Source: Amanita rubescens (taxonomy: Eukaryota > Basidiomycota > Agaricomycetes > Agaricales > Amanitaceae). Taken from it: 64,000 nucleotides of DNA. Position 1 is the first letter of the stretch. The number at the start of each line of letters is the position of its first letter. This document shows, one piece after another, positions 1 to 64,000 of this stretch. The stretch covers positions 91,061 through 155,060 of the forward strand of contig WION01000106.1 of NCBI GenBank assembly GCA_015039365.1, in the 5' to 3' direction. The notes beneath the pieces were generated by a model. The model saw only the letters and a program-made list of their open reading frames with translations, did no database searches and was not told the DNA's origin. The translations under genes and the position numbers were made by a program.

Positions 1-942
1 CTCTTGGAGATATCGCAGGCAGCAGCAACGAGCGATTGATACCTCTGCTCGCTCCCTAACACTTCCAAGAGGTCTGTTTCATGGCCTCGAACCCATTCTG
101 CGGATGGAAGTGCCCGAGCGGTCTCTTTCTCACCGATGTCATCAAACTCGTCGACACGAACAATAACAAGCATGCCAGGCGCCAAGACTTGCAAAAGGTA
201 AAAGATATCTGAGATGGGAGTAAGAGAATCGATGAAGAGAGTGTGGTTGTCCCGGTTTTGGCGCCGAGCATCGAACAGCCGGCTATGCCGAAACATTTGA
301 TTCCACACTTCGTGCTTCTCTCCATCCAGAAATGACGTAAATGATAGAGGGAGGCGGAGTTGAGCGTCCCTGCCTTGGCTGATTTCTCCATGGAGGAATA
401 CAATCTGGATTATGTACTCAGGCGAACGACAAATCGAGAACATAACGAATGAGTAGCGCACAGTATCGATATCATTGTCCTCTCCCTGACCGCTCCAACC
501 GTGGATATCCACTAGTTCCTTCTCCTTCTTCCTCAAGAAACCGTGTGCACGACGGTACGCATCCTCGAGCTCCGCGTCATCTAGGAAAGACAACCCAGTT
601 TGATGTGCCCAGGATGTCTGACGATAAACGGGATCGAATTGCACATAAGGTCCTTCGCCGCCCATGGTCACCGGAATGGCTTCGATCACTCTAGATATGA
701 GAGCGGGGGGAAGCTGAATCGAACGGTTTCGGTCGAAAATAGAAACGGCAGTGCACGTGATGAAGTTGACTGTGCTCTGATGAAATTGTCTTTGACAATG
801 TCGACCGCGACGCTCGCGAGGTTCCATTTTCAGCTTAACGACTCGGAGCATACCGTCTAGAATGGTTAAATGTTTAAGAGCGTAGAAACAAATACCACCG
901 GACGACATCAAGCGGTTGGCAAATCTGTGGCATTTTTTGATC
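1..942 (-). CDS. Unrecognised protein, 3' part runs off the left edge
   Basis: One open frame of about 310 codons runs from position 942 leftward off the window. It begins just after a CTAG acceptor and an in-frame stop, so 942 is probably the start of an internal exon. It reads IKKCHRFANRLMSSGG near its start and LAPGMLVIVRVDEFDDI near the left edge. The length, balanced composition and lack of stops support real coding. Candidate initiators inside this exon are ATGs at about 917 and 851, so it could instead be a first exon. I see no domain I can name. The DNA just upstream (945-1010) is very GC-rich with C and G runs and looks unrelated to the exon. Confidence 0.6.
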
Positions 943-1316
943 TAGCGAGCCCGGCCCGGGGGTGAGTGCTTCGCGAGTCCCCCCGGGGGGCCCTCTCGTT
1001 TTAGTGCTGACGTCGATACCAAGGCAAAATCCCCGGAAAACATTTATGCTCTGGACTAGGGCAGTGCAATTGTAATATAGTCTACCCAAATACAAACGAA
1101 TCGCCTTACTCGCATCGCCAGCGTGCGGTGTATTGTCCCAATGATGAAAAATTGGCATCATTGTACGTTGAAAGCTTCATCCACCAGCTGTGATAAAAAC
1201 CCTTTGCAAACATTGGGATCGTTGAGAGAGGCCGGGTCTTTGGTAAAAGGCCTTCGAGGTACGACCTAGTGAGTGATAAGTAACAGACCAGACACATTTA
1301 TAAGGAACATACCACT
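943..1316. other. Intergenic stretch with a GC-rich patch
   Basis: No convincing exon was found here. Positions 945-1010 are strongly GC-rich with runs of C and G around a CCCGGG core. The rest is ordinary composition. Upstream exons of the left-edge gene could lie here but I could not place them. Confidence 0.3.
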
Positions 1317-1505
1317 GGCTGGACGATTTGGCTTTCAGGTATATATAGCAGAATTCGACAAAGATCAAATGCTACCACGATCGATGTCTCTGTCATTCAG
1401 AGTTGCCGTATTAGCCTGGATATCTATGACGCTGAAGTGCGGCAAGACAGCATATCGGTTCTTCAGCATTAAGCACTATCTCCAACAACACTAAAATCAC
1501 TGTTG
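1317..1505 (+). pseudogene. Chimeric inverted copy of an SDR exon plus the 3' end of the neighbouring gene
   Basis: Positions 1317-1408 on the plus strand repeat, with a few substitutions and small indels, the intron end and exon start of the SDR gene at 3297-4244 (its minus-strand segment near 3835-3745). They share GCAGAATTCGACAAAGATCA. Positions 1410-1505 then repeat the last exon of the minus gene at 2064-3232 (its segment near 2235-2095), sharing ATATCTATGACGCTGAAG. The two pieces keep the order they have on the minus strand, with the roughly 1.5 kb between them missing. The segment is therefore an inverted, internally deleted duplicate and does not encode a protein. Confidence 0.75.
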
Positions 1506-1510
1506 ACTGA

Positions 1511-1622
1511 GTTTGGATCTGCGGCTCGCTCCTAGCCATTCATAGATGCCACGAAACCACTGAAAATCTCAAGATAAATGCTCGAAATTTCAACGACATA
1601 TCCTGCCGAAGTGTAAGACCTG
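1511..1622 (-). repeat. Dispersed repeat, inverted partner of 5691-5835
   Basis: The reverse complement of this stretch matches 5691-5835 with short gaps, sharing GGCAGGATATGTCGTTGAA and a block around CAGTGGTTTCGTGG. Both copies could encode a similar C-terminal tail (YTxAGYVVE followed by a hydrophobic stretch). They may be remnants of one gene family rather than a non-coding repeat. The two copies bracket the SDR pair in opposite orientation. Confidence 0.65.
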
Positions 1623-2063
1623 ATTCGGATGACCAGGATTCTGCTCTGAGCTAAGCTGATTCGAACTGAAAACAAATTTTGTGTGGATTGTTGAGAATAA
1701 CTGGTCTTGGCAGATGATAGAGGAAAAAATCGAAACTGATCTCCCCAGAGCATGAGCAGATCATTGTAATAGTAGATGACCTCAAGAGTAGCTTGGGAAA
1801 CGAGCTTGCACGCATACGACGACAACAGTAATATGTATATGTTGACATTCCTATAATATCATGATTTTTGTGACAGCTTCCCAACAGTATTATATTAAGG
1901 ACACATGCCCGCTTGCGCGGCAATACCTGTTTTTAAAGTTTCAGCCACGGAACGACTGCCAAGATGCAAAGGACGTACGAAAGATAAAGATGATTGTCAT
2001 ACATCTGAAGCACGATTATATTGCCAATGATATGGTATGGAACTGATAAATCTCAATACTAAT
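1623..2063. other. No supported gene
   Basis: Only short open frames on both strands. The minus frame covering 1532-1825 could be the decayed upstream part of the YTSAGYVVE-ending protein, but I see no splice-consistent model. Confidence 0.3.
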
Positions 2064-3232
2064 TCATAACGACAACGCCCAAACGTACGCAGTAGTCAAG
2101 AGCGATTTAGTGCTGTTGGAGACGGTGCTTAATGCTCCCAGGACGTTGAAGGTAGTACCCATACCCTGAAGAACCGATATACCATCTTGCAGTACAGACC
2201 GCACTTCAGCGTCATAGATATTCAGGCTGATAGTTTCTTGAAAAGCCTCAGTGACGTTCAGATGCGAGGATGGATTCGGAACGTCCAGGCACCCAACGAA
2301 CCATGAAGTGTTTGTGAACTGTGAAGGGATTTAGTAAGCACCAACATTCTAGACCGAAGACAACGTCTTACATGTGCCGTAGTCGGGAGTCAAAGCCGCA
2401 TCTATGATGGGTTCATTTACAACTTCGATCGCGACCACGTTCGAAAAGTCCGGGATGAGGTGGTCAAGACGGCGCCCCGAATAAGCGCCCTGTGGTAGTT
2501 GTACTGATTCTAATCAAGCTCGTTAGAACGATAGTAGTAACCGATACATATCCAAATCACTCACATAAAACTGCACGATTGGAGTACATCTACACAAAAT
2601 CTCGTGAGAACGCATAATTCGAGGTGAAAGATATCGAGTTTCTCACAAACCGGTGAATGGTTGACGGGGGATTTGAACTTCAAGTGCCCCGTGTTGTTCT
2701 AAAACGGTGACGATGCCTGCATCTTTAAGTTGCGTTGCTCCTCGCATCTGAAGTGGAAATGGTTCAGCCCATTTGCGGTTCGCGCAGGGCCTAAATATAT
2801 CACGAGTCACAACAGGGTTCCCGAAGACTGAAAACTCAAATACATACCTTTGCCAGCAGAGGCGATGAGAATGATGGTCTACTCGTTGAAGATATACAAC
2901 TCTTGGGAGATGGCTGCAGCTGCGGTCTTGGTGATGAGGTTGGGGGAAGAATTTAGGAACTTTGTTGATGATTTCTGCTGCACGCTCCTCTAGAGGTGCC
3001 GGTGAGGGCTGAGATCTGAGAGGTGGCCAATTGGCAATGAGCAACTAAAATCGATTAGAATAACGCGGTCACCGGTCGAGCAAATGTGCCGGCTTACTAC
3101 GAATGAAGATGGGAAAAGGATCCTACGAATCTCGGTCGGAAGGCTGGAAAGTACTTTTAGCTTGAAAATGTAGTGTCTTGATAACAACACGGAACGATTG
3201 CGGACGTTTACTTGAACATCCAAATCTGGCAT
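2064..3232 (-). CDS. Unrecognised multi-exon protein beside the SDR pair
   Basis: Reconstructed from a start at 3232 (ATG, reading MPDLDVQVNVRNRS) to a TGA at 2064-2066 (ending TTAYVWALSL). It has about six exons separated by GT-AG introns of 50-60 nt. Phases agree at most junctions, for example AG|G at about 2790-2850, but the one near 2515-2570 does not resolve in frame, so the gene may be slightly degenerate. The last exon reads FTNTSWFVGCLDVPNPSS and then a region ending hydrophobic. A fragment VAIEVVNEP resembles the Asn-Glu-Pro motif of GH5 hydrolases, but nothing else around it supports that family. A partial inverted copy of its 3' exon lies at 1410-1505. Function unknown. Confidence 0.5.
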
Positions 3233-3296
3233 GCCCTCGGGTTAGGGTTTACACGTTTACGCGTTACTACGATAAGTACTACAAATACATCGTCAT

Positions 3297-4244
3297 TTAC
3301 CAAGGCATTACATCACCCTTCTCATCAATATACTGACCTGTAAAACCCAGTACTGTGAGTAAAGTACCTAAACGCGATCATTCGCACACTCACAAGTCGG
3401 TCCATCCCTATCAAGGAGCGCCCATGGCAACAAAACATCTGCTCCCTCCCTAGACGTCTTCCCGCCCGCAGTGAACAGGTTCAACTTGGTAGTCGTAAAC
3501 CCAGGAGTGACAGCATTGACTTTGATTCCTTCCTTTTTCAGCTCTTGAGCAAGTGCGATGGTATAAGAGTTGGCGGCCGCTTTGGAGGTATTATATGCAA
3601 CGACGTGGAGTCGCGCATCTGGTCTAGCTTGGATGGCGTTGGAGGCCATATCGGTGGTCACATTGAGAATGACAGCTTGCGGGGAAGCACGGAGGAGAGG
3701 TAAGAGTGTCGTAGTGGTCTGTACTAGACCGATCAAGTTGACTTCACAGCAAGTCTGAATGACAGAAACATCGATCGTGGTAGCGTTTTGATCTTTGTCG
3801 AATTCTGCTATACCTGAAAAGCCAAAATCGTCCAGCCCCTAGTACTTTGATGCGGGGAATCGGGACATTTACCTGCGTTGTTGACGAGAACGTCCAACTT
3901 GCCGTCAATCTTCTCGATTGAATCCTTCGCGGCCCTGATCGTCTCGATATTCGTGACGTCAAGTCGGATGAATGTGACATTGAGATTCTCCTTCTTCAAC
4001 TTGTCGCTATCATGATCTGGATGAACGATGACTTCAATCTGATAAGATGTAGCTACTCACGCAGCTTCTCGGCCTGCTGCTTCGTTCCTGGCTCCAAGGT
4101 ATACTTTATGTCCCTTTTGTGCTAAAAGAGAGACGAGTTCGTAGCCGATACCGGTATTGGCACCTGTTCAATTAACGCGTGGACTACGTCAACGGAGATC
4201 GAAACGAGAACTTTCATACCCGTGACAAGAATGATTTTAGACAT
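3297..4244 (-). CDS. Short-chain dehydrogenase/reductase (sniffer/C-factor type), copy A
   Basis: NAD(P)-dependent oxidoreductase of the classical SDR fold, with five exons. Exon 1 (MSKIILVTG) joins exon 2 to give the cofactor motif TGANTGIG. NNAG and the active-site YNTSK follow, and the last small exon ends in a short D/E-rich tail before TAA at 3297-3299. Introns are 50-60 nt with consistent phases. The usual catalytic serine in the VSS strand is replaced: the sequence reads NVTTDMASN where copy B has NVSSRLASN. Copy A may therefore have reduced or changed activity. It is in tandem, in the same orientation, with copy B at 4420-5376, about 175 bp apart. The intron positions match copy B, so the pair is a recent duplication. 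Confidence 0.85.
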
Positions 4245-4419
4245 GGTATTTTCCTGGGTCTAGATGTTGAGATGAATTGGGATATATATATGCCAGATTT
4301 GAGATGGGAGCTTCGGCCCATCGCAACTCGGAATCGTTCGGCAGACTCCGAGTCTCGAGACAACGGCAGAGGTACGTTATAATCTCGGGGAAGTACAATC
4401 TCTAGGCTATACACCGATA

Positions 4420-5376
4420 TCACCAGCCCATCACCTCACCCTTGTCGTCAAAAAACTGACCTGCACAGAATTATTTCAAAAAGAAAAAAATAAAGCAGTA
4501 CAGCAATACTCACAAGTCGGACCATCCTGATCAAGCAATGCCCAGTGCACCAAACTCTCTGCCCCCTGCCTAGCCGATTTCCCAGCCGCATGGAAATTAT
4601 TTATCTTGGTACTCGTGAAACCAGGAGCTACAACATTAACTTTAATCCCATCCTTCTTCACCTCCTGAGCGAGCGCGATGGTATACGAGTTGACGGCCGC
4701 TTTGGAAGCATTGTACGCGGCAACTTGGACCAGGGGAATGTTGCTCGCTTGCCAAGAGTTGGATGCCAATCTGGAAGATACGTTGAGAATGACGGCTTGC
4801 GGAGACGCGCGCAGGAGGGGTAAGAATGTCGTAGTAGTTTGAACTAGACCGATCAGGTTGACTTCGATGCAGTCACGGATGGCGGATACGTCGACCGTGC
4901 TGGGATTTTGGTCCTTGCCCATTTCTGCTATACCTGAAAGCACAAAACAAATCGCGGTTTGATCGTCCAGACCTTACTAGATGCGACGAATCGGGATTTT
5001 TACCTGCGTTGTTGACGAGAACGTCCAACTTGCCATCAGTCTTCTCGATTGAGTCCTTCGCGGCCCTGATCGTCTCGATATCCGTGACATCGAGTCGGAT
5101 GAATGTGACATCAAGATCTTCCTTCTTTAACTTCTCGCTATGATCGCGATTTGGATTAACGATCGGCAATCCATAAGACGTAGCTACTCACGCGGCCTCT
5201 CTGCCTGCCTCTTCGTTCCTAGCACCAAGATATACTTTATGGCCCTTTTGTGCTAAAAGCGAGACGAGTTCGTAGCCAATACCAGTGTTGGCGCCTGTAC
5301 AACTAACACTATGAATGAACGACGTCAAAAAGAAAAAACTGGATTCATTACCAGTGACGAGAATGACTTTGGACAT
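4420..5376 (-). CDS. Short-chain dehydrogenase/reductase (sniffer/C-factor type), copy B
   Basis: Five-exon SDR starting MSKVILVTG at 5376 and ending DDKGEVMGW with TGA at 4420-4422. The cofactor loop TGANTGIG, the structural NNAG, the catalytic Ser in NVSSRLASN and the catalytic pair in YNASK are all present, so it should be an active NAD(P)-dependent carbonyl reductase. The substrate cannot be read from the sequence. The length, about 255 residues, is normal for a single-domain SDR. It shares intron positions and about three quarters of its residues with copy A next door and copy C at 40856-41807. Confidence 0.9.
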
Positions 5377-5477
5377 GATTTTCTTCGGTCTAGATGTTGG
5401 GATTAACTGCGATCAATATATACTATGCCAGGCACAGAGGCTGACTACGCAGTCATGGCGATGCTGATGTGAATTGT

Positions 5478-5696
5478 GGTGCCGGAGGGCGACGTGGCCT
5501 TGTGCCGGACGCTTCCAGTACGAAGCGGCAGTGCCAGTAGTGATGGTACCGATTCAGCTTAGCTCAGCTCCAATCCTGGTCGTCCAAGTCGGGTCTGGTG
5601 CCGGAGGGCGACGTGGCCTTGTGCCGGACGCTTCCAATACGAAGCGGCAGTGCCAACGGTAGTGATGGTACCGACTCAGCTCCGAGTCGGGTCTTA
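5478..5696 (+). repeat. Two-copy direct tandem repeat, about 100-120 bp
   Basis: Unit 1 (about 5478-5597) and unit 2 (about 5598-5696) both start GGTGCCGGAGGGCGACGTGG and both end GTCGGGTCT, with a roughly 20-bp length difference in the middle. The unit is GC-rich and shows no coding signature. It lies upstream of SDR copy B and next to the dispersed repeat at 5691-5835. Confidence 0.8.
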
Positions 5697-5835
5697 CACT
5701 TTGGCAGGATATGTCGTTGAATTTATCTTGAAATTTTCAGTGGTTTCGTGGCTCTATGAATGGCTAGGAGCGCACCTCCAGTCTCTTTTGGGCGGCTGAA
5801 GACGCAGAGCGAGCTGCAGACCCAAACTTAGGGTT
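5691..5835 (+). repeat. Dispersed repeat, partner of 1511-1622
   Basis: Matches the reverse complement of 1511-1622. It could encode YTLAGYVVEF and a hydrophobic tail ending at TGA near 5797. It runs directly into a fragment shared with the F-box gene leader at 37066. Confidence 0.6.
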
Positions 5836-5907
5836 AGGTCACACTTATTCGATATTCACACGCCAACCACCAGTCTCGTGTTTTGCGCGACTCTCGTATT
5901 CTGCGCA
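5816..5907 (+). pseudogene. Internally deleted 5' fragment of the F-box gene at 37103
   Basis: Positions 5816-5843 are identical over 28 nt to the leader of the F-box gene at 37066-37093, including GGGTTAGGTCACA. Positions 5888-5907 are identical over 20 nt to its coding positions 37401-37420 (ACTCTCGTATTCTGCGCA). The intervening 300 or so bases are replaced by about 45 unrelated bases. It is a broken duplicate, not a gene. Confidence 0.7.
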
Positions 5908-6096
5908 TTGCTGGTCACTCGAGGCCCGAGTCTGGAATTTGAATCTGCGCGCTGGGTGTGTGAATCGGAATCTCTAGTGACGCTCCCCGCACTCCTCAGT
6001 AACTTACATAATCAAGCAATCTCCGTCAAGCCACCTCGTAAGACCCACAACCACCACAGGTTGCGAGACCTATAGCGCCACTCAATTGGGTCCACC

Positions 6097-6717
6097 ATGT
6101 CTTGGCCGGCCATAGTCCTTCGCAAGTTCGCAAAGGTCCCCGCTGCTGCATCAGTGGCTGACTTTCCCGGGCCTTACAACATCCTTCTATACTCGCTCTT
6201 CCCTCCTAACACTAATTTCATGGTTGCACCACGTTGGCCGCCTCCGAATTCACTCGAACCAACGTTTATGTACGAGGTCGTATACAACTTAGACTTGGGC
6301 GAACCAGTTCTCGTACTACAGCTAAAGGCTCCTGGGGACCTTCAATCTCGTTCTACGCGTGAGGCATCGGACCGCCAGATTCGAACTCGCATGACGAATT
6401 TGTCTGGTTGGTATCCAAAGTCATCGCGTATCTTAAACCTAACTAATTTTTGCTTGCAGTTCGCTGTCCAATCCCTGTCCTACACGGTATCAGCGCCATG
6501 GGAACTCGACTCTGTTTCTACACAAAGCCCCGCTACGATGCTATCCTTCCGCAACAGATTCCAGCTAACACTGGGACGATGACAGACACGGCACCCCCGG
6601 AGCGATGGAATTGTGATCTTCTGGAGCGTGAGGGAGAAAAAGTTCCGACATGTGGTGAACGAGATTAAGAAGGCGTGTTCAGTTCTCGCTTATCATGAGA
6701 GGAGAAAGAAATAGTTT
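6097..6717 (+). CDS. Possible PD-(D/E)XK-like nuclease-fold protein, probable frameshift near the end
   Basis: Starts at ATG 6097 (MSWPAIVLRKFAKV). Exon 1 ends near 6408 and is joined in frame by a 52-nt intron ending TTTGCTTGCAG to an exon reading CPIPVLHGISAMG. The stretch YEVVYNLDLGEPVLVLQLK has the spacing of acidic residues followed by a (D/E/Q)xK strand seen in PD-(D/E)XK folds. That assignment is inference and no catalytic activity is shown. The frame ends at 6668. However, a run of five A near 6637 looks one base too long: dropping one would continue into FRHVVNEIKKACSVL and stop at 6717. The gene may be decaying, or the run may be a sequence error. Confidence 0.5.
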
Positions 6718-7167
6718 TGGACGAGATCAAGCGAGCGTGTTTTGGCTCTTTGTGTCCTTTTGTAACTATACATATGTACAAGATATGTGATTGTACTCCC
6801 TTCCTGATGTTGGGTTGCACTGTTTGACGTCATAATCTGTTCAACTCATGAAAAAGATGGAGATCCGAAGGTGTCTTAGACTCCTATCGCGGATACGACC
6901 AGGAAGAAATAATATTAGAATCGACGCACGTAAAAGTGTTTTCATTACTAGTGTAAAAGAAACCGAGGTGGCGTGATTAAGAAAACTTCCATCTATTACC
7001 GCAGATGGTACAGCTGATGGGGAGTTAAATGGCGACGGTCACAAGAAAGGAAGAATACGCACATAACGAAAGTCTGGAACGCGTTGATTAGAGACGAGAG
7101 GCAGGAGAGGACATGTTGGTTCATAGCCTCGTCAGCAGTACGAGTCTGTGCTTGTCTATAGCGGCAT
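6718..7167. other. Intergenic or unresolved 5' exons
   Basis: Short plus-strand frames only, for example a 42-codon frame starting at about 6848. Some may be upstream exons of the membrane-protein model at 7168-7618, but no splice chain could be fixed. Confidence 0.25.
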
Positions 7168-7618
7168 TTTCTGATAAACGATGAGCGACTCAAAGACCGT
7201 GATGGAAACACAAACTTGTTCGCATCGCGAGCACCGGAACGCTTCCGTTTCGGCTTGTTGTGGGTTTCGTGGCAGTGGTATTTGTCCCCCCGATTGATGT
7301 ACAATGACAGCCGCATTCAACGATCAACACAGCGTTCGCTTGGGTAGCCGCGTGTATCGTCTACCTAGTCGTCATCCTGAGGCAGGGTGCAAGTTCAACG
7401 CGTTGGTACCCAACTTGGCGACCTTGTTATCCCGAGTCCTCGCCTGATTCGTTTGATGACGCCTCGCTGAGCCACGGCACGGAGGAAACTGGTACGGGAT
7501 GAGATTCGTTCACTCGTTTTACTCATTGATTCTCTCATCTCCGTATTAGCGTACTACCGTGATGAAGGAAAGCATACGCAAATCCTGTTAGGTACCGCAG
7601 AGAGTACAATGATCTGAC
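7168..7618 (+). CDS. Probable small single-pass membrane protein, 5' end unresolved
   Basis: The best-supported part is an exon at 7309-7491 (after TGACAG) reading STINTAFAWVAACIVYLVVI, a clear membrane helix, then a Ser/Asp-rich segment. A 58-nt GT-AG intron (7492-7549) joins it in frame to AYYRDEGKHTQILLG and a TGA at 7616-7618. An exon at 7168-7260 reading LFASRAPERFRFGLLW can be joined through an intron with a weak GTTTCG donor. The start codon was not found. Minus-strand frames over the same DNA look like shadows. Function unknown. Confidence 0.45.
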
Positions 7619-8021
7619 TCCTACATCTTGCTTGAACGAATGATAATACTGGTAGTTGGTAACAAGCTAAGCAATCGTGGGTGATGTCAAGCACCCCATC
7701 GCATTCCGGGGTCGTGCTTAATCGACTGTTCAATCTCGTTTGGCGTCATGTCTACCACCTTTTTGCCCCCTGAGAGACGTATAATTGGTTCTGTAATGAC
7801 CATGTTTTCAGGATATCAATATGTCAAAGATGATAATTCTCACTGAGCAAAGGAATGAATTCCAGAAGATGTTTTGGTTCCATCACTGCCGCAGCCTTGT
7901 TACGATTCCACCACATTTCATCGACGCTTATAATCCGAGGCCTCGCAACATTGATCCATGCATATTTTAATGGCCTGAATTTCTCACTCTTGGCCGTAAC
8001 ACTCCCAGCTGTTCTGCTGCT
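7619..8021. other. No supported gene
   Basis: A plus-strand frame at 7855-8052 is hydrophobic but has no splice context or motif. It could be a shadow of the minus gene that follows. Confidence 0.25.
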
Positions 8022-8453
8022 TAGTAATTGCTTATATTTTTGCTGTAGCTAGACTCACAGGTGAGCATCGTGCCCGGTGGAAAATACTCGGAGGCAGGTT
8101 TCCTTTGGACCGGGTCCTTTTCATAAAGATAGTCCATGTTCCATGCAATCTCTACGACGACCACCATTCCGGCTCTTGGAGGCCCAATGACCACAACCGG
8201 GACAATGCCGCTTCTTTGATGCTTGGGGGGGACACTTATCAGCACATTGTCCTTGTGCAGGTCACAACATAATACCAACCCAAAGGGATGAAGGAGCGTA
8301 GTAGACGGAGCCCAGACATCCATCAGTGTTAGCCGGGACTTTGGGATGTTGTAATGGTTCGAGGTGAGCGTTTGTCGGTTCCTCCTGTACAGGCGCAGCG
8401 TTAGAGACGCTGAAGAGCGCGAAGAAGAGGAGTGCGTATTGGAATAAGATCAT
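8022..8453 (-). CDS. Small secreted protein, frame interrupted
   Basis: ATG at 8453 opens a classic signal peptide (MILFQYALLFFALFSVSNA) followed by APVQEEPTNAHLEPLQHPK. That frame stops at 8262-8264. An overlapping second frame, from about 8323 to 8024, reads VPPKHQRSGIVPVVVIGPP and then EIAWNMDYLYEKD. It looks like the continuation of the same protein, but no intron with a good donor joins the two. The options are a one-base frameshift or an unusual intron. Function unknown. Many fungal small secreted proteins are this size. Confidence 0.4.
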
Positions 8454-9199
8454 TGCTAATAAACGATTAAGCTGGGGAACATATTCCATGCCAGACCGGA
8501 TCGGACATACCGAAAAAGACAACTAGAAAATTTGATTTGAGGGAATCGGAGGCCAGCTCCTGTGGGACGCAGTCAAGGGGCCCAGGATGGGGCTAGGATG
8601 CATATTTATGCCCCGACCCCTCAAAACGACATCTTCCAACCCGATCAAGAACATAGCCTTGGTCCCTGTTGCATCATGGTAACCCATACCCGGCAAGTTG
8701 AGTTAAACGCTCCGTCCAAAGCTACGCCTTGAACATGTCGCAGGCAATCACCCATCTTGCCCGTATGAGCAAGTGATAGCTCATAATACGTAGTTCAGTG
8801 GAGATTGAGGACGTACATGATTGAGCCCGTGCCAAACTCGATAGGCGACGGACGGAAACGGAGCGCTGCGACGACTGATCTTGATGATCGTTGCTTGCTA
8901 GCTAGTACGACTCGACAAAGGTCATCAATACCAGTATCTCGATCGAGTTGTACGCCTTGTACGATCATAGACAATTCGGACATCCATAGACATTCATCCA
9001 GTCACAGCAGGGCATGGCGGCTCGTGGCGGAGATGCATCGAGTTGTTCCCCAGGAGACGCAGCTCTTCCGACCCAACACCGTTCAAAGGTAGTTGTTCCG
9101 CGCTCGTCGGATCAAGTTCTTTAGTCTGAAATTTGAATGTGTGTTATTGTTTGGGTGTGAAATCTCTAGTGCCAAGACCCTCAGTCGCGAATCCAACAA
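8454..9199. other. Intergenic, no supported gene
   Basis: Mixed short frames on both strands without splice support. Nothing repetitive was noticed. Confidence 0.3.
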
Positions 9200-9350
9200 T
9201 TTCCGTAAAGTACAGCTTCGTCAGTCGTCACCGCGCCAAGCCCCGCAGCAAACTCGCTCCGCAAGTCTCTCCAAACACTAGTGCTGCGCAAATGAACACG
9301 GTCGCCTCAAGAACTCTCTTGATCTTCTACCACGTGGCACCCCTACCAGG
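9200..9350 (+). pseudogene. N-terminal remnant of an F-box gene, cut by the LINE
   Basis: The plus frame reads RAKPRSKLAPQVSPNTSA and then, after an ATG at 9292, MNTVASRTLLIFYHVAPL. It resembles the basic leader plus the start of the F-box helix of the gene at 35441 (TVASKIPTETLCDIFLLL). Positions 9295-9310 are identical over 16 nt to 35438-35453. The resemblance stops near 9350, where LINE leader sequence appears to begin. The exact junction is not visible. Confidence 0.45.
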
Positions 9351-9479
9351 ACCCCGAAACTTTCGGCGGACGGAAGGGCAGCACACTATAGTCGGTCGTA
9401 GTAGCAGTGTACTATCTCTACAGCTTTATACTCTACCCTACCCTACTCTACAAATACACAAAAAACACCGAAGAACATC

Positions 9480-11285
9480 ATGCCTGTACGTTCAGCGAGT
9501 ACGGCAGACAAAGACAGCAGTGGGGATAAAATAAGCCTACGCCCAAAAAAGAAACCCGGGCCTGCGAAGCCAGCTGAGTCCATAATAACCTCCGTTGAAA
9601 ACGCGGAAGACTTCCTGCTTCAACAGGGCTTCTTGAAACAAAACGAGACGCTAAACGTAAAAGTGGCACTTACAATACTCCATACGCTCGCAACCAACCC
9701 AAACAGGACTCTCAAACTCCTTACAGACGGCCTGCTCAGCATCTACTTCGCCATGGAACAAGCAGAAGAAGGCGGAGCCTACCGCGAGCGCGAGGCGCGC
9801 GACGACTTTTTGACGCAGGAGATAGGGTCACAGCGCGACTCCATCACAAAACTAGAAGGCCTGGTCTCAAAGTTAGCAACCGATAATCGGGAGACAGCTA
9901 AGGAATTAAGGAAGGACATGGAGGAGACAAAGAAAGGGATAGAATCAGTTAAGCAGTGCATACTCGACGCCCAGACCATTATACCGCCCCAGCCCCAGCC
10001 CACACTCATAGCTAACGCTGAGCAAACAACCTTTTCGGACAGGCCTTCGTACGCGTCAATCACGAACAGGAATGCCTCGCTCCACCACTCCTCAATCATA
10101 GCCAAGGGCAACGATCGCGAGCGACAAATTATCGTCACATTTAGAAACGAAGAGACAAGGAAGGACATGCTTCACCTCACAGCTAGAGAGCTCGTAACGA
10201 AGGCGGACCTAGCCCTAGAAATCATGGCGAATGTCGGTGTGCCGGTTCCCAAAGGAGCAGCCTTCGTCCATGCCACCACCACAAAAAGCGGCGCCGTCAT
10301 TTACCAGATTAATACAAAAAGCGCCGCAAACTGGCTTAAATCTAGCGACAACCTCGAAAACTTCACGCTACACATGGGCAACGCCAACACGACGCATGCA
10401 CGCCTCTTCTATGTCCTAGCAAAATTCGTGCCTATTCAATTCAATCCCGACGACAGACTAAGCCGCAACCTAGTAGAGTCCAACAACGACCTCCCGGCCG
10501 AGGCCATAACGCACGCCAAGTATATCAAGGCCCCAGAACGCAGGAGACCAGGACAACAAACCGCTCATGTCATTTTCGGCTTCAACACGAGGGAACTAGC
10601 CAACAAAGTCATCGAAACAGGCCTAACCATAGAAAACAAACGTAGCCAGGTCGAGAAACTGCTCAACGAACCAACTAGATGCTTCAGGTGTCAAAGCGTC
10701 AAAGGCGACCATCGTGCGGCACAATGCCCTGAAACCGCCCCCACCTGTGCCCGCTGCGCAGAGAACCATAATACCATCGATTGCAAACACGTCGGGACCC
10801 CCCGCTGCACTAACTGCAAACAAGACGGACACTCCGCAGCCGACAGGACCTGCCCCTCTTTCGAGAGAAGTATCGAACGTTACCGAAAGTCCACACCTGA
10901 TGCATGCTACAGATTCTACCCCATAGAAACGGACACATACACGTGGACACCAAGCGACGCTCCCCCTTTCGACTCCTCAAATCTCTCAAGCACCGCACCG
11001 GCCAGAACCCCAAGCTGTACACAGGAAATAGACTCGTCACGACCCGTCGCTGTCAGAACTCCCCTTAGCCCAATCCCGATAAACGAAATGCAGGCCAGCG
11101 CACCCAACCGCAAGCAGGTAACCCTCGTGACCAGAAACCTCCGCCAAAATACCATCCCCATCCCCATCCCCATCCCCGGCAGCTACCCCCCAGACTGGTT
11201 CAGCGACGAACGAGAGATGGACACGCCACCACAACCCAAGCAGCCAACCACGGGCCCCAACACTGAACGTTGGTCTTATGTTTAA
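9480..11285 (+). CDS. LINE ORF1, nucleic-acid-binding Gag-like protein
   Basis: 601 residues, single exon. The N-terminal half is charged with heptad-like stretches around residues 90-160, likely a coiled coil for multimerisation. Around residues 399-459 three zinc knuckles follow one another: CFRCQSVKGDHRAAQC, CARCAENHNTIDC and CTNCKQDGHSAADRTC. The Pro/Thr-rich tail holds a short run of IPIP repeats. This is the expected RNA-binding partner of ORF2. The stop codon overlaps the ORF2 start in ATGTTTAA at 11278-11285. Confidence 0.92.
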   Translation: MPVRSASTADKDSSGDKISLRPKKKPGPAKPAESIITSVENAEDFLLQQGFLKQNETLNVKVALTILHTLATNPNRTLKLLTDGLLSIYFAMEQAEEGGAYREREARDDFLTQEIGSQRDSITKLEGLVSKLATDNRETAKELRKDMEETKKGIESVKQCILDAQTIIPPQPQPTLIANAEQTTFSDRPSYASITNRNASLHHSSIIAKGNDRERQIIVTFRNEETRKDMLHLTARELVTKADLALEIMANVGVPVPKGAAFVHATTTKSGAVIYQINTKSAANWLKSSDNLENFTLHMGNANTTHARLFYVLAKFVPIQFNPDDRLSRNLVESNNDLPAEAITHAKYIKAPERRRPGQQTAHVIFGFNTRELANKVIETGLTIENKRSQVEKLLNEPTRCFRCQSVKGDHRAAQCPETAPTCARCAENHNTIDCKHVGTPRCTNCKQDGHSAADRTCPSFERSIERYRKSTPDACYRFYPIETDTYTWTPSDAPPFDSSNLSSTAPARTPSCTQEIDSSRPVAVRTPLSPIPINEMQASAPNRKQVTLVTRNLRQNTIPIPIPIPGSYPPDWFSDEREMDTPPQPKQPTTGPNTERWSYV

Positions 11286-14200
11286 CACGACCCCAAGAAC
11301 ACCCCCGCTCAATGACAGACACTTACGCATATGGCAACAAAATGTCAACAAATCCCGCAATGCACAAGAAGACCTCCTGGAGTCCCTAAAGACTAAGAAA
11401 TTTGATATCTGTGCTATACAAGAACCATGCATTGACTCTTTTAATAACACCAGGGCAAACTCGAAATGGCGGGTGGTCTACCCAGACACCCATTACACAA
11501 ACCCAAAGAAGACGAGATCAGTCATGCTCGTCAACATATCAGTGCTCACGAACACATGGAACGCCCTAACCACAGACTCCGGCGACGTTACCGCGATCCG
11601 GCTCCAGACAAACGCTGGAACAATCAACATCTTCAACATATACAACGACATAAACAATGACGACGCCCTGCAATCCCTATCACAAACGGCCCAGAGACAC
11701 CATAATGAGGAAGCCAACGAACATATGATCTGGCTCGGCGACTTCAACCGACACCATCCATGCTGGGACGAAGACAGAAACTACCACCTCTTCACGTCTG
11801 CAAACCTCGAACGCGCCCAAATGGTCCTGGACCTCACAATGACCCATAACATGGAAATGGCTCTCCCCAAGGACATCCCAACCTTACGAGCTCTAAACAC
11901 ACGCAATCTCACACGACCGGATAATGTCTTCATCTCGTACTCGCTGATTGATGCGCTAATCTACTGTAACACAGAACCAGAGAAACAACCGGTAAACACA
12001 GACCACTTCCCAATAATCGTCAAGATCGATACTTCAGTTACGCTCCACGAAGAACAGCAACGCTTCAACTTCAAAGAAACCGACTGGGACGAATTCAGGA
12101 AAACACTAAGAGCTCAAACGAGTGGAATACCGAAGCCTAAGACCATTTCCAGCGTTCATGAATTTAACCAAGTCCTAATGAGTCTTGATACAGCCGTACG
12201 CGAAACAATAGAAAAAGTAGTCCCAAAAGCAAAACACTCCCCCCACGCGAAACGCTGGTGGTCTAGCGACCTGAGAAAGCTAAAAAAGGCAGTCGCAAAA
12301 AAAGGCAGGAAATCTTACGGCCGGCGTTCCAGCCCAAACCACCCTGTGCACGAGGAATACAAGCGCTTACGCAACGAATACACAACCGCCATACGCGAGG
12401 CTAAAACTAACCACTGGTCCGAATGGCTAGAGTCCTTAAACGAGACAACGGTGTGGACAGCGGCTAAGTACGCTAACAACCAACCCACAGATGCGGGTCG
12501 AGCAAGGGTCCCCAATCTTAAGGCAAAGCTAAGAGGTAGCGAAGACGATATCACGGCAACAACCAACGATTTGAAGAGTCAAATTTTTTATGAAGCACTG
12601 TTTCCGGAAAAGCCGCCACAGGACGATACACTCAATGGCCACACGTACCCCCCGCCGAGGTGGGAATTCAAGCCTATAACAAATAAACAGATCAAGAGAG
12701 CAATCAACAAAATGCCACCATACAAAGCAACCGCCCCGGATACCGCACCGAACTGCGTCATCAAAGAAGCTAAACAAATCTTGCTACCGTACTTAGGGCC
12801 GCTTTTCCGCGCAACTTTCGACCTCGACTACTACCCAGATGCATGGGCGCGGACCATGACAGTCATCCTTAAGAAGCCAAGCCGGCCAAACTACGAATCC
12901 CCCAACGCATGGAGACCAATCTCCCTTTCAAACGGTTTTGCTCGCTTACTGAACGCCTGCGTTGCTGATGAAATTACAAATAGATGTGAAGCGTACAAAA
13001 TCATACCGAAGAACCACTTTGGAGCGCGCCCGGGCTACACAACAACACAAGCAGTCCACTATTTAACAACAACAATCAAAGACGCATGGCGAAAGAAAAA
13101 GGTTGTATCAGCGCTGTTCTTAGACGTTAAAGGCGCTTTTCCAAGTGTCAACATTGATCGACTGGTCCATGACATGCGCATAAGAGGCATCCCTTGTCAG
13201 TTTACCAGCTGGATAACACAGAGAATGTCCAACAGGAAAACTCAACTCAAATTCGACGATTACACATCAGACATTTTCAACGTCATAAATGGTCTCGACC
13301 AAGGGGACCCGTTTTCACCCATCGCCTACATGATATACAACTCGGATATCTTGGATGTACCAAATCCAAAAAACGGTGAGGACGCTATCTTATTTGTAGA
13401 TGACACGACGATTCTCGCGATAGGCCGCAACTATACTGAGACCCACCAAAAGGTCGAAGAGATGCTAAACCGACAAGGAGGCATCCTACAATGGGCAGAT
13501 GCGCACAATTGCACTTTCGGCATAGAAAAATTCCAACTGGTCGACTTCCTACGAGCAAAAAACATAACAGCGGGAAGGGAAGGTGAAAACGAGCCAATAA
13601 TCATACGGGGACACGAGGTCCAGCCACAAGAATCAGCAAAACTCCTAGGAATCTCAATTGACCGCTGGCTCAACTGGAAAACGCACATAGCAACGACCCT
13701 AGCAAAAGGGGAAAAATGGATCAACCAATTCGGCCGCTTAGCCCGCGTGAGCAAAGGGATCAGCCCCACCTTCGTCCGCCGACTATACCTCACCATAGCA
13801 ATCCCTCGGTTGCTTTACGGCGCCGACATCTTCCTCTCCCCTCAGCAACGTCATAAACTAACGTCACCCAACCCGAGCCCAACTTACAACATCACAGTCA
13901 TGCGACAGCTTGCAATGGTCCAACGCCGAGCATCCATAATGATTACAGGGGCCATGAGAACTACGGCGAGTACCGTTCTGAACGTGCTAACAGACTTACT
14001 GCCAATACACCTAGCAATCGACAAATGGCGTTACAATACAGCCCTGGGCCTCGCAACGATCCCTAAAGGACACCCCCTGCATGGTATGGTACGGCGCTCG
14101 GCACGAAGATATGTACGAAAACATCCCAGCCCCTTACACGAGCTTTTCCACACGTACAACATCAAGCCCGACTCAATGGAGAAGATAATACCCATACGCC

Positions 14201-15129
14201 ACCCCAGCGCGTGGAACCCAGACATCAAAACTGCCATCCCGGACAACAAAGACGCCGCCATCGAACAATGTCGCAAGGACAACGCTGAATACCAGCTGTA
14301 CACGGATGGATCCCTAATGAAGGATGGGGTCGGCGCTGCCGCAGTAATCTATAAAAAAGGCAAACGCATCGCACTCATACAGTTCCATTTAGGGCCAGCC
14401 GCAAAGCACACGGTTTACGAAGCGGAATGTGCCGCAATGGCCCTGGGGGTTTATTCGGTCAAGAACAAACGAGGCGTGAAATCCGTAACAGTTAATGTTG
14501 ATAACCAGGCAGCCATAATCGCATCCACAGAGAGCAAACAGGGACCAGGCAAGTACATTCTCGACAACTTCCATGAGCAAGTCAAGGCACTTAAGCACAG
14601 GAACGACAACATAAAGTTGAAAATCAGGTGGTCGCCAGGCCATGTAGGAATAAAAGGAAATGAAGAGGCGGATGAGGCAGCAAAGGCGGCGAGCGCAGGC
14701 ACATGCAGTATCAGGACAGCGCTACCGAAGCTTTTTAGGAAACCCCTCCCAACCAGTAAATCAGCAGCGAAACAACACTTTAACGCGAAAGTAAAAGAAG
14801 CGGCACGGGAGGCTTGGCGTATGTCGCCCCAAGCGGAAAAACTCAAGGATGTCATCAGCGACAAGGGTGGTAAAAAGTACAGGAAGGCACTGGCAAAGGT
14901 CGACCGCCGCACAAGTAGCCTATGGACGCAACTTAAAACAGGCCACATTGGCCTAAACGCACACCTCCACCGCATCAACATAAGCAAAACCCCTTTATGC
15001 CCGTCATGTAAACAATACAACGAGACAGTAGACCATGTACTACGCCACTGCAGAGCCTACGATGAACTACGGAACCAACTCCGACGAAAGGTCAAGCGAG
15101 TTTACTCCGCGAAGATGGGCCAAACCTGA
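11278..15129 (+). CDS. LINE ORF2: endonuclease, reverse transcriptase, RNase H
   Basis: 1,283 residues, single exon. The N-terminal APE-type endonuclease shows WQQNVNKSRNAQ near residue 18, IQEPC, and WLGDFNRHHPCWD near 151. The reverse transcriptase carries FLDVKGAFPSVN near 614 and the active-site FVDD near 706, where FADD is more usual. RNase H follows with LYTDGSLMKDG near 1006, an acidic YEAECAA and NVDNQAAI. The C-terminal zinc motif is CPSCKQYNETVDHVLRHC. All catalytic blocks are present. It starts inside the ORF1 stop (8-bp overlap), suggesting termination-reinitiation. Confidence 0.95.
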   Translation: MFNTTPRTPPLNDRHLRIWQQNVNKSRNAQEDLLESLKTKKFDICAIQEPCIDSFNNTRANSKWRVVYPDTHYTNPKKTRSVMLVNISVLTNTWNALTTDSGDVTAIRLQTNAGTINIFNIYNDINNDDALQSLSQTAQRHHNEEANEHMIWLGDFNRHHPCWDEDRNYHLFTSANLERAQMVLDLTMTHNMEMALPKDIPTLRALNTRNLTRPDNVFISYSLIDALIYCNTEPEKQPVNTDHFPIIVKIDTSVTLHEEQQRFNFKETDWDEFRKTLRAQTSGIPKPKTISSVHEFNQVLMSLDTAVRETIEKVVPKAKHSPHAKRWWSSDLRKLKKAVAKKGRKSYGRRSSPNHPVHEEYKRLRNEYTTAIREAKTNHWSEWLESLNETTVWTAAKYANNQPTDAGRARVPNLKAKLRGSEDDITATTNDLKSQIFYEALFPEKPPQDDTLNGHTYPPPRWEFKPITNKQIKRAINKMPPYKATAPDTAPNCVIKEAKQILLPYLGPLFRATFDLDYYPDAWARTMTVILKKPSRPNYESPNAWRPISLSNGFARLLNACVADEITNRCEAYKIIPKNHFGARPGYTTTQAVHYLTTTIKDAWRKKKVVSALFLDVKGAFPSVNIDRLVHDMRIRGIPCQFTSWITQRMSNRKTQLKFDDYTSDIFNVINGLDQGDPFSPIAYMIYNSDILDVPNPKNGEDAILFVDDTTILAIGRNYTETHQKVEEMLNRQGGILQWADAHNCTFGIEKFQLVDFLRAKNITAGREGENEPIIIRGHEVQPQESAKLLGISIDRWLNWKTHIATTLAKGEKWINQFGRLARVSKGISPTFVRRLYLTIAIPRLLYGADIFLSPQQRHKLTSPNPSPTYNITVMRQLAMVQRRASIMITGAMRTTASTVLNVLTDLLPIHLAIDKWRYNTALGLATIPKGHPLHGMVRRSARRYVRKHPSPLHELFHTYNIKPDSMEKIIPIRHPSAWNPDIKTAIPDNKDAAIEQCRKDNAEYQLYTDGSLMKDGVGAAAVIYKKGKRIALIQFHLGPAAKHTVYEAECAAMALGVYSVKNKRGVKSVTVNVDNQAAIIASTESKQGPGKYILDNFHEQVKALKHRNDNIKLKIRWSPGHVGIKGNEEADEAAKAASAGTCSIRTALPKLFRKPLPTSKSAAKQHFNAKVKEAAREAWRMSPQAEKLKDVISDKGGKKYRKALAKVDRRTSSLWTQLKTGHIGLNAHLHRINISKTPLCPSCKQYNETVDHVLRHCRAYDELRNQLRRKVKRVYSAKMGQT

Positions 15130-15460
15130 TGATCATGCGTGATCACACCCCAAACGCATGGTCATTCGTTGGCAACGCGTGGCCACGTGTGGCCACGCGT
15201 TATCATGCGTTATCACGCATTACCACGCATGATCATGCATTGCCATGCATGATACACCCCTGATGAATATCCCAACAACCGAATGATCACGCGATGATCA
15301 TTCCTTAATATCCAAACAAACGAATGATCCGCGATGATCATTCATTATCCCTCCTAAAACTCCCACCTCGTCGTTGCAAAATAATCGTTAGCCTGATTTC
15401 ACCATGCGTTGCCTATGCATTGCCCACCCACAATCACGCGTTAATCACGCGTTGCCCAAT
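15130..15460. repeat. ACGCGT / GATCATGC-rich palindromic array in the LINE 3' region
   Basis: Short palindromic words (ACGCGT, GCATGC, TGATCA, GGCCAC) recur every 8-20 bases from just after the ORF2 stop. A similar array lies at 34430-34680. Both face the inverted-repeat block from outside. It may be a structured 3' UTR recognised by the LINE reverse transcriptase. Confidence 0.6.
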
Positions 15461-15655
15461 ATCATTGTCCTCATTAAATCCATCGTTAGTTTCTCAACTA
15501 TTGTAAATATAAGTACCATTTTGTATACGCCGCATTGCTACAATACTAATTATGTAGCAACCAACGATTTTTACTTCATACTACAATGTTGATTTGAGTT
15601 GTATTTATGTATAGAGGCACTATGTGAAGTAGCAATATACGATTAACAATGCGAT

Positions 15656-15920
15656 GCGGTCACTTGAAGACAATCATAGAACTGTACTCACCTTTTGCGG
15701 TTGCAGGGATTACTGAAAGATAATAGTTGAAGTTTCTCCCGTTCCAATGAGTAAATAGAGCCGTACTCACGTTCGAACGTGGTGTAAATACTGATGTGGT
15801 GACTGATAGCAGTGATAGCAGAATGATAACCAACCGAAATAAGGGTTGTGGTTCGCGCGGCCTAGAGTGACGCGTATTTTGAACTGTCATCCAACTCACC
15901 CTCCTCGAGTCTTCCGTCAT
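15656..15920 (-). pseudogene. Truncated left copy of the serial-intron gene
   Basis: ATG at 15920 opens MTEDSRRVSWMTVQNTRHSR, matching the 5' end of the plus-strand gene at 32804. The frame runs through the first donor site with the same intron sequence, then breaks off at the LINE junction. A one-base difference (GGTTGGTT here, GGTTGTT on the right) puts the two copies in different frames downstream. Only the 5' part remains. Confidence 0.6.
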
Positions 15921-16195
15921 GCATGAGTCATCTGCATTCTAATAGATTATAGTGTGCGGAACAGTACACGGACTTCCTCTTCTCCTGAGCCCCTGGTGGT
16001 TAGCGAGAATTTAAATAAGCAGAGTGAGATCGAACACACCTTCCCTCTGCTCACGGCGATGCAGTCACTTCAGGGAACGTCGTCGAATCAACTCAATCAT
16101 CCTTAAGAATACGATATATCAACGCCGGCGAGCGCGAATGGAACTGGCACTTGACCCAAATCGCTAACACCGATCATTATTCTCGTGACGTCACC
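15656..16195 (-). repeat. Left inverted repeat of the 18-kb block
   Basis: Read on the minus strand, it matches 32578-33057 from GGTGACGTCACG through TCGACGACGTTC, CTAACCACCAGG, GAAGACTCGAGGAGG and GTGAGTACGGCTCTATTTAC to GTGACCGC. By eye identity is around 85% over most of the length. It carries one extra segment of about 85 bp near 16090-16170 and several small indels. The outer end stops at the LINE 3' end. Confidence 0.85.
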
Positions 16196-16621
16196 CATTG
16201 CCCAATGTAGCTTGATCACATATATCATGAAACCAGTGGCAAAGCGCGGTAAATCTTCATCCCGGGACCTATCCCGTCTCCTAACAATAGCAGCCAAATG
16301 GTAATTTGAGTGATGAAATCATTTTCCCATCCACAGGCTTCACAGTCGGAAATCTATTCCTGAACCAGAACCCGAAAACGTATCAGGACCCTGAGACTTC
16401 GACGTAGAGAGTGTTAACATAACTTACATTAATACAACATAGCAATTGTTCCTTCGTTGATTGTGATATACCTTTCAAACCTTCAAGTCAAACCACATGC
16501 GACAACCCCAGCGTCGTTCCACCTCTGATCGCCTAAAAGAAATCAGACATCACGACCATCACACCAGATTTATATAACCCGCCTTTTCATTTACCAGAGC
16601 TACCTCCGTATCAGATAAATA
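16196..16621. other. Intergenic upstream of the LTR-broken gene
   Basis: No exon was found. This is presumably the promoter and leader of the gene starting at 16622. Confidence 0.3.
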
Positions 16622-16766
16622 ATGTCACCTTCCCAACCGCCTCATTATCACATCCTACACGATGACGAGTATGTATTCTCTCTATAACTGACCTACCACA
16701 ATGTTGCCTTGTCCTCACCACACCGTTAGACTCTAATCAGGATACGCCAACTGTGTCACATACCGC

Positions 16767-17100
16767 TGTAACAACGAAACGGAGACTGTGGTGTGCAGTC
16801 TCCGATGATCCGATGCGGCCGATGGAGTTCGGCAGCACCAAAGGGTGCTCGTCCACTTCGGTCGCACTCGTCGGGGCTCGGGAATAGTGAACTCAAGTGA
16901 GGGGTAGTAAAAGCTTGTATATCAAACTATCTACGACATGACTATATACTGTATGCCTCGTGTACTACATCCGTCCGATCCGAAACGGTTGAGTCCGACA
17001 CATCGGAGCTGTCGGAACTGTCGGAACAGGGTCCCGAGGTCGAGGGTTCGAGTCCGCGATGAGGTAGTGAGTACAACGTACCCGGAATCGGTACGTTACA
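16767..17100. repeat. Left LTR
   Basis: 334 bp, TGTAAC to GTTACA, apparently identical to 18778-19111. It contains GGTTCGAGTCC at 17045-17055, which matches the pol III B-box consensus. Confidence 0.9.
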
Positions 17101-18777
17101 CCCGCTCACCAGTTTTGAATGTTGACGTCACCGTCAACCTGCATCGGGTCGGTGGATGAACGAGGTGAAGTGTCGGAAGCGGAGTGTCCGAGTTGGAAGG
17201 GCAGCAGAAGTCCGTGATTGAACAAGACGGAATGTCGGCGTCGACGGAAGGGGCATCGGAGGTGAGACGTAGTGTCGACGGCGTCCGATTGTGCGTAGGT
17301 AGTCGCAAACAGGGGAGTCGGGGATGGCGATAGGGTTCAGGAAGTGTCGGAGGTCTCAGTGGCAGTCGGCGTGCTGCGGATGCTGTCGGGAGTGGAGGAG
17401 GGGCGTGTCGAGGTGCGGATAGCAGATGGCGTGTCGGCGGTGGTCATCATAGGCGGTAGAAAATGTCGGCGAGGAGGGGCGCAACTCCCCCGATCGCGGT
17501 CATCCCAGTAATCCAATCAAAAGCACTGACCCCTTGCATTGAGGCTGCTAAGTTGTTTCCTGAGACGCCGTCGGCGCAATACGGTATTAAAGAAAGGCGG
17601 AGGCGAAGTCGGTAAAATCGGCGGTGCTAGTCGAGTCATAAGGGGCCTAATGTGAGTCCTGCGTTGTGCGTACTGATATCCGTTATCCGAGTCTGTCCCA
17701 ACATCCCCCACACTCCGTTAACAATTTGAGGCGATAAGGCTGAGCGGAGGTGATGGCGATGGTGATGAGACGTGTTTGAGGGTCCTATGAGCATGAGATG
17801 TAGCCGTCTGAACGAATACGGCTACGCCGTATCCCGATCCTGGGTAGAAAGAAAAAAAAGGCTGAAAAAAAAAAAGATCTTGACTCGCATGCGTCGGAGG
17901 AATGGCGGTAGCATATGCCGGGTACTGGTGGCATCCGAAAGGCATAGGATGTGGCGGCGGACAGCTGTAGCGAGTGCGATACGTGAAAGGAGAGGCAGCA
18001 GCGTGATCTACACGAGGTGATAAGGCAAGGAGCGCAGTCCGAATAATGAAGGGTCGGGTTGGCGTGGAATAATGACGACTGGCTGGGATGTACTCCGAAG
18101 GTATCCGATGCATGGCGAAATGCGTGCTGCAAGGCGGCTTCTGCGGATGAGCTGCGATAGTGGCGGATGGGTTCCGATGGGCTGCGACTGCGCTGGGGTG
18201 CTCCGATAAGGCTGGGACGAAGACTGCGTCAAGCGGCGGGACGCGATACAGGGGTAGTGCATGCGGATGACACGTGCTGAAAGGTGGTGCATGCGGACGG
18301 TCTGCAGTAATGACTGATGGGATCCGATGGCTTCAATAAGGCAGCAGCGGTGTGTAGGCATCGAGTGGTGAGTCAGAGGAGCAGCTGGGGAACGATGTGG
18401 CTAGCAGATCGGAGTCGGTGAGTGCAAAGGGCAGGAGGGAGTGTCGCTGTGCATGTCGGAAGGTTGGAATGCAGAAGCAGGGGTGCGATGGCATCCGATA
18501 GCGGTGTGGCAGGCTGTAGACGTCGTGTGGTGTGCTTGGCGGACTTCCAATGGTATCTGATGGAATCCGATAAGGGCATGACAGACTGTAGACGTCGTAT
18601 AGCGGGCTCAGCGGGCTGAAATGCAGTGGCAGTGCGCTTTGGCGTGACCAGTAGGTGTATCGGCGAATAGGAATGAGCCAGTGGGGCCGTCCAGGTAGAA
18701 TGAGACCTCCGGGGTCGTTTATGAATGAAAAACGGGGTTGAGTGCGATCCAAAATGGACCGAGCGGTGGGCTCCAGT

Positions 18778-19111
18778 TGTAACAACGAAACGGAGACTGT
18801 GGTGTGCAGTCTCCGATGATCCGATGCGGCCGATGGAGTTCGGCAGCACCAAAGGGTGCTCGTCCACTTCGGTCGCACTCGTCGGGGCTCGGGAATAGTG
18901 AACTCAAGTGAGGGGTAGTAAAAGCTTGTATATCAAACTATCTACGACATGACTATATACTGTATGCCTCGTGTACTACATCCGTCCGATCCGAAACGGT
19001 TGAGTCCGACACATCGGAGCTGTCGGAACTGTCGGAACAGGGTCCCGAGGTCGAGGGTTCGAGTCCGCGATGAGGTAGTGAGTACAACGTACCCGGAATC
19101 GGTACGTTACA
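18778..19111. repeat. Right LTR
   Basis: 334 bp, apparently identical to the left LTR. An ATG at 18949 begins a frame that runs out of the LTR into the disrupted host exon without a stop, giving a 217-codon chimeric frame ending at 19602. Confidence 0.9.
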
Positions 19112-19602
19112 CCGCGGATGATGATTCTGACTTTTCTGAACCATCTACGCCTTCATACTCTGATTCTGACGACGAGATGTCGAACCCAGCCCTCGTTGAA
19201 CGCGTTCCGAGGTTTTGCTGGCTGCCGCCTTCTATTCCATCCGGCCGTTTCGTGTGGAATTGTCCAGGTTGCGATTACTTCATTGATTTTTTAGACCTCC
19301 ACGACGAGGATTTGGAACCACTGCCAGAAAATCTACGTCAGCATATGGCGAGCAAGGAATGGCAGTCAATCAAGGATATTGAGGTTCAAGATGCATTCTC
19401 TTTAATGGTCGACCGTCATTACGCTTTGCATATGCACCAAAGGGGCGTTCAACTGGTAAAAAGGGGTAAAAAGGTGAGCCGTCCGTCTCTACGCCAAGAC
19501 AATACTTGCAACTGGTTTCAGTGGTTTGTAGTGCCATATGAGTCACCGGCTCCGTCTGAGGATAACGGCGCCGCGTCGTCTTCTGTAAATGATCCAATAT
19601 AA

Positions 19603-20205
19603 CAGCGTTACTTTGTTGTAGAAACTATTCAATTGGTTCCCATCGTCAGCAGGAGAGTATACGAGCTATTGGTTGCACGGCCCGGACGCTACCATCCCGG
19701 CAGTGTTCTGATCCCTTTCTGTCAAAACGCGTGATCAGTTAATGCGTTGCCTAGGCGTGAAATAAATGATGCGGTCGACCGCCGTGAAGGCCGGTGACTC
19801 GCAACACCTGTTACAGCTCCTGTGCTCGTCCATCTCTCTTTGCGCAAGATCTATTTCCAGCATCCGCCTTGTCTCAAAATGATAAGGAAAAGGAATTGAA
19901 GGCCCCTGCCGTTGATCTCCCGATCAGCGGACCTAGCTCCGTCGGTGCACAACGGTTGGGTGTAATCACCTTCCTTTGTTCGTCGCGTACGGCTCGCCCG
20001 CCGGTATCTCGTTGCGGAAGATCTCTTCCCAGATCTCCGCCGCCCGAAATAATAGGGAATCGAAGGCCCCTCTCCCCTCTTCCGTTGATCTCCCGATCAG
20101 CGGTTTGCTTGATCACCCGTTCGCAGTGGTTAATTGCAGTTAATCACATATCCTTCGCCTCGATTCACGGTTGTAAATAACTGATCTAAAAATGTCCTCG
20201 ATCCA
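19603..20205. other. Intergenic with a degenerate direct repeat
   Basis: Two related segments, about 19845-19930 and 20012-20103, share GAAGGCCCCT and TTGATCTCCCGATCAGCGG in the same order. No gene was found. Confidence 0.5.
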
Positions 20206-23200
20206 TTACACCGGATCGCATCTCGCCAGTTTGCTCGCCTGTACAGTGCATATCGGTAACCCTTTGTGACCCCGACGACCCAGTGGAAAAGAGCCATCTT
20301 CCTTTTGCTTGCGAGTGAGGAATTGTTCGCCAACGTTTTCACCGCTGATAACAACTACGTCCTGCCCCCTAGATGTCGGTATCTGTGGGCATAAGAACCT
20401 GGATGGGATCATGATTGTCCGCTGCTTAACGTTCACTTCTATTTCGTTCTCCCGTTCACCGGACAAAATCAGGACCCTCTCCCCTTCATAGTAGCCCCTT
20501 GCAAAACCATTTGGGTACGCGTTGGAGTTACGAATGTGGGCCCATATTCGCTTGGTCACTAAGCCGTCTTTCATCAGCCAGTCAGCGGCATAAACTGTAC
20601 ATCATGAGCTCCAGTTAATACATCACACGCTAGGAGACCCACCCTGGTTTTCCTCTGAGACCGACGGTACAGCTGCCTGGTCATCGACCGTCGCGGATTC
20701 AGAATTAGGCAAAAGCATATCGAGAACGTCCCCGACCGCAACCGATTGGTCGATCTGCTCATCAACTCCTGGCGTCCTTGACCGTTCTGGCACTCTTATG
20801 AAATTGGGGATTCGGTATCCCCCCCTAGCTGGTTTTGGATAGAGTTCAGTGTAATATGTCTCTAGATCCCGACCCTTGTCGTCTCTATTATTAAATGAGT
20901 TTCGTCATGAATATATATACTCTTTCAGTCACTTACGCATTCATCAAGAAATTAACATGTAGATCCACAATCCGTGCTCCCGATCTCGCTTCGATGCGCA
21001 TAATCTGATTCCCAAGATGGCCTCGTATTCTGCCATATAACCCTTTCTCGGGAATGTTCCCGGTGACAAAGACCCACGTATTGATCAGCTCCTTATAACG
21101 ATCATACGAAGCCCACGGTTGGCGCGGCTGCTGCTGAACGCCTGCGGGACTGACGACATCATCCACCTCTAGGAACCAGTAAGGGACCGAGAACTATAGT
21201 AATCCGGCTGTCAGATATTTTCTAACACACTTTACACAGGAACAGACCTGCGTATTCGGTAAGTGGCCGACCACATCGACACGGCTGTCGGAGACGTTGC
21301 AAACTCGACCGTTTTGTTGGTAATATGGCGATATGGGCGCTATTACCTGCACCGTCTCACCGATTTGAATCTTCCGTTCGAAACCCCATTCAAAGCTATC
21401 GTATGGGATGAGTTGCCATGATTTCACTTGAAACTTTTCCCAGGTCAGTACTCGTCGGACAGCGACACAAATTCATACTTCTTCCTTCCGTCTGCGATCG
21501 AAAACATTTACCAGATCATCCTGGACACCTATTACCCATCCTTCACTATCAACGGGGGCCGATTTGACGACCTTGACTTTGTCTCCGACTTCGTAGAATC
21601 TTCGGACGCTATGAAGATGGACTTCATGCTCCTCCCGGGTGTCTTGCGTGCGCACTACAACTTCATCATGGCGAATGTCCTCGATGACTCCTTGGATCAT
21701 GCCCCCAATCAATTTAGCCTCCACTTTCTGGCCCATATCAAGAGGTGCGGCGAAATGATTCTCGTATGACCACCGTAAGAAGTCTGGATGTGGAGCCGAG
21801 AAGCCTAGCTGCTGCGCTCCGATGGCCATCCCTTCGCCGAACAACTTCAGTTCCCCTAATTTAGGCACGACACTCGCCGATCGCAGGGCTGCTGGAGGAA
21901 CAGAATAATATGCGAAAGGTGGCATAAAATTGTCCCCTCCCCTTACGCATTTTTTCCAGCCGCGTCTAGCTAGCTGGTACACGCCAGATACCACCCTCTC
22001 CAGCTCGTATCTTTTCTTCGGAACCCACCACACGTTTGGCTCGATTATGTGCATTATGTCAAGTGCCTCCTGTGGATCTCCAAGCAGTTTAGGATGCAAA
22101 AGTCGGGGCAAGCGTTTTTTTCTTGGTCGTTTATGTTCTTCGCCCTGCCTCGGTTCGAGAGAAGCGCCGCTATCGATTGGTACCAATAAGCGCGGGACAA
22201 GGCAGATCAGGACCAACGATTCCGTCAACCATCCGCACACGTATGCCAGATCCTTTCCGTATTTTATTAATCTCTTGTCAAAATGTGGCTCTATCCGTAG
22301 CAGATCCTTCAATTCGCATTTCCTCTTGAGTCTAGCCCATGATGGAGAGGTCACAGCGGGTGTGGGTTGATGATGCCAGTCCAGCGAACGCACACGTTCT
22401 TCGACGGGTACGAATTCGATTTTCAACGGGTGAGGCATCGTGGACAAGTGGTTACACAGATCTTGTACGTTCTCTCGTTTACTCGCTTCTACGAAGATCC
22501 AGGTCCCACTGCCTGGTGGCCAAAATACCGAAATGGCCAAGTTTGGGCGAGCCTTGAGACGATCCGAGAGGACAAAGAGGCTTTCTTCCCCAGTACCTTC
22601 CTGCAACGCCAACGCGTTAACAGTAGCTCTCCCCATGATTAAAACATGCTCACCCATATGCGAACCCTCCAAACGCCTGGATCAGAAGGCATGGGCATTC
22701 GGCTTACAAGCTCTGTCAAAGAATCCACCACGTCCGACTTTGGTGGGGCGGAATCGTTGGTCGCCTCAGATGCGGCGTTCCTGGCCTCGTAGCTTGAAAT
22801 CACGTCCAACATGCGATGATCCTTGGGCAAGTCCTCCCAGTAAACTCCCGGTTCAGCTAATGCAACATGAGTTATCCCGGGCTGAACAGAATACGTGTCC
22901 GTCGACTTACACTCAGCTTCGCTTTCATCCTGGCTACTTTCTGATTCTTCCGAATCCCCCGTTTCTCCTACGTTATCGTCGATGAAGTCCCCGATTGCTG
23001 AGATAATATGAGCAATAAAAACATGACTTTTTTCGATAGTTTAAACTCACCCTCGTCTTCAAAATCTGCCCACTCTTCTCCGGATCCACTGTCTGCCGCT
23101 TCTACGTCCAGGAATTCAGTTGCCAAAGGCTTCTAAGAAATGGATCAGTGAGGACTTCTGCGTTAGTGCCTCCCGTACGTACCGCAATCCTTCGTTTCTT

Positions 23201-23304
23201 GCGATTATCTCTCTCCACCGGACTGTGGGTTCGTTTGTCATTCTATTAACAAGCTTCAGAGCTTTTCCGCATGCGAAACTCTAGCGTGTTACCTGGGCGC
23301 TCAT
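20206..23304 (-). CDS. Spt5-like protein with NGN and several KOW-type segments
   Basis: Rebuilt from a 12-nt first exon (MSAQ, ATG at 23304) to TAA at 20206-20208. Exons join in phase through introns of about 45-60 nt. The N-terminus is strongly acidic (GDSEESESSQDESEAE). Next comes an NGN-like part: PGVWRVRIWEGTGEESLFVL, then GSGTWIFVEASKRENVQDLC. KOW-like segments follow, e.g. GQKVEAKLIGGMIQGVIEDI, VGDKVKVVKSAPVDSEGWV, IGETVQVIAPISPYYQQNG and a C-terminal GQDVVVISGENVG. In Spt5 these bind Spt4 and RNA polymerase II. This copy is divergent and lacks the C-terminal phospho-repeat region, so it is probably a paralogue rather than the essential elongation factor. One junction uses a weak GTCTCC donor (about 20645). 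Confidence 0.75.
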
Positions 23305-24052
23305 CCTTCACGATTCTGTCCTTCTCTAAATAAAGGACAGTCAGTATCTGACTTATGCCGTCAACTCATGAACGCTCTCGACCACTCAAGCTTTATCTCA
23401 TGCCAAATGACAAGACTTACTATTGATGTCTACTGGAATGCTCAAGTGTAATAATACGCGTTCTACTACGGTACACGATGCTACTGATGGAAGTACGAAA
23501 GAGAAAACGTAAGGTTTTCGCTCGCTTAAGTACACGCGTTACGTTGCTGTTGGCACATTGATGGGGCGCAAACTGTTAACGTTAGGCTACGTTAGGTTGT
23601 TGAGAATCCCCGAGAATATTCGGGGGAATCGGTCCTGTCAACAAACCCAAACGGCATCGTTGACGTGGCTTAAATAGGACGGGAAACTCCGGATGCCCTT
23701 CCTTTCGTCCCCCGTCGTACCAGACGGGGCATAGTATTCTACGCGATGCCGACGACATTCCTGTATAATAAATAAAAGTATATAGCAATGCAATGTCATG
23801 AACTTCATTCATTTCCTGTAGAGGAATAGCACGCTCATCACGAATCCGAAGCTGGTTGTCAAATGACTGATTGTTGAGAGACGGCCTGTAAACCATGAAT
23901 GTTGCAGTGTTTTCCTGTCCATGTTTCATTGCTCGAAGAAGAGAGATTGTGAGCTAGGCGACTCTACATTCTTTTGCATTGAGGGCGACTTCGACGAGCG
24001 TTATATTGATCATGCAAATGTGCCCGCCTCGTCCATTTATAGAAACCAGTAT
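23305..24052. other. Intergenic, no supported gene
   Basis: A minus-strand frame at 23582-23929 has no splice or motif support. Palindrome-like CCCCGAGAATATTCGGGGG lies at about 23608-23626. Confidence 0.3.
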
Positions 24053-24470
24053 CAACGATCGTCCGGATATGGTATACGTCGGGCGTCGGCATCCAGGCTG
24101 CCTCCTAGTGGGGGCGTCCAACTAATGACGCCCCCACGTTCCAAGAGGGTATTTCATTACGCAGGTGACTTCGACGTCCAGAGCGCCTCCTAGTGGGGCG
24201 TATTGCGCTGGGAGCAGGTCAGGTAAGCTGCAATTGCATTACTCCTTTTTACTGAAAACACGATCGTACGGATAGGGTATATGTCGGCGTCCAGATCGCC
24301 TCCTAGTGGGGGCATCCAACTGATGACGCGACGCCCTTTCGTACAATGAGGGTACGCCATTGCGCAGGTGACTTCGACGTCCAGATCGCCTCCTACTGGG
24401 GCGTATTGCGCAGGGAGCTGGGCAGGTAAGCTGCAATTGCATTGTTCGGATTACTCCTTTCTGAAAACGA
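24053..24470. repeat. Two tandem units of about 210 bp
   Basis: Units at about 24053-24258 and 24259-24470 align along their length. Each has two copies of a GCCTCCTAGTGGGG-type box, GCAGGTGACTTCGACGTCCAG and a TAAGCTGCAATTGCATT end. They lie between the convergent-free 3' ends of the two minus genes, so they could act as spacer or regulatory DNA inside the candidate element. Confidence 0.75.
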
Positions 24471-24580
24471 TCCAAGTTCAGGGGACATAGAGCTTTGTTT
24501 GATACTATGCTAAAATATAGTATATTTCTCGTTAGAATGGTACGCCATTTAATTTGCGACGCTTATTCCAGCTTGTCTGA

Positions 24581-26490
24581 CTACTCCTTTGCCTTCCCTC
24601 CCAACGCTTTTAGCAGTTTGTTAACGCTGCCATTAAAATTGTATAAAGACGGAAACACGGCGTCTACCTCATCGAGCCGGTCTAGCGGGGTAAGGAGTAT
24701 TTCTTTCAGCGAACGCAATAAGGCTTCACTCTCTTCTCCCAGGCTTTCTTTTCCCTTCCCTTTCTCGGCCGTCCGAAGACATCTGAGGGCGCGCATGTGC
24801 AACGATCTGTGGTTTTCAAAAGTGGAGGGTGCTGGAGCTGAATCGTTGTATCCCCAGGAGGCTAATTTCTGACCATAAAAAAGCACGATTTGGTCTACGC
24901 AAGCCATCCAAGCTCCATGTTTCACCAGGTTTTTCTGGTACACCGGTACTCGATCGCGGTATGGAATCCCTATGCGTTCGCACGCCGCTTCCACGAGCCT
25001 TGCAAAGACGATCGTGGAAAACACCGTGCCAACTCCCGGCTGCTGGAGTACATGGTGCTCGTATACCCGCAAGTTCTCTTCGATTTTCATCGCAACGAGA
25101 TATTTAGATATTTCGTCCGTCAATTGAGGACGCGCTGTCTCTTTGGTCAAAACGACATTGACTGGGAACGATGGCTCCAGACGACTGGCAGCGCCTAGGC
25201 CGGAATTATTGATGGACGACGCATCCTGACCCTCTCCGGCCCGCCTAATTTGATTGGCGTACGAGGGTTCTTCAGATAGAAGTTCAAACATATACACCAC
25301 CAAAATTGGAGTGGTGCGTGGAATGGTGGACCCCACGAATGCCCGTATGTCTTCGCTTTCTTGACAGTTGTCGCATGGGACTAACTGCCGCATTAGCTGA
25401 GTATCAGCCAGCTTGCCCAATAATTCCGATTGGTCGCCCCATTTGCCTCGAAACTTGGCGATCTGTGCGGTATGCAGCGGTTTCTTTGCAGTCCGTATTT
25501 CGACAGCATCTGACTTCATTTGCGACAAACGTGCACGCAAAGCACGGGCTTGGGGTTCGTCCCGGAGGCAATCCAGGACCTTGGCTACGGTAGGGCCATG
25601 ACCAAGTGGCAACAAAACGACTACCTGTTCGATTTCACCAGACACATTTTGAAGACCAATGGCTACGATCCATGGCTCGCCCTGGTTACGTTGAGCGCTG
25701 GCACCACCGGCACCAGTGGTTTGATCGTTCGCCGAGGTCACTGCAGAAGTCCCGTTATGAACCGATGTCGTATCAGCATTGGGCGGCGGGACATGGCTGG
25801 CGGTGGTGGCAGTGGTTTGATCGTTCGCCGAGGTCACTGCAGAAGTCCCGTTATGAACCGATATAGTATCAGCATTGGGCGGCGGGACATCATGGCTGGC
25901 GGTGGTATCATCATTAGATACCACATTCGTACGCGATGCTGGACGATCTGTCGCGCGTGGGACACGGCTGGTGGATTCACCATTAGATACCGCATTCGTA
26001 CCCGATGCTGGACGATCTGTCGCACGGGGGATCGGCATCCCCAGCACTCGCATCTCCTCTAGAAGCTTCTTATCGAACTTTTCTCCCATCTCAACCGCTT
26101 CCTTTAACGTCTTCTCTAAAAGTTGATCGCTGGATCCACACCAGAATATCTTATTTTCTTTCCATTCTTTGGCGTCATTCGGTTCGCCGACTCGTTGAGG
26201 GATTTGGGCGGAGTGGTTAGTGACCGGCTGGGATCCTATCCAGCTCTCAGATTTGGATTGAGCATGACAACCACTTCTGCAGACATACCTGTGGGTGGGG
26301 CCTGTGATGGGAGGTGTTCTTCAGTGCCATCTTCCCCGTTGCCCATGATGGGGGTACTGGATGGCGCGACAGCAGCGTCATTGGGTGGCCCCGTGGATCC
26401 GACTGATGGCATGGTTCGTTCTGTAAGAGGTATAAGACTTTCTGCGGGATTGAGTGCAGGGCGACGCTGTCGGCTAGAATGTCGTCGCAT
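24581..26490 (-). CDS. Unrecognised 618-residue protein with internal repeats, divergent to the integrase
   Basis: ATG at 26490 (MRRHSSRQRRPALNPAES). One 55-nt intron, ending GGATAG near 26233, joins in phase to an exon that runs to TAG at 24581. The N-terminal 70 residues are basic and Pro/Ser-rich. A repeat region follows: PRATDRPAS twice, and a roughly 30-residue unit with VPPPNADT, SVHNGTSAVTSANDQTT twice (DNA 25718-25910). The C-terminal 380 residues are globular, with IVAIGLQNVSGEIEQVVVLL, a CDNCQES stretch and a Lys-rich helical end. No domain recognised. Its start is only 95 bp from the integrase start, so the two probably share a promoter. Confidence 0.8.
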
Positions 26491-26584
26491 AGGGCTGGGA
26501 GGAAAGCAACAACCTGAAAAAAAATTATTCCGTGTATTTAAATTCCGCCAGAAAGCGAAGTCCCCTCGGCCCGTCCAGTTTATC

Positions 26585-28650
26585 ATGGATCCCACCCAAG
26601 CTCTGATAGCGACATATGAAGACCTATCCAGACGCGTCCACCTCTCTCTTCGCATCCATCAAGGAGATGGCGTGCGCCTTCAGGACCAGTTAGACGAAGT
26701 ACGTGCGTTTGCGGTAGACGCCGAACGGGTATGTCAAGATAATTTATCTTAATGCGAGACTCTCACGCAATGCAGGCGCAACACGTATTAGAGCAAGAAG
26801 AATATGAATTCCTACATGCCAATATTAACCAGATGATCGAAGTTTTAAACGCGGCCGTCGGCCACCCGCCTCACGCCCGGTTGGTCGTGAATCGTGCCGA
26901 TGCTCTGATAAACGCGTACGAAGACATAGCTCAACGCGTAGCCCTCTCCCTTCGCATCCAAAATGGAGATGTCACTCGACTTCGGGCCCAATTGGACGAA
27001 GTACGCGCTTTTGCTGCTGATGCGGAACGGGTACGTGAGAGTCATCTTATGTACAATGTGAGACAATGTGAGACATGTGCTCTCATGTAGGCACGAAACC
27101 TATTGGAACAAGACGAATATGATTTTTTACAAGTGTCGGTTAAACGGATGCTGGAAAGTTTAAATGCATCCATAGCGGCAGCTCTAGACGACGCAGAGAG
27201 GGATCCGTTGCCATTGGCTCACAGAGAAGGGCGGCCGCGCGGAGGTCGACCTCGTACCGTGATAGACAAGAAATTTCTGTCATTCGCGAGTGCCGGAATG
27301 ACGCTAATCGACATTGGCAAAGCTGTGGGGTGTTCTGCCCGAACTGTTCGCCGACGCCTTATTGATTATGGCCTTGCCGAGCCCGCGCCACCCGTCATCC
27401 GGAACATTGTTCGAGCTGATGGGACTGAAGCCAAGGAGTGGCATCCTACTGGACCGACGCGTTTTGACTTCAAAGGTGATCCGGCGGGTCTGGATCGCTT
27501 AGTGGGAAGCATTCTAGAATGCTTCCCCAACTACAGTCTAATCTCGGTCAAGGGTGATATCCGATCCCAAGGTTTCACTGTCCAGCGAGATCGCATACGG
27601 GACTCTTTGATCAGAGTGCGAGGGTTGCAACCCCGCTTCGTCAACCGACCTATCCAGAGGCGAGTGTATTCGGTCCCAGAAGTAAATTCCTTGTGGCATC
27701 ACGATGGAAATCATAGTGAGTCCGCATTTGTTCGTGTTTCTCCAGGCTCGTGCTAACTGGCTTTCAGAACTTATTCGATGGAAATTCGTGATTCACGGCT
27801 TTATCGATGGTAAATCCCGCTACGTGACGGGAATAAGATGCAGCACGAACAATAGGGCGGCCACCGTTCTAAACGTCTTTGTAGAGGCTGTTACAAAAAA
27901 TGGCCTTCCAAGTCGAGTCCGTGGGGACCATGGAACGGAAAATGTCCGAGTGGCCGCATACATGATGGAGCAACGAGGTGAAAATCGCGGATCATACATA
28001 TGGGGAAGGTAAAGCGTTGACAATCGAGAGCGAATAATGCAAGCGTTGAACAGAGATTTAGGTCCGTGCACAACATTCGGATTGAAAGGTTATGGGTAGA
28101 AGTGGGACGTATCATCATCGCGAAGTGGAAACCCTTCTTCCGAGCTCTGGAAGAGGAACACGGACTGCGAGTGGATTCAGCTGCGCACCTATGGTTGTTG
28201 CATCACCTATTCCTTGCCAACGTAAACGATGACATCCAGCGATGGACGGCGCAATGGAATTCACACGTCATGCGACTCAAGGGACAGAGGAACCAGGCGC
28301 CGCGGGATATGTTCATGATTGGGTTGGCAAGACGCATGGCTGTGGATGACATAAGGATACAAGAGGAGGACGTCCGCGATCTGGGCCAGTTTGGTATTGA
28401 TTGGGAAGATATGGACGATGAAGATCTCATTCAGGCGTTGCAAGAGAGGGGCGAGAATCCCTTCGACGATTACGCGCCGGACAGGATGAACGATGTGCCG
28501 TGTGAACCACCGGACTGCCCATTGACTATGGATCAAGTGGACGGACTGGACGCTGTCCTTCAAAGGGAATTTGACATGAATACTTACGACATGGACGTAA
28601 AGACTAGGGTCTGGATATGTGCTCTCGTGTGGTGCCGAGACCTATTCTAA
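26585..28650 (+). CDS. rve/DDE integrase with duplicated coiled-coil exons
   Basis: Five exons: 26585-26728, 26776-27030, 27091 to about 27715, one spanning about 27767-28009, and a last exon to TAA at 28648-28650. An unit reading YEDxxxRVxLSLRI then QLDEVRAFA occurs twice, split each time by an intron at the same place. A helix-turn-helix ([20 protein letters not shown]) follows. The catalytic core has Asp in WHHDGNHK, Asp in RGDHGTENV and Glu in HNIRIERLW, with 34 residues between the last two. This resembles the rve-like integrase core proteins scattered through fungal and animal genomes. It is intact and splice phases agree, so it could be active in moving the surrounding block. Confidence 0.85.
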
Positions 28651-28794
28651 ATAGCTCTTAATCTATGTCGTAGTAGAGTAGAAGAAGCTCAGTATTGCAT
28701 TCAAGTCATCGTATACGGAACTGTGAGAGAACGCATCATCTCATTAATTCTGCCGTTTACTGACGCCAAGTACAATTTTACATGTATGAACAAT

Positions 28795-31700
28795 TTAAAT
28801 TGCGTTATAATCATTCGCCGAAGAGGCCATCAAGACGTGGAACCACAGATCAAAGATAGTTTGCGCTTTGTCGTTAGGTTCAAGGAGCAAGTTCTTGACA
28901 TCCGGATCTAAAACAATGGACATCTCTTTGAAGCAAGTGTGGATCACCACAGACGCTCGGTGTCGAGAAGGGAGCAGTGACGGCATATATTTCAGGCGTA
29001 GCTGAGGCAGGGGTTAACAAGGGAAGGGTGGCAAGAGAACCTGGACAACGACTTACCGTGACGTCTTGGTCCTTGTTCGGAGGCAGGACGACCATGTCAG
29101 ATACCGCCTTCCAAAACACTTCGGCCCTCGTGGTGTGCGGTGATTTCAAACTGCTTTCGTATTTATCCTTCGCCACGACGCTTCCGACTAGCTGACGTGG
29201 ATGGCCCTTACCGCGGATCCAACGGTAGAAACGTATGATAAATAGCTGAGCGTAAAGCCTGGCCTCCCGCTCGTGTTGACGTTCACACCCGTAACGAAAG
29301 GAAATCCGGTTGAAGACGTCATAATAGGATTCGATCCTGTTGTTCCAGAGAGTAGACACCAGCTTGAAGGCGTATAGGTACATGTCGTTTTGTGTATCAA
29401 AACCCACGTCAGTGACGAGAGAGCCGATCAAGGTATGCATACGGAGTCCCTCGGTGAAAGCTAGGAATTGATCATGTTCCCATGGTTTCCCAGTTCCAAC
29501 GAGCAGGTCCGACAGGATGAGGTGCATGAAGTTCTTGTGTTGAGCTTCATCGAGAGGGTCCATAAATAGACCGGCAGGAGAAAGATCCTTCTCCACCGCT
29601 CGTTGGCAGACTAGATTTTTGGCGATTTTTGCCGGGTCGAGTTTTTCCCCAACTGGGAAGACAAGTGCCGCAGCAAAAGTGTCGCGTGTTGACTTATCCT
29701 GGATCATTGCGAGCAGGTGGTTGGGGTGGTAGTCTTTATAAGGGTGCAAGAGGAATTCAAGGCACGCAGGGCTATTGAAGAGAGCGGCGTACACCAGGAA
29801 CGGGTTGATCGGGTGGGGCTCCACTAGGAGTTGAATCATCACCAGGGCAGTTAAAGAACCGTCTACCTGGAATTCTACCTTTCCTCTGGTGGGGTGAAGA
29901 CCGGGAGGATGACCGAAGTTCAAAGAGCTATATGTTCCTTGGAAGGAAACCCAACGTTTGGAATCGTTTAGGCGCATGGTCAAAGCTCCCTGGTAGATAC
30001 TTTGCGCAGGGCCGTCACCGTTCGCGCCGGCGGCTTCTTCACCTCTGAATCCACATCAACGGGTGTTTCTGCGAGGTACATTGCCACTTACAAGACAAAA
30101 GGGCGAAGAGGAGTCAAAAGCCCTCGCCAGGACTTGATCTCACATTCAACGGGCGGTATCGGCTGGTATTGGTGCGGGCCCGCCCCCATCGTCAAATGTG
30201 CAGGCTTGTTTTTCCTATCGTCCACCTCGATTCTCCACACCCTCACCATATCGATTAACGTCTGCGAGGCCTCCTTGAAAGTGGGGGCTTGGATGGTGAA
30301 AGTTTCTTGGCCACTTTGGGCCCGAAGGTGGTTCTGCCACGCTTCGAGGGTTTTCATGTCGAGTCGAAGAAGTTTCTGCTCGTCATCGTCGTTGTCGAGT
30401 AGGGCTCTCAAGTTGTTCAGAACCGGGGATTCCACGGGATCATATAAGCTATCATCTATAAGGTGGCCGTCCCTCTCAATTGCCATATCATCACCGCGAG
30501 GAGGGTTCACAATTTGGACCTCGTCGTCTTCTTCAAACTCTTCCTCTTCAATATCTGCTTTAGGCATGGCGAGCTCGGCGGGGACGTCTCCATCGTCTTC
30601 ATCGTCGTCTTCATCATCGTTCATGTCTTCATCATCTGATACCTCCATATAGTCCGGCTTGGCGAAGTGACAGCGTGGCGCCTGTGGGGAAGGTATGAGA
30701 ATAGGAATCATGGCTCAAACCATGACCTACTCTAGGAGATGGAGAACGATCATCGCTACTCCTTTCTTCATCCGTTTCCTCCTTAGAATTGGTTGGACGC
30801 TGTCTGACATTTCGGGCATTAGGCTGTTGAGATTGGTTCAGAAGTGGGACGGGCGTTTCGTTAATGTCCTTACCGTTGTCGAAGGGGATCGACGACGACG
30901 GAGAGAATTACGGTTGGGGCATTCTCTATTAATACAACGGCTCCCTTGGACGTTCGTTTTGAGATTAAGCCATTTGAAATGCGCCAGTAGACGCCATGGG
31001 AAGCAGGCATGGGCGAGGTGACAGAGGGGCGCGTCCCTATCCAGGTTAGAGACGGGACCGCGGAGGTTGCCCTCTGTCGGCGCTAGTACGGGAGTTGAGC
31101 GGAAGACACGTTGAGGACAACGGGGCAAACACATACCGAGCAAGACACAAGAAAGCTTGCGGCCAGTACTCTCTATCTTCACCTCCGTTGCTTGGCGATT
31201 CAAGAATTGGACCGTAAAATTACCGAGGGCGGCTAATCCGGTTTGGAAATTCTCTTGGGCCTTCGTTTTACGACCCAAGACGTCCCAAGCCAATGAATTG
31301 AAGGTGTTGCCATCGTCTTTGTCTGAACGTTTAAGCTTGAATTCATGCGTCCTTAGGTGCTCGTGTAAAACCCGATCGATTACCTTCCACGGTTCTGGCG
31401 TGTCTGGAGTCAAATTCACAGGAAATATCAGGTTGTGCTTAGATAGCAAATCGACTACCGCTCCGAATTTCCGCTCGTTGAACTTCGGTTTGGGCGGCGC
31501 ATGTCCCTCGTACGAAGAGGTAATGTCACACTGTATCTGAAGTTAGTGAAGAGGTTCTAAATCCGTGACAGAGGCAGACGCACAACAAAGGGCCATATTA
31601 CGAAATTAAGTTCAATGGCTGCAACAACGTGTTCGGCAGCAGCGAGTCGTTCCTGATGGGGGCGGGTCCCTCTGTTGCGATTTTGGGAATTCCTGCCCCT

Positions 31701-32375
31701 ATGTTTCTCAGCTGCCTGGATTCGATCCCGATTGGCGGCGTTGACGGTGGAAGGAGGAGGATTGGGGGTCGAGGAGCTATAGGTGTCAAACCCCCGTACT
31801 CTCCCAATGACATCGGTGTACGCGTGTGCCGGAGGGGCGCGCGCCACAGTAGCCGCATCTATGTCGTGCTCGGATGGAGCCCCAACGACATCGGTGTACG
31901 CGTGTGCCCGAGGGGCGCGCGCCACAGCAGCCGCATCTGTGTGCTCGGATGGAGCCGAGACAAGCTGCTGGTGGCTTCCGTACGGCTGGCCACAGACACA
32001 AGGTCGACGGTGCCCTTCGTCCTATTTCCTTAGACATAAGTTACTGACGTATCTGATAGTTCACCGAAGCCCTACCGCGGGATGATACCCTCCACAGTGG
32101 CTCAAGGGGCAACCACCACATGCTGTGGAGGCCGAACTGGCTGGTATGTGCATCCACCAAGGATGCTTGCAGACGCATCCCTCGTTAGGGTTATTAGCGA
32201 CGGTTCGGACTCCAGGAAAAATTGCCAAGGGGCAGTCGCAGTTGTGCCAAGCGCATGCCTCGCGTTCTGGTAAAGGCTTTACGGCGGGCATGAGAGAGGG
32301 GAGCAAGGGATGCGTAGAGAGAGGCTTTTTTTTTTTCATGTTTTCCCGTTCCTCGGATAGGTTCTCCGAGCACAT
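28795..32375 (-). CDS. Large unrecognised protein with Cys-rich N-terminus and acidic centre
   Basis: Start ATG 32375 (MCSENLSEERENMKKKK), stop TAA at 28795-28797, about eight exons, roughly a thousand residues. The N-terminus looks zinc-binding, with CAWHNCDC, CVCKHPWWMH, CGGCPLSHCGGYH and CVCGQPYGSH. A direct repeat around VARAPPAHAYTDV follows. The middle has LAHFKWLNLKTNVQGSRC and then a long Asp/Glu run (SDDEDMNDDEDDDEDD). The C-terminal 400 residues are globular (MRLNDSKRWVSFQGTYSSLN through PHTTRAEVFWKAV). Introns are phase-consistent. It converges on the integrase gene (145 bp between stops). No known family recognised; its position suggests it belongs to the same element. Confidence 0.75.
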
Positions 32376-32402
32376 GCCGTAGACGGGCCCCGGCCGTGGG
32401 GG

Positions 32403-32687
32403 TTACACTTTTTCCGCGTTGTCGCAGGTAACTTTGGAGCTCGGGATGCCCGGGTAGCCGCCCCACCTCAAATGGGGACATGAATTCAAATAGATATGTG
32501 TTTCTCCGTACATCCCCAAGGAGTCGTAGTGTCTATTCTCTTTTAGGAGATCAGCAGTGGATGCGTTCGGGGTATTCGGTGACGTCACGGGAATAATGAT
32601 CAATTGAGCTGATTCGACGACGTTCGCCGAAGTGACTAGTAGGAGGCATCGGCGTGAGCAGAGGAAAAAAGGTATATTCGATCTCAT
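32403..32687 (-). CDS. Small ORF inside the right inverted repeat, possible signal peptide
   Basis: 94 codons from ATG 32687 (MRSNIPFFLCSRRCLLLVTS) to TAA. The start has a hydrophobic segment with basic flanks. The left inverted repeat has the matching DNA but with GTG in place of ATG and a roughly 85-bp insertion, so the frame is not conserved there. It could be an upstream exon of the large minus gene or a chance frame. Confidence 0.3.
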   Translation of the reverse strand: MRSNIPFFLCSRRCLLLVTSANVVESAQLIIIPVTSPNTPNASTADLLKENRHYDSLGMYGETHIYLNSCPHLRWGGYPGIPSSKVTCDNAEKV

Positions 32688-33057
32688 TCTGGTGGTTTAA
32701 TTTATCACTAACCACCAGGTGCTGGGGAGAAGAGGAAGTCCATGTAATTCAGTGGTAGCAGTACATTAAGGACACCATTAATGTATTAGAATCCAGATAA
32801 TGCATGACGGAAGACTCGAGGAGGGCGAGTTGGACGACAGTTCAAAATACGCGTCACTCTAGGCCGCGCGAACAACAACTCTTATGTCGGTTGTTATCAT
32901 TCTTCTATCAGTCGCAACATCAGTCATTACACCACGTTCAAACGTGAGTACGGCTCTATTTACTCATTGGAACGCGATATACTTCAACTATTATCTTTCA
33001 GTAATCCCTCCAACCGTAAAACGTGAGTACGGCTCTATTGCCTTCAGTGACCGCGAG
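32578..33057 (+). repeat. Right inverted repeat of the 18-kb block
   Basis: Reverse-complement partner of 15656-16195. It covers the beginning of the minus ORF at 32403-32687 and the 5' exons and first introns of the plus gene at 32804-34196. On this side the plus gene continues beyond the repeat, so the original repeat may have been longer. Confidence 0.85.
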
Positions 33058-34196
33058 AATCAATAAACACAGTCCTTTACTTCTACCATCACCGATCACC
33101 CACCACCACTACAAAGTTTCGTAGCTAGACCGTAAAAAAGTAAGCGCGGTCTTATTTGCTCTATTGACCGCAAGAATTGACTTTCAGCGTGTTAGAACGT
33201 GACTGCTTCCTCCACCACCACAATCGTTCAGTCACCGCTTATAAAGGTGAGTACGGTCTTGTTTGCTTTGAATGACGGCGAGGACTTATTTACTTAGCAC
33301 TCGTCTTCAACTACCACCAAGTCCGTCCGCAACAAAATGAAGTTTGACACTGAAAAGTAAGTACCCGGGTCAACGTACAATGTATTAATCTTCTTACAGT
33401 CGCAGACTGCTGGCGTCTACGCAGGAAGGTAGCGAGAGAACGGTGGACTACGGTAACGGTTCTCCGGTGAGTGTCGAATCCTTCGTTCTGCGTCGTTTTG
33501 CTAACGGGTCATAGCGTGTGCTCCTTTCCTCTTCGTCTGGTACGCCCGTACTGGATTTCAACGCCGAATGCAGGGAAAGATTCGTACAGGAAGATGGCGA
33601 GAGAACGGTGGATCACTCTCCGGTGAGTGTAAAATCCTTCGTTGTCCGTCGTTCTGCTAACGGGTCATAGTCTGTGCTCCATTCCTCTTCGTCTGGTGGC
33701 CCCATACTCGATTTCAATGCCGAAGGCAGATTCAACACCGAAGGCAGCGGGAGATTTGTAGGGACAAATGATCACGGTAACGGTTATCCAGTGAGTATCG
33801 AATCTTTCCTTCTCTGTCATTTTGCTAACGGTGCCATAGCCTGTCTTCCATTTCTCCTCGTCTGGCAGCCGCGTACTCGATTTCAACACCACAACTCTTT
33901 CACACATAAATAACTTATCTGCCCCACATGTTCCTCAGAACGTTATGTCGCCAGATACGACCGACACATACGAGAACAGCTCCGGCGTCGAAGGCGATGT
34001 CGATTACGATACCAATGGAGATGATACCGACACAGACGCGTCGCAGTTCAGTATTCCGCGCTGCACAAGCATCGGGCGCAATGACGTCTACGACGCCGAT
34101 ATAGACGATAGTGGTAGCGTCTATCATAACCTCGAGAGTGACGACGGCTATGACGCCGATGATGAAGATGATGGAGACAATACCAACAGCATCTAG
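32804..34196 (+). CDS. Unrecognised protein from a gene with serially duplicated introns
   Basis: Starts MTEDSRRASWTTVQNTRHSR at 32804 and ends with a strongly acidic tail (DGYDADDEDDGDNTNSI, TAG at 34194-34196). Seven or more introns of 48-58 nt fall into two look-alike series. One starts GTGAGTACGGTCT (32944, 33023, 33140, 33247). The other starts GTGAGTGTCGAATCCTTCG and ends CTAACGGGTCATAG (33467-33514, 33623-33670, 33791-33839). Exons between the second series repeat SSSSGxPxLDFNAE. The last four exons join in frame; phases at the first few junctions are uncertain. Function unknown. Confidence 0.55.
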
Positions 34197-34429
34197 GACC
34201 GTTTGTTATTGGTTTCCTTGACCGCACGCTCTCCTTCTTGCTATCTTGCTATCGAAGAGTCATTGGGGACTCACTGTACATACTAGTTGTTTTTATACGC
34301 AGTGCTTTCTTGCTATCGTATTAGGATTCTATACATATAGATGTTATCAATTATAATAGTATTATGTATTTACAATTGCGGCAACTACGTGAAATGCAAT
34401 GTATTTTAACGTACATATCTAATCTCATG
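34197..34429. other. AT-rich spacer
   Basis: AT-rich DNA without frames. Read on the minus strand it loosely resembles the AT-rich tail of the LINE 3' region (15480-15650), sharing ATTGTAAATA, so it may be the end of an inverted LINE relic. Confidence 0.3.
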
Positions 34430-34680
34430 GTAATGCGTGGCGATGGGTGGCCAACGCGTTAGCCACGAGTGGGCAACGAGTTGGGGAAATTGGGGATTTG
34501 GAAGGTTAATGAATTATCATGTGCGACCCACGCACTACTTTTGGATGGATTCGTTACCATGCATGGGACAAAAAAAATGGGAAAATGACCATAATGCATG
34601 GCCATGCATGATAACGCGTGGCCACGCGTGGTCATTAATTGGCCACGCGTGGGATGGATGATCACGCACAATTTTTCCCA
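34430..34680. repeat. ACGCGT / GCATGC palindromic array, second copy
   Basis: Dense ACGCGT, GGCCACGCGTGG, GGCCATGCATG and GATCACGC words, like those at 15130-15460. The minus strand beyond it (34681-34715) reads GCGAAATTGGACCAAACCTAA, close to the LINE ORF2 stop region. This is probably the 3' region of a related LINE in minus orientation. Confidence 0.5.
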
Positions 34681-34687
34681 ATGTTTA

Positions 34688-35439
34688 GGTTTGGTCCAAT
34701 TTCGCGCAACATAAGCGAGACATGACAGACCTCAAAAAGCTCTTAGGAAATGACAGCAACTTGACGTACATCACCACCTTTGTCAAGAAAACAAAATGGA
34801 TACCGTGGACGTTAAAACAAGATAAAAAACAACCAGCGCAAAGCAACCTGTTTAATGGATACATGACACACGAACGGCAGGGGAACAGGCGCTTAGCACC
34901 AAGGGAACGAAATGCCCAAAGCAACAGGGAACACGCAACGGGAGACGGGGCTCGAAGGGTAGAAGGAGAATGGAACACATATGACAGAGGAGACATACGC
35001 AGTTGGCTAACGAGCAACAGAGGCAGCGAGGGGGCAAGGCAAAGTGGGAGGGAAAGGACCGAGGGGGAAGGCAGAGAGGGTGAGGCAGGGCGGGGTGATA
35101 CCACTGGCGGGGAATGGGGACGAAGTGGTGGGAGGTGAGGCGAGGTGAGACGAGGCAGAACGGGAGCGGGGTGATAAAAGACGGGGCAAGGCAACGATGA
35201 ACAATGCACAGTGAGTGTGCGCTTCTACCATCTAACCACACGACCTTCCGTCGTAAACACCATTTCAATCCCACACTACGCACCAACTACGGGGCGTATT
35301 CCTCAGCGGATGATGAAGACAGTGAAACACAGGTATATTACAAAGATGTATTCTACATACGATCATGCCCTACCATGCGCTACGAGCGCCATGGGGCCTA
35401 AACAAGGAAGGAAAAAAAAAAAAAAAAAAAAAAAAAAAA
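34688..35439 (+). mobile_element. 5'-truncated LINE tail with 28-nt poly(A)
   Basis: A plus frame starting NFAQHKRDMTDLKKLLGN and containing YITTFVKKTKWIPW has the look of the last residues of a LINE ORF2. It runs on as a basic, Gly/Arg-rich frame to about 35138. Positions 35412-35439 are 28 consecutive A, and F-box coding sequence follows at once. The shape is that of a 5'-truncated LINE insertion. The first 25 bp overlap a possible minus-strand LINE end, so the left edge is uncertain. Confidence 0.55.
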
Positions 35440-35440
35440 C

Positions 35441-36970
35441 ACGGTCGCCTCAAAAATACCTACCGAAACGCTATGTGATATATTTCTCCTCCTATGCGAC
35501 GGGCCTATTGCTCTCCACGAGTTGAGGAACATATCGCGCTCCCACGAGTTCCCGTGGGCCGTAGGACAAGTTTGCAGGCACTGGAGATGGGCATTTGTGT
35601 ACTACCCAGCTTTATGGTCCGCTCTCTCTTTCGAGGAACCCCAGCCCGAGATCCGTGACCTTAGTGTTACTTACGTCGCTGAAATGAACCGACGTGCGGA
35701 AATATACCTCAAACGCTCCAAACAGCAGCCTCTCACCTTACTTGTTAGCGTACCGGGTCCGACAATCAACGACAAAATTTATTCACCCATTTGGGGAATG
35801 TTGTTATCGTGCTCAGATCGTTGGAAATGGGCAGATCTGGATATAGAAAATCAGTCCCTGATAAATGGTCTTGTCGAACGCAGGAAGAAAATGTCGATTC
35901 TCGAGTCGCTGACAATCGTTATATACGATATCCAAGATCATAAGTACGGCACCGCCTTCGAAATCGCGCCGCACCTCACCCAACTAAACCTGAACTATGA
36001 CAATACGAGAGACGCGGCATGCGGGACGTTGGAAAGATGGCCGTTTCCCTGGGCACAGTTGACCAAGCTCACGATAGACCAACCCTATCTAGAATTTGCT
36101 AACAGTGATGCACTCCGATCATTTCTACTTCAGTTTCAAAATGTCGAAGAGCTACACTTCGACGTATTTTTCGTCGATGTTGATTCTGACATTCCCGAAT
36201 GTCCAGCTGTTCGCTTTTCTCGTCTCAAACTCTTTGGAATCTCGCTTGCTGTTTCCTGGATGCTTTCATTCTTTGAAGCGCCCATACTGGAACATCTCTC
36301 CGTCTGCGACGGTTTTGAGGACATGAATGACCATAACCATGTTGAAGAAATATTATCTTTTGTCCAACGTTCTTCCTGTCGCATTCGCCGCTTGTCACTT
36401 CAAGATTGTACGGCCGATGTGGCTCAGAACATCATGGAGGTGCTGGACCATGTGGAGGGGCTCTCCGTCGAGCCATATTTCGATGTGCAACCGGGATACG
36501 CCCATTGCATTATACGGGACATCGCAGACTCCGGCGGCATCTGTCCCAACCTGCAGCTGCTGGAGGTGTCGTGTTGTCCTGGATACTTTGATGATGTTGT
36601 ACTGGCAGCGACTTGTGTTCTCAGTGCACGGTGCACGGAATCGAGGTCCAGGCGCAGCATTGTGCCACTCAAGAAATTAATTATCACAGTAGATTGGGAT
36701 GGTTGCAACTGTGGCCACTGCAGTGCTTTGAACAAGGCATCAGGAGCCATTGATACGGCATTGAAACATATGTGCCTTCACCCATCTTTCAGTGTCTTTT
36801 CTCTTGACAGTGACAGGTGGGGCCGTACATTGACCGTTCATGCTTCGATTGCTGGCGCCCAGGTTGATCTTACTATCCACTACCCCGACGATCCCAATGC
36901 ATACCAGTACTACTCTGAGCAAAGCTGCAGACACATTAGTATTTTAGAAAGTGAACGCACACAGGAATAG
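35441..36970 (+). pseudogene. F-box protein gene, beheaded by the LINE poly(A)
   Basis: An open frame of 509 codons starts directly after the poly(A) and ends TAG at 36968-36970. It opens inside the F-box (TVASKIPTETLCDIFLLL, then VGQVCRHWRWAFVYYPALW), as in agaricomycete F-box proteins that link SCF ubiquitin ligases to targets. The remainder is LRR-like. There is no ATG in this frame between the stop at 35399-35401 and the F-box, so the native start and leader are missing. Translation would need a spliced or non-ATG start. The rest of the frame is undamaged, which implies a recent insertion. Confidence 0.75.
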
Positions 36971-37102
36971 CTTTTTGTTAACTATAATTCACGAATTAGC
37001 GAGTCAGACGAAATTTGTTACATTTCACATGATCGTCCGCAGGGATACGATTCGTGGTAGTCCCCGCAGACCCAAACTTAGGGTTAGGTCACAACTCTGA
37101 CA

Positions 37103-38584
37103 ATGCCACCTCGAAAAAAGCCAATGCCAAAGCCTTCCACGAGCGCTCGGAACCTTCACAAAGGAACCCGAAATGGCGCTCATCTCACTTATTCACGCGC
37201 CATCCAATCATCTGAGAGCACTGCGGGATACAATGTCACCAGGCCCCGTGCTTTGCGCGCTCGATCACGACGCTCACCACCTACTACTATCCATAGCCTC
37301 CCTTTGGAGATCCTCAGCGAAATTTTCATTTTTGCCTTGCCAACCGACCAGGAGCTTTACCGCAGGTCACAGTCTTACGAGGGACGAAATATGATATATC
37401 CGACTCTCGTATTCTGCGCAGTGTGCTCTTCATGGCGGTTTCTTGCGTTTTCCACCCCTCGATTGTGGAATACGGTCCTCATCCATATCCCACATGACAT
37501 AAACGAGGCCCAGGCTAAAAGGAAGGCCACCCACCTTGCTCAATGGATCGAACGCTCTTGTTCGCTTCCTATTACACTACACATATCCAGTGACATCATC
37601 AAGTGGAAAGGTCTCGAAGCTCCCATTATATCAGCTATCAATGACCACGCTGCTCGTTGGGAATCATTGTATTCCTATTCTCGAGATTTTCAACCATCAT
37701 CGTCTTTGTTTCAGTTTGATGGATTTCACTCATTGCGGCGATTATATTATCCCTATTTGGATCCTGTGTCGTGTGCAAATGAAACCGTTCTTTGGGCTCA
37801 TCTCACGCACCTCCAAATTCGGAAATGCATACCTTGTCGGAATGCAGCAATGGTTTTCATGAAGTGTCCGAATCTAGCGTATGTATCGATCTTTGTTATA
37901 TCATCGGCAATTGGACAAAGTACAGTTCCCATAATCTTGAAAGACTTAGTCACCTTCCACCTTAACACGCACGGCCAGAACTGTCTCCCAACACTCGTTG
38001 ACCAGCTTTCTTTGCCCTCTGTACGAGAAATTTCCATTAATAAAATTTCGCCAGGAGATATCCAACCGCTCTTAAACCTGTTTACTCGATCATCTTGTTC
38101 CCTTGACAAGTTGGAGATTTTTGGATTATTCCTCTCGTCAGGAGACTACCTCGACGTCCTCACACACTCATCTTGCGATTCACTCACTTCGCTCACCTTA
38201 CGCCCCTCATTTTGTAACGCGGGTGGGTCAGTTGACGAAGTGCTTCCAAGACTCGCCTTACACCGAAATGACACCGTGTGCCATCATTTAACATTCTTGG
38301 CAATCGGCTATTGTATTCCAACCCCGTTACACTCCGCATTACTGGATATGGTGGAGTCCCGAATTAAATCGCGTACTGGCCAGGTACCAGAAGAACCGGC
38401 GCTTCATTTTCTCCAGCTTCACGTCAAATATCTCAGGAAGAACACGGCAGAATGGAATAAGGTTGGGAGGGGGAGCGGAATGGAATACAGCCGTGAAAGA
38501 TTCGCACCTGGTCGCCTCTCAGTTCGGTTTCGAAGACAAGGCTTCAGGGAGCCGCCTAACTTCGAGGAGCTGTTTTGGTCATGA
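37103..38584 (+). CDS. F-box protein, intact
   Basis: 493 residues in one exon. A basic leader (MPPRKKPMPKPSTSARN) precedes the F-box at about residues 65-120 (IHSLPLEILSEIFIFALP, CAVCSSWRFLAFSTPRLWN). The remainder has irregular leucine-rich character typical of fungal F-box substrate adaptors. The target is unknown. It lies 132 bp downstream of another F-box gene in the same orientation but is only distantly similar, so the two are old paralogues. A broken copy of its leader and early coding region lies at 5816-5907. Confidence 0.88.
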   Translation: MPPRKKPMPKPSTSARNLHKGTRNGAHLTYSRAIQSSESTAGYNVTRPRALRARSRRSPPTTIHSLPLEILSEIFIFALPTDQELYRRSQSYEGRNMIYPTLVFCAVCSSWRFLAFSTPRLWNTVLIHIPHDINEAQAKRKATHLAQWIERSCSLPITLHISSDIIKWKGLEAPIISAINDHAARWESLYSYSRDFQPSSSLFQFDGFHSLRRLYYPYLDPVSCANETVLWAHLTHLQIRKCIPCRNAAMVFMKCPNLAYVSIFVISSAIGQSTVPIILKDLVTFHLNTHGQNCLPTLVDQLSLPSVREISINKISPGDIQPLLNLFTRSSCSLDKLEIFGLFLSSGDYLDVLTHSSCDSLTSLTLRPSFCNAGGSVDEVLPRLALHRNDTVCHHLTFLAIGYCIPTPLHSALLDMVESRIKSRTGQVPEEPALHFLQLHVKYLRKNTAEWNKVGRGSGMEYSRERFAPGRLSVRFRRQGFREPPNFEELFWS

Positions 38585-39829
38585 TCATAAGGTTGCGTCT
38601 GTCGTTATTACATCACAAATCTCCTCACTATCATAATATGTGATATCCGCAGGACTACTTTGTCCCTTTTCTTCGATAGTTCAGTGACTCAGAATGCTCA
38701 TAAGATCGGAATTGTTTTTCGAACCGCTATGTTTTCTTTGGGATATTCTCTGAACTCTTTTATCGACATACTTCACGGCATTCTCCACCAATAATAGTCT
38801 GGAGCGTCTTGAGCATAGCACCGGCTCAATCAGGATAATGGAGTCATGTTGGCAGTGGGTTCGCGCCGGTGTCTTGCAGATTCAAGATCGACGACGGTTC
38901 ACGACCAAACTGGAAGCATTGTCCAGGGGTAATGTCAACCTCTGAGTGTCATCCAGACACTAATGCAAAGCAGGTTACTTCGTTTTATTCTTGTGCCACC
39001 CCTGCCTACGACAGAGGATCATCAGCACTGGGTGTCCTCAGGAAAGCAAGCGGTGACGCGGTCCGAAGTCACGATGCTCACGACCCTCATCACGTGCACA
39101 AATAATCTGGACGCGTGGCATTGAATCAGGGCCACCGCCACCGCATCTCTTTCTCGTCTTCCACCGTCATCCTCCTTCTACTCCTCTCGCCGTTTTCCTC
39201 CCCTCCCATTCCACGCGGTAGGCCATTTCCTTTCTGGTCTTTTTTCCTCAAGCTTTCAAGCTTCAAGCCTTTCAAGTTTATGAACACAGGCACCATTCGC
39301 CGCCGCATGCCCCTATCACAACATCCGTCCCGACTAGTACTCTGAACGAAGTCTGAATTCTCTCTGACCTTTTTTTCTTCTCACCTGCGCACGATGCCTC
39401 TGTCTAAAAAACGCGCCACTCCATTTCAACTGGGCGGGTGGGTGGGTTAGGAGTAGCATCCTCAAGACGCGCTTTCAACGCAAATTTAAACTCCAAGGGT
39501 GTTCCGTCATCGCGGCGAGAGCGAGCACTATCTGTCTCTAAGTGGCGACACTTGAGTTGACCACCAAGTTCGCCATGAAGTTACGACAACAAGCTTCCAT
39601 GAAGCATTTCAAGACTCTTTGATGTAGAAATCGCGGTGAGATGTGCATCAAGGCGTGAACCAGGCTGATCATGTTTTCAACCGTCAACCGCATTGGGTCG
39701 AGTCTGGTATGTGATAAGTTCTATGACAGATTGGTTCTCACTCGCCATTATAGATGTGATCATGAGATTGAAACGCAGTGCAGCGCCGATACTTGTGACC
39801 GATCTTCGAGAAGACGTGAAGACGGCTTG
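38585..39829. other. Intergenic, no supported gene
   Basis: Short frames only. A pyrimidine-rich stretch at 39140-39280 contains an imperfect AAGCTTTCAAGCTTCAAGC repeat. Confidence 0.3.
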
Positions 39830-40130
39830 ACCGAGAAGTTCTGACATGAAACCGAAACGCCTTCTTAGGTCTCTCGTCCTCTTTGCGCTTGCGCTGCCAC
39901 CAGCTTTATGAGTGCTTTCTACAGAGAAGACATTCGGTAGCCTGAGAAATCTGACGTCAAGAAGCTGAATCGCTAAACTCCTGTTCTCTTGATTCTGTCG
40001 TCTTAACTCGCACCGACAATGGCTTTATGAGCGACTTCAACAAAGAAGACGTTATTCGTTAAGGCGGCATTGACCGAGAAATCTAACATGAAGAGCCTGA
40101 GAACTCTCCTCGTCTGGCGTCGTTGCAAAT
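39830..40130. repeat. Degenerate tandem units of about 120 bp
   Basis: Three diverged units each contain a TGACCGAGAAgTTCTgACAT-like box, a CTC(G/T)TC pyrimidine stretch and GCTTTATGAGyG followed by AGAAGAC. No open frame crosses them. This could be a decayed satellite or a non-coding transcript with repeated structure. Confidence 0.4.
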
Positions 40131-40855
40131 GGTCACTATAAAGTTGATCGCGAAGGCGGCGAACCATCAAAACTCTTGACCTTGAGCGTTGAAGTGTCTT
40201 ATGTGGCTAATGGATTTAATTATTGATTTGGCTGCGGCGGCTAACTTTTCTAGGTTCCCGGGGAAGGTGAGAGCAGCTTGCTGTTCTTTCCTCGTGCTTC
40301 CTTGCCGTGGGCCCCGGGCTTAAGACCGTTCGTCTTTGACGAATGGTCGAACTAAAGCACGTTAAATCCTACAACCTGCATGCCACTCTACTAAAGTAAG
40401 AGGTTTGAATTCTTATTCTGACAGTGAATTAATTAAGGCAAATATAGATCGCTGATTTGGTCCTGTTTCCACGTGCGAAAGGAATGTCTCGACTGCAGGT
40501 ACTTTTCTCTCTCTCTCTTTTTTTTTTTTTTTTGCGTCCCGATAAACGATGCACCAGGCGGCCGATTCGTTCTTCGCTTGATGCTGAGCCACGGGTAATA
40601 CTACGCTTTCCATATAGAGTTACTGGTCATGGTTGGGGATAGATCATTGCGCCCTTCATCTGAACGGGGAGGGATGATGGATTAGGCTCTGCATTGTGTT
40701 CTTTTTCTTTGAATCTCGACTATCACTCTGAAGTTCATGACTCCGCGTTGTCTTGGAGAAGTACATACGACAATACCCAAAATACATCCGCTCCATAGTC
40801 GTAAGTCATGTACACCGCAATACGTCGCTCCCATACATTGAGCAGAGGAGCAAGA
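40131..40855. other. Intergenic, no supported gene
   Basis: Contains a long T run (40517-40532). No splice-consistent exons were found. Confidence 0.3.
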
Positions 40856-41807
40856 TCACCAGGCCAATATCTTTCCATTACCGTCCACGAACTTGCCTGG
40901 GAGAACCGATATGGGCATTTCAATGCCAACGCAAAGCAGCACAGTACTCACCAGTGGCTCCATCTTTTCCGAGCAATGCCCAAGACAACAAAGACTCTGC
41001 GCCTTGCCTGGTCGGTTTCCCTTCTTCATGGAAATCACTCATCCTGCTTTTCGTAAAACCAGGAGACACTGCGTTAACCTTGATTCCTTCCTCTTCCAAC
41101 TCCTGAGCGAGCGTGATCGTGTACGAGTTGACGGCTGCTTTGGAAGCACTGTACCCTACGTCTTGGAGCTGGAGATGAGAAGTGTAACCTCCTTTCAAAG
41201 AGTTGGAAGCCAATTCGCTAGACACGTTGAGAATGACGGCTTGTGGAGAGGCTCGTAGGAGGGGTAAGAACGTTACGGTGGTTTGTACAAGACCAATCAG
41301 GTTAACTTCAATGCAGTCCCGCATGGCAGATACGTCGGCCTTGACGGCGAAGTCTTCCCAAGTCTTGCCCCTCACGCCTGCGCGCAGAATCGTGGTGGTA
41401 GTAGTCCCAGGGTATAGCGAAGTTAAACCCTACCTGCATTGTTGACGAGTACGTCCAAACTTCCCTCACTCTTTTCAATTGTCTCCTTTGCGGCCTTGAC
41501 AGTTTCGATCTTCGTAACATCGAGCAGGACGAACGTGACGTCTAGATTCTCCTTCCTCAGCTTCTCGCTATCGTGATGCGAATAAACAACAATGACTACA
41601 TCCGCGAGACATTACTACTCACGCGGCTTCTCTACCTGCAACGGGCTTCCTAGCTCCAAGATATACTTTGTGGCCTTTTTGCGCCAGAAGGCGAACGAGC
41701 TCATAGCCGATGCCGGTATTGGCGCCTGTGTCAATAACCCAATAGTTAACGACGTTGCGTAGACGGACAAGGCTTTCATTACCTGTGACAAGAATGACTT
41801 TGGACAT
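40856..41807 (-). CDS. Short-chain dehydrogenase/reductase (sniffer/C-factor type), copy C
   Basis: Five-exon SDR with the same intron positions as the copies at 3297-4244 and 4420-5376. ATG at 41807 (MSKVILVTG), spliced TGANTGIG cofactor loop, NNAG, NVSSELASN with the catalytic serine, and YSASK. The last intron joins ATG|K to VDGNGKILAW and TGA at 40856-40858. All active-site residues are present. It is 36 kb from the tandem pair, so the family has spread beyond local duplication. Confidence 0.9.
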
Positions 41808-42923
41808 GACTTTGTAGCGCTTGTTGTTGCTTCAACATGGTGAGGGCGAGATTTATATACTCCAAAATTCCTGCGATTTGCAGCTGACGTGATGGATTTC
41901 AAGTTTGGGTAGCATGGGTATTGGCTGACCAACCGTGCTGTCAACGACAACGTAGCAATGCGGACACTACCATTCAAAGTACTCGTATTCCCTATTCATA
42001 TCATAGTATTTGTCAATGTTCATCACTTGGCGGGTGACATACGCAAATTTGCTTACGTTGTCTAGACATATTCGTAAGCTCGATTCACCTTCATGGGTTT
42101 GTAGACGACGTGATCCTCATGGCGGATCGAAATCAATGCTTAGAGTCCACTTACGTAATCGCCTGTCCATACGCCAGCTGCCACAAATGGCAGTGGCATG
42201 GGAAGTTCGTACCTACCTTCTATAATACATTTGGCTCCACTGGCAAGCGACTCAGGGCCTGTACGAGTAACAAGTTTGGCCACTTCAGTGGAACTGGGCT
42301 CCTCCGTGGGCACTTGATCAATGTTCGACAGCATTCGTGAATTTCAGATCGACTCGGGACCGTCGTATGGATACTTTCTTCCGGAGACTTTGGGTCGTCA
42401 TTTTCATCAAATACATATTTCAGGCACACCACTAGGGCACTGGCAGCTTACCCAATCTCATAACGTCGTATATCCTAGAACCGAGTAACGAGTAACGAGT
42501 TAAATGGATTGAGTCCGATTGACGCACGGAGCTCGCGAAGACAAACACCCATATGTCGCAAGCTGGGCTTGCGATGTTGTCAAGTTACCCCTATCCGCTT
42601 GGGAGCGCCGGAACGGTAAACACGACGGAGCGCGTTGAAATAGGTCTCTTGCCAGTGCAGACGCTGTGATTGGTGAAGGAGGGATTTAATAGAATTATCT
42701 ACTACAGTGTCGATGACAGACGCAATCTCATTACACGGACGGGACCTGGATCAATTTCACCGCCATTGTACATTAATATTTTTAGGAAGTTTATACAATC
42801 CAACACTCACAAAGGATCCAAGATTACACATTCAGATCATATCTTACTATCACATGTCACGGATCCAAATTCCAATCGTACCATAGCGTCTTATACTCCT
42901 GGTAGAGAATACGTCCCACCATA
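41808..42923. other. Intergenic with possible gene fragments
   Basis: Minus frames at 42140-42432 read EVAKLVTRTGPESLASGAKC in one frame and VFDENDDPKSPEESIH in another, overlapping. They could be exons of a decayed gene, but no consistent splice joins them. GTAACGAGTAACGAGT at 42485-42500 is a short direct repeat. Confidence 0.3.
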
Positions 42924-44648
42924 TCATGGATCAAAGGATTCTGTGACCGACGGCAATGCTCGACGCAGGCATTGAATACCCTTCGGTTGGCGATCACCAG
43001 CGTCAATGAGCTTGATAGACGAGCAAAAACTGGCAAAGCGCTGATCTACAGGCATTATGCCCTCAGTTCTGCCACGTACTATCTCTATAGATTGTCCACT
43101 CACGACATAGTTGGGTTGGCTGCTCGGCGCTTCGAGACCTGAAGAAAGCACCAGCTGCTCAAGTTTTGTGCATTGCAAGAACAAAAGTTCTTGCTTGACA
43201 TCCCATCCTCCGACAAAAAGAAAATTCAAGATGTTAGTGCTGAGATATGTCAGGCTTCCCGAATGCCGAGCCATAATCTCCAGTATCTTCTCCCTGCAGA
43301 ATGAAACACTGCAATTGCGGATAGAAAGACCAACAAGTCCTGGGTGGTCGCTGAGATAGTTAATTATATATCCCCTGATCCACGCTGTTTGGATGACTGC
43401 TGGGAATATACGCTCAGAGTGCAGTAATGCAATTAACCTAGAATTGCGTAACTCGCCCAGATCGATGGAGGTCAAAGAGCGTATATGGGGAATAATTGCT
43501 CTGAGATCACTGTCCGAAGATTCGACATCGCATATACCAAGGTGTTCCAGCTTCAAGGGGCTGCTAGCTGGTACGTAGCCAAAAATCGTAGAGAAGCTCA
43601 CTCCAGAAAGTGCGTGCTGGAATAGTTCGAGATGAGTCAGATTAAGATTCGCCCCTAGGACCTTTCCCACATCGTTGATTGGATTCGGCTGATTCTGAAA
43701 CAGTCTCCGACGCCATTCTGGAACTTCAACTCTAAGCTTGCGTAAATTGTGCAACTTGGAGAAGCATTCAAAGATGAAGCTTAGATCTTGTTTATAGTCG
43801 ATTAAAAGTACCAGTTCAGATAACTGATGAAACTTTAGGAGAAGCTTGACTGAGCCGGACGCCATCCGATCCAGACCACTGTTTCCTTGGGATTCCCATC
43901 TGGGGAATCGTCAGCTCGTATCCGCAGTAGCGACACTAGAAAACTTACATAACGCGACTAACATTCGGCATACTAAGCACCAAAGCCCGTGGCAAGCGAT
44001 ATCTTGCATGAAGTCTCACAGCCGAATCGCATATGTTCAAAGGCAGGAAACGTGGAACAACGAGGATCATGAGAAGATACACCAACGGAGCAAGTGTGGA
44101 ATTCCAAATCATCCCAGAAACCCATTGATCTGAGTTGCGCATTTTTCGGAAGGACTTGAACACCGTCAAACGTTCGTATTTCCATTTCCAACCCAACACA
44201 AGCGTGTTGGTCGCATATAGGTTACTATTAAGATTCGAAGAGACCATAGCATGGAGTTGACGTATATTGGATACTGGATTGTCTCCATTTCCGAACAAGC
44301 GGACAGAGGACAAGACTCTAGGCGCTGCGGCATGATTGAAGGCTCTGCATACCAGACGAAGCGACTTCAGCTGATCAAAAGTCGTACTGAAGTCCCTCAT
44401 GAACTACGGGCAATTCAAGACAGGCAAGGACAGTCATGTTAAAATTAGCGTACATAGGTGATGATCTGCCCTAGCAACTCGGGCGGAAATTCAGCGATGA
44501 GGGATTGCTTTGGGCGGGCACGTTTTTTGGCGAGGAGTTTCTGGTAGAGGTACGAGAAGGAGGCCTTGTGCGATTTTTTGCCTTGGTCTTGCAATGAGAC
44601 ATGCTCACAAGCTGGTAGCATAGTGCCTGTTTCCCGTTTTAAGTGCAT
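42924..44648 (-). CDS. F-box protein, three exons
   Basis: ATG at 44648 (MHLKRETGTMLPACEH). The F-box begins SLIAEFPPELLGQIITY and is split by a 51-nt intron, continuing FDQLKSLRLVCRAFNHAAAP. A second intron (GTAAGTTTT, near 43900-43950) joins NVSRV to IWESQGNSGLDR in phase. The C-terminal part, read through MASGSVKLLLKFHQLS, is leucine-rich and ends SFDP with TGA at 42924-42926. It is likely an SCF substrate adaptor with unknown target. It differs from the two other F-box genes here and has its own intron pattern. Confidence 0.85.
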
Positions 44649-45017
44649 GAATATTAGAGACGGCGTCGGCAAGAATATGATGGACAGCAGGTTACATTGA
44701 ACTTTTCGGCGGAAGAGCCTGATGGCAACGAGGTTGGATGGATAACCAGTGCGCTCAGGTGATGGATGTAACGGAAGTCGGAGGTGCTGCAGAGCAAAAC
44801 AAACAGTGCAAACATAGGCCCGGGAACACTAGTATTCGCCTTTACGATGGTGGCAATGGTTATAACGGACTGGATCTCCTTTCGCTGATCCAAACCCTCC
44901 AATTCATTACCGTTTGTATCATCTGCTAATTTATCCATTATGTTTACGAAATAAGGTATGCGGTATGAGTAGAGATCCATGTGAAACAGCAATGATTCAG
45001 GTTGATAAACGAGATAG
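44649..45017. other. Intergenic between Hsp78 and the F-box gene
   Basis: Short minus frames without motif. It holds the 3' end of the Hsp78 transcript and the F-box promoter. Confidence 0.3.
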
Positions 45018-48000
45018 CTACGGCAGCGAATCGGATTCCACGTGCGTTTCAACATCTGAAGCAATCACAGAGGCATCTGGCTGGTGATTGTCGTGGATGA
45101 TCAAACTCTTATCATCCCCTGAAACACGAATCTTGACCACATCACCGTCTCTGATAGCACGAAAAAGCGCAAGAGTCAAACTCAAGTAACGCACATAGGT
45201 ATATAAAAGCGTACCTGATCGTACCCCGCAACAATTTTTGAGCCAAAGGGAACAACACATCCGTACGAACTACACGCGCAATTGCACGTGCACCGTACAA
45301 CTCCGAGTAACCTTGCCGCGCGAGCCACTCCTTGGCAGTCTCGTCCACGTCCAAGACAATGCGGCGGTCGTTGAGCCTGTCCGCGACGTCTTTGAGGCGC
45401 AGAGAAACTACTTGGAGGATAGACTCGCGTGAGAGTTTGTTGAATACGATCATGGAATCCAAACGATTCAATAGCTCCGGCGGGAAGAATTCGGATGTTC
45501 GTTCTAGGACTTGTTCTCTTGCCTCAGGCGTAACGACACCGTCACCGTCGCACGCGCCCGGACGAGCCAAGATATCGCTGCCTGGTTGCGAAGTGAGTCA
45601 CCATAATAAGGAAGCGAACTAGGATAAACCTAAGTTGCTCGTAAGACAGATAATAGTATTCTGGTCGATAAAAGCCGTTAATAAGTGAGACTCGAAAAAC
45701 AAAGGCTCGCTAACCTTGAAATCAACTTTACGTCCCTGGCTATCGGTTAAAGTACCTTCGTCCAGGATTTGAAGGAGTATCAGGGCAACATCCTTATGTG
45801 CCTTTTCCAACTCGTCCAACAGAATGACAGCTAGATAACATTGAGATAAGAAAAACGTAATAATCAGAGCAACGTACCGTATGGCTTCCGTCGTACAGCT
45901 TCTGTCAACTGACCGCCTTCTTCAAACCCGACATATCCTGGGGCAGCACCAATCAATCGCGAGATGGTATGTCGGTCGTGATACTCTGACATGTTGATAT
46001 TGATCCTGCAAATCGTTTAGTTCGGACCTCATAACATATATGTGGACTTACAAGCCCCTCTGTTCGTCATTGAACAAAAACGCTGCTAACGCCTTGCACA
46101 ACTCGGTCTATACCAACGCGGATAATCCATACACGCACTTTTGATAGAAGAAAGACTTACTTTTCCAACACCGGTAGGGCCAAGGAACAAGGATGAAGCG
46201 ACCGGCCGATTCGGCGCTTGGAGCCCAGCGCGGGAGATCCGCACAGCGTCGCTGATAGCCGTAACCGCATGATCCTGACCGACAACGCGCTGTCGAAGCG
46301 CTCCCTCCATCTACACCATTGCGTCAGTGAACCATCTCACGTAGACCAACAGTCCTCCTTACATGCACCAACTTGTCCCTTTCTCCCTTGAACAGGTTTT
46401 GCACGGGTATCCCAGTAGCCTTCGCAACCACCCGAGCGATGTCGTTTGACGTCACTCTATCATGTAGCATGGCAAGAGAGGATTCATCGTCTTCCCGTCC
46501 CTTTTCGTCCTCCTTTGGTAGCTGTTGTTCCAAATCCGGGATAGTTCCGAAACGCAATCGGGACGCAAGCTCGTACTGACCCTGCAGCTGTGCCATCTCG
46601 AGTTCATGCTTTGCCTTCTCGAGATTTTTCTTAATTTCCTTGATCCTATCCAGCTTGGATCGTTCTGAATTTCGCCGCATATTGTAAGCACATCTATGAC
46701 GAAAAAGGATCGAAAGAAAGACTTAACCTGCTTGCCAGATTGTCGTCAGGTCTGACGCTATCTGACGTTTGTTTTTCAAAAGTTCCTCAACCGCTTTACG
46801 CCGCTCAACACTAAAAACATCTGTTTCATTCTTGAGACTCTCGAGTTCAATTTGAAGAGTGATTATTTCGCGGTCCAGTGCTTCGAGCTCGTCGGGCTTG
46901 CTCTCCTGCGCGATTCGGATAGCGGAGGCTGCCTCGTCGATGAGGTCAATCGCCTTATCGGGAAGATACCTGTCAGAGATGTAACGAGCACCGTAGACCG
47001 CAGCTATGATGCAAATTGGTCATGCGGAATTGCAAGGAATGATGGTCAACTGATCCTCACCTGTAACGATGGCCGCATCTGAGATTTCCACTCCATGATG
47101 AACCTCGTATCGTGATTTGAGTCCTCGGAGGATCGAGATTGTTGCCTCTACTGTAGGTTCGTCAATGGTAACGGGTTGGAAACGGCGCTCCAAAGCGGCA
47201 TCTTTAGCAATTGTTTTCCGGTATTCATCGGCTAAGCGTATTTGGTGAATAAGTGTGCATTCTCCGTTGGAGTAAATGTAACGTACGCGTGGTAGCTCCT
47301 ATGAGCTGCAAACCTCGGGCTAAAGCGGGCTTGATCATTTGACCTGCATCTATGCTCCCCTCGGCTTTCCCAAGTTGGAAGAGCGTGTCTAAATTCGCAA
47401 GTTCCCGCACGCTTCGGTCATCATTCTATGAAAGAACATCGAGCGTTACGTACGGACTTCATCTATAAAGCATATTATATTCCCAGCCTGTGAAATGAGA
47501 AGGTGGGGAGAATAAAGAAATGGAAGTGCACACCTCGTCCTCAATATCCTTGATAAGGGCTTTGAATTTTTCTTCAAATTGCCCGCGAATTCCCGTTCCC
47601 GCCATTATGCTGGCAAGATCAATCGAAAGCACGCGTTTGTGTTGGATAGTCTCCAAGTGGTGTTTACGTTATTATCGGTTGTGGAGCGTGATCCGATAGC
47701 GTACTTACCTCCGGGACTTCTTTAGCGACTATTCTACTTGCGAGGCCTTCCAATATGGCAGTCTTGCCAACACCAGGAGGACCAATCAGCTAGAAATGAC
47801 GAGGGTTACGGAACATCATCGTCATCGTTATCGTCATGAATTCGTCATGGGAGGTACGAAACGTACAACTGGATTGGACTTCGTTCTCCTGGAAAGTACT
47901 AGATAAGGATTAATCTCACTTCATTCAGAAATTTAAGTAATGAATTATGAACTTTGTATTGTCCTGCGAATTTCTGGATCGAAAAGTGAGTCGAAAAGGA

Positions 48001-48404
48001 CATGGGGTGGGAAACACGTTTATACCTTCTTCACGTCCAATCGTGGGATCTAGTTTTCCTTGCTTTGCCAGTTCGGTCAAGTCAACGCTCTAAAAGTCGA
48101 ATATTCAGGACTACGTTTGTGGAGAATGGTGAGATGAACGTACGTGTTCTCTGAGAGTGTCCCCTTTTTGGTATTGAGGTCCCAAGCTCATCATCCCGGG
48201 GAATCCCCCACCCCCACCTGACTTTGCATACCCTCTCGATATAACCTTTGGGAAATGCGTTCGTGGGATCACCGCTGTGCAGGTAGGTAGTAACGTTCTG
48301 AGTGACCAAGGCTGTTCCGTGGCTAAAAGCGTGTAGCCTCGAAGGAACGGACCACGCCAAGGGATAAATTTGAGGGGACGTGCACCATAGGATGTATGCA
48401 ACAT
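45018..48404 (-). CDS. HSP78: Mitochondrial Hsp78 (ClpB-type AAA+ disaggregase)
   Basis: ATP-driven disaggregase of the mitochondrial matrix that works with mtHsp70. ATG at 48404 opens a basic, Arg/Ser-rich presequence, then [10 protein letters not shown] and KGDTLREH. The first AAA module has [15 protein letters not shown] and [16 protein letters not shown] (spliced), then GATTPDEYRK. A coiled-coil middle domain follows ([17 protein letters not shown]). The second module has [27 protein letters not shown] and PPELLNRLD. The N-terminal ClpB domain is absent, as expected for Hsp78. It has many introns of about 50 nt and the stop is at 45018-45020. Divergently transcribed from the SNM1-like gene across 336 bp. 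Confidence 0.95.
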
Positions 48405-48740
48405 GTGAATGGGCGAGAGCTGAGTCGATTCGGAGTTTCGGCGTTTCGGCGCGTTCTCCGGTGACCACGTGGCCCGGTGATCACTTTGCTCTGGTGTTTC
48501 TCGCGTAGCTTTCTGCTAATCGCCACTGAACAGGACTAAGAATTGGCTCTCTGTTGTACGATTAACCTCTAAAGCCGGACGATATAGCGCAAGTTGACCA
48601 TCATCATACAAAAAATCAAAGTATGATCGTGCGAATTTCTCCGACGACGGTCACACTACGCGTCAAACGGTCACACGCTTGCACGACACTCTCATGATTT
48701 GACAGGTTGACTCACTTCACGTCGTGGAGGTACCACTTAG
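48405..48740. promoter_or_regulatory. Bidirectional promoter region, Hsp78 / SNM1-like
   Basis: 336 bp between two divergent start codons. It holds an E-box-like CACGTGG near 48464 and three TTC words in GTTTCGGCGTTTCGGCGCG (about 48434), but their spacing does not fit a canonical heat-shock element. No clear TATA box. Confidence 0.4.
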
Positions 48741-51556
48741 ATGCCTCCTGGTACTCCCTTCAACGCGTTTGCTCTCCCATATCGAATTCGCGTGGACGAA
48801 TTCACTCAATTACCATCGCAAACTCAACAACCAGCCTTACATTTACTTACTCACACGCATACAGATCACGTAAATGGCCTCGCATCGAAATCATTCGGCT
48901 CTGTTGTCTACTGCTCGCGGGATGCTAAAGAGATGCTGCTGAGACACGAAGTGTATATGGAAAGAGAGTTGTATCAGATGCAACTCAAGGTCCAGAAAAC
49001 ACGCACATATTCGCACCTGAAAGTTGACCCTGTCACTTTTCCCAATGGATCCCAAAATTACAATGGGTCAAGAGACCTTTTGGTGAGTTCCGTATTTTTT
49101 TATACTGTACATGTCATTGATTCCGTCGACATACCATCATCAGAGACCTCTGCCTCTAAACACGCCAACCGTAATCGAGCTGCAAAATGGCGAAGAGGTA
49201 ACATTGACCTTGATTGACGCGAACCATTGTCCGGGTGCCATCATGTACGATATCATATACTCTTGCTAGTCGCCTTTTAAACGTCCATTAGGTACCTCAT
49301 CGAAGGTAACACGGGTGCGATCCTACACACCGGCGATTTTCGCGCCGAACAATGGTTCTTGGACAACCTTTCTCGCAACCCATTTCTTCAGCCGTATCTG
49401 GCACCACTATCTCCCAAGGACAAGTCGTTCGTTAATCGAACCCTAGACGCTATTTATCTTGACACCGCCTGCGCGTTTTCTACGCTGTTAATACCATCGA
49501 AGGTGAATCGCAATAAATCCTGACTATGACTATATGCACATTTTGAACGACCAGGAGCAAGCCACGACCGGACTTGTGGAACTGATTAAGCGTTACCCGC
49601 CCGATACGCTCTTTTTCATAAATTCTTGGACATGGGGATACGAGGATATCCTCAAATCTATCGCACGAGCATTTCAATGTCAGGTCTGGAGCATTTCCGC
49701 TCACCTGATACGAACCTTGGCTGACCTAGCACAAGATCCACGTTGACCGATACAAATATTCAATCTATCAGCGCATATCAGATCCATATTTACGATCCAT
49801 AGTAACGATGGACGCTGCTGCAACACGTTTTCACGCCTGCGAGCGATTCCATCGATGCGAGCACGTCGCCGCGGACGCTCCGAGGTCATCGGACACGCCC
49901 TCGTTAAGTCGCACCGGCAAGCACATAGTGTATGTCAACCCCGTAAACATGAGTGCCCACAATTGGGACGACTACTTGCGGGACACGAAAGAACGCCTAC
50001 GTACTCGTGAAACGGTTAACACTTTGGTAAGTCGAATAGAGGTTTTTCACTTGGTGTCTAACCAATTAATTGATTTGAAGCTGGTACCACTCTCGCGACA
50101 TTCGACGCTGCCGGAGCTACGGTCCTTTGTTAAGTTATTCAAGCCTCGTAGAGTAATCCCGAATACTCTTGATCCGCGATTGCGCGGCTTGGATTGGATC
50201 TGCCTCGACCGTATGTTTGAAGAAGTTCTTAGCCCTCTTGGAGCAACCCATTCTATTCCTCCAACGCCCACAAACGGCGGAGATCTCGACCTCCTACTAG
50301 TCCAAGTTGACGAAGAAGGCGACGCCGCGGTAAAGAACGTAGTCGGATCTTCGGACTTGGCGCAGAGGTGGGCTGAAAGGGCAAAGTTGCGGAGCAAGCT
50401 GCAGATTATGGTGGGGTACCTAGACCCGGAGAGGAAGTCCTTCCTAGACAAGTTGCTGAGGCTACGGCCAGACTCGCCACTCCCCGAACTTCATACGTCA
50501 AAAGTCCAGGCTTCTAGTCCATCGCGTGGTGAACAAAGGGATTTCGACAGGGACAGCGAAGATGGATCCGATGACGTTGCTGCGGAAGATAATCATTGGA
50601 GAACAGCCCACATGTTCTTCGGCAGCCCGACCAGTGAACAGTTCAAATGGGCTTTTTCATCTCCTAAGTCGCCAGATGATGGTGCCGCATCACAGAAACA
50701 GGACACAGAAGCCCTCTTAATGCCACAGTTATCCCCCATTAGGCAAGTGGTAAACGACCACCCTTTGCAGGGACGCATGCTCCACGCCGACAACATGATT
50801 GAACGTTCCGCCGAAGATAAATCATTTATCCCTCAATCCAGAAAACCCAAAACTGGAGTATCAGCGAGCAGAAAACGAGCCGGATCTCCTTTATTAGTGT
50901 CCAGCAATCGCCCAATTACGATGAGCAAGCTGGGCAGCCCATTCAGATCTCGGCGCCAACATGGTATTCGCGGGCCGTCATCATCCGTCGTGCAAGACGA
51001 AAATGTTTTCGTCCAAGATCCGGACGCAAGAACTTCCCCTGACAGGAGTGAGTCGCTTGGGCATGTCCATCAAGCCTTGAAACGTAGCCCACGCCGACTG
51101 GTGGCGTCGACGTCTTCGCCTGATATGTCTGGAGGCGCGGCTACGTCCGATTCCAAGCCTAAAAAAACGTCTTTGACAATATCCAAGCGAAAGGAGAGGG
51201 TCGAAAGGACCCTCAAGAGTCTAGAACTGGCCGACCGCCTAGCCCGCGCCAATCCCGGAAGAGTTGCATCCACATATAGAGAGAAAAGGGCACGTTTATT
51301 AAAAGAATGCGTCAGGAATGAGGTCCAGAACCAATACTTGGAAGGACTAGAGAATTCCGGTGTTCAAAATATCATACCCGATCCTCATTTCGACCGTTCT
51401 TTGTCACAATTCGAATCCGTGGATGGCTCCCAGATGGAGATTGATTGGGATCGAAGCAGACAAATAGCGCAGCAGGTACGAACTGAGCTTGCTGGCGGCC
51501 AGTGGCCCGTGTTTCCATCCTTGGCATGTACGCAGAGTCAGCCCACAGCTGACTGA
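48741..51556 (+). CDS. SNM1/Artemis-family DNA cross-link repair nuclease
   Basis: Metallo-beta-lactamase/beta-CASP nuclease acting in interstrand cross-link repair or end processing. ATG at 48741 (MPPGTPFNAFALPYRIRV). The metal motif HTHTDH falls in LLTHTHTDHVNGL. Exon joins give IDANHCPGAIMYLIEG, ILHTGDFRAE and YLDTACAFS, and later FFINSWTWGYEDI and KIHVDRYKYS (via a 45-nt intron ending GACCTAG), then FHACERFHRC. A 52-nt intron near 50030-50080 joins TVNTL to LVPLSRHSTLPELRSFVKLF. The C-terminal 350 residues are a Ser/Arg-rich tail with likely disordered regions, as in fungal Artemis-like proteins. About 800 residues. Confidence 0.9.
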
Positions 51557-52848
51557 CCATTTACGTTTGAGAGCGCAGGTAAAATCAGTATCAGGCTCCA
51601 TAATAGACGTCAATCAGTCGTTTTTTTTCTGCGTTATCCATTATCCGACGACAGGGTAGCAGTACTGTGTATGAATATAATCTATCACATGAGATGCAAA
51701 CGTATGGTACGAATACAGTTGACCGCGCGGTATGCGAGGGTTAAACCTTCATTGCCAGTGGTGGCGTAATGATAAATCAAGCGTTAGACGAGTGATGCTA
51801 AAGGATGCAATTGCACCGTATTCCGGGGACAGCAAGGCACTCTAATACGTAACTGTTCTACTATGGTTAGACTAGTCTGTCTGACGAGAGTGAAATGACG
51901 ATATGCTGACTTTTTAGACAGTCCGGAACCGTGGATTATAAAATGATGTTTTAATTTTATACTTCCGTTTAAGGATTTCTGAGAAATGGACGGCCAACCC
52001 CATGGACTTGGTCAAGGTAATCCAAGTTATTGTCCTGGTGCAAGGTTCACGCTATCGAACACTGATGCAGATGACGTCAATTTATGTTATAACACCGGGG
52101 TACTAGATTCCGCCGACGCTAAGGTGATTTACCCGTTTTGATCCTAACAGCTTACAATCTTTGTGTTTCAAACATACGCTAATAAAAGAGAGCCTTTCCT
52201 TCCATCAGATTGTCATGTTCTGGATCGAATGGTTACTTATCCGTGACTTAGCACGCGGCGCGTGGCATTGAAAGTTACACCAGCCTCACTCCCTTGACAT
52301 CATCTTTCGGACGTTATTATCGGCTGCACCAGTAACGATTCAATGGCCACACTACCGTTTCTTGTTACTTTGTCCAAGAATAGTATTCAAAGTTTGCTGC
52401 CACCCGCATTTCGGAGGTATTTCGGATTCCCCTTCGCCCGAGTATACCAGAAGGTCCAGAACCGGAAGGCAAAAGCTTATTATAGCAACCGGAAGGGGCA
52501 CTGAAATATTCATATAAACAACTCGTTTTCCTTTGTAGAAATGTTTTGCAAATTGACGTTCATGGTTAGACCGACTACCCATTTGGTGATTCTCGTTATA
52601 TGACAGGGAAGTAATCACAATCTAGAACTCGTAATCCAGCAACATGTCAAAGAAAAGTCCCCTCGTTTCGAAATCGATAGCAATCTGTCACGTTAGGATC
52701 ATTCGTGCTTCTCAACATCCCCGTGTGGTAGTATTATATTCGCAGCCCCAAACATCAGAGTGCGTCACTCTCATCCGTATATATAGCTAAAGAAGCAATG
52801 ATCAACCGCCGTCCCATCATCAGAGCATACTAGTGACGTCGATCAACG
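51557..52848. other. Intergenic, 1.3 kb, no supported gene
   Basis: Only short frames. A TATATATAGC element lies near 52780, about 70 bp before the next start codon, and could be its TATA box. Confidence 0.35.
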
Positions 52849-53813
52849 ATGTCGAATACTACCCCAGCCTATACTTCTCCACTCGCTCTCGAAGGCTGGA
52901 ATTACGTGCGCTACGTTGGACCTCTTGCTAATCCGCAAACGGAACCGTTGTTTCTTTGCGTGAGACAAGGCGAACTGGTCGTTGCGGCCAATCGGGAACC
53001 ATCAAAACTGGTGAGTAGGGGTCGTCGTCATGGTGGATGTGGTGTCAAATTGATGCCTAGCGTGACCAGTGGATTGTTAGCAAGCTGAGAGCAGAGGAGG
53101 ACGACGTGAATCGACATGCGTGTTATTTCAAGCACGAGGGTACGGAGGATTACATTGGTCATCGGTTCCCCCCACCGCATAGAAATGGGGAGGTTGTGAT
53201 TGGTCCTCAGGCACGTTTTGACGTGCTCAGGGTTAGTCCCATGAGAAGGCCCTGCCAGTAAGGACCGCCCTTATCGCCGATGTTAACCCGTGTCCCTGAT
53301 GGCTTGTGATCGTCAGTATCAAAGTGTTTCAGGACCCCTGTGTTCCCGCTGAAGAGTGTTGCGAGGAAGACGTCGGTGAAACAGAACCGACGGTTGACGA
53401 CGTACCGATGGAGACAGATACCGAGGTAAACGATGCAAACATGGTGGAAGAACAAGAAGAGGAACCAGCTAAACCGCCGTTGGACTGGTATCTGGGGGTT
53501 TCAGAAGATCTCAAGGTAATGTTTACGGCTCGTGGTCAGCTGAATTTGTTTTATTAGTTGTGGCTAGGTCGTTCTCAAGTCATTTCCGGTTTCATCGGAG
53601 GGTTCGTCAGGGGTAACCGAGGATAGGCCTATTTGGGAGCTCACGACGCGGGACGAAGCGATAGACGAGGACCATCCGCCAGCCCCAGTCCCTGTTGTAC
53701 GGGATCCAAGAGCCGCTAATAATCCGATGCGTACGGAGTATTATACGCGTCCGGGCCGTTTTGAGGCGTATGAAAAGAGCTTTTGGCCGTCGGGGAGTAA
53801 GCCTTATCGTTGA
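52849..53813 (+). CDS. Conserved-looking unknown protein, four exons
   Basis: ATG at 52849 (MSNTTPAYTSPLALEGWNYV). Introns join in phase: CTG|CTG AGA with the acceptor after GTTAGCAAG, AGG|GAC (53232-53333) and AAG|GTC. The protein reads GTEDYIGHRFPPPHRNGEV, then DPCVPAEECCEED and an acidic stretch, PPLDWYLGVSEDLK, and ends TRPGRFEAYEKSFWPSGSKP before TGA at 53811-53813. About 210 residues, no recognised domain. Its place in the housekeeping block and the clean splice phases argue for a real, functional gene. Confidence 0.75.
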
Positions 53814-54164
53814 CGTCATGTTTGCAATGCAATTTGGATTTTTGTTTTCGACGAGGGTATGTCCCATGGTTTAATATTATATTCCAATTTGGGTAAGAAA
53901 TTATCATGAACGTGTGTCGACCCCCCGCCAAGCGCGGAGCCGAGTAGCCTGGAAGTGCATTTCGAATGCTGAATGGGGCAACTAGTGTCCTGTAAAGATG
54001 AACTGGCAGCTGATAAAGTTCTTAGGGGAGAGTTGACGTTATCGCTGTCGGCGTTGAGTACGGAAATCACCGAGATACCGAAAACGGAAAGTGGTACCAT
54101 TTTCGTTCGTAACTCGCTTTCTACGTATCCTCAAAATTATACCCTCGCGTCGCGCACGAGTTTC

Positions 54165-55970
54165 ATGAATCAACATTTGCACTACGACGTGCTCATCGTT
54201 GGCGCAGGAATTGCTGGTTCTGCCCTTGCTCACGCCCTTTCAACGATTCCCAGGCCGGATGACAAACTTCTCCGAATCGCGTTGCTGGAGCGCTCGCTTG
54301 CTGAGCCGGACCGGATTGTGGGGGAACTTCTCCAGCCGGGAGGGGTAATGGCTTTGCGCAAGCTTGGCTTGGAGACTTGTCTAGAAAACATGGATGCCAT
54401 CCCAGTTCACGGCTATTGTGTATACGACAACGGCAAGTCGGTCCATATACCCTATCCAGGCGAACACCAAGGTCGTAGCTTCCATCATGGGCGCTTCGTG
54501 ACCAATTTACGTCAGGCAGCAAGACAGGCGAAGGGCGTTGACGTTATAGAGGCGACAGTATCGGAATTACTGGAAAACAGCGATTCGAACCGCGTAATTG
54601 GGGTACGCGCGACACGGAAAAGCCCAACATCCTCTTCCAAACCGCCGTCACCTGAGCTGCCTATCCCTGACGCGGGTTCTGATGCTGAAAATGAGACGTT
54701 TTTCGCGGACCTGGTGTTTATTGCGGACGGCTGTTTCTCCAATTTCAGAACGGCCGTATTAGGCAACGAGTTGAAACCCCAGACCAACAGCCATTTCATC
54801 GGTGCCATCCTTGAGGATGCTACGCTGCCGATTCCACGACACGGGACAGTTGCGCTCGTACACGGCTCAGGACCGGTTTTGATGTACCAAATCGGTCAAA
54901 AGGACACCAGAATGCTCGTTGACCTGAAAATACCGCTTCCGAAGGATATCAAGGTAATTCCGTGTCCATATATTACTTCCCTGATACTAATGACTCCATG
55001 CAGACGCATATATTAAACAATGTGTTACCCCAATTGCCTCCGACGGTCCACCAGTCCATCCGCAATGCATTAGAAAACGATCGATTACGGCGAATGCCAA
55101 ATTCGTTCCTACCTCCTATCCGGCAAGGATCTTCGGATGGAAAGAAAGGTGTCATCCTCATAGGTGACTCTTGGAATATGCGGCATCCTCTAACGGGCGG
55201 CGGAATGACGGTGGCACTCCATGATGTCGTCTTGCTCCGTGGGTTCCTATCCCACGTCAACGACTTGACGGATTGGGAACGCGTCCGCCAGGTGCTTCGT
55301 CGGTGGCATTGGAACCGAAAACCCCTATCCGCAACTGTCAATATACTGAGCGTGGCTCTATATGATTTATTCGGCGCTGACGGTTTGTCTGGTTATCCGT
55401 TGCTTCTAGATGATTCTAACGTCGCTTTGTTCAGGTGAAGAACTTGACGTCCTGCGGACGGGCTGTTTCAAGTACTTTGAGTTGGGCGGTGAGTGTATAA
55501 ACGGACCCGTTTCTCTACTTGCCGCGTACGTACTGTTGATATACGCGGTTTACGAGATAGCTAACCCTTTGCCTGTAGTATTGCACCGTCCCCTGTCCTC
55601 CTGGCGTACCACTTCTTCTCTGTTGCCTTTTACTCGATCTGGGTTCTCTACACGCACCCAAGACCGGTACAAAAATCACCTGGGGAAAAAGCTGTTCTCC
55701 AGGTCGCCCGCATTCACGAGTATCCCCTCTTACTCATTAAGAGTATACGGACCGTAAGCAGCTATGCCCTGTTGCCCTATCATAGCCTAATATCGTCCCT
55801 AGTTCTGGACAGCCTGTGTCGTGTTCGGTCCATTGCTTTGGTCGGAGATTAGATGGTGGGCACCTCATGACCATGCGGCCGATCCAAAAGCGCTCATGAG
55901 CGTATTATTGCCCTTTGCATTTGTTATTTTGGGTATGGCTATTGGTTTGAGCTGGATCAAGCCGTCGTAG
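54165..55970 (+). CDS. ERG1: Squalene epoxidase (squalene monooxygenase)
   Basis: FAD-dependent ER enzyme of the ergosterol pathway, converting squalene to 2,3-oxidosqualene. The FAD-binding GAGIAGSALAHAL sits near the N-terminus, ADGCFSNFR follows, then the second FAD motif GDSWNMRHPLTGGG. Five exons; introns at 54954-55003 and near 55432, 55530-55580 and 55755-55801 are phase-consistent. The end is hydrophobic (VLLPFAFVILGMAIGLSW), a membrane anchor, with TAG at 55968-55970. I chose ATG 54165 (MNQHLHYDVLIVG) because the FAD fold begins at once. An in-frame ATG at 53973 would add 64 Ser/Thr-rich residues. Confidence 0.95.
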
Positions 55971-56172
55971 TGTTTTTGGCGTTCGCTAGTTATATCGTGT
56001 ATACCCTAATTGTACGGACATAATTTTCAGTTTGGACTAAATCCAAGCGTCTAGTACACCGGTGCCGAGCTGCCGCACTCAGTTATTCTCATCCGCGCTC
56101 TTATTACAGTCCTGAGCGTCAAATGCAGCTAGACCGACTTCAACCATCCTTATATTCCTCTTCTAAAGGCGC

Positions 56173-57125
56173 ATGGACGAAAAGACGATTGCTCAACAAT
56201 TAGAAGAACTACAGCTCATCAAATGCTCTCTACTTCCGAACGAGATCATGCACTTCATAGACGACGATAATCATTCTATTTGGGCGCACTTGCTAGACGA
56301 TTATGAGATGTCTGTGGGGTCTAACGAGGCTATATCTCAACGAGCAGCGCGCAAGATACGTCCTGCAGAGTTCCTGATCAAGTTGGACGGCCAGACCAAA
56401 GTTTGGTTAGAAGTAAAGATGCCCGATGTGCGAGGCGAATCAAGCCGGGATGCACTGGTTTCTGTCAAAGGCGACCGCCTAAGCCGGGCAGAGCAAGAAA
56501 GATGGCGGTGTGTTATACGCGAGAAGCAACGGGAAATTGCCAAAGACGCCGAGTGAGTTCAATTCAAAAATTTTGATTTGACTACATGACAGACGAAATG
56601 TTTAGATATCCTCATTACGAACTTTTGTCGTTACATCTGTTACCACTTTTACAACAGAACGAGCAAGAATATTTACAAAGTCTCGAGAAGGACGATCCCG
56701 GAGGACAAGAACCACGGATCAATACGGAAATAACGATGCAAAAGTACCACGTCCTGTTTACCTCCCACCATCTTGTGTCACCCCACAAACGACGTTTGCT
56801 ACAAGAATGGTCTTCCTCGCTCCGTTTATCGGGTTTTGCAAAGGTAGGATATCCAGGTGTGATTTATGCCCAGGGAGAACGGGAATTGGTTGAGGAGTTT
56901 GCGGCGAACGTCAAATCGATGCAGTGGCTTGCGTTGAGGATGAGATTTGTGGAACCCGTGGATGAAGTGGAGGACGGCAGCGGAAACGACGGCACGATAG
57001 GAAAGGGAAGTTGGAAGGAGTTTCAGAAGCTTGGGGAGGTAGTGGAAGAAATGAGGAGGCTCGGGAGGGAGAGGTGCGTGATCGATATGGGAATAGGGAA
57101 CGCCCAGGGACGAGATAAGGTGTAG
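56173..57125 (+). CDS. RWD domain protein, RWDD2-like with DUF1115
   Basis: Two exons (56173-56552, 56606-57125). The N-terminal RWD-like part reads EELQLIKCSLLPNEIMHFID, then FLIKLDGQTKVWLEVKMP. The C-terminal part matches the DUF1115 pattern: HVLFTSHHLVSPHKRRLLQE, LSGFAKVGYPGVIYAQGER and MQWLALRMRFVEP. The family is widespread in eukaryotes and its biochemical role is poorly defined. RWD domains usually mediate protein contacts. About 300 residues, normal for the family. Confidence 0.9.
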
Positions 57126-57662
57126 ATAACCTGCTAGTGCTAATCCATATAAAGGTGTATAGATCGATATCGGATCGTCCGCTTTCACGAAGACAACATA
57201 AGTCCTAGAATTGGATCGATCGAGGTACTCGCTATCGTCGGTAGATCCCTTCTGTTCGAACCTTGATGATAAAGAACACGTCTAGGGTGTCAGGGAGGAT
57301 AACGCCATTTGTTGGTTGCCTATGTGGGAAACGGCGTTTCCTGAGTGCTAGTACGATTGCGTAAATCAGAATTCGAGAGTGAGCCTGTGCCGTAGCTGAC
57401 TCGATAGTAGTTAATCCATGGCCTTGTCACGAGTCAGCGGGAGGATTAATGATTATGAGACAAAGATGATGTACCTGTTGTGCCTCGTTATGCACTATAG
57501 AGGCCGATACGGGAACCTCCATCGGTGATGTCACCCTGCCAAAAGAATATCTAGATCCGGATTGGTAAAGAACAATGATGGCGAACGTACCAGACTGCCT
57601 CTCATGATAGAATAAATGGCAGTTATGTGATCGGAGTATCTCGTGGGAAGCGGTGTTATTGT
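57126..57662. other. Intergenic, possible 3' exons of the minus gene
   Basis: Minus-strand splice signals (GTACGTTCGCC to TTTTGGCAG, about 57538-57592; GTACATC to GTGACAAG, about 57426-57475) bound short frames. The gene at 57663-58154 may therefore extend into here. No consistent coding continuation was found. Confidence 0.3.
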
Positions 57663-58154
57663 TTAAATTCGTGGCTCTCGGCTTGCTCTAGTTTCGCGAG
57701 AGGTTGTGAACAATTGAGCGGAGTAACGGGCATCTTCTTGATCCGGAGATGCAATAATAACATACGATACCGCAATAGAGCTGCCTGGATCTGGTGGCAT
57801 GCCATGACGCTCCCGTTGAAGCTGCGGCGAAGGTAAGGAAACAATAGGATGAACCTGGACGTCTTCTTCATCCACAAGCGACACGAGTAGAGTGTCAAGC
57901 CACTCCGATTCTGAAGCAGACATTGGTACTGCGCCACGCAGCATGGAGGAATCTTGGTATCTTGTAGCATCTATTGGTTCGTCGCGATCGTAGCAATCAT
58001 TGAAGTCGCTGCTCATTAGAGACGATGCGCGGAGAATACTGTTCTTGAGAAGGACCCAACGATGCAAACTACATTTGCCGTTATCGACGAGATAACCTTG
58101 CAATTTTTCGCGTGCCAGATGGAAGAGAGTAGGAAGGTCACTGGAGGGCGACAT
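57663..58154 (-). CDS. Unknown protein, agaricomycete-type
   Basis: 163 codons from ATG 58154 (MSPSSDLPTLFHLAREKLQG) to TAA at 57663. The N-terminal part KCSLHRWVLLKNSILRAS has a conserved look, followed by an acidic middle (DEEDVQVH). An alternative 37-nt intron near 57760 would change the end to AMPVTPLNCSQPLAKLEQ and stop close by. Convergent with the RWDD2-like gene. Function unknown. Confidence 0.6.
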   Translation of the reverse strand: MSPSSDLPTLFHLAREKLQGYLVDNGKCSLHRWVLLKNSILRASSLMSSDFNDCYDRDEPIDATRYQDSSMLRGAVPMSASESEWLDTLLVSLVDEEDVQVHPIVSLPSPQLQRERHGMPPDPGSSIAVSYVIIASPDQEDARYSAQLFTTSRETRASREPRI

Positions 58155-58540
58155 AGAAGGTGAATGACTTTGGTATGTCAGCGGAGAAGGACAAGAATAC
58201 GTACGGAGCAGCGGAATATATGACTCGCTGAAGAAAAGTGTACGTCAGGGCCACATGTCCATGTCATGTTTTCAATATATAGCTGTGCACGTAAGGCCGT
58301 ACGTATTCCACGTCTTGTAATTCTTATGCACTGCTTGTTGTTCTATCGCCAGCGGCCTTGCACCGATATTAACTGAATGAACAAAGCTCAGCCTTCATTG
58401 ACCGGTGAACCTTCGGTGACGTACCGAGTCATCGCCGAAAAATGTAGTGTCGTCGCACTGGTTCGGTCCAAATAACCGATTTTGGGTAATAATTCTCAGA
58501 GCGTGACGTCACGGATCTCATTCTTACTACCATCACAACG

Positions 58541-59250
<710 letters not shown>

Positions 59251-59539
59251 CAGACTCGGATGTCATAGGATGCCAATTGCGCACAGCCTTCAGCAAGCCT
59301 GAGGGAAACGGACTAATGGGATTGATCTCGAACCGAAATGTATACTATTTTCTACTTGCAATGTGCACCATTACATTTTTACTCTGCGAACTGACTACCT
59401 ACTTAGAGATATTCCTGTTGTCGAATACGGCTTGGCGACGACAAAATCGCAAAGCCATCCGCCATTTAATCCATCAAGCCCCATTGAGCCTTTCAGCCGT
59501 CCTGGTAAACCGCCCTGTTTTGCACTCTTAGCCCCTGGT

Positions 59540-59912
59540 ATGTCATATGGAGGAATCCGCAGAATCGCCAAATTTGGAAATTGTTTTATGGAGGCTCCTG
59601 ACCCTCCCTCTCCCCCCGTAAACACCAAAGTGGCCCGGGACTTCCTTACTAATCAGCTCTGTTGTATGGTTGTATGAGGGCAGGATCCGCTAGCCCGCCT
59701 TCAACTTGTGATTGACAGATCCAAAGAATGCAGACGTCCCCGGTTTCACCTCTCCAACCTTGGTAGCGGTTCATAAGCTAGGACAGGACCTGCCGCCCGA
59801 CCCTACCGTATATAATCATCTAGCATATTTAATTGCTAGGCTAACAAACGCCAGATGCATCGATGAACTCGAATACCCTCTTTTACTATCTCAGGTATTG
59901 ACCCCGCCTTGA
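59540..59912 (+). CDS. Unrecognised small protein, 5' end uncertain
   Basis: A frame open from about 59395 (DIPVVEYGLATTKSQSHPP) runs through a candidate ATG at 59540 (MSYGGIRRIAKFGNCFMEAP). A 55-nt intron ending TTGACAG joins it to PKNADVPGFTSPTLVAVHKL and a stop at 59910-59912. The two exons keep frame and codon quality. No domain recognised. The end overlaps the start of the decayed membrane-protein gene, so the 3' exon may instead belong to it. Confidence 0.4.
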
Positions 59913-60990
59913 CACCATACCTGCGCCTACTTTTATTGGTCGCTATATGGTCAGCAACTTTAGTTCCGTTGCTGCTGATGTTGATGTTCTTCTCCTCGGA
60001 GCGACTGAGGCGAACACCGGTATTCTGGCTCAACGTGTTAGCAATCTCCCTTGGGATGGCTTTGGGCACAGCTAGCATCAGTATTTACCGTGAGTGTTGA
60101 TTATCTTTGCGAGGTACTTATTGTAACTAGTGTCACAGTATAATGTGCTGATCAACCCAGATGACGGATACAGCATCGCGATCACCGTTATGATCCTTTG
60201 TTTCGAGTTCATCATACCGCTTCTCGTGGAGTTCATCCTTTTGTGCAGACTCCTTGCTGTATATTCATTCCACTTGAACCCCCTTACGGCTATTCGCGTC
60301 GATTTTTTGCTCGCTTGGTTGCCTGAAGATGGCGAGAATCGCCAACTTTATTGTTTTCATAAACTACTACGCGAGGCATGCTCAGCGGCTGGTGAATCCG
60401 TTATCACTCCGCCTGGCACGGCTCTCTCCCAAGATTGAATGGATTCTACAAACGATTGATAATATGTTAGATGTGTTGTATGCTCGTTCGTTGGATATAT
60501 GCTCACGGTGCGCAGGATTACTTCGTCCCTTTTCTTGCGACAGTTGAATCTTCGCCAAACGCTGGGTTATCGCATACAAGAGAATGGAAGATATGTTATT
60601 GTTTGTTCGTCACGTTATATTCTATATTTTCCTTTCCTTTATTAATTATTATGTTGACAGCTTCGGTTTCTTCCAAGATTCAGAACTCTTTTCTGGATCG
60701 CTGCATCTAATTTCGTCATTCCGGTCATTCTCAACATCGCCCTTTTAATCGACATTTTTCGCAACACTTCTTCACCAATGGTAGTGTCTTGTCTTGAGTA
60801 CAGCAACGTTTATGTCCAGATAATCGGAGTCGTACTCGCAACGCTATGGGCTGCAGGATCCCAGTGGTTAGAAGATTCAGGACCAACAACTCGATTTGCG
60901 GCCGGACTGGAAGTACCATCAATTAATGTTGGGGTGACAGAAACCTCCGTGTCTCATCCGCATTCCAATAACAATTACAAAGCAGGTTAG
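59905..60990 (+). pseudogene. Decayed multi-pass (7TM-like) membrane protein gene
   Basis: Homologous along its length to the intact copy at 63376. Membrane helices are visible in LLLLVAIWSATLVPLLLML, FWLNVLAISLGMALGTAS, ITVMILCFEFIIPLLVEF and later FWIAASNFVIPVILNIALLI. Damage: no in-frame start ATG, a one-base shift at the first exon end (TACCGTGAGT where the intact copy keeps frame), and a one-base insertion near 60281, after which the protein continues in another frame (MARIANFIVFINYYARHA). The 3' part is otherwise readable to TAG at 60988-60990 (HPHSNNNYKAG). The family looks like the fungal 7TM receptor-like proteins; the ligand is unknown. Confidence 0.65.
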
Positions 60991-61299
60991 CGGCCTGCAA
61001 GGCCTACTTCTCCCCGCCCTGCTTTCATCACAACCGCAAAATCCAGCGAGTTCACCATTAGTGCGTCGAGCGTAAACTGTGGTATTAATTATGCTGTGTT
61101 CTTCGTTGTCCATACACGGATTTGGAAGCCGATAAACAACTCAGCTGCTTGTTTAGTAAACCGCGGATAGGGTCTGTGGTCTGTTCGCGCTATAAAGATC
61201 AACATTCTTGTTTTGCCTGTGATAGGCCTCATGGCCTGACCCACGTTGCTTGAATAACATACTGTGTAGGATCAACGATCAGCTCCAATATCTCAATTG

Positions 61300-61760
61300 A
61301 ACGACTATCGACTCTTTCCCAAGCTTGACAACAAGTAAGCAATTCCGTTTCTCAGTTCTCTGAATACATGTTTACCATGCACAGGATTACTTCGTCCCTT
61401 TTCGCCAACAATTGAATGTTCATCAGGTGGGTAGTTGCAACGGGATAATGAGAGCCGTGGAATTGTCTGTTCGTCACGGTCATGTTTCATTGATTCAGTC
61501 GCTTCGTCTACTAACTTCGTCATTCCGGTCCTTTCAACATCGCCCTTCTGATCGACATATTTCACAACACTTCTTCACCAATGGTAGCATATTTGAGTAT
61601 AGAAACGTCTATGTCCAGATAATCGGAGTCATACTCGCAACGCTGTGGGCGACAGGAGTGGTTAGAGGATTTAGGACCAACAACTCGATTGTGCCGGACC
61701 AGAAATCAGTGTCGGGGTGACAAAGGGACAACAGCTTCCTCGATCTCATCCCCGCTCTAA
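61300..61760 (+). pseudogene. Tandem 3' fragment of the membrane protein gene
   Basis: Repeats 60490-60990 in the same orientation. It shares GGATTACTTCGTCCCTTTTC, a CTTCGTCATTCCGGTC block, ATGTCCAGATAATCGGAGTC and CTCGCAACGCT. Frames are broken by several indels and a premature TGA. The DNA after both copies also matches (GATAAACAACTCAGCTGCT near 61133 and 61846), so a unit of about 700-800 bp was duplicated in tandem. Confidence 0.75.
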
Positions 61761-63375
61761 TGATTACAAACCATGTTAAAGGTTAACTTTATTATAATTA
61801 TACGTGTCAAACATTCTTCATTGCTCATACGGGGACCTGATAAACAACTCAGCTGCTAATTTGTGAACAGCAAACGATCAACACCCTTTTTGCCCGTGTT
61901 ACTAGCTCAATCTGACCCTACGCTACATACTGTGACTCTAAGAGCGATAAGGATCAGTTGTTCGCAGCGCGGGACGAGAGTACTTCTTGTCCTTGTACTT
62001 ACCGCCCATTGCGACGTTTTCCGCCGACGTGTGATCAGGTGTGGTGCGAGCGTTTCATCTAATTTTGCTTCCGTCATGTCATGTTGCCTGTCAGACTTCC
62101 AAGAATCAATACACTCGTGATAGAAACTTTGGGTCTCTTACTCAACCCTGAATCGATTCTTCAAAATTCCAAATGATAAAGTAACTTGAAGATAAGGGGA
62201 TAGCCAAGAGCGACTCGGATGCTAATCTTGCGGAAAATTGAATACATTGGCTTTAGTTTGCAAGGTCTGCCAAGAAGCAGCTCAGTAGTCAGTATCGGGC
62301 CTCGCAGTTACTGGTTACTTGCTTTTTGTGGTGTTCCCAACGCTTACATTGTTACTTACATTAACTTGATAGTGGAGCCACGGGAATCACCGCGTCATTG
62401 CCGGATCATTAATCACTAGTGCCTGGTACCATCGGACTAATCCGAGTCGGAGGTCGTGCATTATGCATTATGACTCATCAGAAGCACCCCGTATTATACG
62501 CAATGTCATCGTCGATGCAACATGTGGCCTGTGCAGAGCTACATCAAGGACCAGACCGTGACGACCAAAAGCCTTTTATCATCAAAGACGAGTCGGTGTT
62601 ACTAAAGCAGGTGAGCCCGGTGATCTTCATGTGTTGCCTAGCTCGCGATTGAAAGAATGGCACTGGCAGCGGTGAGGGCGGGAGACACAAGAGATGGATC
62701 CACCCGATATTTTCCAGAGCTACCCCAAACGATTACGAAAAGATTGAAAGGACAGATGGACATGAACCAAGCGACTGTTTATCATGTTCCAAGAAAGTTA
62801 AACTATAATATAATATTGCCTTTGTTGCTCAAAGGCGTTTGCATGGATCAGGGATATCCCAATGGGTAAGCCATTTCAAATCTCCTGGCAGAAACAGAGT
62901 ACGATAGGTGTCAAAAGCACAGAACTGATTTCTTCCCCACACTGTCATTATTAGAAATGTGCAGCCAGCAGCCAATCCATCATACAGTTCATAAATCATA
63001 GGGTCAACCTAGCGTGAAATAGGGACGGCTAAGTTGTTGGCATCATATTCGTCAGCCGTCTTAGTGAATACCGAACTAGCAACCCCACATGCCTAATGTT
63101 GAACGGGCCCTCGTCGTTGCATGATTCGCGGCAAGCAGGTTTCTGAGAATGACTGTACGTGGCCGCGAATGATATATACATAGTTCTCAAACCTTGCCGC
63201 GCGCAATAGGAACGTAACATCATGATTATTTAGTCCCTTGTGGACCTTTTTGATGGTTTGATAGCTCGTGGAATCGCCGAGTTGCCCGCATGCATTATAA
63301 AACAAGCGTCTCAACTCGAAAAGCATTTGATGTTCTCTCAGCGGTCTGCAAGCTGGGCGACGGTTGATTTACTCG
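61761..63375. other. Intergenic, duplicated tail plus unassigned frames
   Basis: 61790-61970 is the end of the tandem duplication. Plus frames at 62419-62652 and 62657-62869 (MALAAVRAGDTRDGSTRYFP) are unassigned and could be fragments of another gene. No splice model was found. Confidence 0.3.
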
Positions 63376-64000
63376 ATGAACACTTCAACCACGCATTCCA
63401 GCTCACCCTCCACATCCGATGCAGACTTTATCCAAACTGTTATCCTGCCATCTATGAACATGATGCTTCTGGCGACCGCCTGGTCCGCGACACTCCTTCC
63501 TTTGCTCTTTGCCCTGTTTTTCTTCTCCACAAAAGCATTGCGTCGAAAACCCGTGTTTATCTTCAATGTCATTTCAATACTTCTGGGCATAGGCCTAGGA
63601 GTAATGGATATCTATTACCTGGTAACCGGCCATGTTTTGCGATACCTATTCATGCTGACCATGGTTCAAACAGTATCGCATATGCTTTCACCCCCCGAAC
63701 GCGATTGTCAATGACTTTCCCATCACAGCTACTGTCGCTTTGGGGATGTCACCTTTGCTCGTAGAATCAGTGCTTCTGTGTCGCTTGTTAGCGGTTTATC
63801 CATATCATTCGACGCCTAAACGGACTTTCATTGCTATTTTTCTCCCCTTATTATTTCTAAAAGTTGGCAGGTTTGCCAACATGTGTATCTTCATCGATAA
63901 ATTCGCAGTCGTTATCAAGAATTCTGAGGTCCCTCTCGACATTGCTCAGCTAGGATGGGAAATCAAGAATGCCAAGGTTGAGTGGATCCTCCAGTTGTCA
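63376..64000 (+). CDS. Multi-pass (7TM-like) membrane protein, runs off the right edge
   Basis: ATG at 63376 (MNTSTTHSSSPSTSDADF), a Ser/Thr-rich outer end, then helices in MLLATAWSATLLPLLFALFF, PVFIFNVISILLGIGLG, ITATVALGMSPLLVESVLLC and FIAIFLPLLFLKVGRFANMC. One intron (GTAACCGG to TTCAAACAG, about 63622-63674) joins YYL to YRICFHPPNAIV in frame. It is undamaged over the visible part and so is the functional member next to the decayed copy at 59905-60990. It may be a receptor-like protein of the plasma membrane; no ligand or G-protein motif can be read. Confidence 0.8.

Follow-up and report, generated by a model that had tools for sequence, protein, structure and literature searches.

A 64,000-nucleotide stretch of the Amanita rubescens genome (hereafter the window) holds an integrase gene and several other genes flanked by long inverted repeats, which raises the question of whether the locus is a mobile element and, if so, where that element ends and which genes travel with it. 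A sequence-only reading of the window had proposed a giant transposon bounded by the long repeats. Comparison of copies within this single genome reveals that the window contains one of three near-identical mobile elements of about 17 kb. The blocks shared by the window copy (C9) and two further copies (C418 and C164) are 99.9% identical, and the flanks outside them differ. Because these two further copies delimit the block, the mobile unit can be placed at 15101-34713 (Table 1). The window copy spans 19.6 kb, or 17.3 kb minus a later LTR element insertion with LTRs of ~333 bp, 300 bp of which are identical; the C418 copy, which is free of this insertion, measures 17,265 bp.

Table 1. Features of the window copy, in window coordinates.
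Feature	Position	Strand	Remarks
Target duplication, left copy	15095..15100	.	AGCGAG; directly outside left end
Whole element, window copy (C9)	15101..34713	+	19,613 bp; block common to C418 and C164
Left terminal inverted repeat	15101..15127	+	TTTACTCCGCGAAGATGGGCCAAACCT
Left subterminal region	15128..15600	.	Short repeated words, e.g. TGATCA, ACGCGT (word counts)
Left arm, internal inverted repeat	15656..16097	+	Seen in family A; no family C counterpart found
Small left gene (sketched)	16623..19602	+	~190 aa, acidic; unchecked model; broken by LTR element in window copy
LTR element within small left gene	16767..19110 (or 19111 last base)	+	Absent from C418 and C164
Spt5-like gene	20206..23304	-	9-exon model, 897 aa; NGN then KOW-type domains
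P3	24581..26320	-	579-codon open frame; from first ATG 24581-26089, 502 aa
Integrase (rva_4)	26585..28650	+	617 aa, spliced model
Integrase exons	26585-26728, 26776-27030, 27091-27715, 27768-28008, 28062-28650	+	
P5	28795..32291	-	8-exon model, 1046 aa
Right arm, internal inverted repeat	32603..33054	-	Pairs with left arm
Small acidic right gene, final open stretch	33945..34196	+	Sketch only
Right subterminal region	34214..34686	.	ACGCGT and GGCCAC words (word counts)
Right terminal inverted repeat, inward reading	34687..34713	-	TATGTTGCGCGAAATTGGACCAAACCT
Target duplication, right copy	34714..34719	.	AGCGAG; directly outside right end

The block terminates in short inverted repeats, TATG at one end and TTTRCTCC at the other, and both end types are common to families A, C and D and the small copies. 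The window copy interrupts a LINE and is flanked by a duplicated 6-bp target, AGCGAG, which is single-copy in the intact LINEs at C96 and C13. Because these two LINEs match the joined flanks of the window copy (200/200, 100%), its empty site is directly visible. The empty site of C418 lies in a different repeat, with the joined flanks matching C578 and C93 (300/300 at 99%). What characterizes a DDE-type DNA transposon is found here: precise inverted ends, a target duplication with an empty site, and an intact predicted transposase. Directly inside the ends, short words are concentrated: the leftmost 500 bp contain seven TGATCA words, where the interior averages 0.28 per 500 bp, and the rightmost 500 bp contain four ACGCGT words (interior, 0.46) and only one TGATCA. 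These word-rich subterminal regions are possible transposase-binding sites, judging from their composition.

The gene content reported earlier, an integrase with four other genes, required partial revision: the Spt5-like, P3, integrase and P5 genes do lie between the long repeats, and a sketch adds two more small genes, one towards each end. The integrase was correctly described as intact, its spliced model carrying D338, D395 and E430 with 34 residues separating the last two; the D, D, E residues are retained in 112 of 120 homologues. It belongs to the Pfam family rva_4, present in many mushroom genomes, and yields only weak matches to PDB sequences, the best being a retroviral integrase core (E 0.089). 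The structure predicted for P5 from three sequences reached a mean pLDDT of 27. An impression of motif order had suggested P5 as a HECT ubiquitin ligase, a candidate that was rejected: Pfam and PDB-profile tests gave no HECT domain match, P5 places are missing among the genome's 34 HECT matches, and hhalign returned a probability of 0.7% against one HECT sequence.

The check suggested by the sequence-only reading, a search for the gene set elsewhere, showed that the integrase, NGN-KOW Spt5-like, P3 and P5 genes recur across diverged subfamilies in this genome, the integrase, P3 and P5 as a group and the Spt5-like gene with them at about half of the places. Within 16 kb of the 32 integrase places, P5 was found at 28 (absent from 4), P3 at 26 (absent from 6) and the Spt5-like gene at 17. 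The conserved ends also enclose a second, 14.0-kb subfamily, a C3 element of 40 kb with no integrase or P5 among the matches listed, and small copies that consist of ends without the genes; end patterns likewise stand on either side of the family D gene cluster. Among 20 copies read at both junctions, 13 show same-contig target duplications of 6-7 bp, and the 12 distinct cases comprise five of 6 bp and seven of 7 bp. No matching same-contig duplication was found at the other seven (C35, C318, C277, C49, C719, C645 and C101). At the one-ended loci C14 and C162 no second end was found in the stretch examined, and the stretch examined for the C135 copy excludes its left end.

The Spt5-like genes are distributed more widely. 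They occupy 54 merged places, which may include the host gene, and an integrase is nearby at only 17 of these, with 37 lacking one; the Spt5-like gene is therefore not tied to this element. One such gene without an integrase, in an 8-kb stretch of C759, had nothing telling in its neighbourhood.

Several other explanations of the locus were weighed. The long inverted repeats are real, their arms (15656-16097 and 32603-33054) aligning at 80% over 470 columns (E 7.7e-122 within the element), with the inner edges first claimed, 16195 and 32578, slightly overshooting the alignment. That these ~450-bp repeats, inverted as they are, bound the element from 15656 to 33054 is nonetheless highly improbable: the copies stay identical out to 15101 and 34713, where identity stops at the short inverted repeats and target duplication, and the collinear family C element has no counterpart of the long repeats. 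The earlier boundaries must accordingly be abandoned, the arms lying ~0.55 kb (left) and 1.66 kb (right) inside the true ends. Least probable of all is that segmental duplication spread a cluster of host genes, with no transposon involved. The intron-bearing genes and the long, near-identical copies might suggest this, but the precise ends, the target duplications and the empty sites seen in copies of the LINE and of the other repeat contradict it. As an endogenous virus or a virus-like relative of Polintons, the element would share the integrase, the large size and the ~6-bp duplications with Polintons, but no DNA polymerase, capsid or packaging ATPase appeared when its main frames and models were scanned against Pfam, and a scan of viral contigs with P5 gave no match, leaving this origin with very little probability.

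Another alternative is that the integrase is the sole transposon machinery and that the Spt5-like protein, P3 and P5 merely ride along, playing no part in transposition. The 37 Spt5-like places away from an integrase agree with this, as do the small copies, which keep the ends and not these three genes. Against it, P3 and P5 still accompany the integrase at 41-48% integrase identity and in altered gene order, and pN is lower than pS for all four genes (integrase, Spt5-like, P3 and P5) between families A and C. We consider a purely passenger role unlikely.

With considerable confidence, we conclude that the locus is a ~17.3-kb DNA transposon (19.6 kb with the LTR element) inserted in a LINE with a 6-bp duplication, and that the DDE integrase it encodes likely moves it by way of the short terminal inverted repeats; the roles of the Spt5-like protein, P3 and P5 we infer. 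The earlier proposal of a giant transposon is in this respect borne out: copies elsewhere, paralogous empty sites and target duplications support a large DNA transposon that moved recently and carries other genes alongside an intact DDE integrase. The integrase would bind the ends, and perhaps also the word-rich subterminal regions, would join the ends to the target with a stagger of 6-7 bp, and may also mobilise the small end-only copies. We favour exit by cut-and-paste rather than copy-out, a choice made by analogy with Styx. Least certain are the parts played by the other proteins: the Spt5-like protein may aid transcription of the element, and P3 and P5 would probably act in transposition or in regulating it. 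Since exact ends, recent copies, small derivatives and empty sites are all available, movement is directly testable. Mushroom transposons of this large, multi-gene sort are poorly charted, and the many mushroom proteins annotated as "integrase core domain" may point to relatives of the element.

The proposed Spt5-like identity was strengthened by a profile of 11 relatives, which matches PDB SPT5 chains (E 2e-17) across the NGN and KOW stretches. The protein alone scores 21.8 bits, just under the Pfam NGN cut-off of 22.4, and the best folds for a low-confidence structure model are Spt5 chains. Its NGN-then-KOW domain order is that of Spt5, the DSIF large subunit, but its gene sits on a transposon, and an Spt5 relative aboard a transposon would be unusual. 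Our guess is that it probably assists RNA polymerase II in transcribing the element, perhaps in the face of silencing. A broader idea sees in it a transposon-encoded DSIF counterpart: mushroom transposons of one superfamily, ranging from remnants of 0.66 kb up to 40 kb, would bring along an Spt5 elongation factor of their own and so let RNA polymerase II transcribe them through host silencing. This is doubtful, if conceivable. A transposon-borne Spt5 family raises the question of whether part of the RNA polymerase II elongation machinery has been taken over by mobile DNA.

Going by published descriptions and Pfam rva_4 membership, the nearest known kind is IS3EU/GingerRoot. In the available text of the sources, this group has TA..TA termini and target duplications usually of 6 bp (PMC10045372), and its fungal members bear extra genes, with TET/JBP and alpha-kinase reported (PMC10045372, PMC12730594). 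The element resembles the group so described in its integrase-like DDE transposase, short terminal inverted repeats, one TA terminus, 6-bp duplications in some copies and the presence of extra genes. Its second terminus, in contrast, is TTTRCTCC rather than TA, its duplications are 7 bp in 7/12 and 6 bp in 5/12 distinct same-contig cases, and it has Spt5-like, P3 and P5 genes instead of TET/JBP and alpha-kinase genes; the asymmetric ends depart from the definition as stated in those passages, and the frequency of 7-bp duplications sits uneasily with it. Styx of Zymoseptoria, in the part of its description available, is a 7.9-kb element with four open frames (transposase, GATA, CCHC and DUF3577 proteins) reported to move in crosses (PMC10853768). 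It too is a fungal multi-gene element with inverted ends, 6-bp duplications and an IS3EU-like transposase, but that text reports no Spt5-like gene for it (PMC10853768). The label "undescribed" holds only in part: the transposase falls in the rva_4 family, with IS3EU and Styx relatives published, but no comparable set with an Spt5-like protein appeared among the results listed by searches of open-licence papers.

Starships are defined by a tyrosine recombinase captain (DUF3435), and Polintons/Mavericks by DNA polymerase B, capsid and packaging genes. Nine frames and four proteins gave no Pfam match to a tyrosine recombinase, KDZ or Plavaka transposase, Rep/helicase or DNA polymerase B. The element resembles Starship, KDZ, Plavaka, Helitron and Polinton in being large, mobile and cargo-bearing (for KDZ and Plavaka, as far as the available text of PMC12730594 describes them), but has a DDE integrase where those proteins would be expected.

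Inverted repeats of about 500 bp had been taken in the sequence-only reading as the bounds of a candidate undescribed giant transposon carrying an integrase and cargo. The repeats themselves are present (window 15656-16097 against 32603-33054, 80% identity over 470 columns), but they do not bound the element, since identity between copies goes on to 15101 and 34713. Searching the assembly (G000; 75.7 Mb, 786 contigs, with the window at C9:91061-155060) with the left repeat as query revealed further copies on contigs C418 and C164. C418:88969-106233 matches window 15101-34713 at 99.9%, save for a 2.3-kb insertion present in the window, and window 19111-34713 matches C164 at 99.9%, that contig ending shortly past the match. 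Outside this shared block the flanks of the three copies differ. The termini are imperfect inverted repeats (left TTTACTCCGCGAAGATGGGCCAAACCT; right, read inwards, TATGTTGCGCGAAATTGGACCAAACCT), and a target duplication, as looked for at the proposed element, is present: AGCGAG stands on both sides of the window element, and CTATGG(T) on both sides of the C418 element. These three family A copies differ by 16 substitutions and no length changes over 15,603 aligned bp (one placeholder-base column set aside), and the spread of the family A element is recent. The 2.3-kb insertion is an LTR element in which no reverse transcriptase was seen; it breaks the small left gene in the window copy only and is absent from C418 and C164.

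The window element interrupts a LINE, inside that LINE's second open frame. The element's flanks, joined with a single AGCGAG, match 13 places. At C96 and C13, 200 of 200 bases are found at 100%, and full-length matches lie on C257 (99%), C522 (90%) and C69 (87%); of the rest, five reach 77% over 194 bases, one is partial and two are the flanks of the element itself. The joined C418 flanks match 32 places, among which all 300 bases are found at 99% on C578 and C93, two are its own flanks and the others are of lower identity or part length. The empty sites of both copies are paralogous, not alleles, and insertion of the element is precise, with a short target duplication. On C35, C42 and C719, the left end of the family C copy is bordered by a 3' piece of this LINE. 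The open frame at window 35402-36970 encodes what we take to be a candidate F-box-type protein.

Coordinates of the interrupted LINE, the LTR insertion and related elements
Feature	Location	Length	Remarks
LINE, upstream part	window 11131-15129		endonuclease, reverse transcriptase, RNase H
LINE, downstream part	window 34714 to poly(A) near 35410		continuation judged by eye
LTR element	window 16767 to 19110 or 19111	~2.3 kb	LTRs ~333 bp, 300 bp reported identical
Family D copy	C57:350487-364518		duplication GATATAT
Family D copy	C223:1487033-1501072		duplication CGTCATC
Family D copy	C645	similar to other family D copies	without duplication
C3 element	C3:40388-80323	39.9 kb	between both end types; GTTCCCA each side

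Twenty copies were read at both junctions (C9, C418, C35, C318, C277, C49, C719, C109, C599, C473 and ten further copies, the latter being pairs picked by hand among listed ends), and 13 of them show the same 6-7-bp sequence, without mismatch, at both junctions of one contig. An identical small insertion with identical flanks occupies C34:9209-9868 and C780:5749-6408; this is one insertion on two contigs, leaving 12 distinct duplications, and both haplotypes therefore seem to be represented in parts of the assembly, inflating copy counts. Seven of the 12 are of 7 bp (C418, C57, C223, C3, C599, C473, C109), that of C418 being alternatively 6 bp with the extra T then in the element, and five are of 6 bp (C9, C34/C780, a small C57 copy, C737, C4). 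No same-contig duplication was found in the remaining seven copies (C35, C318, C277, C49, C719, C645, C101). Duplication halves of family C copies do match across contigs (TACACAG, GAAGAAG, CTCAAG), which suggests either cross-joined near-identical repeats or unphased haplotypes.

Two end patterns derived from the small copies, which have just the ends in common with the element, identified 54 and 40 places in overlapping lists with up to three mismatches allowed, against none for the reversed pattern used as control. The patterns flank the family D gene cluster on both sides. The C3 element encloses matches to the Spt5-like protein and P3, with no integrase or P5 match listed inside it in own-genome protein searches. 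In families A and D the end nearer P5 is the TATG-type one; in family C it is the end nearer Spt5. Family C thus has its two end types exchanged with respect to the order of the genes, a swap that might have come about by recombination across inverted repeats like those of family A.

The gene set, to be sought at other loci between inverted repeats, does recur within the genome; the repeats of about 450 bp have no counterpart in family C and are thus peculiar to family A or to part of the families. In own-genome protein searches, with rows of one place merged by hand, the integrase was found at 32 places (32 rows), P5 at 42 (72), P3 at 27 (42) and the Spt5-like protein at 54 (73), counts that are not independent because some contigs are haplotype duplicates or stop inside an element. 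Within 16 kb of the 32 integrase places lie P5 at 28, P3 at 26, the Spt5-like gene at 17, both P5 and P3 at 24 and all three at 16; by our own arithmetic, chance would place P5 beside fewer than one of the 32. Conversely, the integrase is near 25 of 27 P3 places, 27 of 42 P5 places and only 17 of 54 Spt5-like places, indicating that the Spt5-like gene also resides elsewhere; at the other 37, none lies inside the 16-kb limit. The window element and family C (exemplified by C35:782688-800412, 17.7 kb) are collinear, with 36-69% amino-acid identity over the stretches compared. Between families A and C, pN is below pS in all four genes, with dN/dS of 0.09 to 0.41 at a dS near saturation. In the most diverged group, integrase identity is 41-48% over most of the exon and gene order is altered (P5, P3, integrase on C27, for example).

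The intact DDE integrase of the sequence-only reading, in which 34 residues separate the final two catalytic residues, was confirmed. The five-exon, 617-aa model (catalytic D338, D395, E430) matches Pfam rva_4 (E 7.9e-66). Among the 120 listed of 414 matched homologues, the species identified are fungi, presumably all from mushroom-forming lineages; 112 of these 120 keep the three catalytic residues, and the spacing of 34 is the commonest (99 of 115 sequences counted, query included). The N-terminal integrase exons and an intron position are covered by a partly diverged tandem duplication (window 26572-26852 and 26874-27167, ~67% identity), where family C has a single unit.

Comparison with known elements draws on PMC10045372, PMC12730594, PMC8955403, PMC12411881, PMC4122921 and PMC10853768. 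As described there, IS3EU elements have TA..TA termini and usually 6-bp duplications (PMC10045372), may carry TET/JBP and alpha-kinase genes in fungi (PMC10045372, PMC12730594), and are also named in mushroom repeat annotations (PMC8955403, PMC12411881). Because one of its termini breaks the TA..TA rule and 7-bp duplications occur in it no less often than 6-bp ones, we call the present element IS3EU-like and do not count it as a member. Searches of the open-licence literature, which covered neither subscription papers nor Repbase entries, listed no account of an element carrying these genes together. Styx offers the best functional precedent: this fungal element has an IS3EU-like transposase, makes 6-bp duplications and is reported to move in crosses, by a route that its authors consider non-replicative (PMC10853768). 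The integrase would recognise the element ends, and perhaps also word-rich subterminal regions, and insert the element with a 6-7-bp stagger; the small copies would be moved by it too. The word TGATCA occurs seven times in the left 500 bp and once in the right in family A, against 0.28 inside, and six and seven times in the end 500 bp of family C, against 0.15 inside.

The Spt5-like model (nine exons, 897 aa) had 11 matches among 7,993 candidates scored, nine of them from A. rubescens. Alone it reaches 21.8 bits for Pfam NGN, slightly below the 22.4-bit cut-off; a profile built from the 11 relatives matches SPT5 chains (E 2e-17) across the NGN and KOW stretches. Its low-confidence structure model (mean pLDDT 45) has Pol II elongation complex chains as best Foldseek matches, several of which are SPT5 as named by profile search. 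At a guess, the protein might aid elongation through silenced, or long and intron-rich, element genes. P5 (eight exons, 1046 aa) had three matches among 7,987 candidates scored: two are A. rubescens proteins, and the third comes from A. brunnescens (76% identity over 69% of the query); the annotated P5 protein P0121 differs from the present model at the N-terminus. P3 is a single long frame of 579 codons without a match in the Pfam scan, and the two small genes close to the element ends are sketched models only. Short tandem duplications lie within or beside P3 (window 24085-24443 and 25714-26031).
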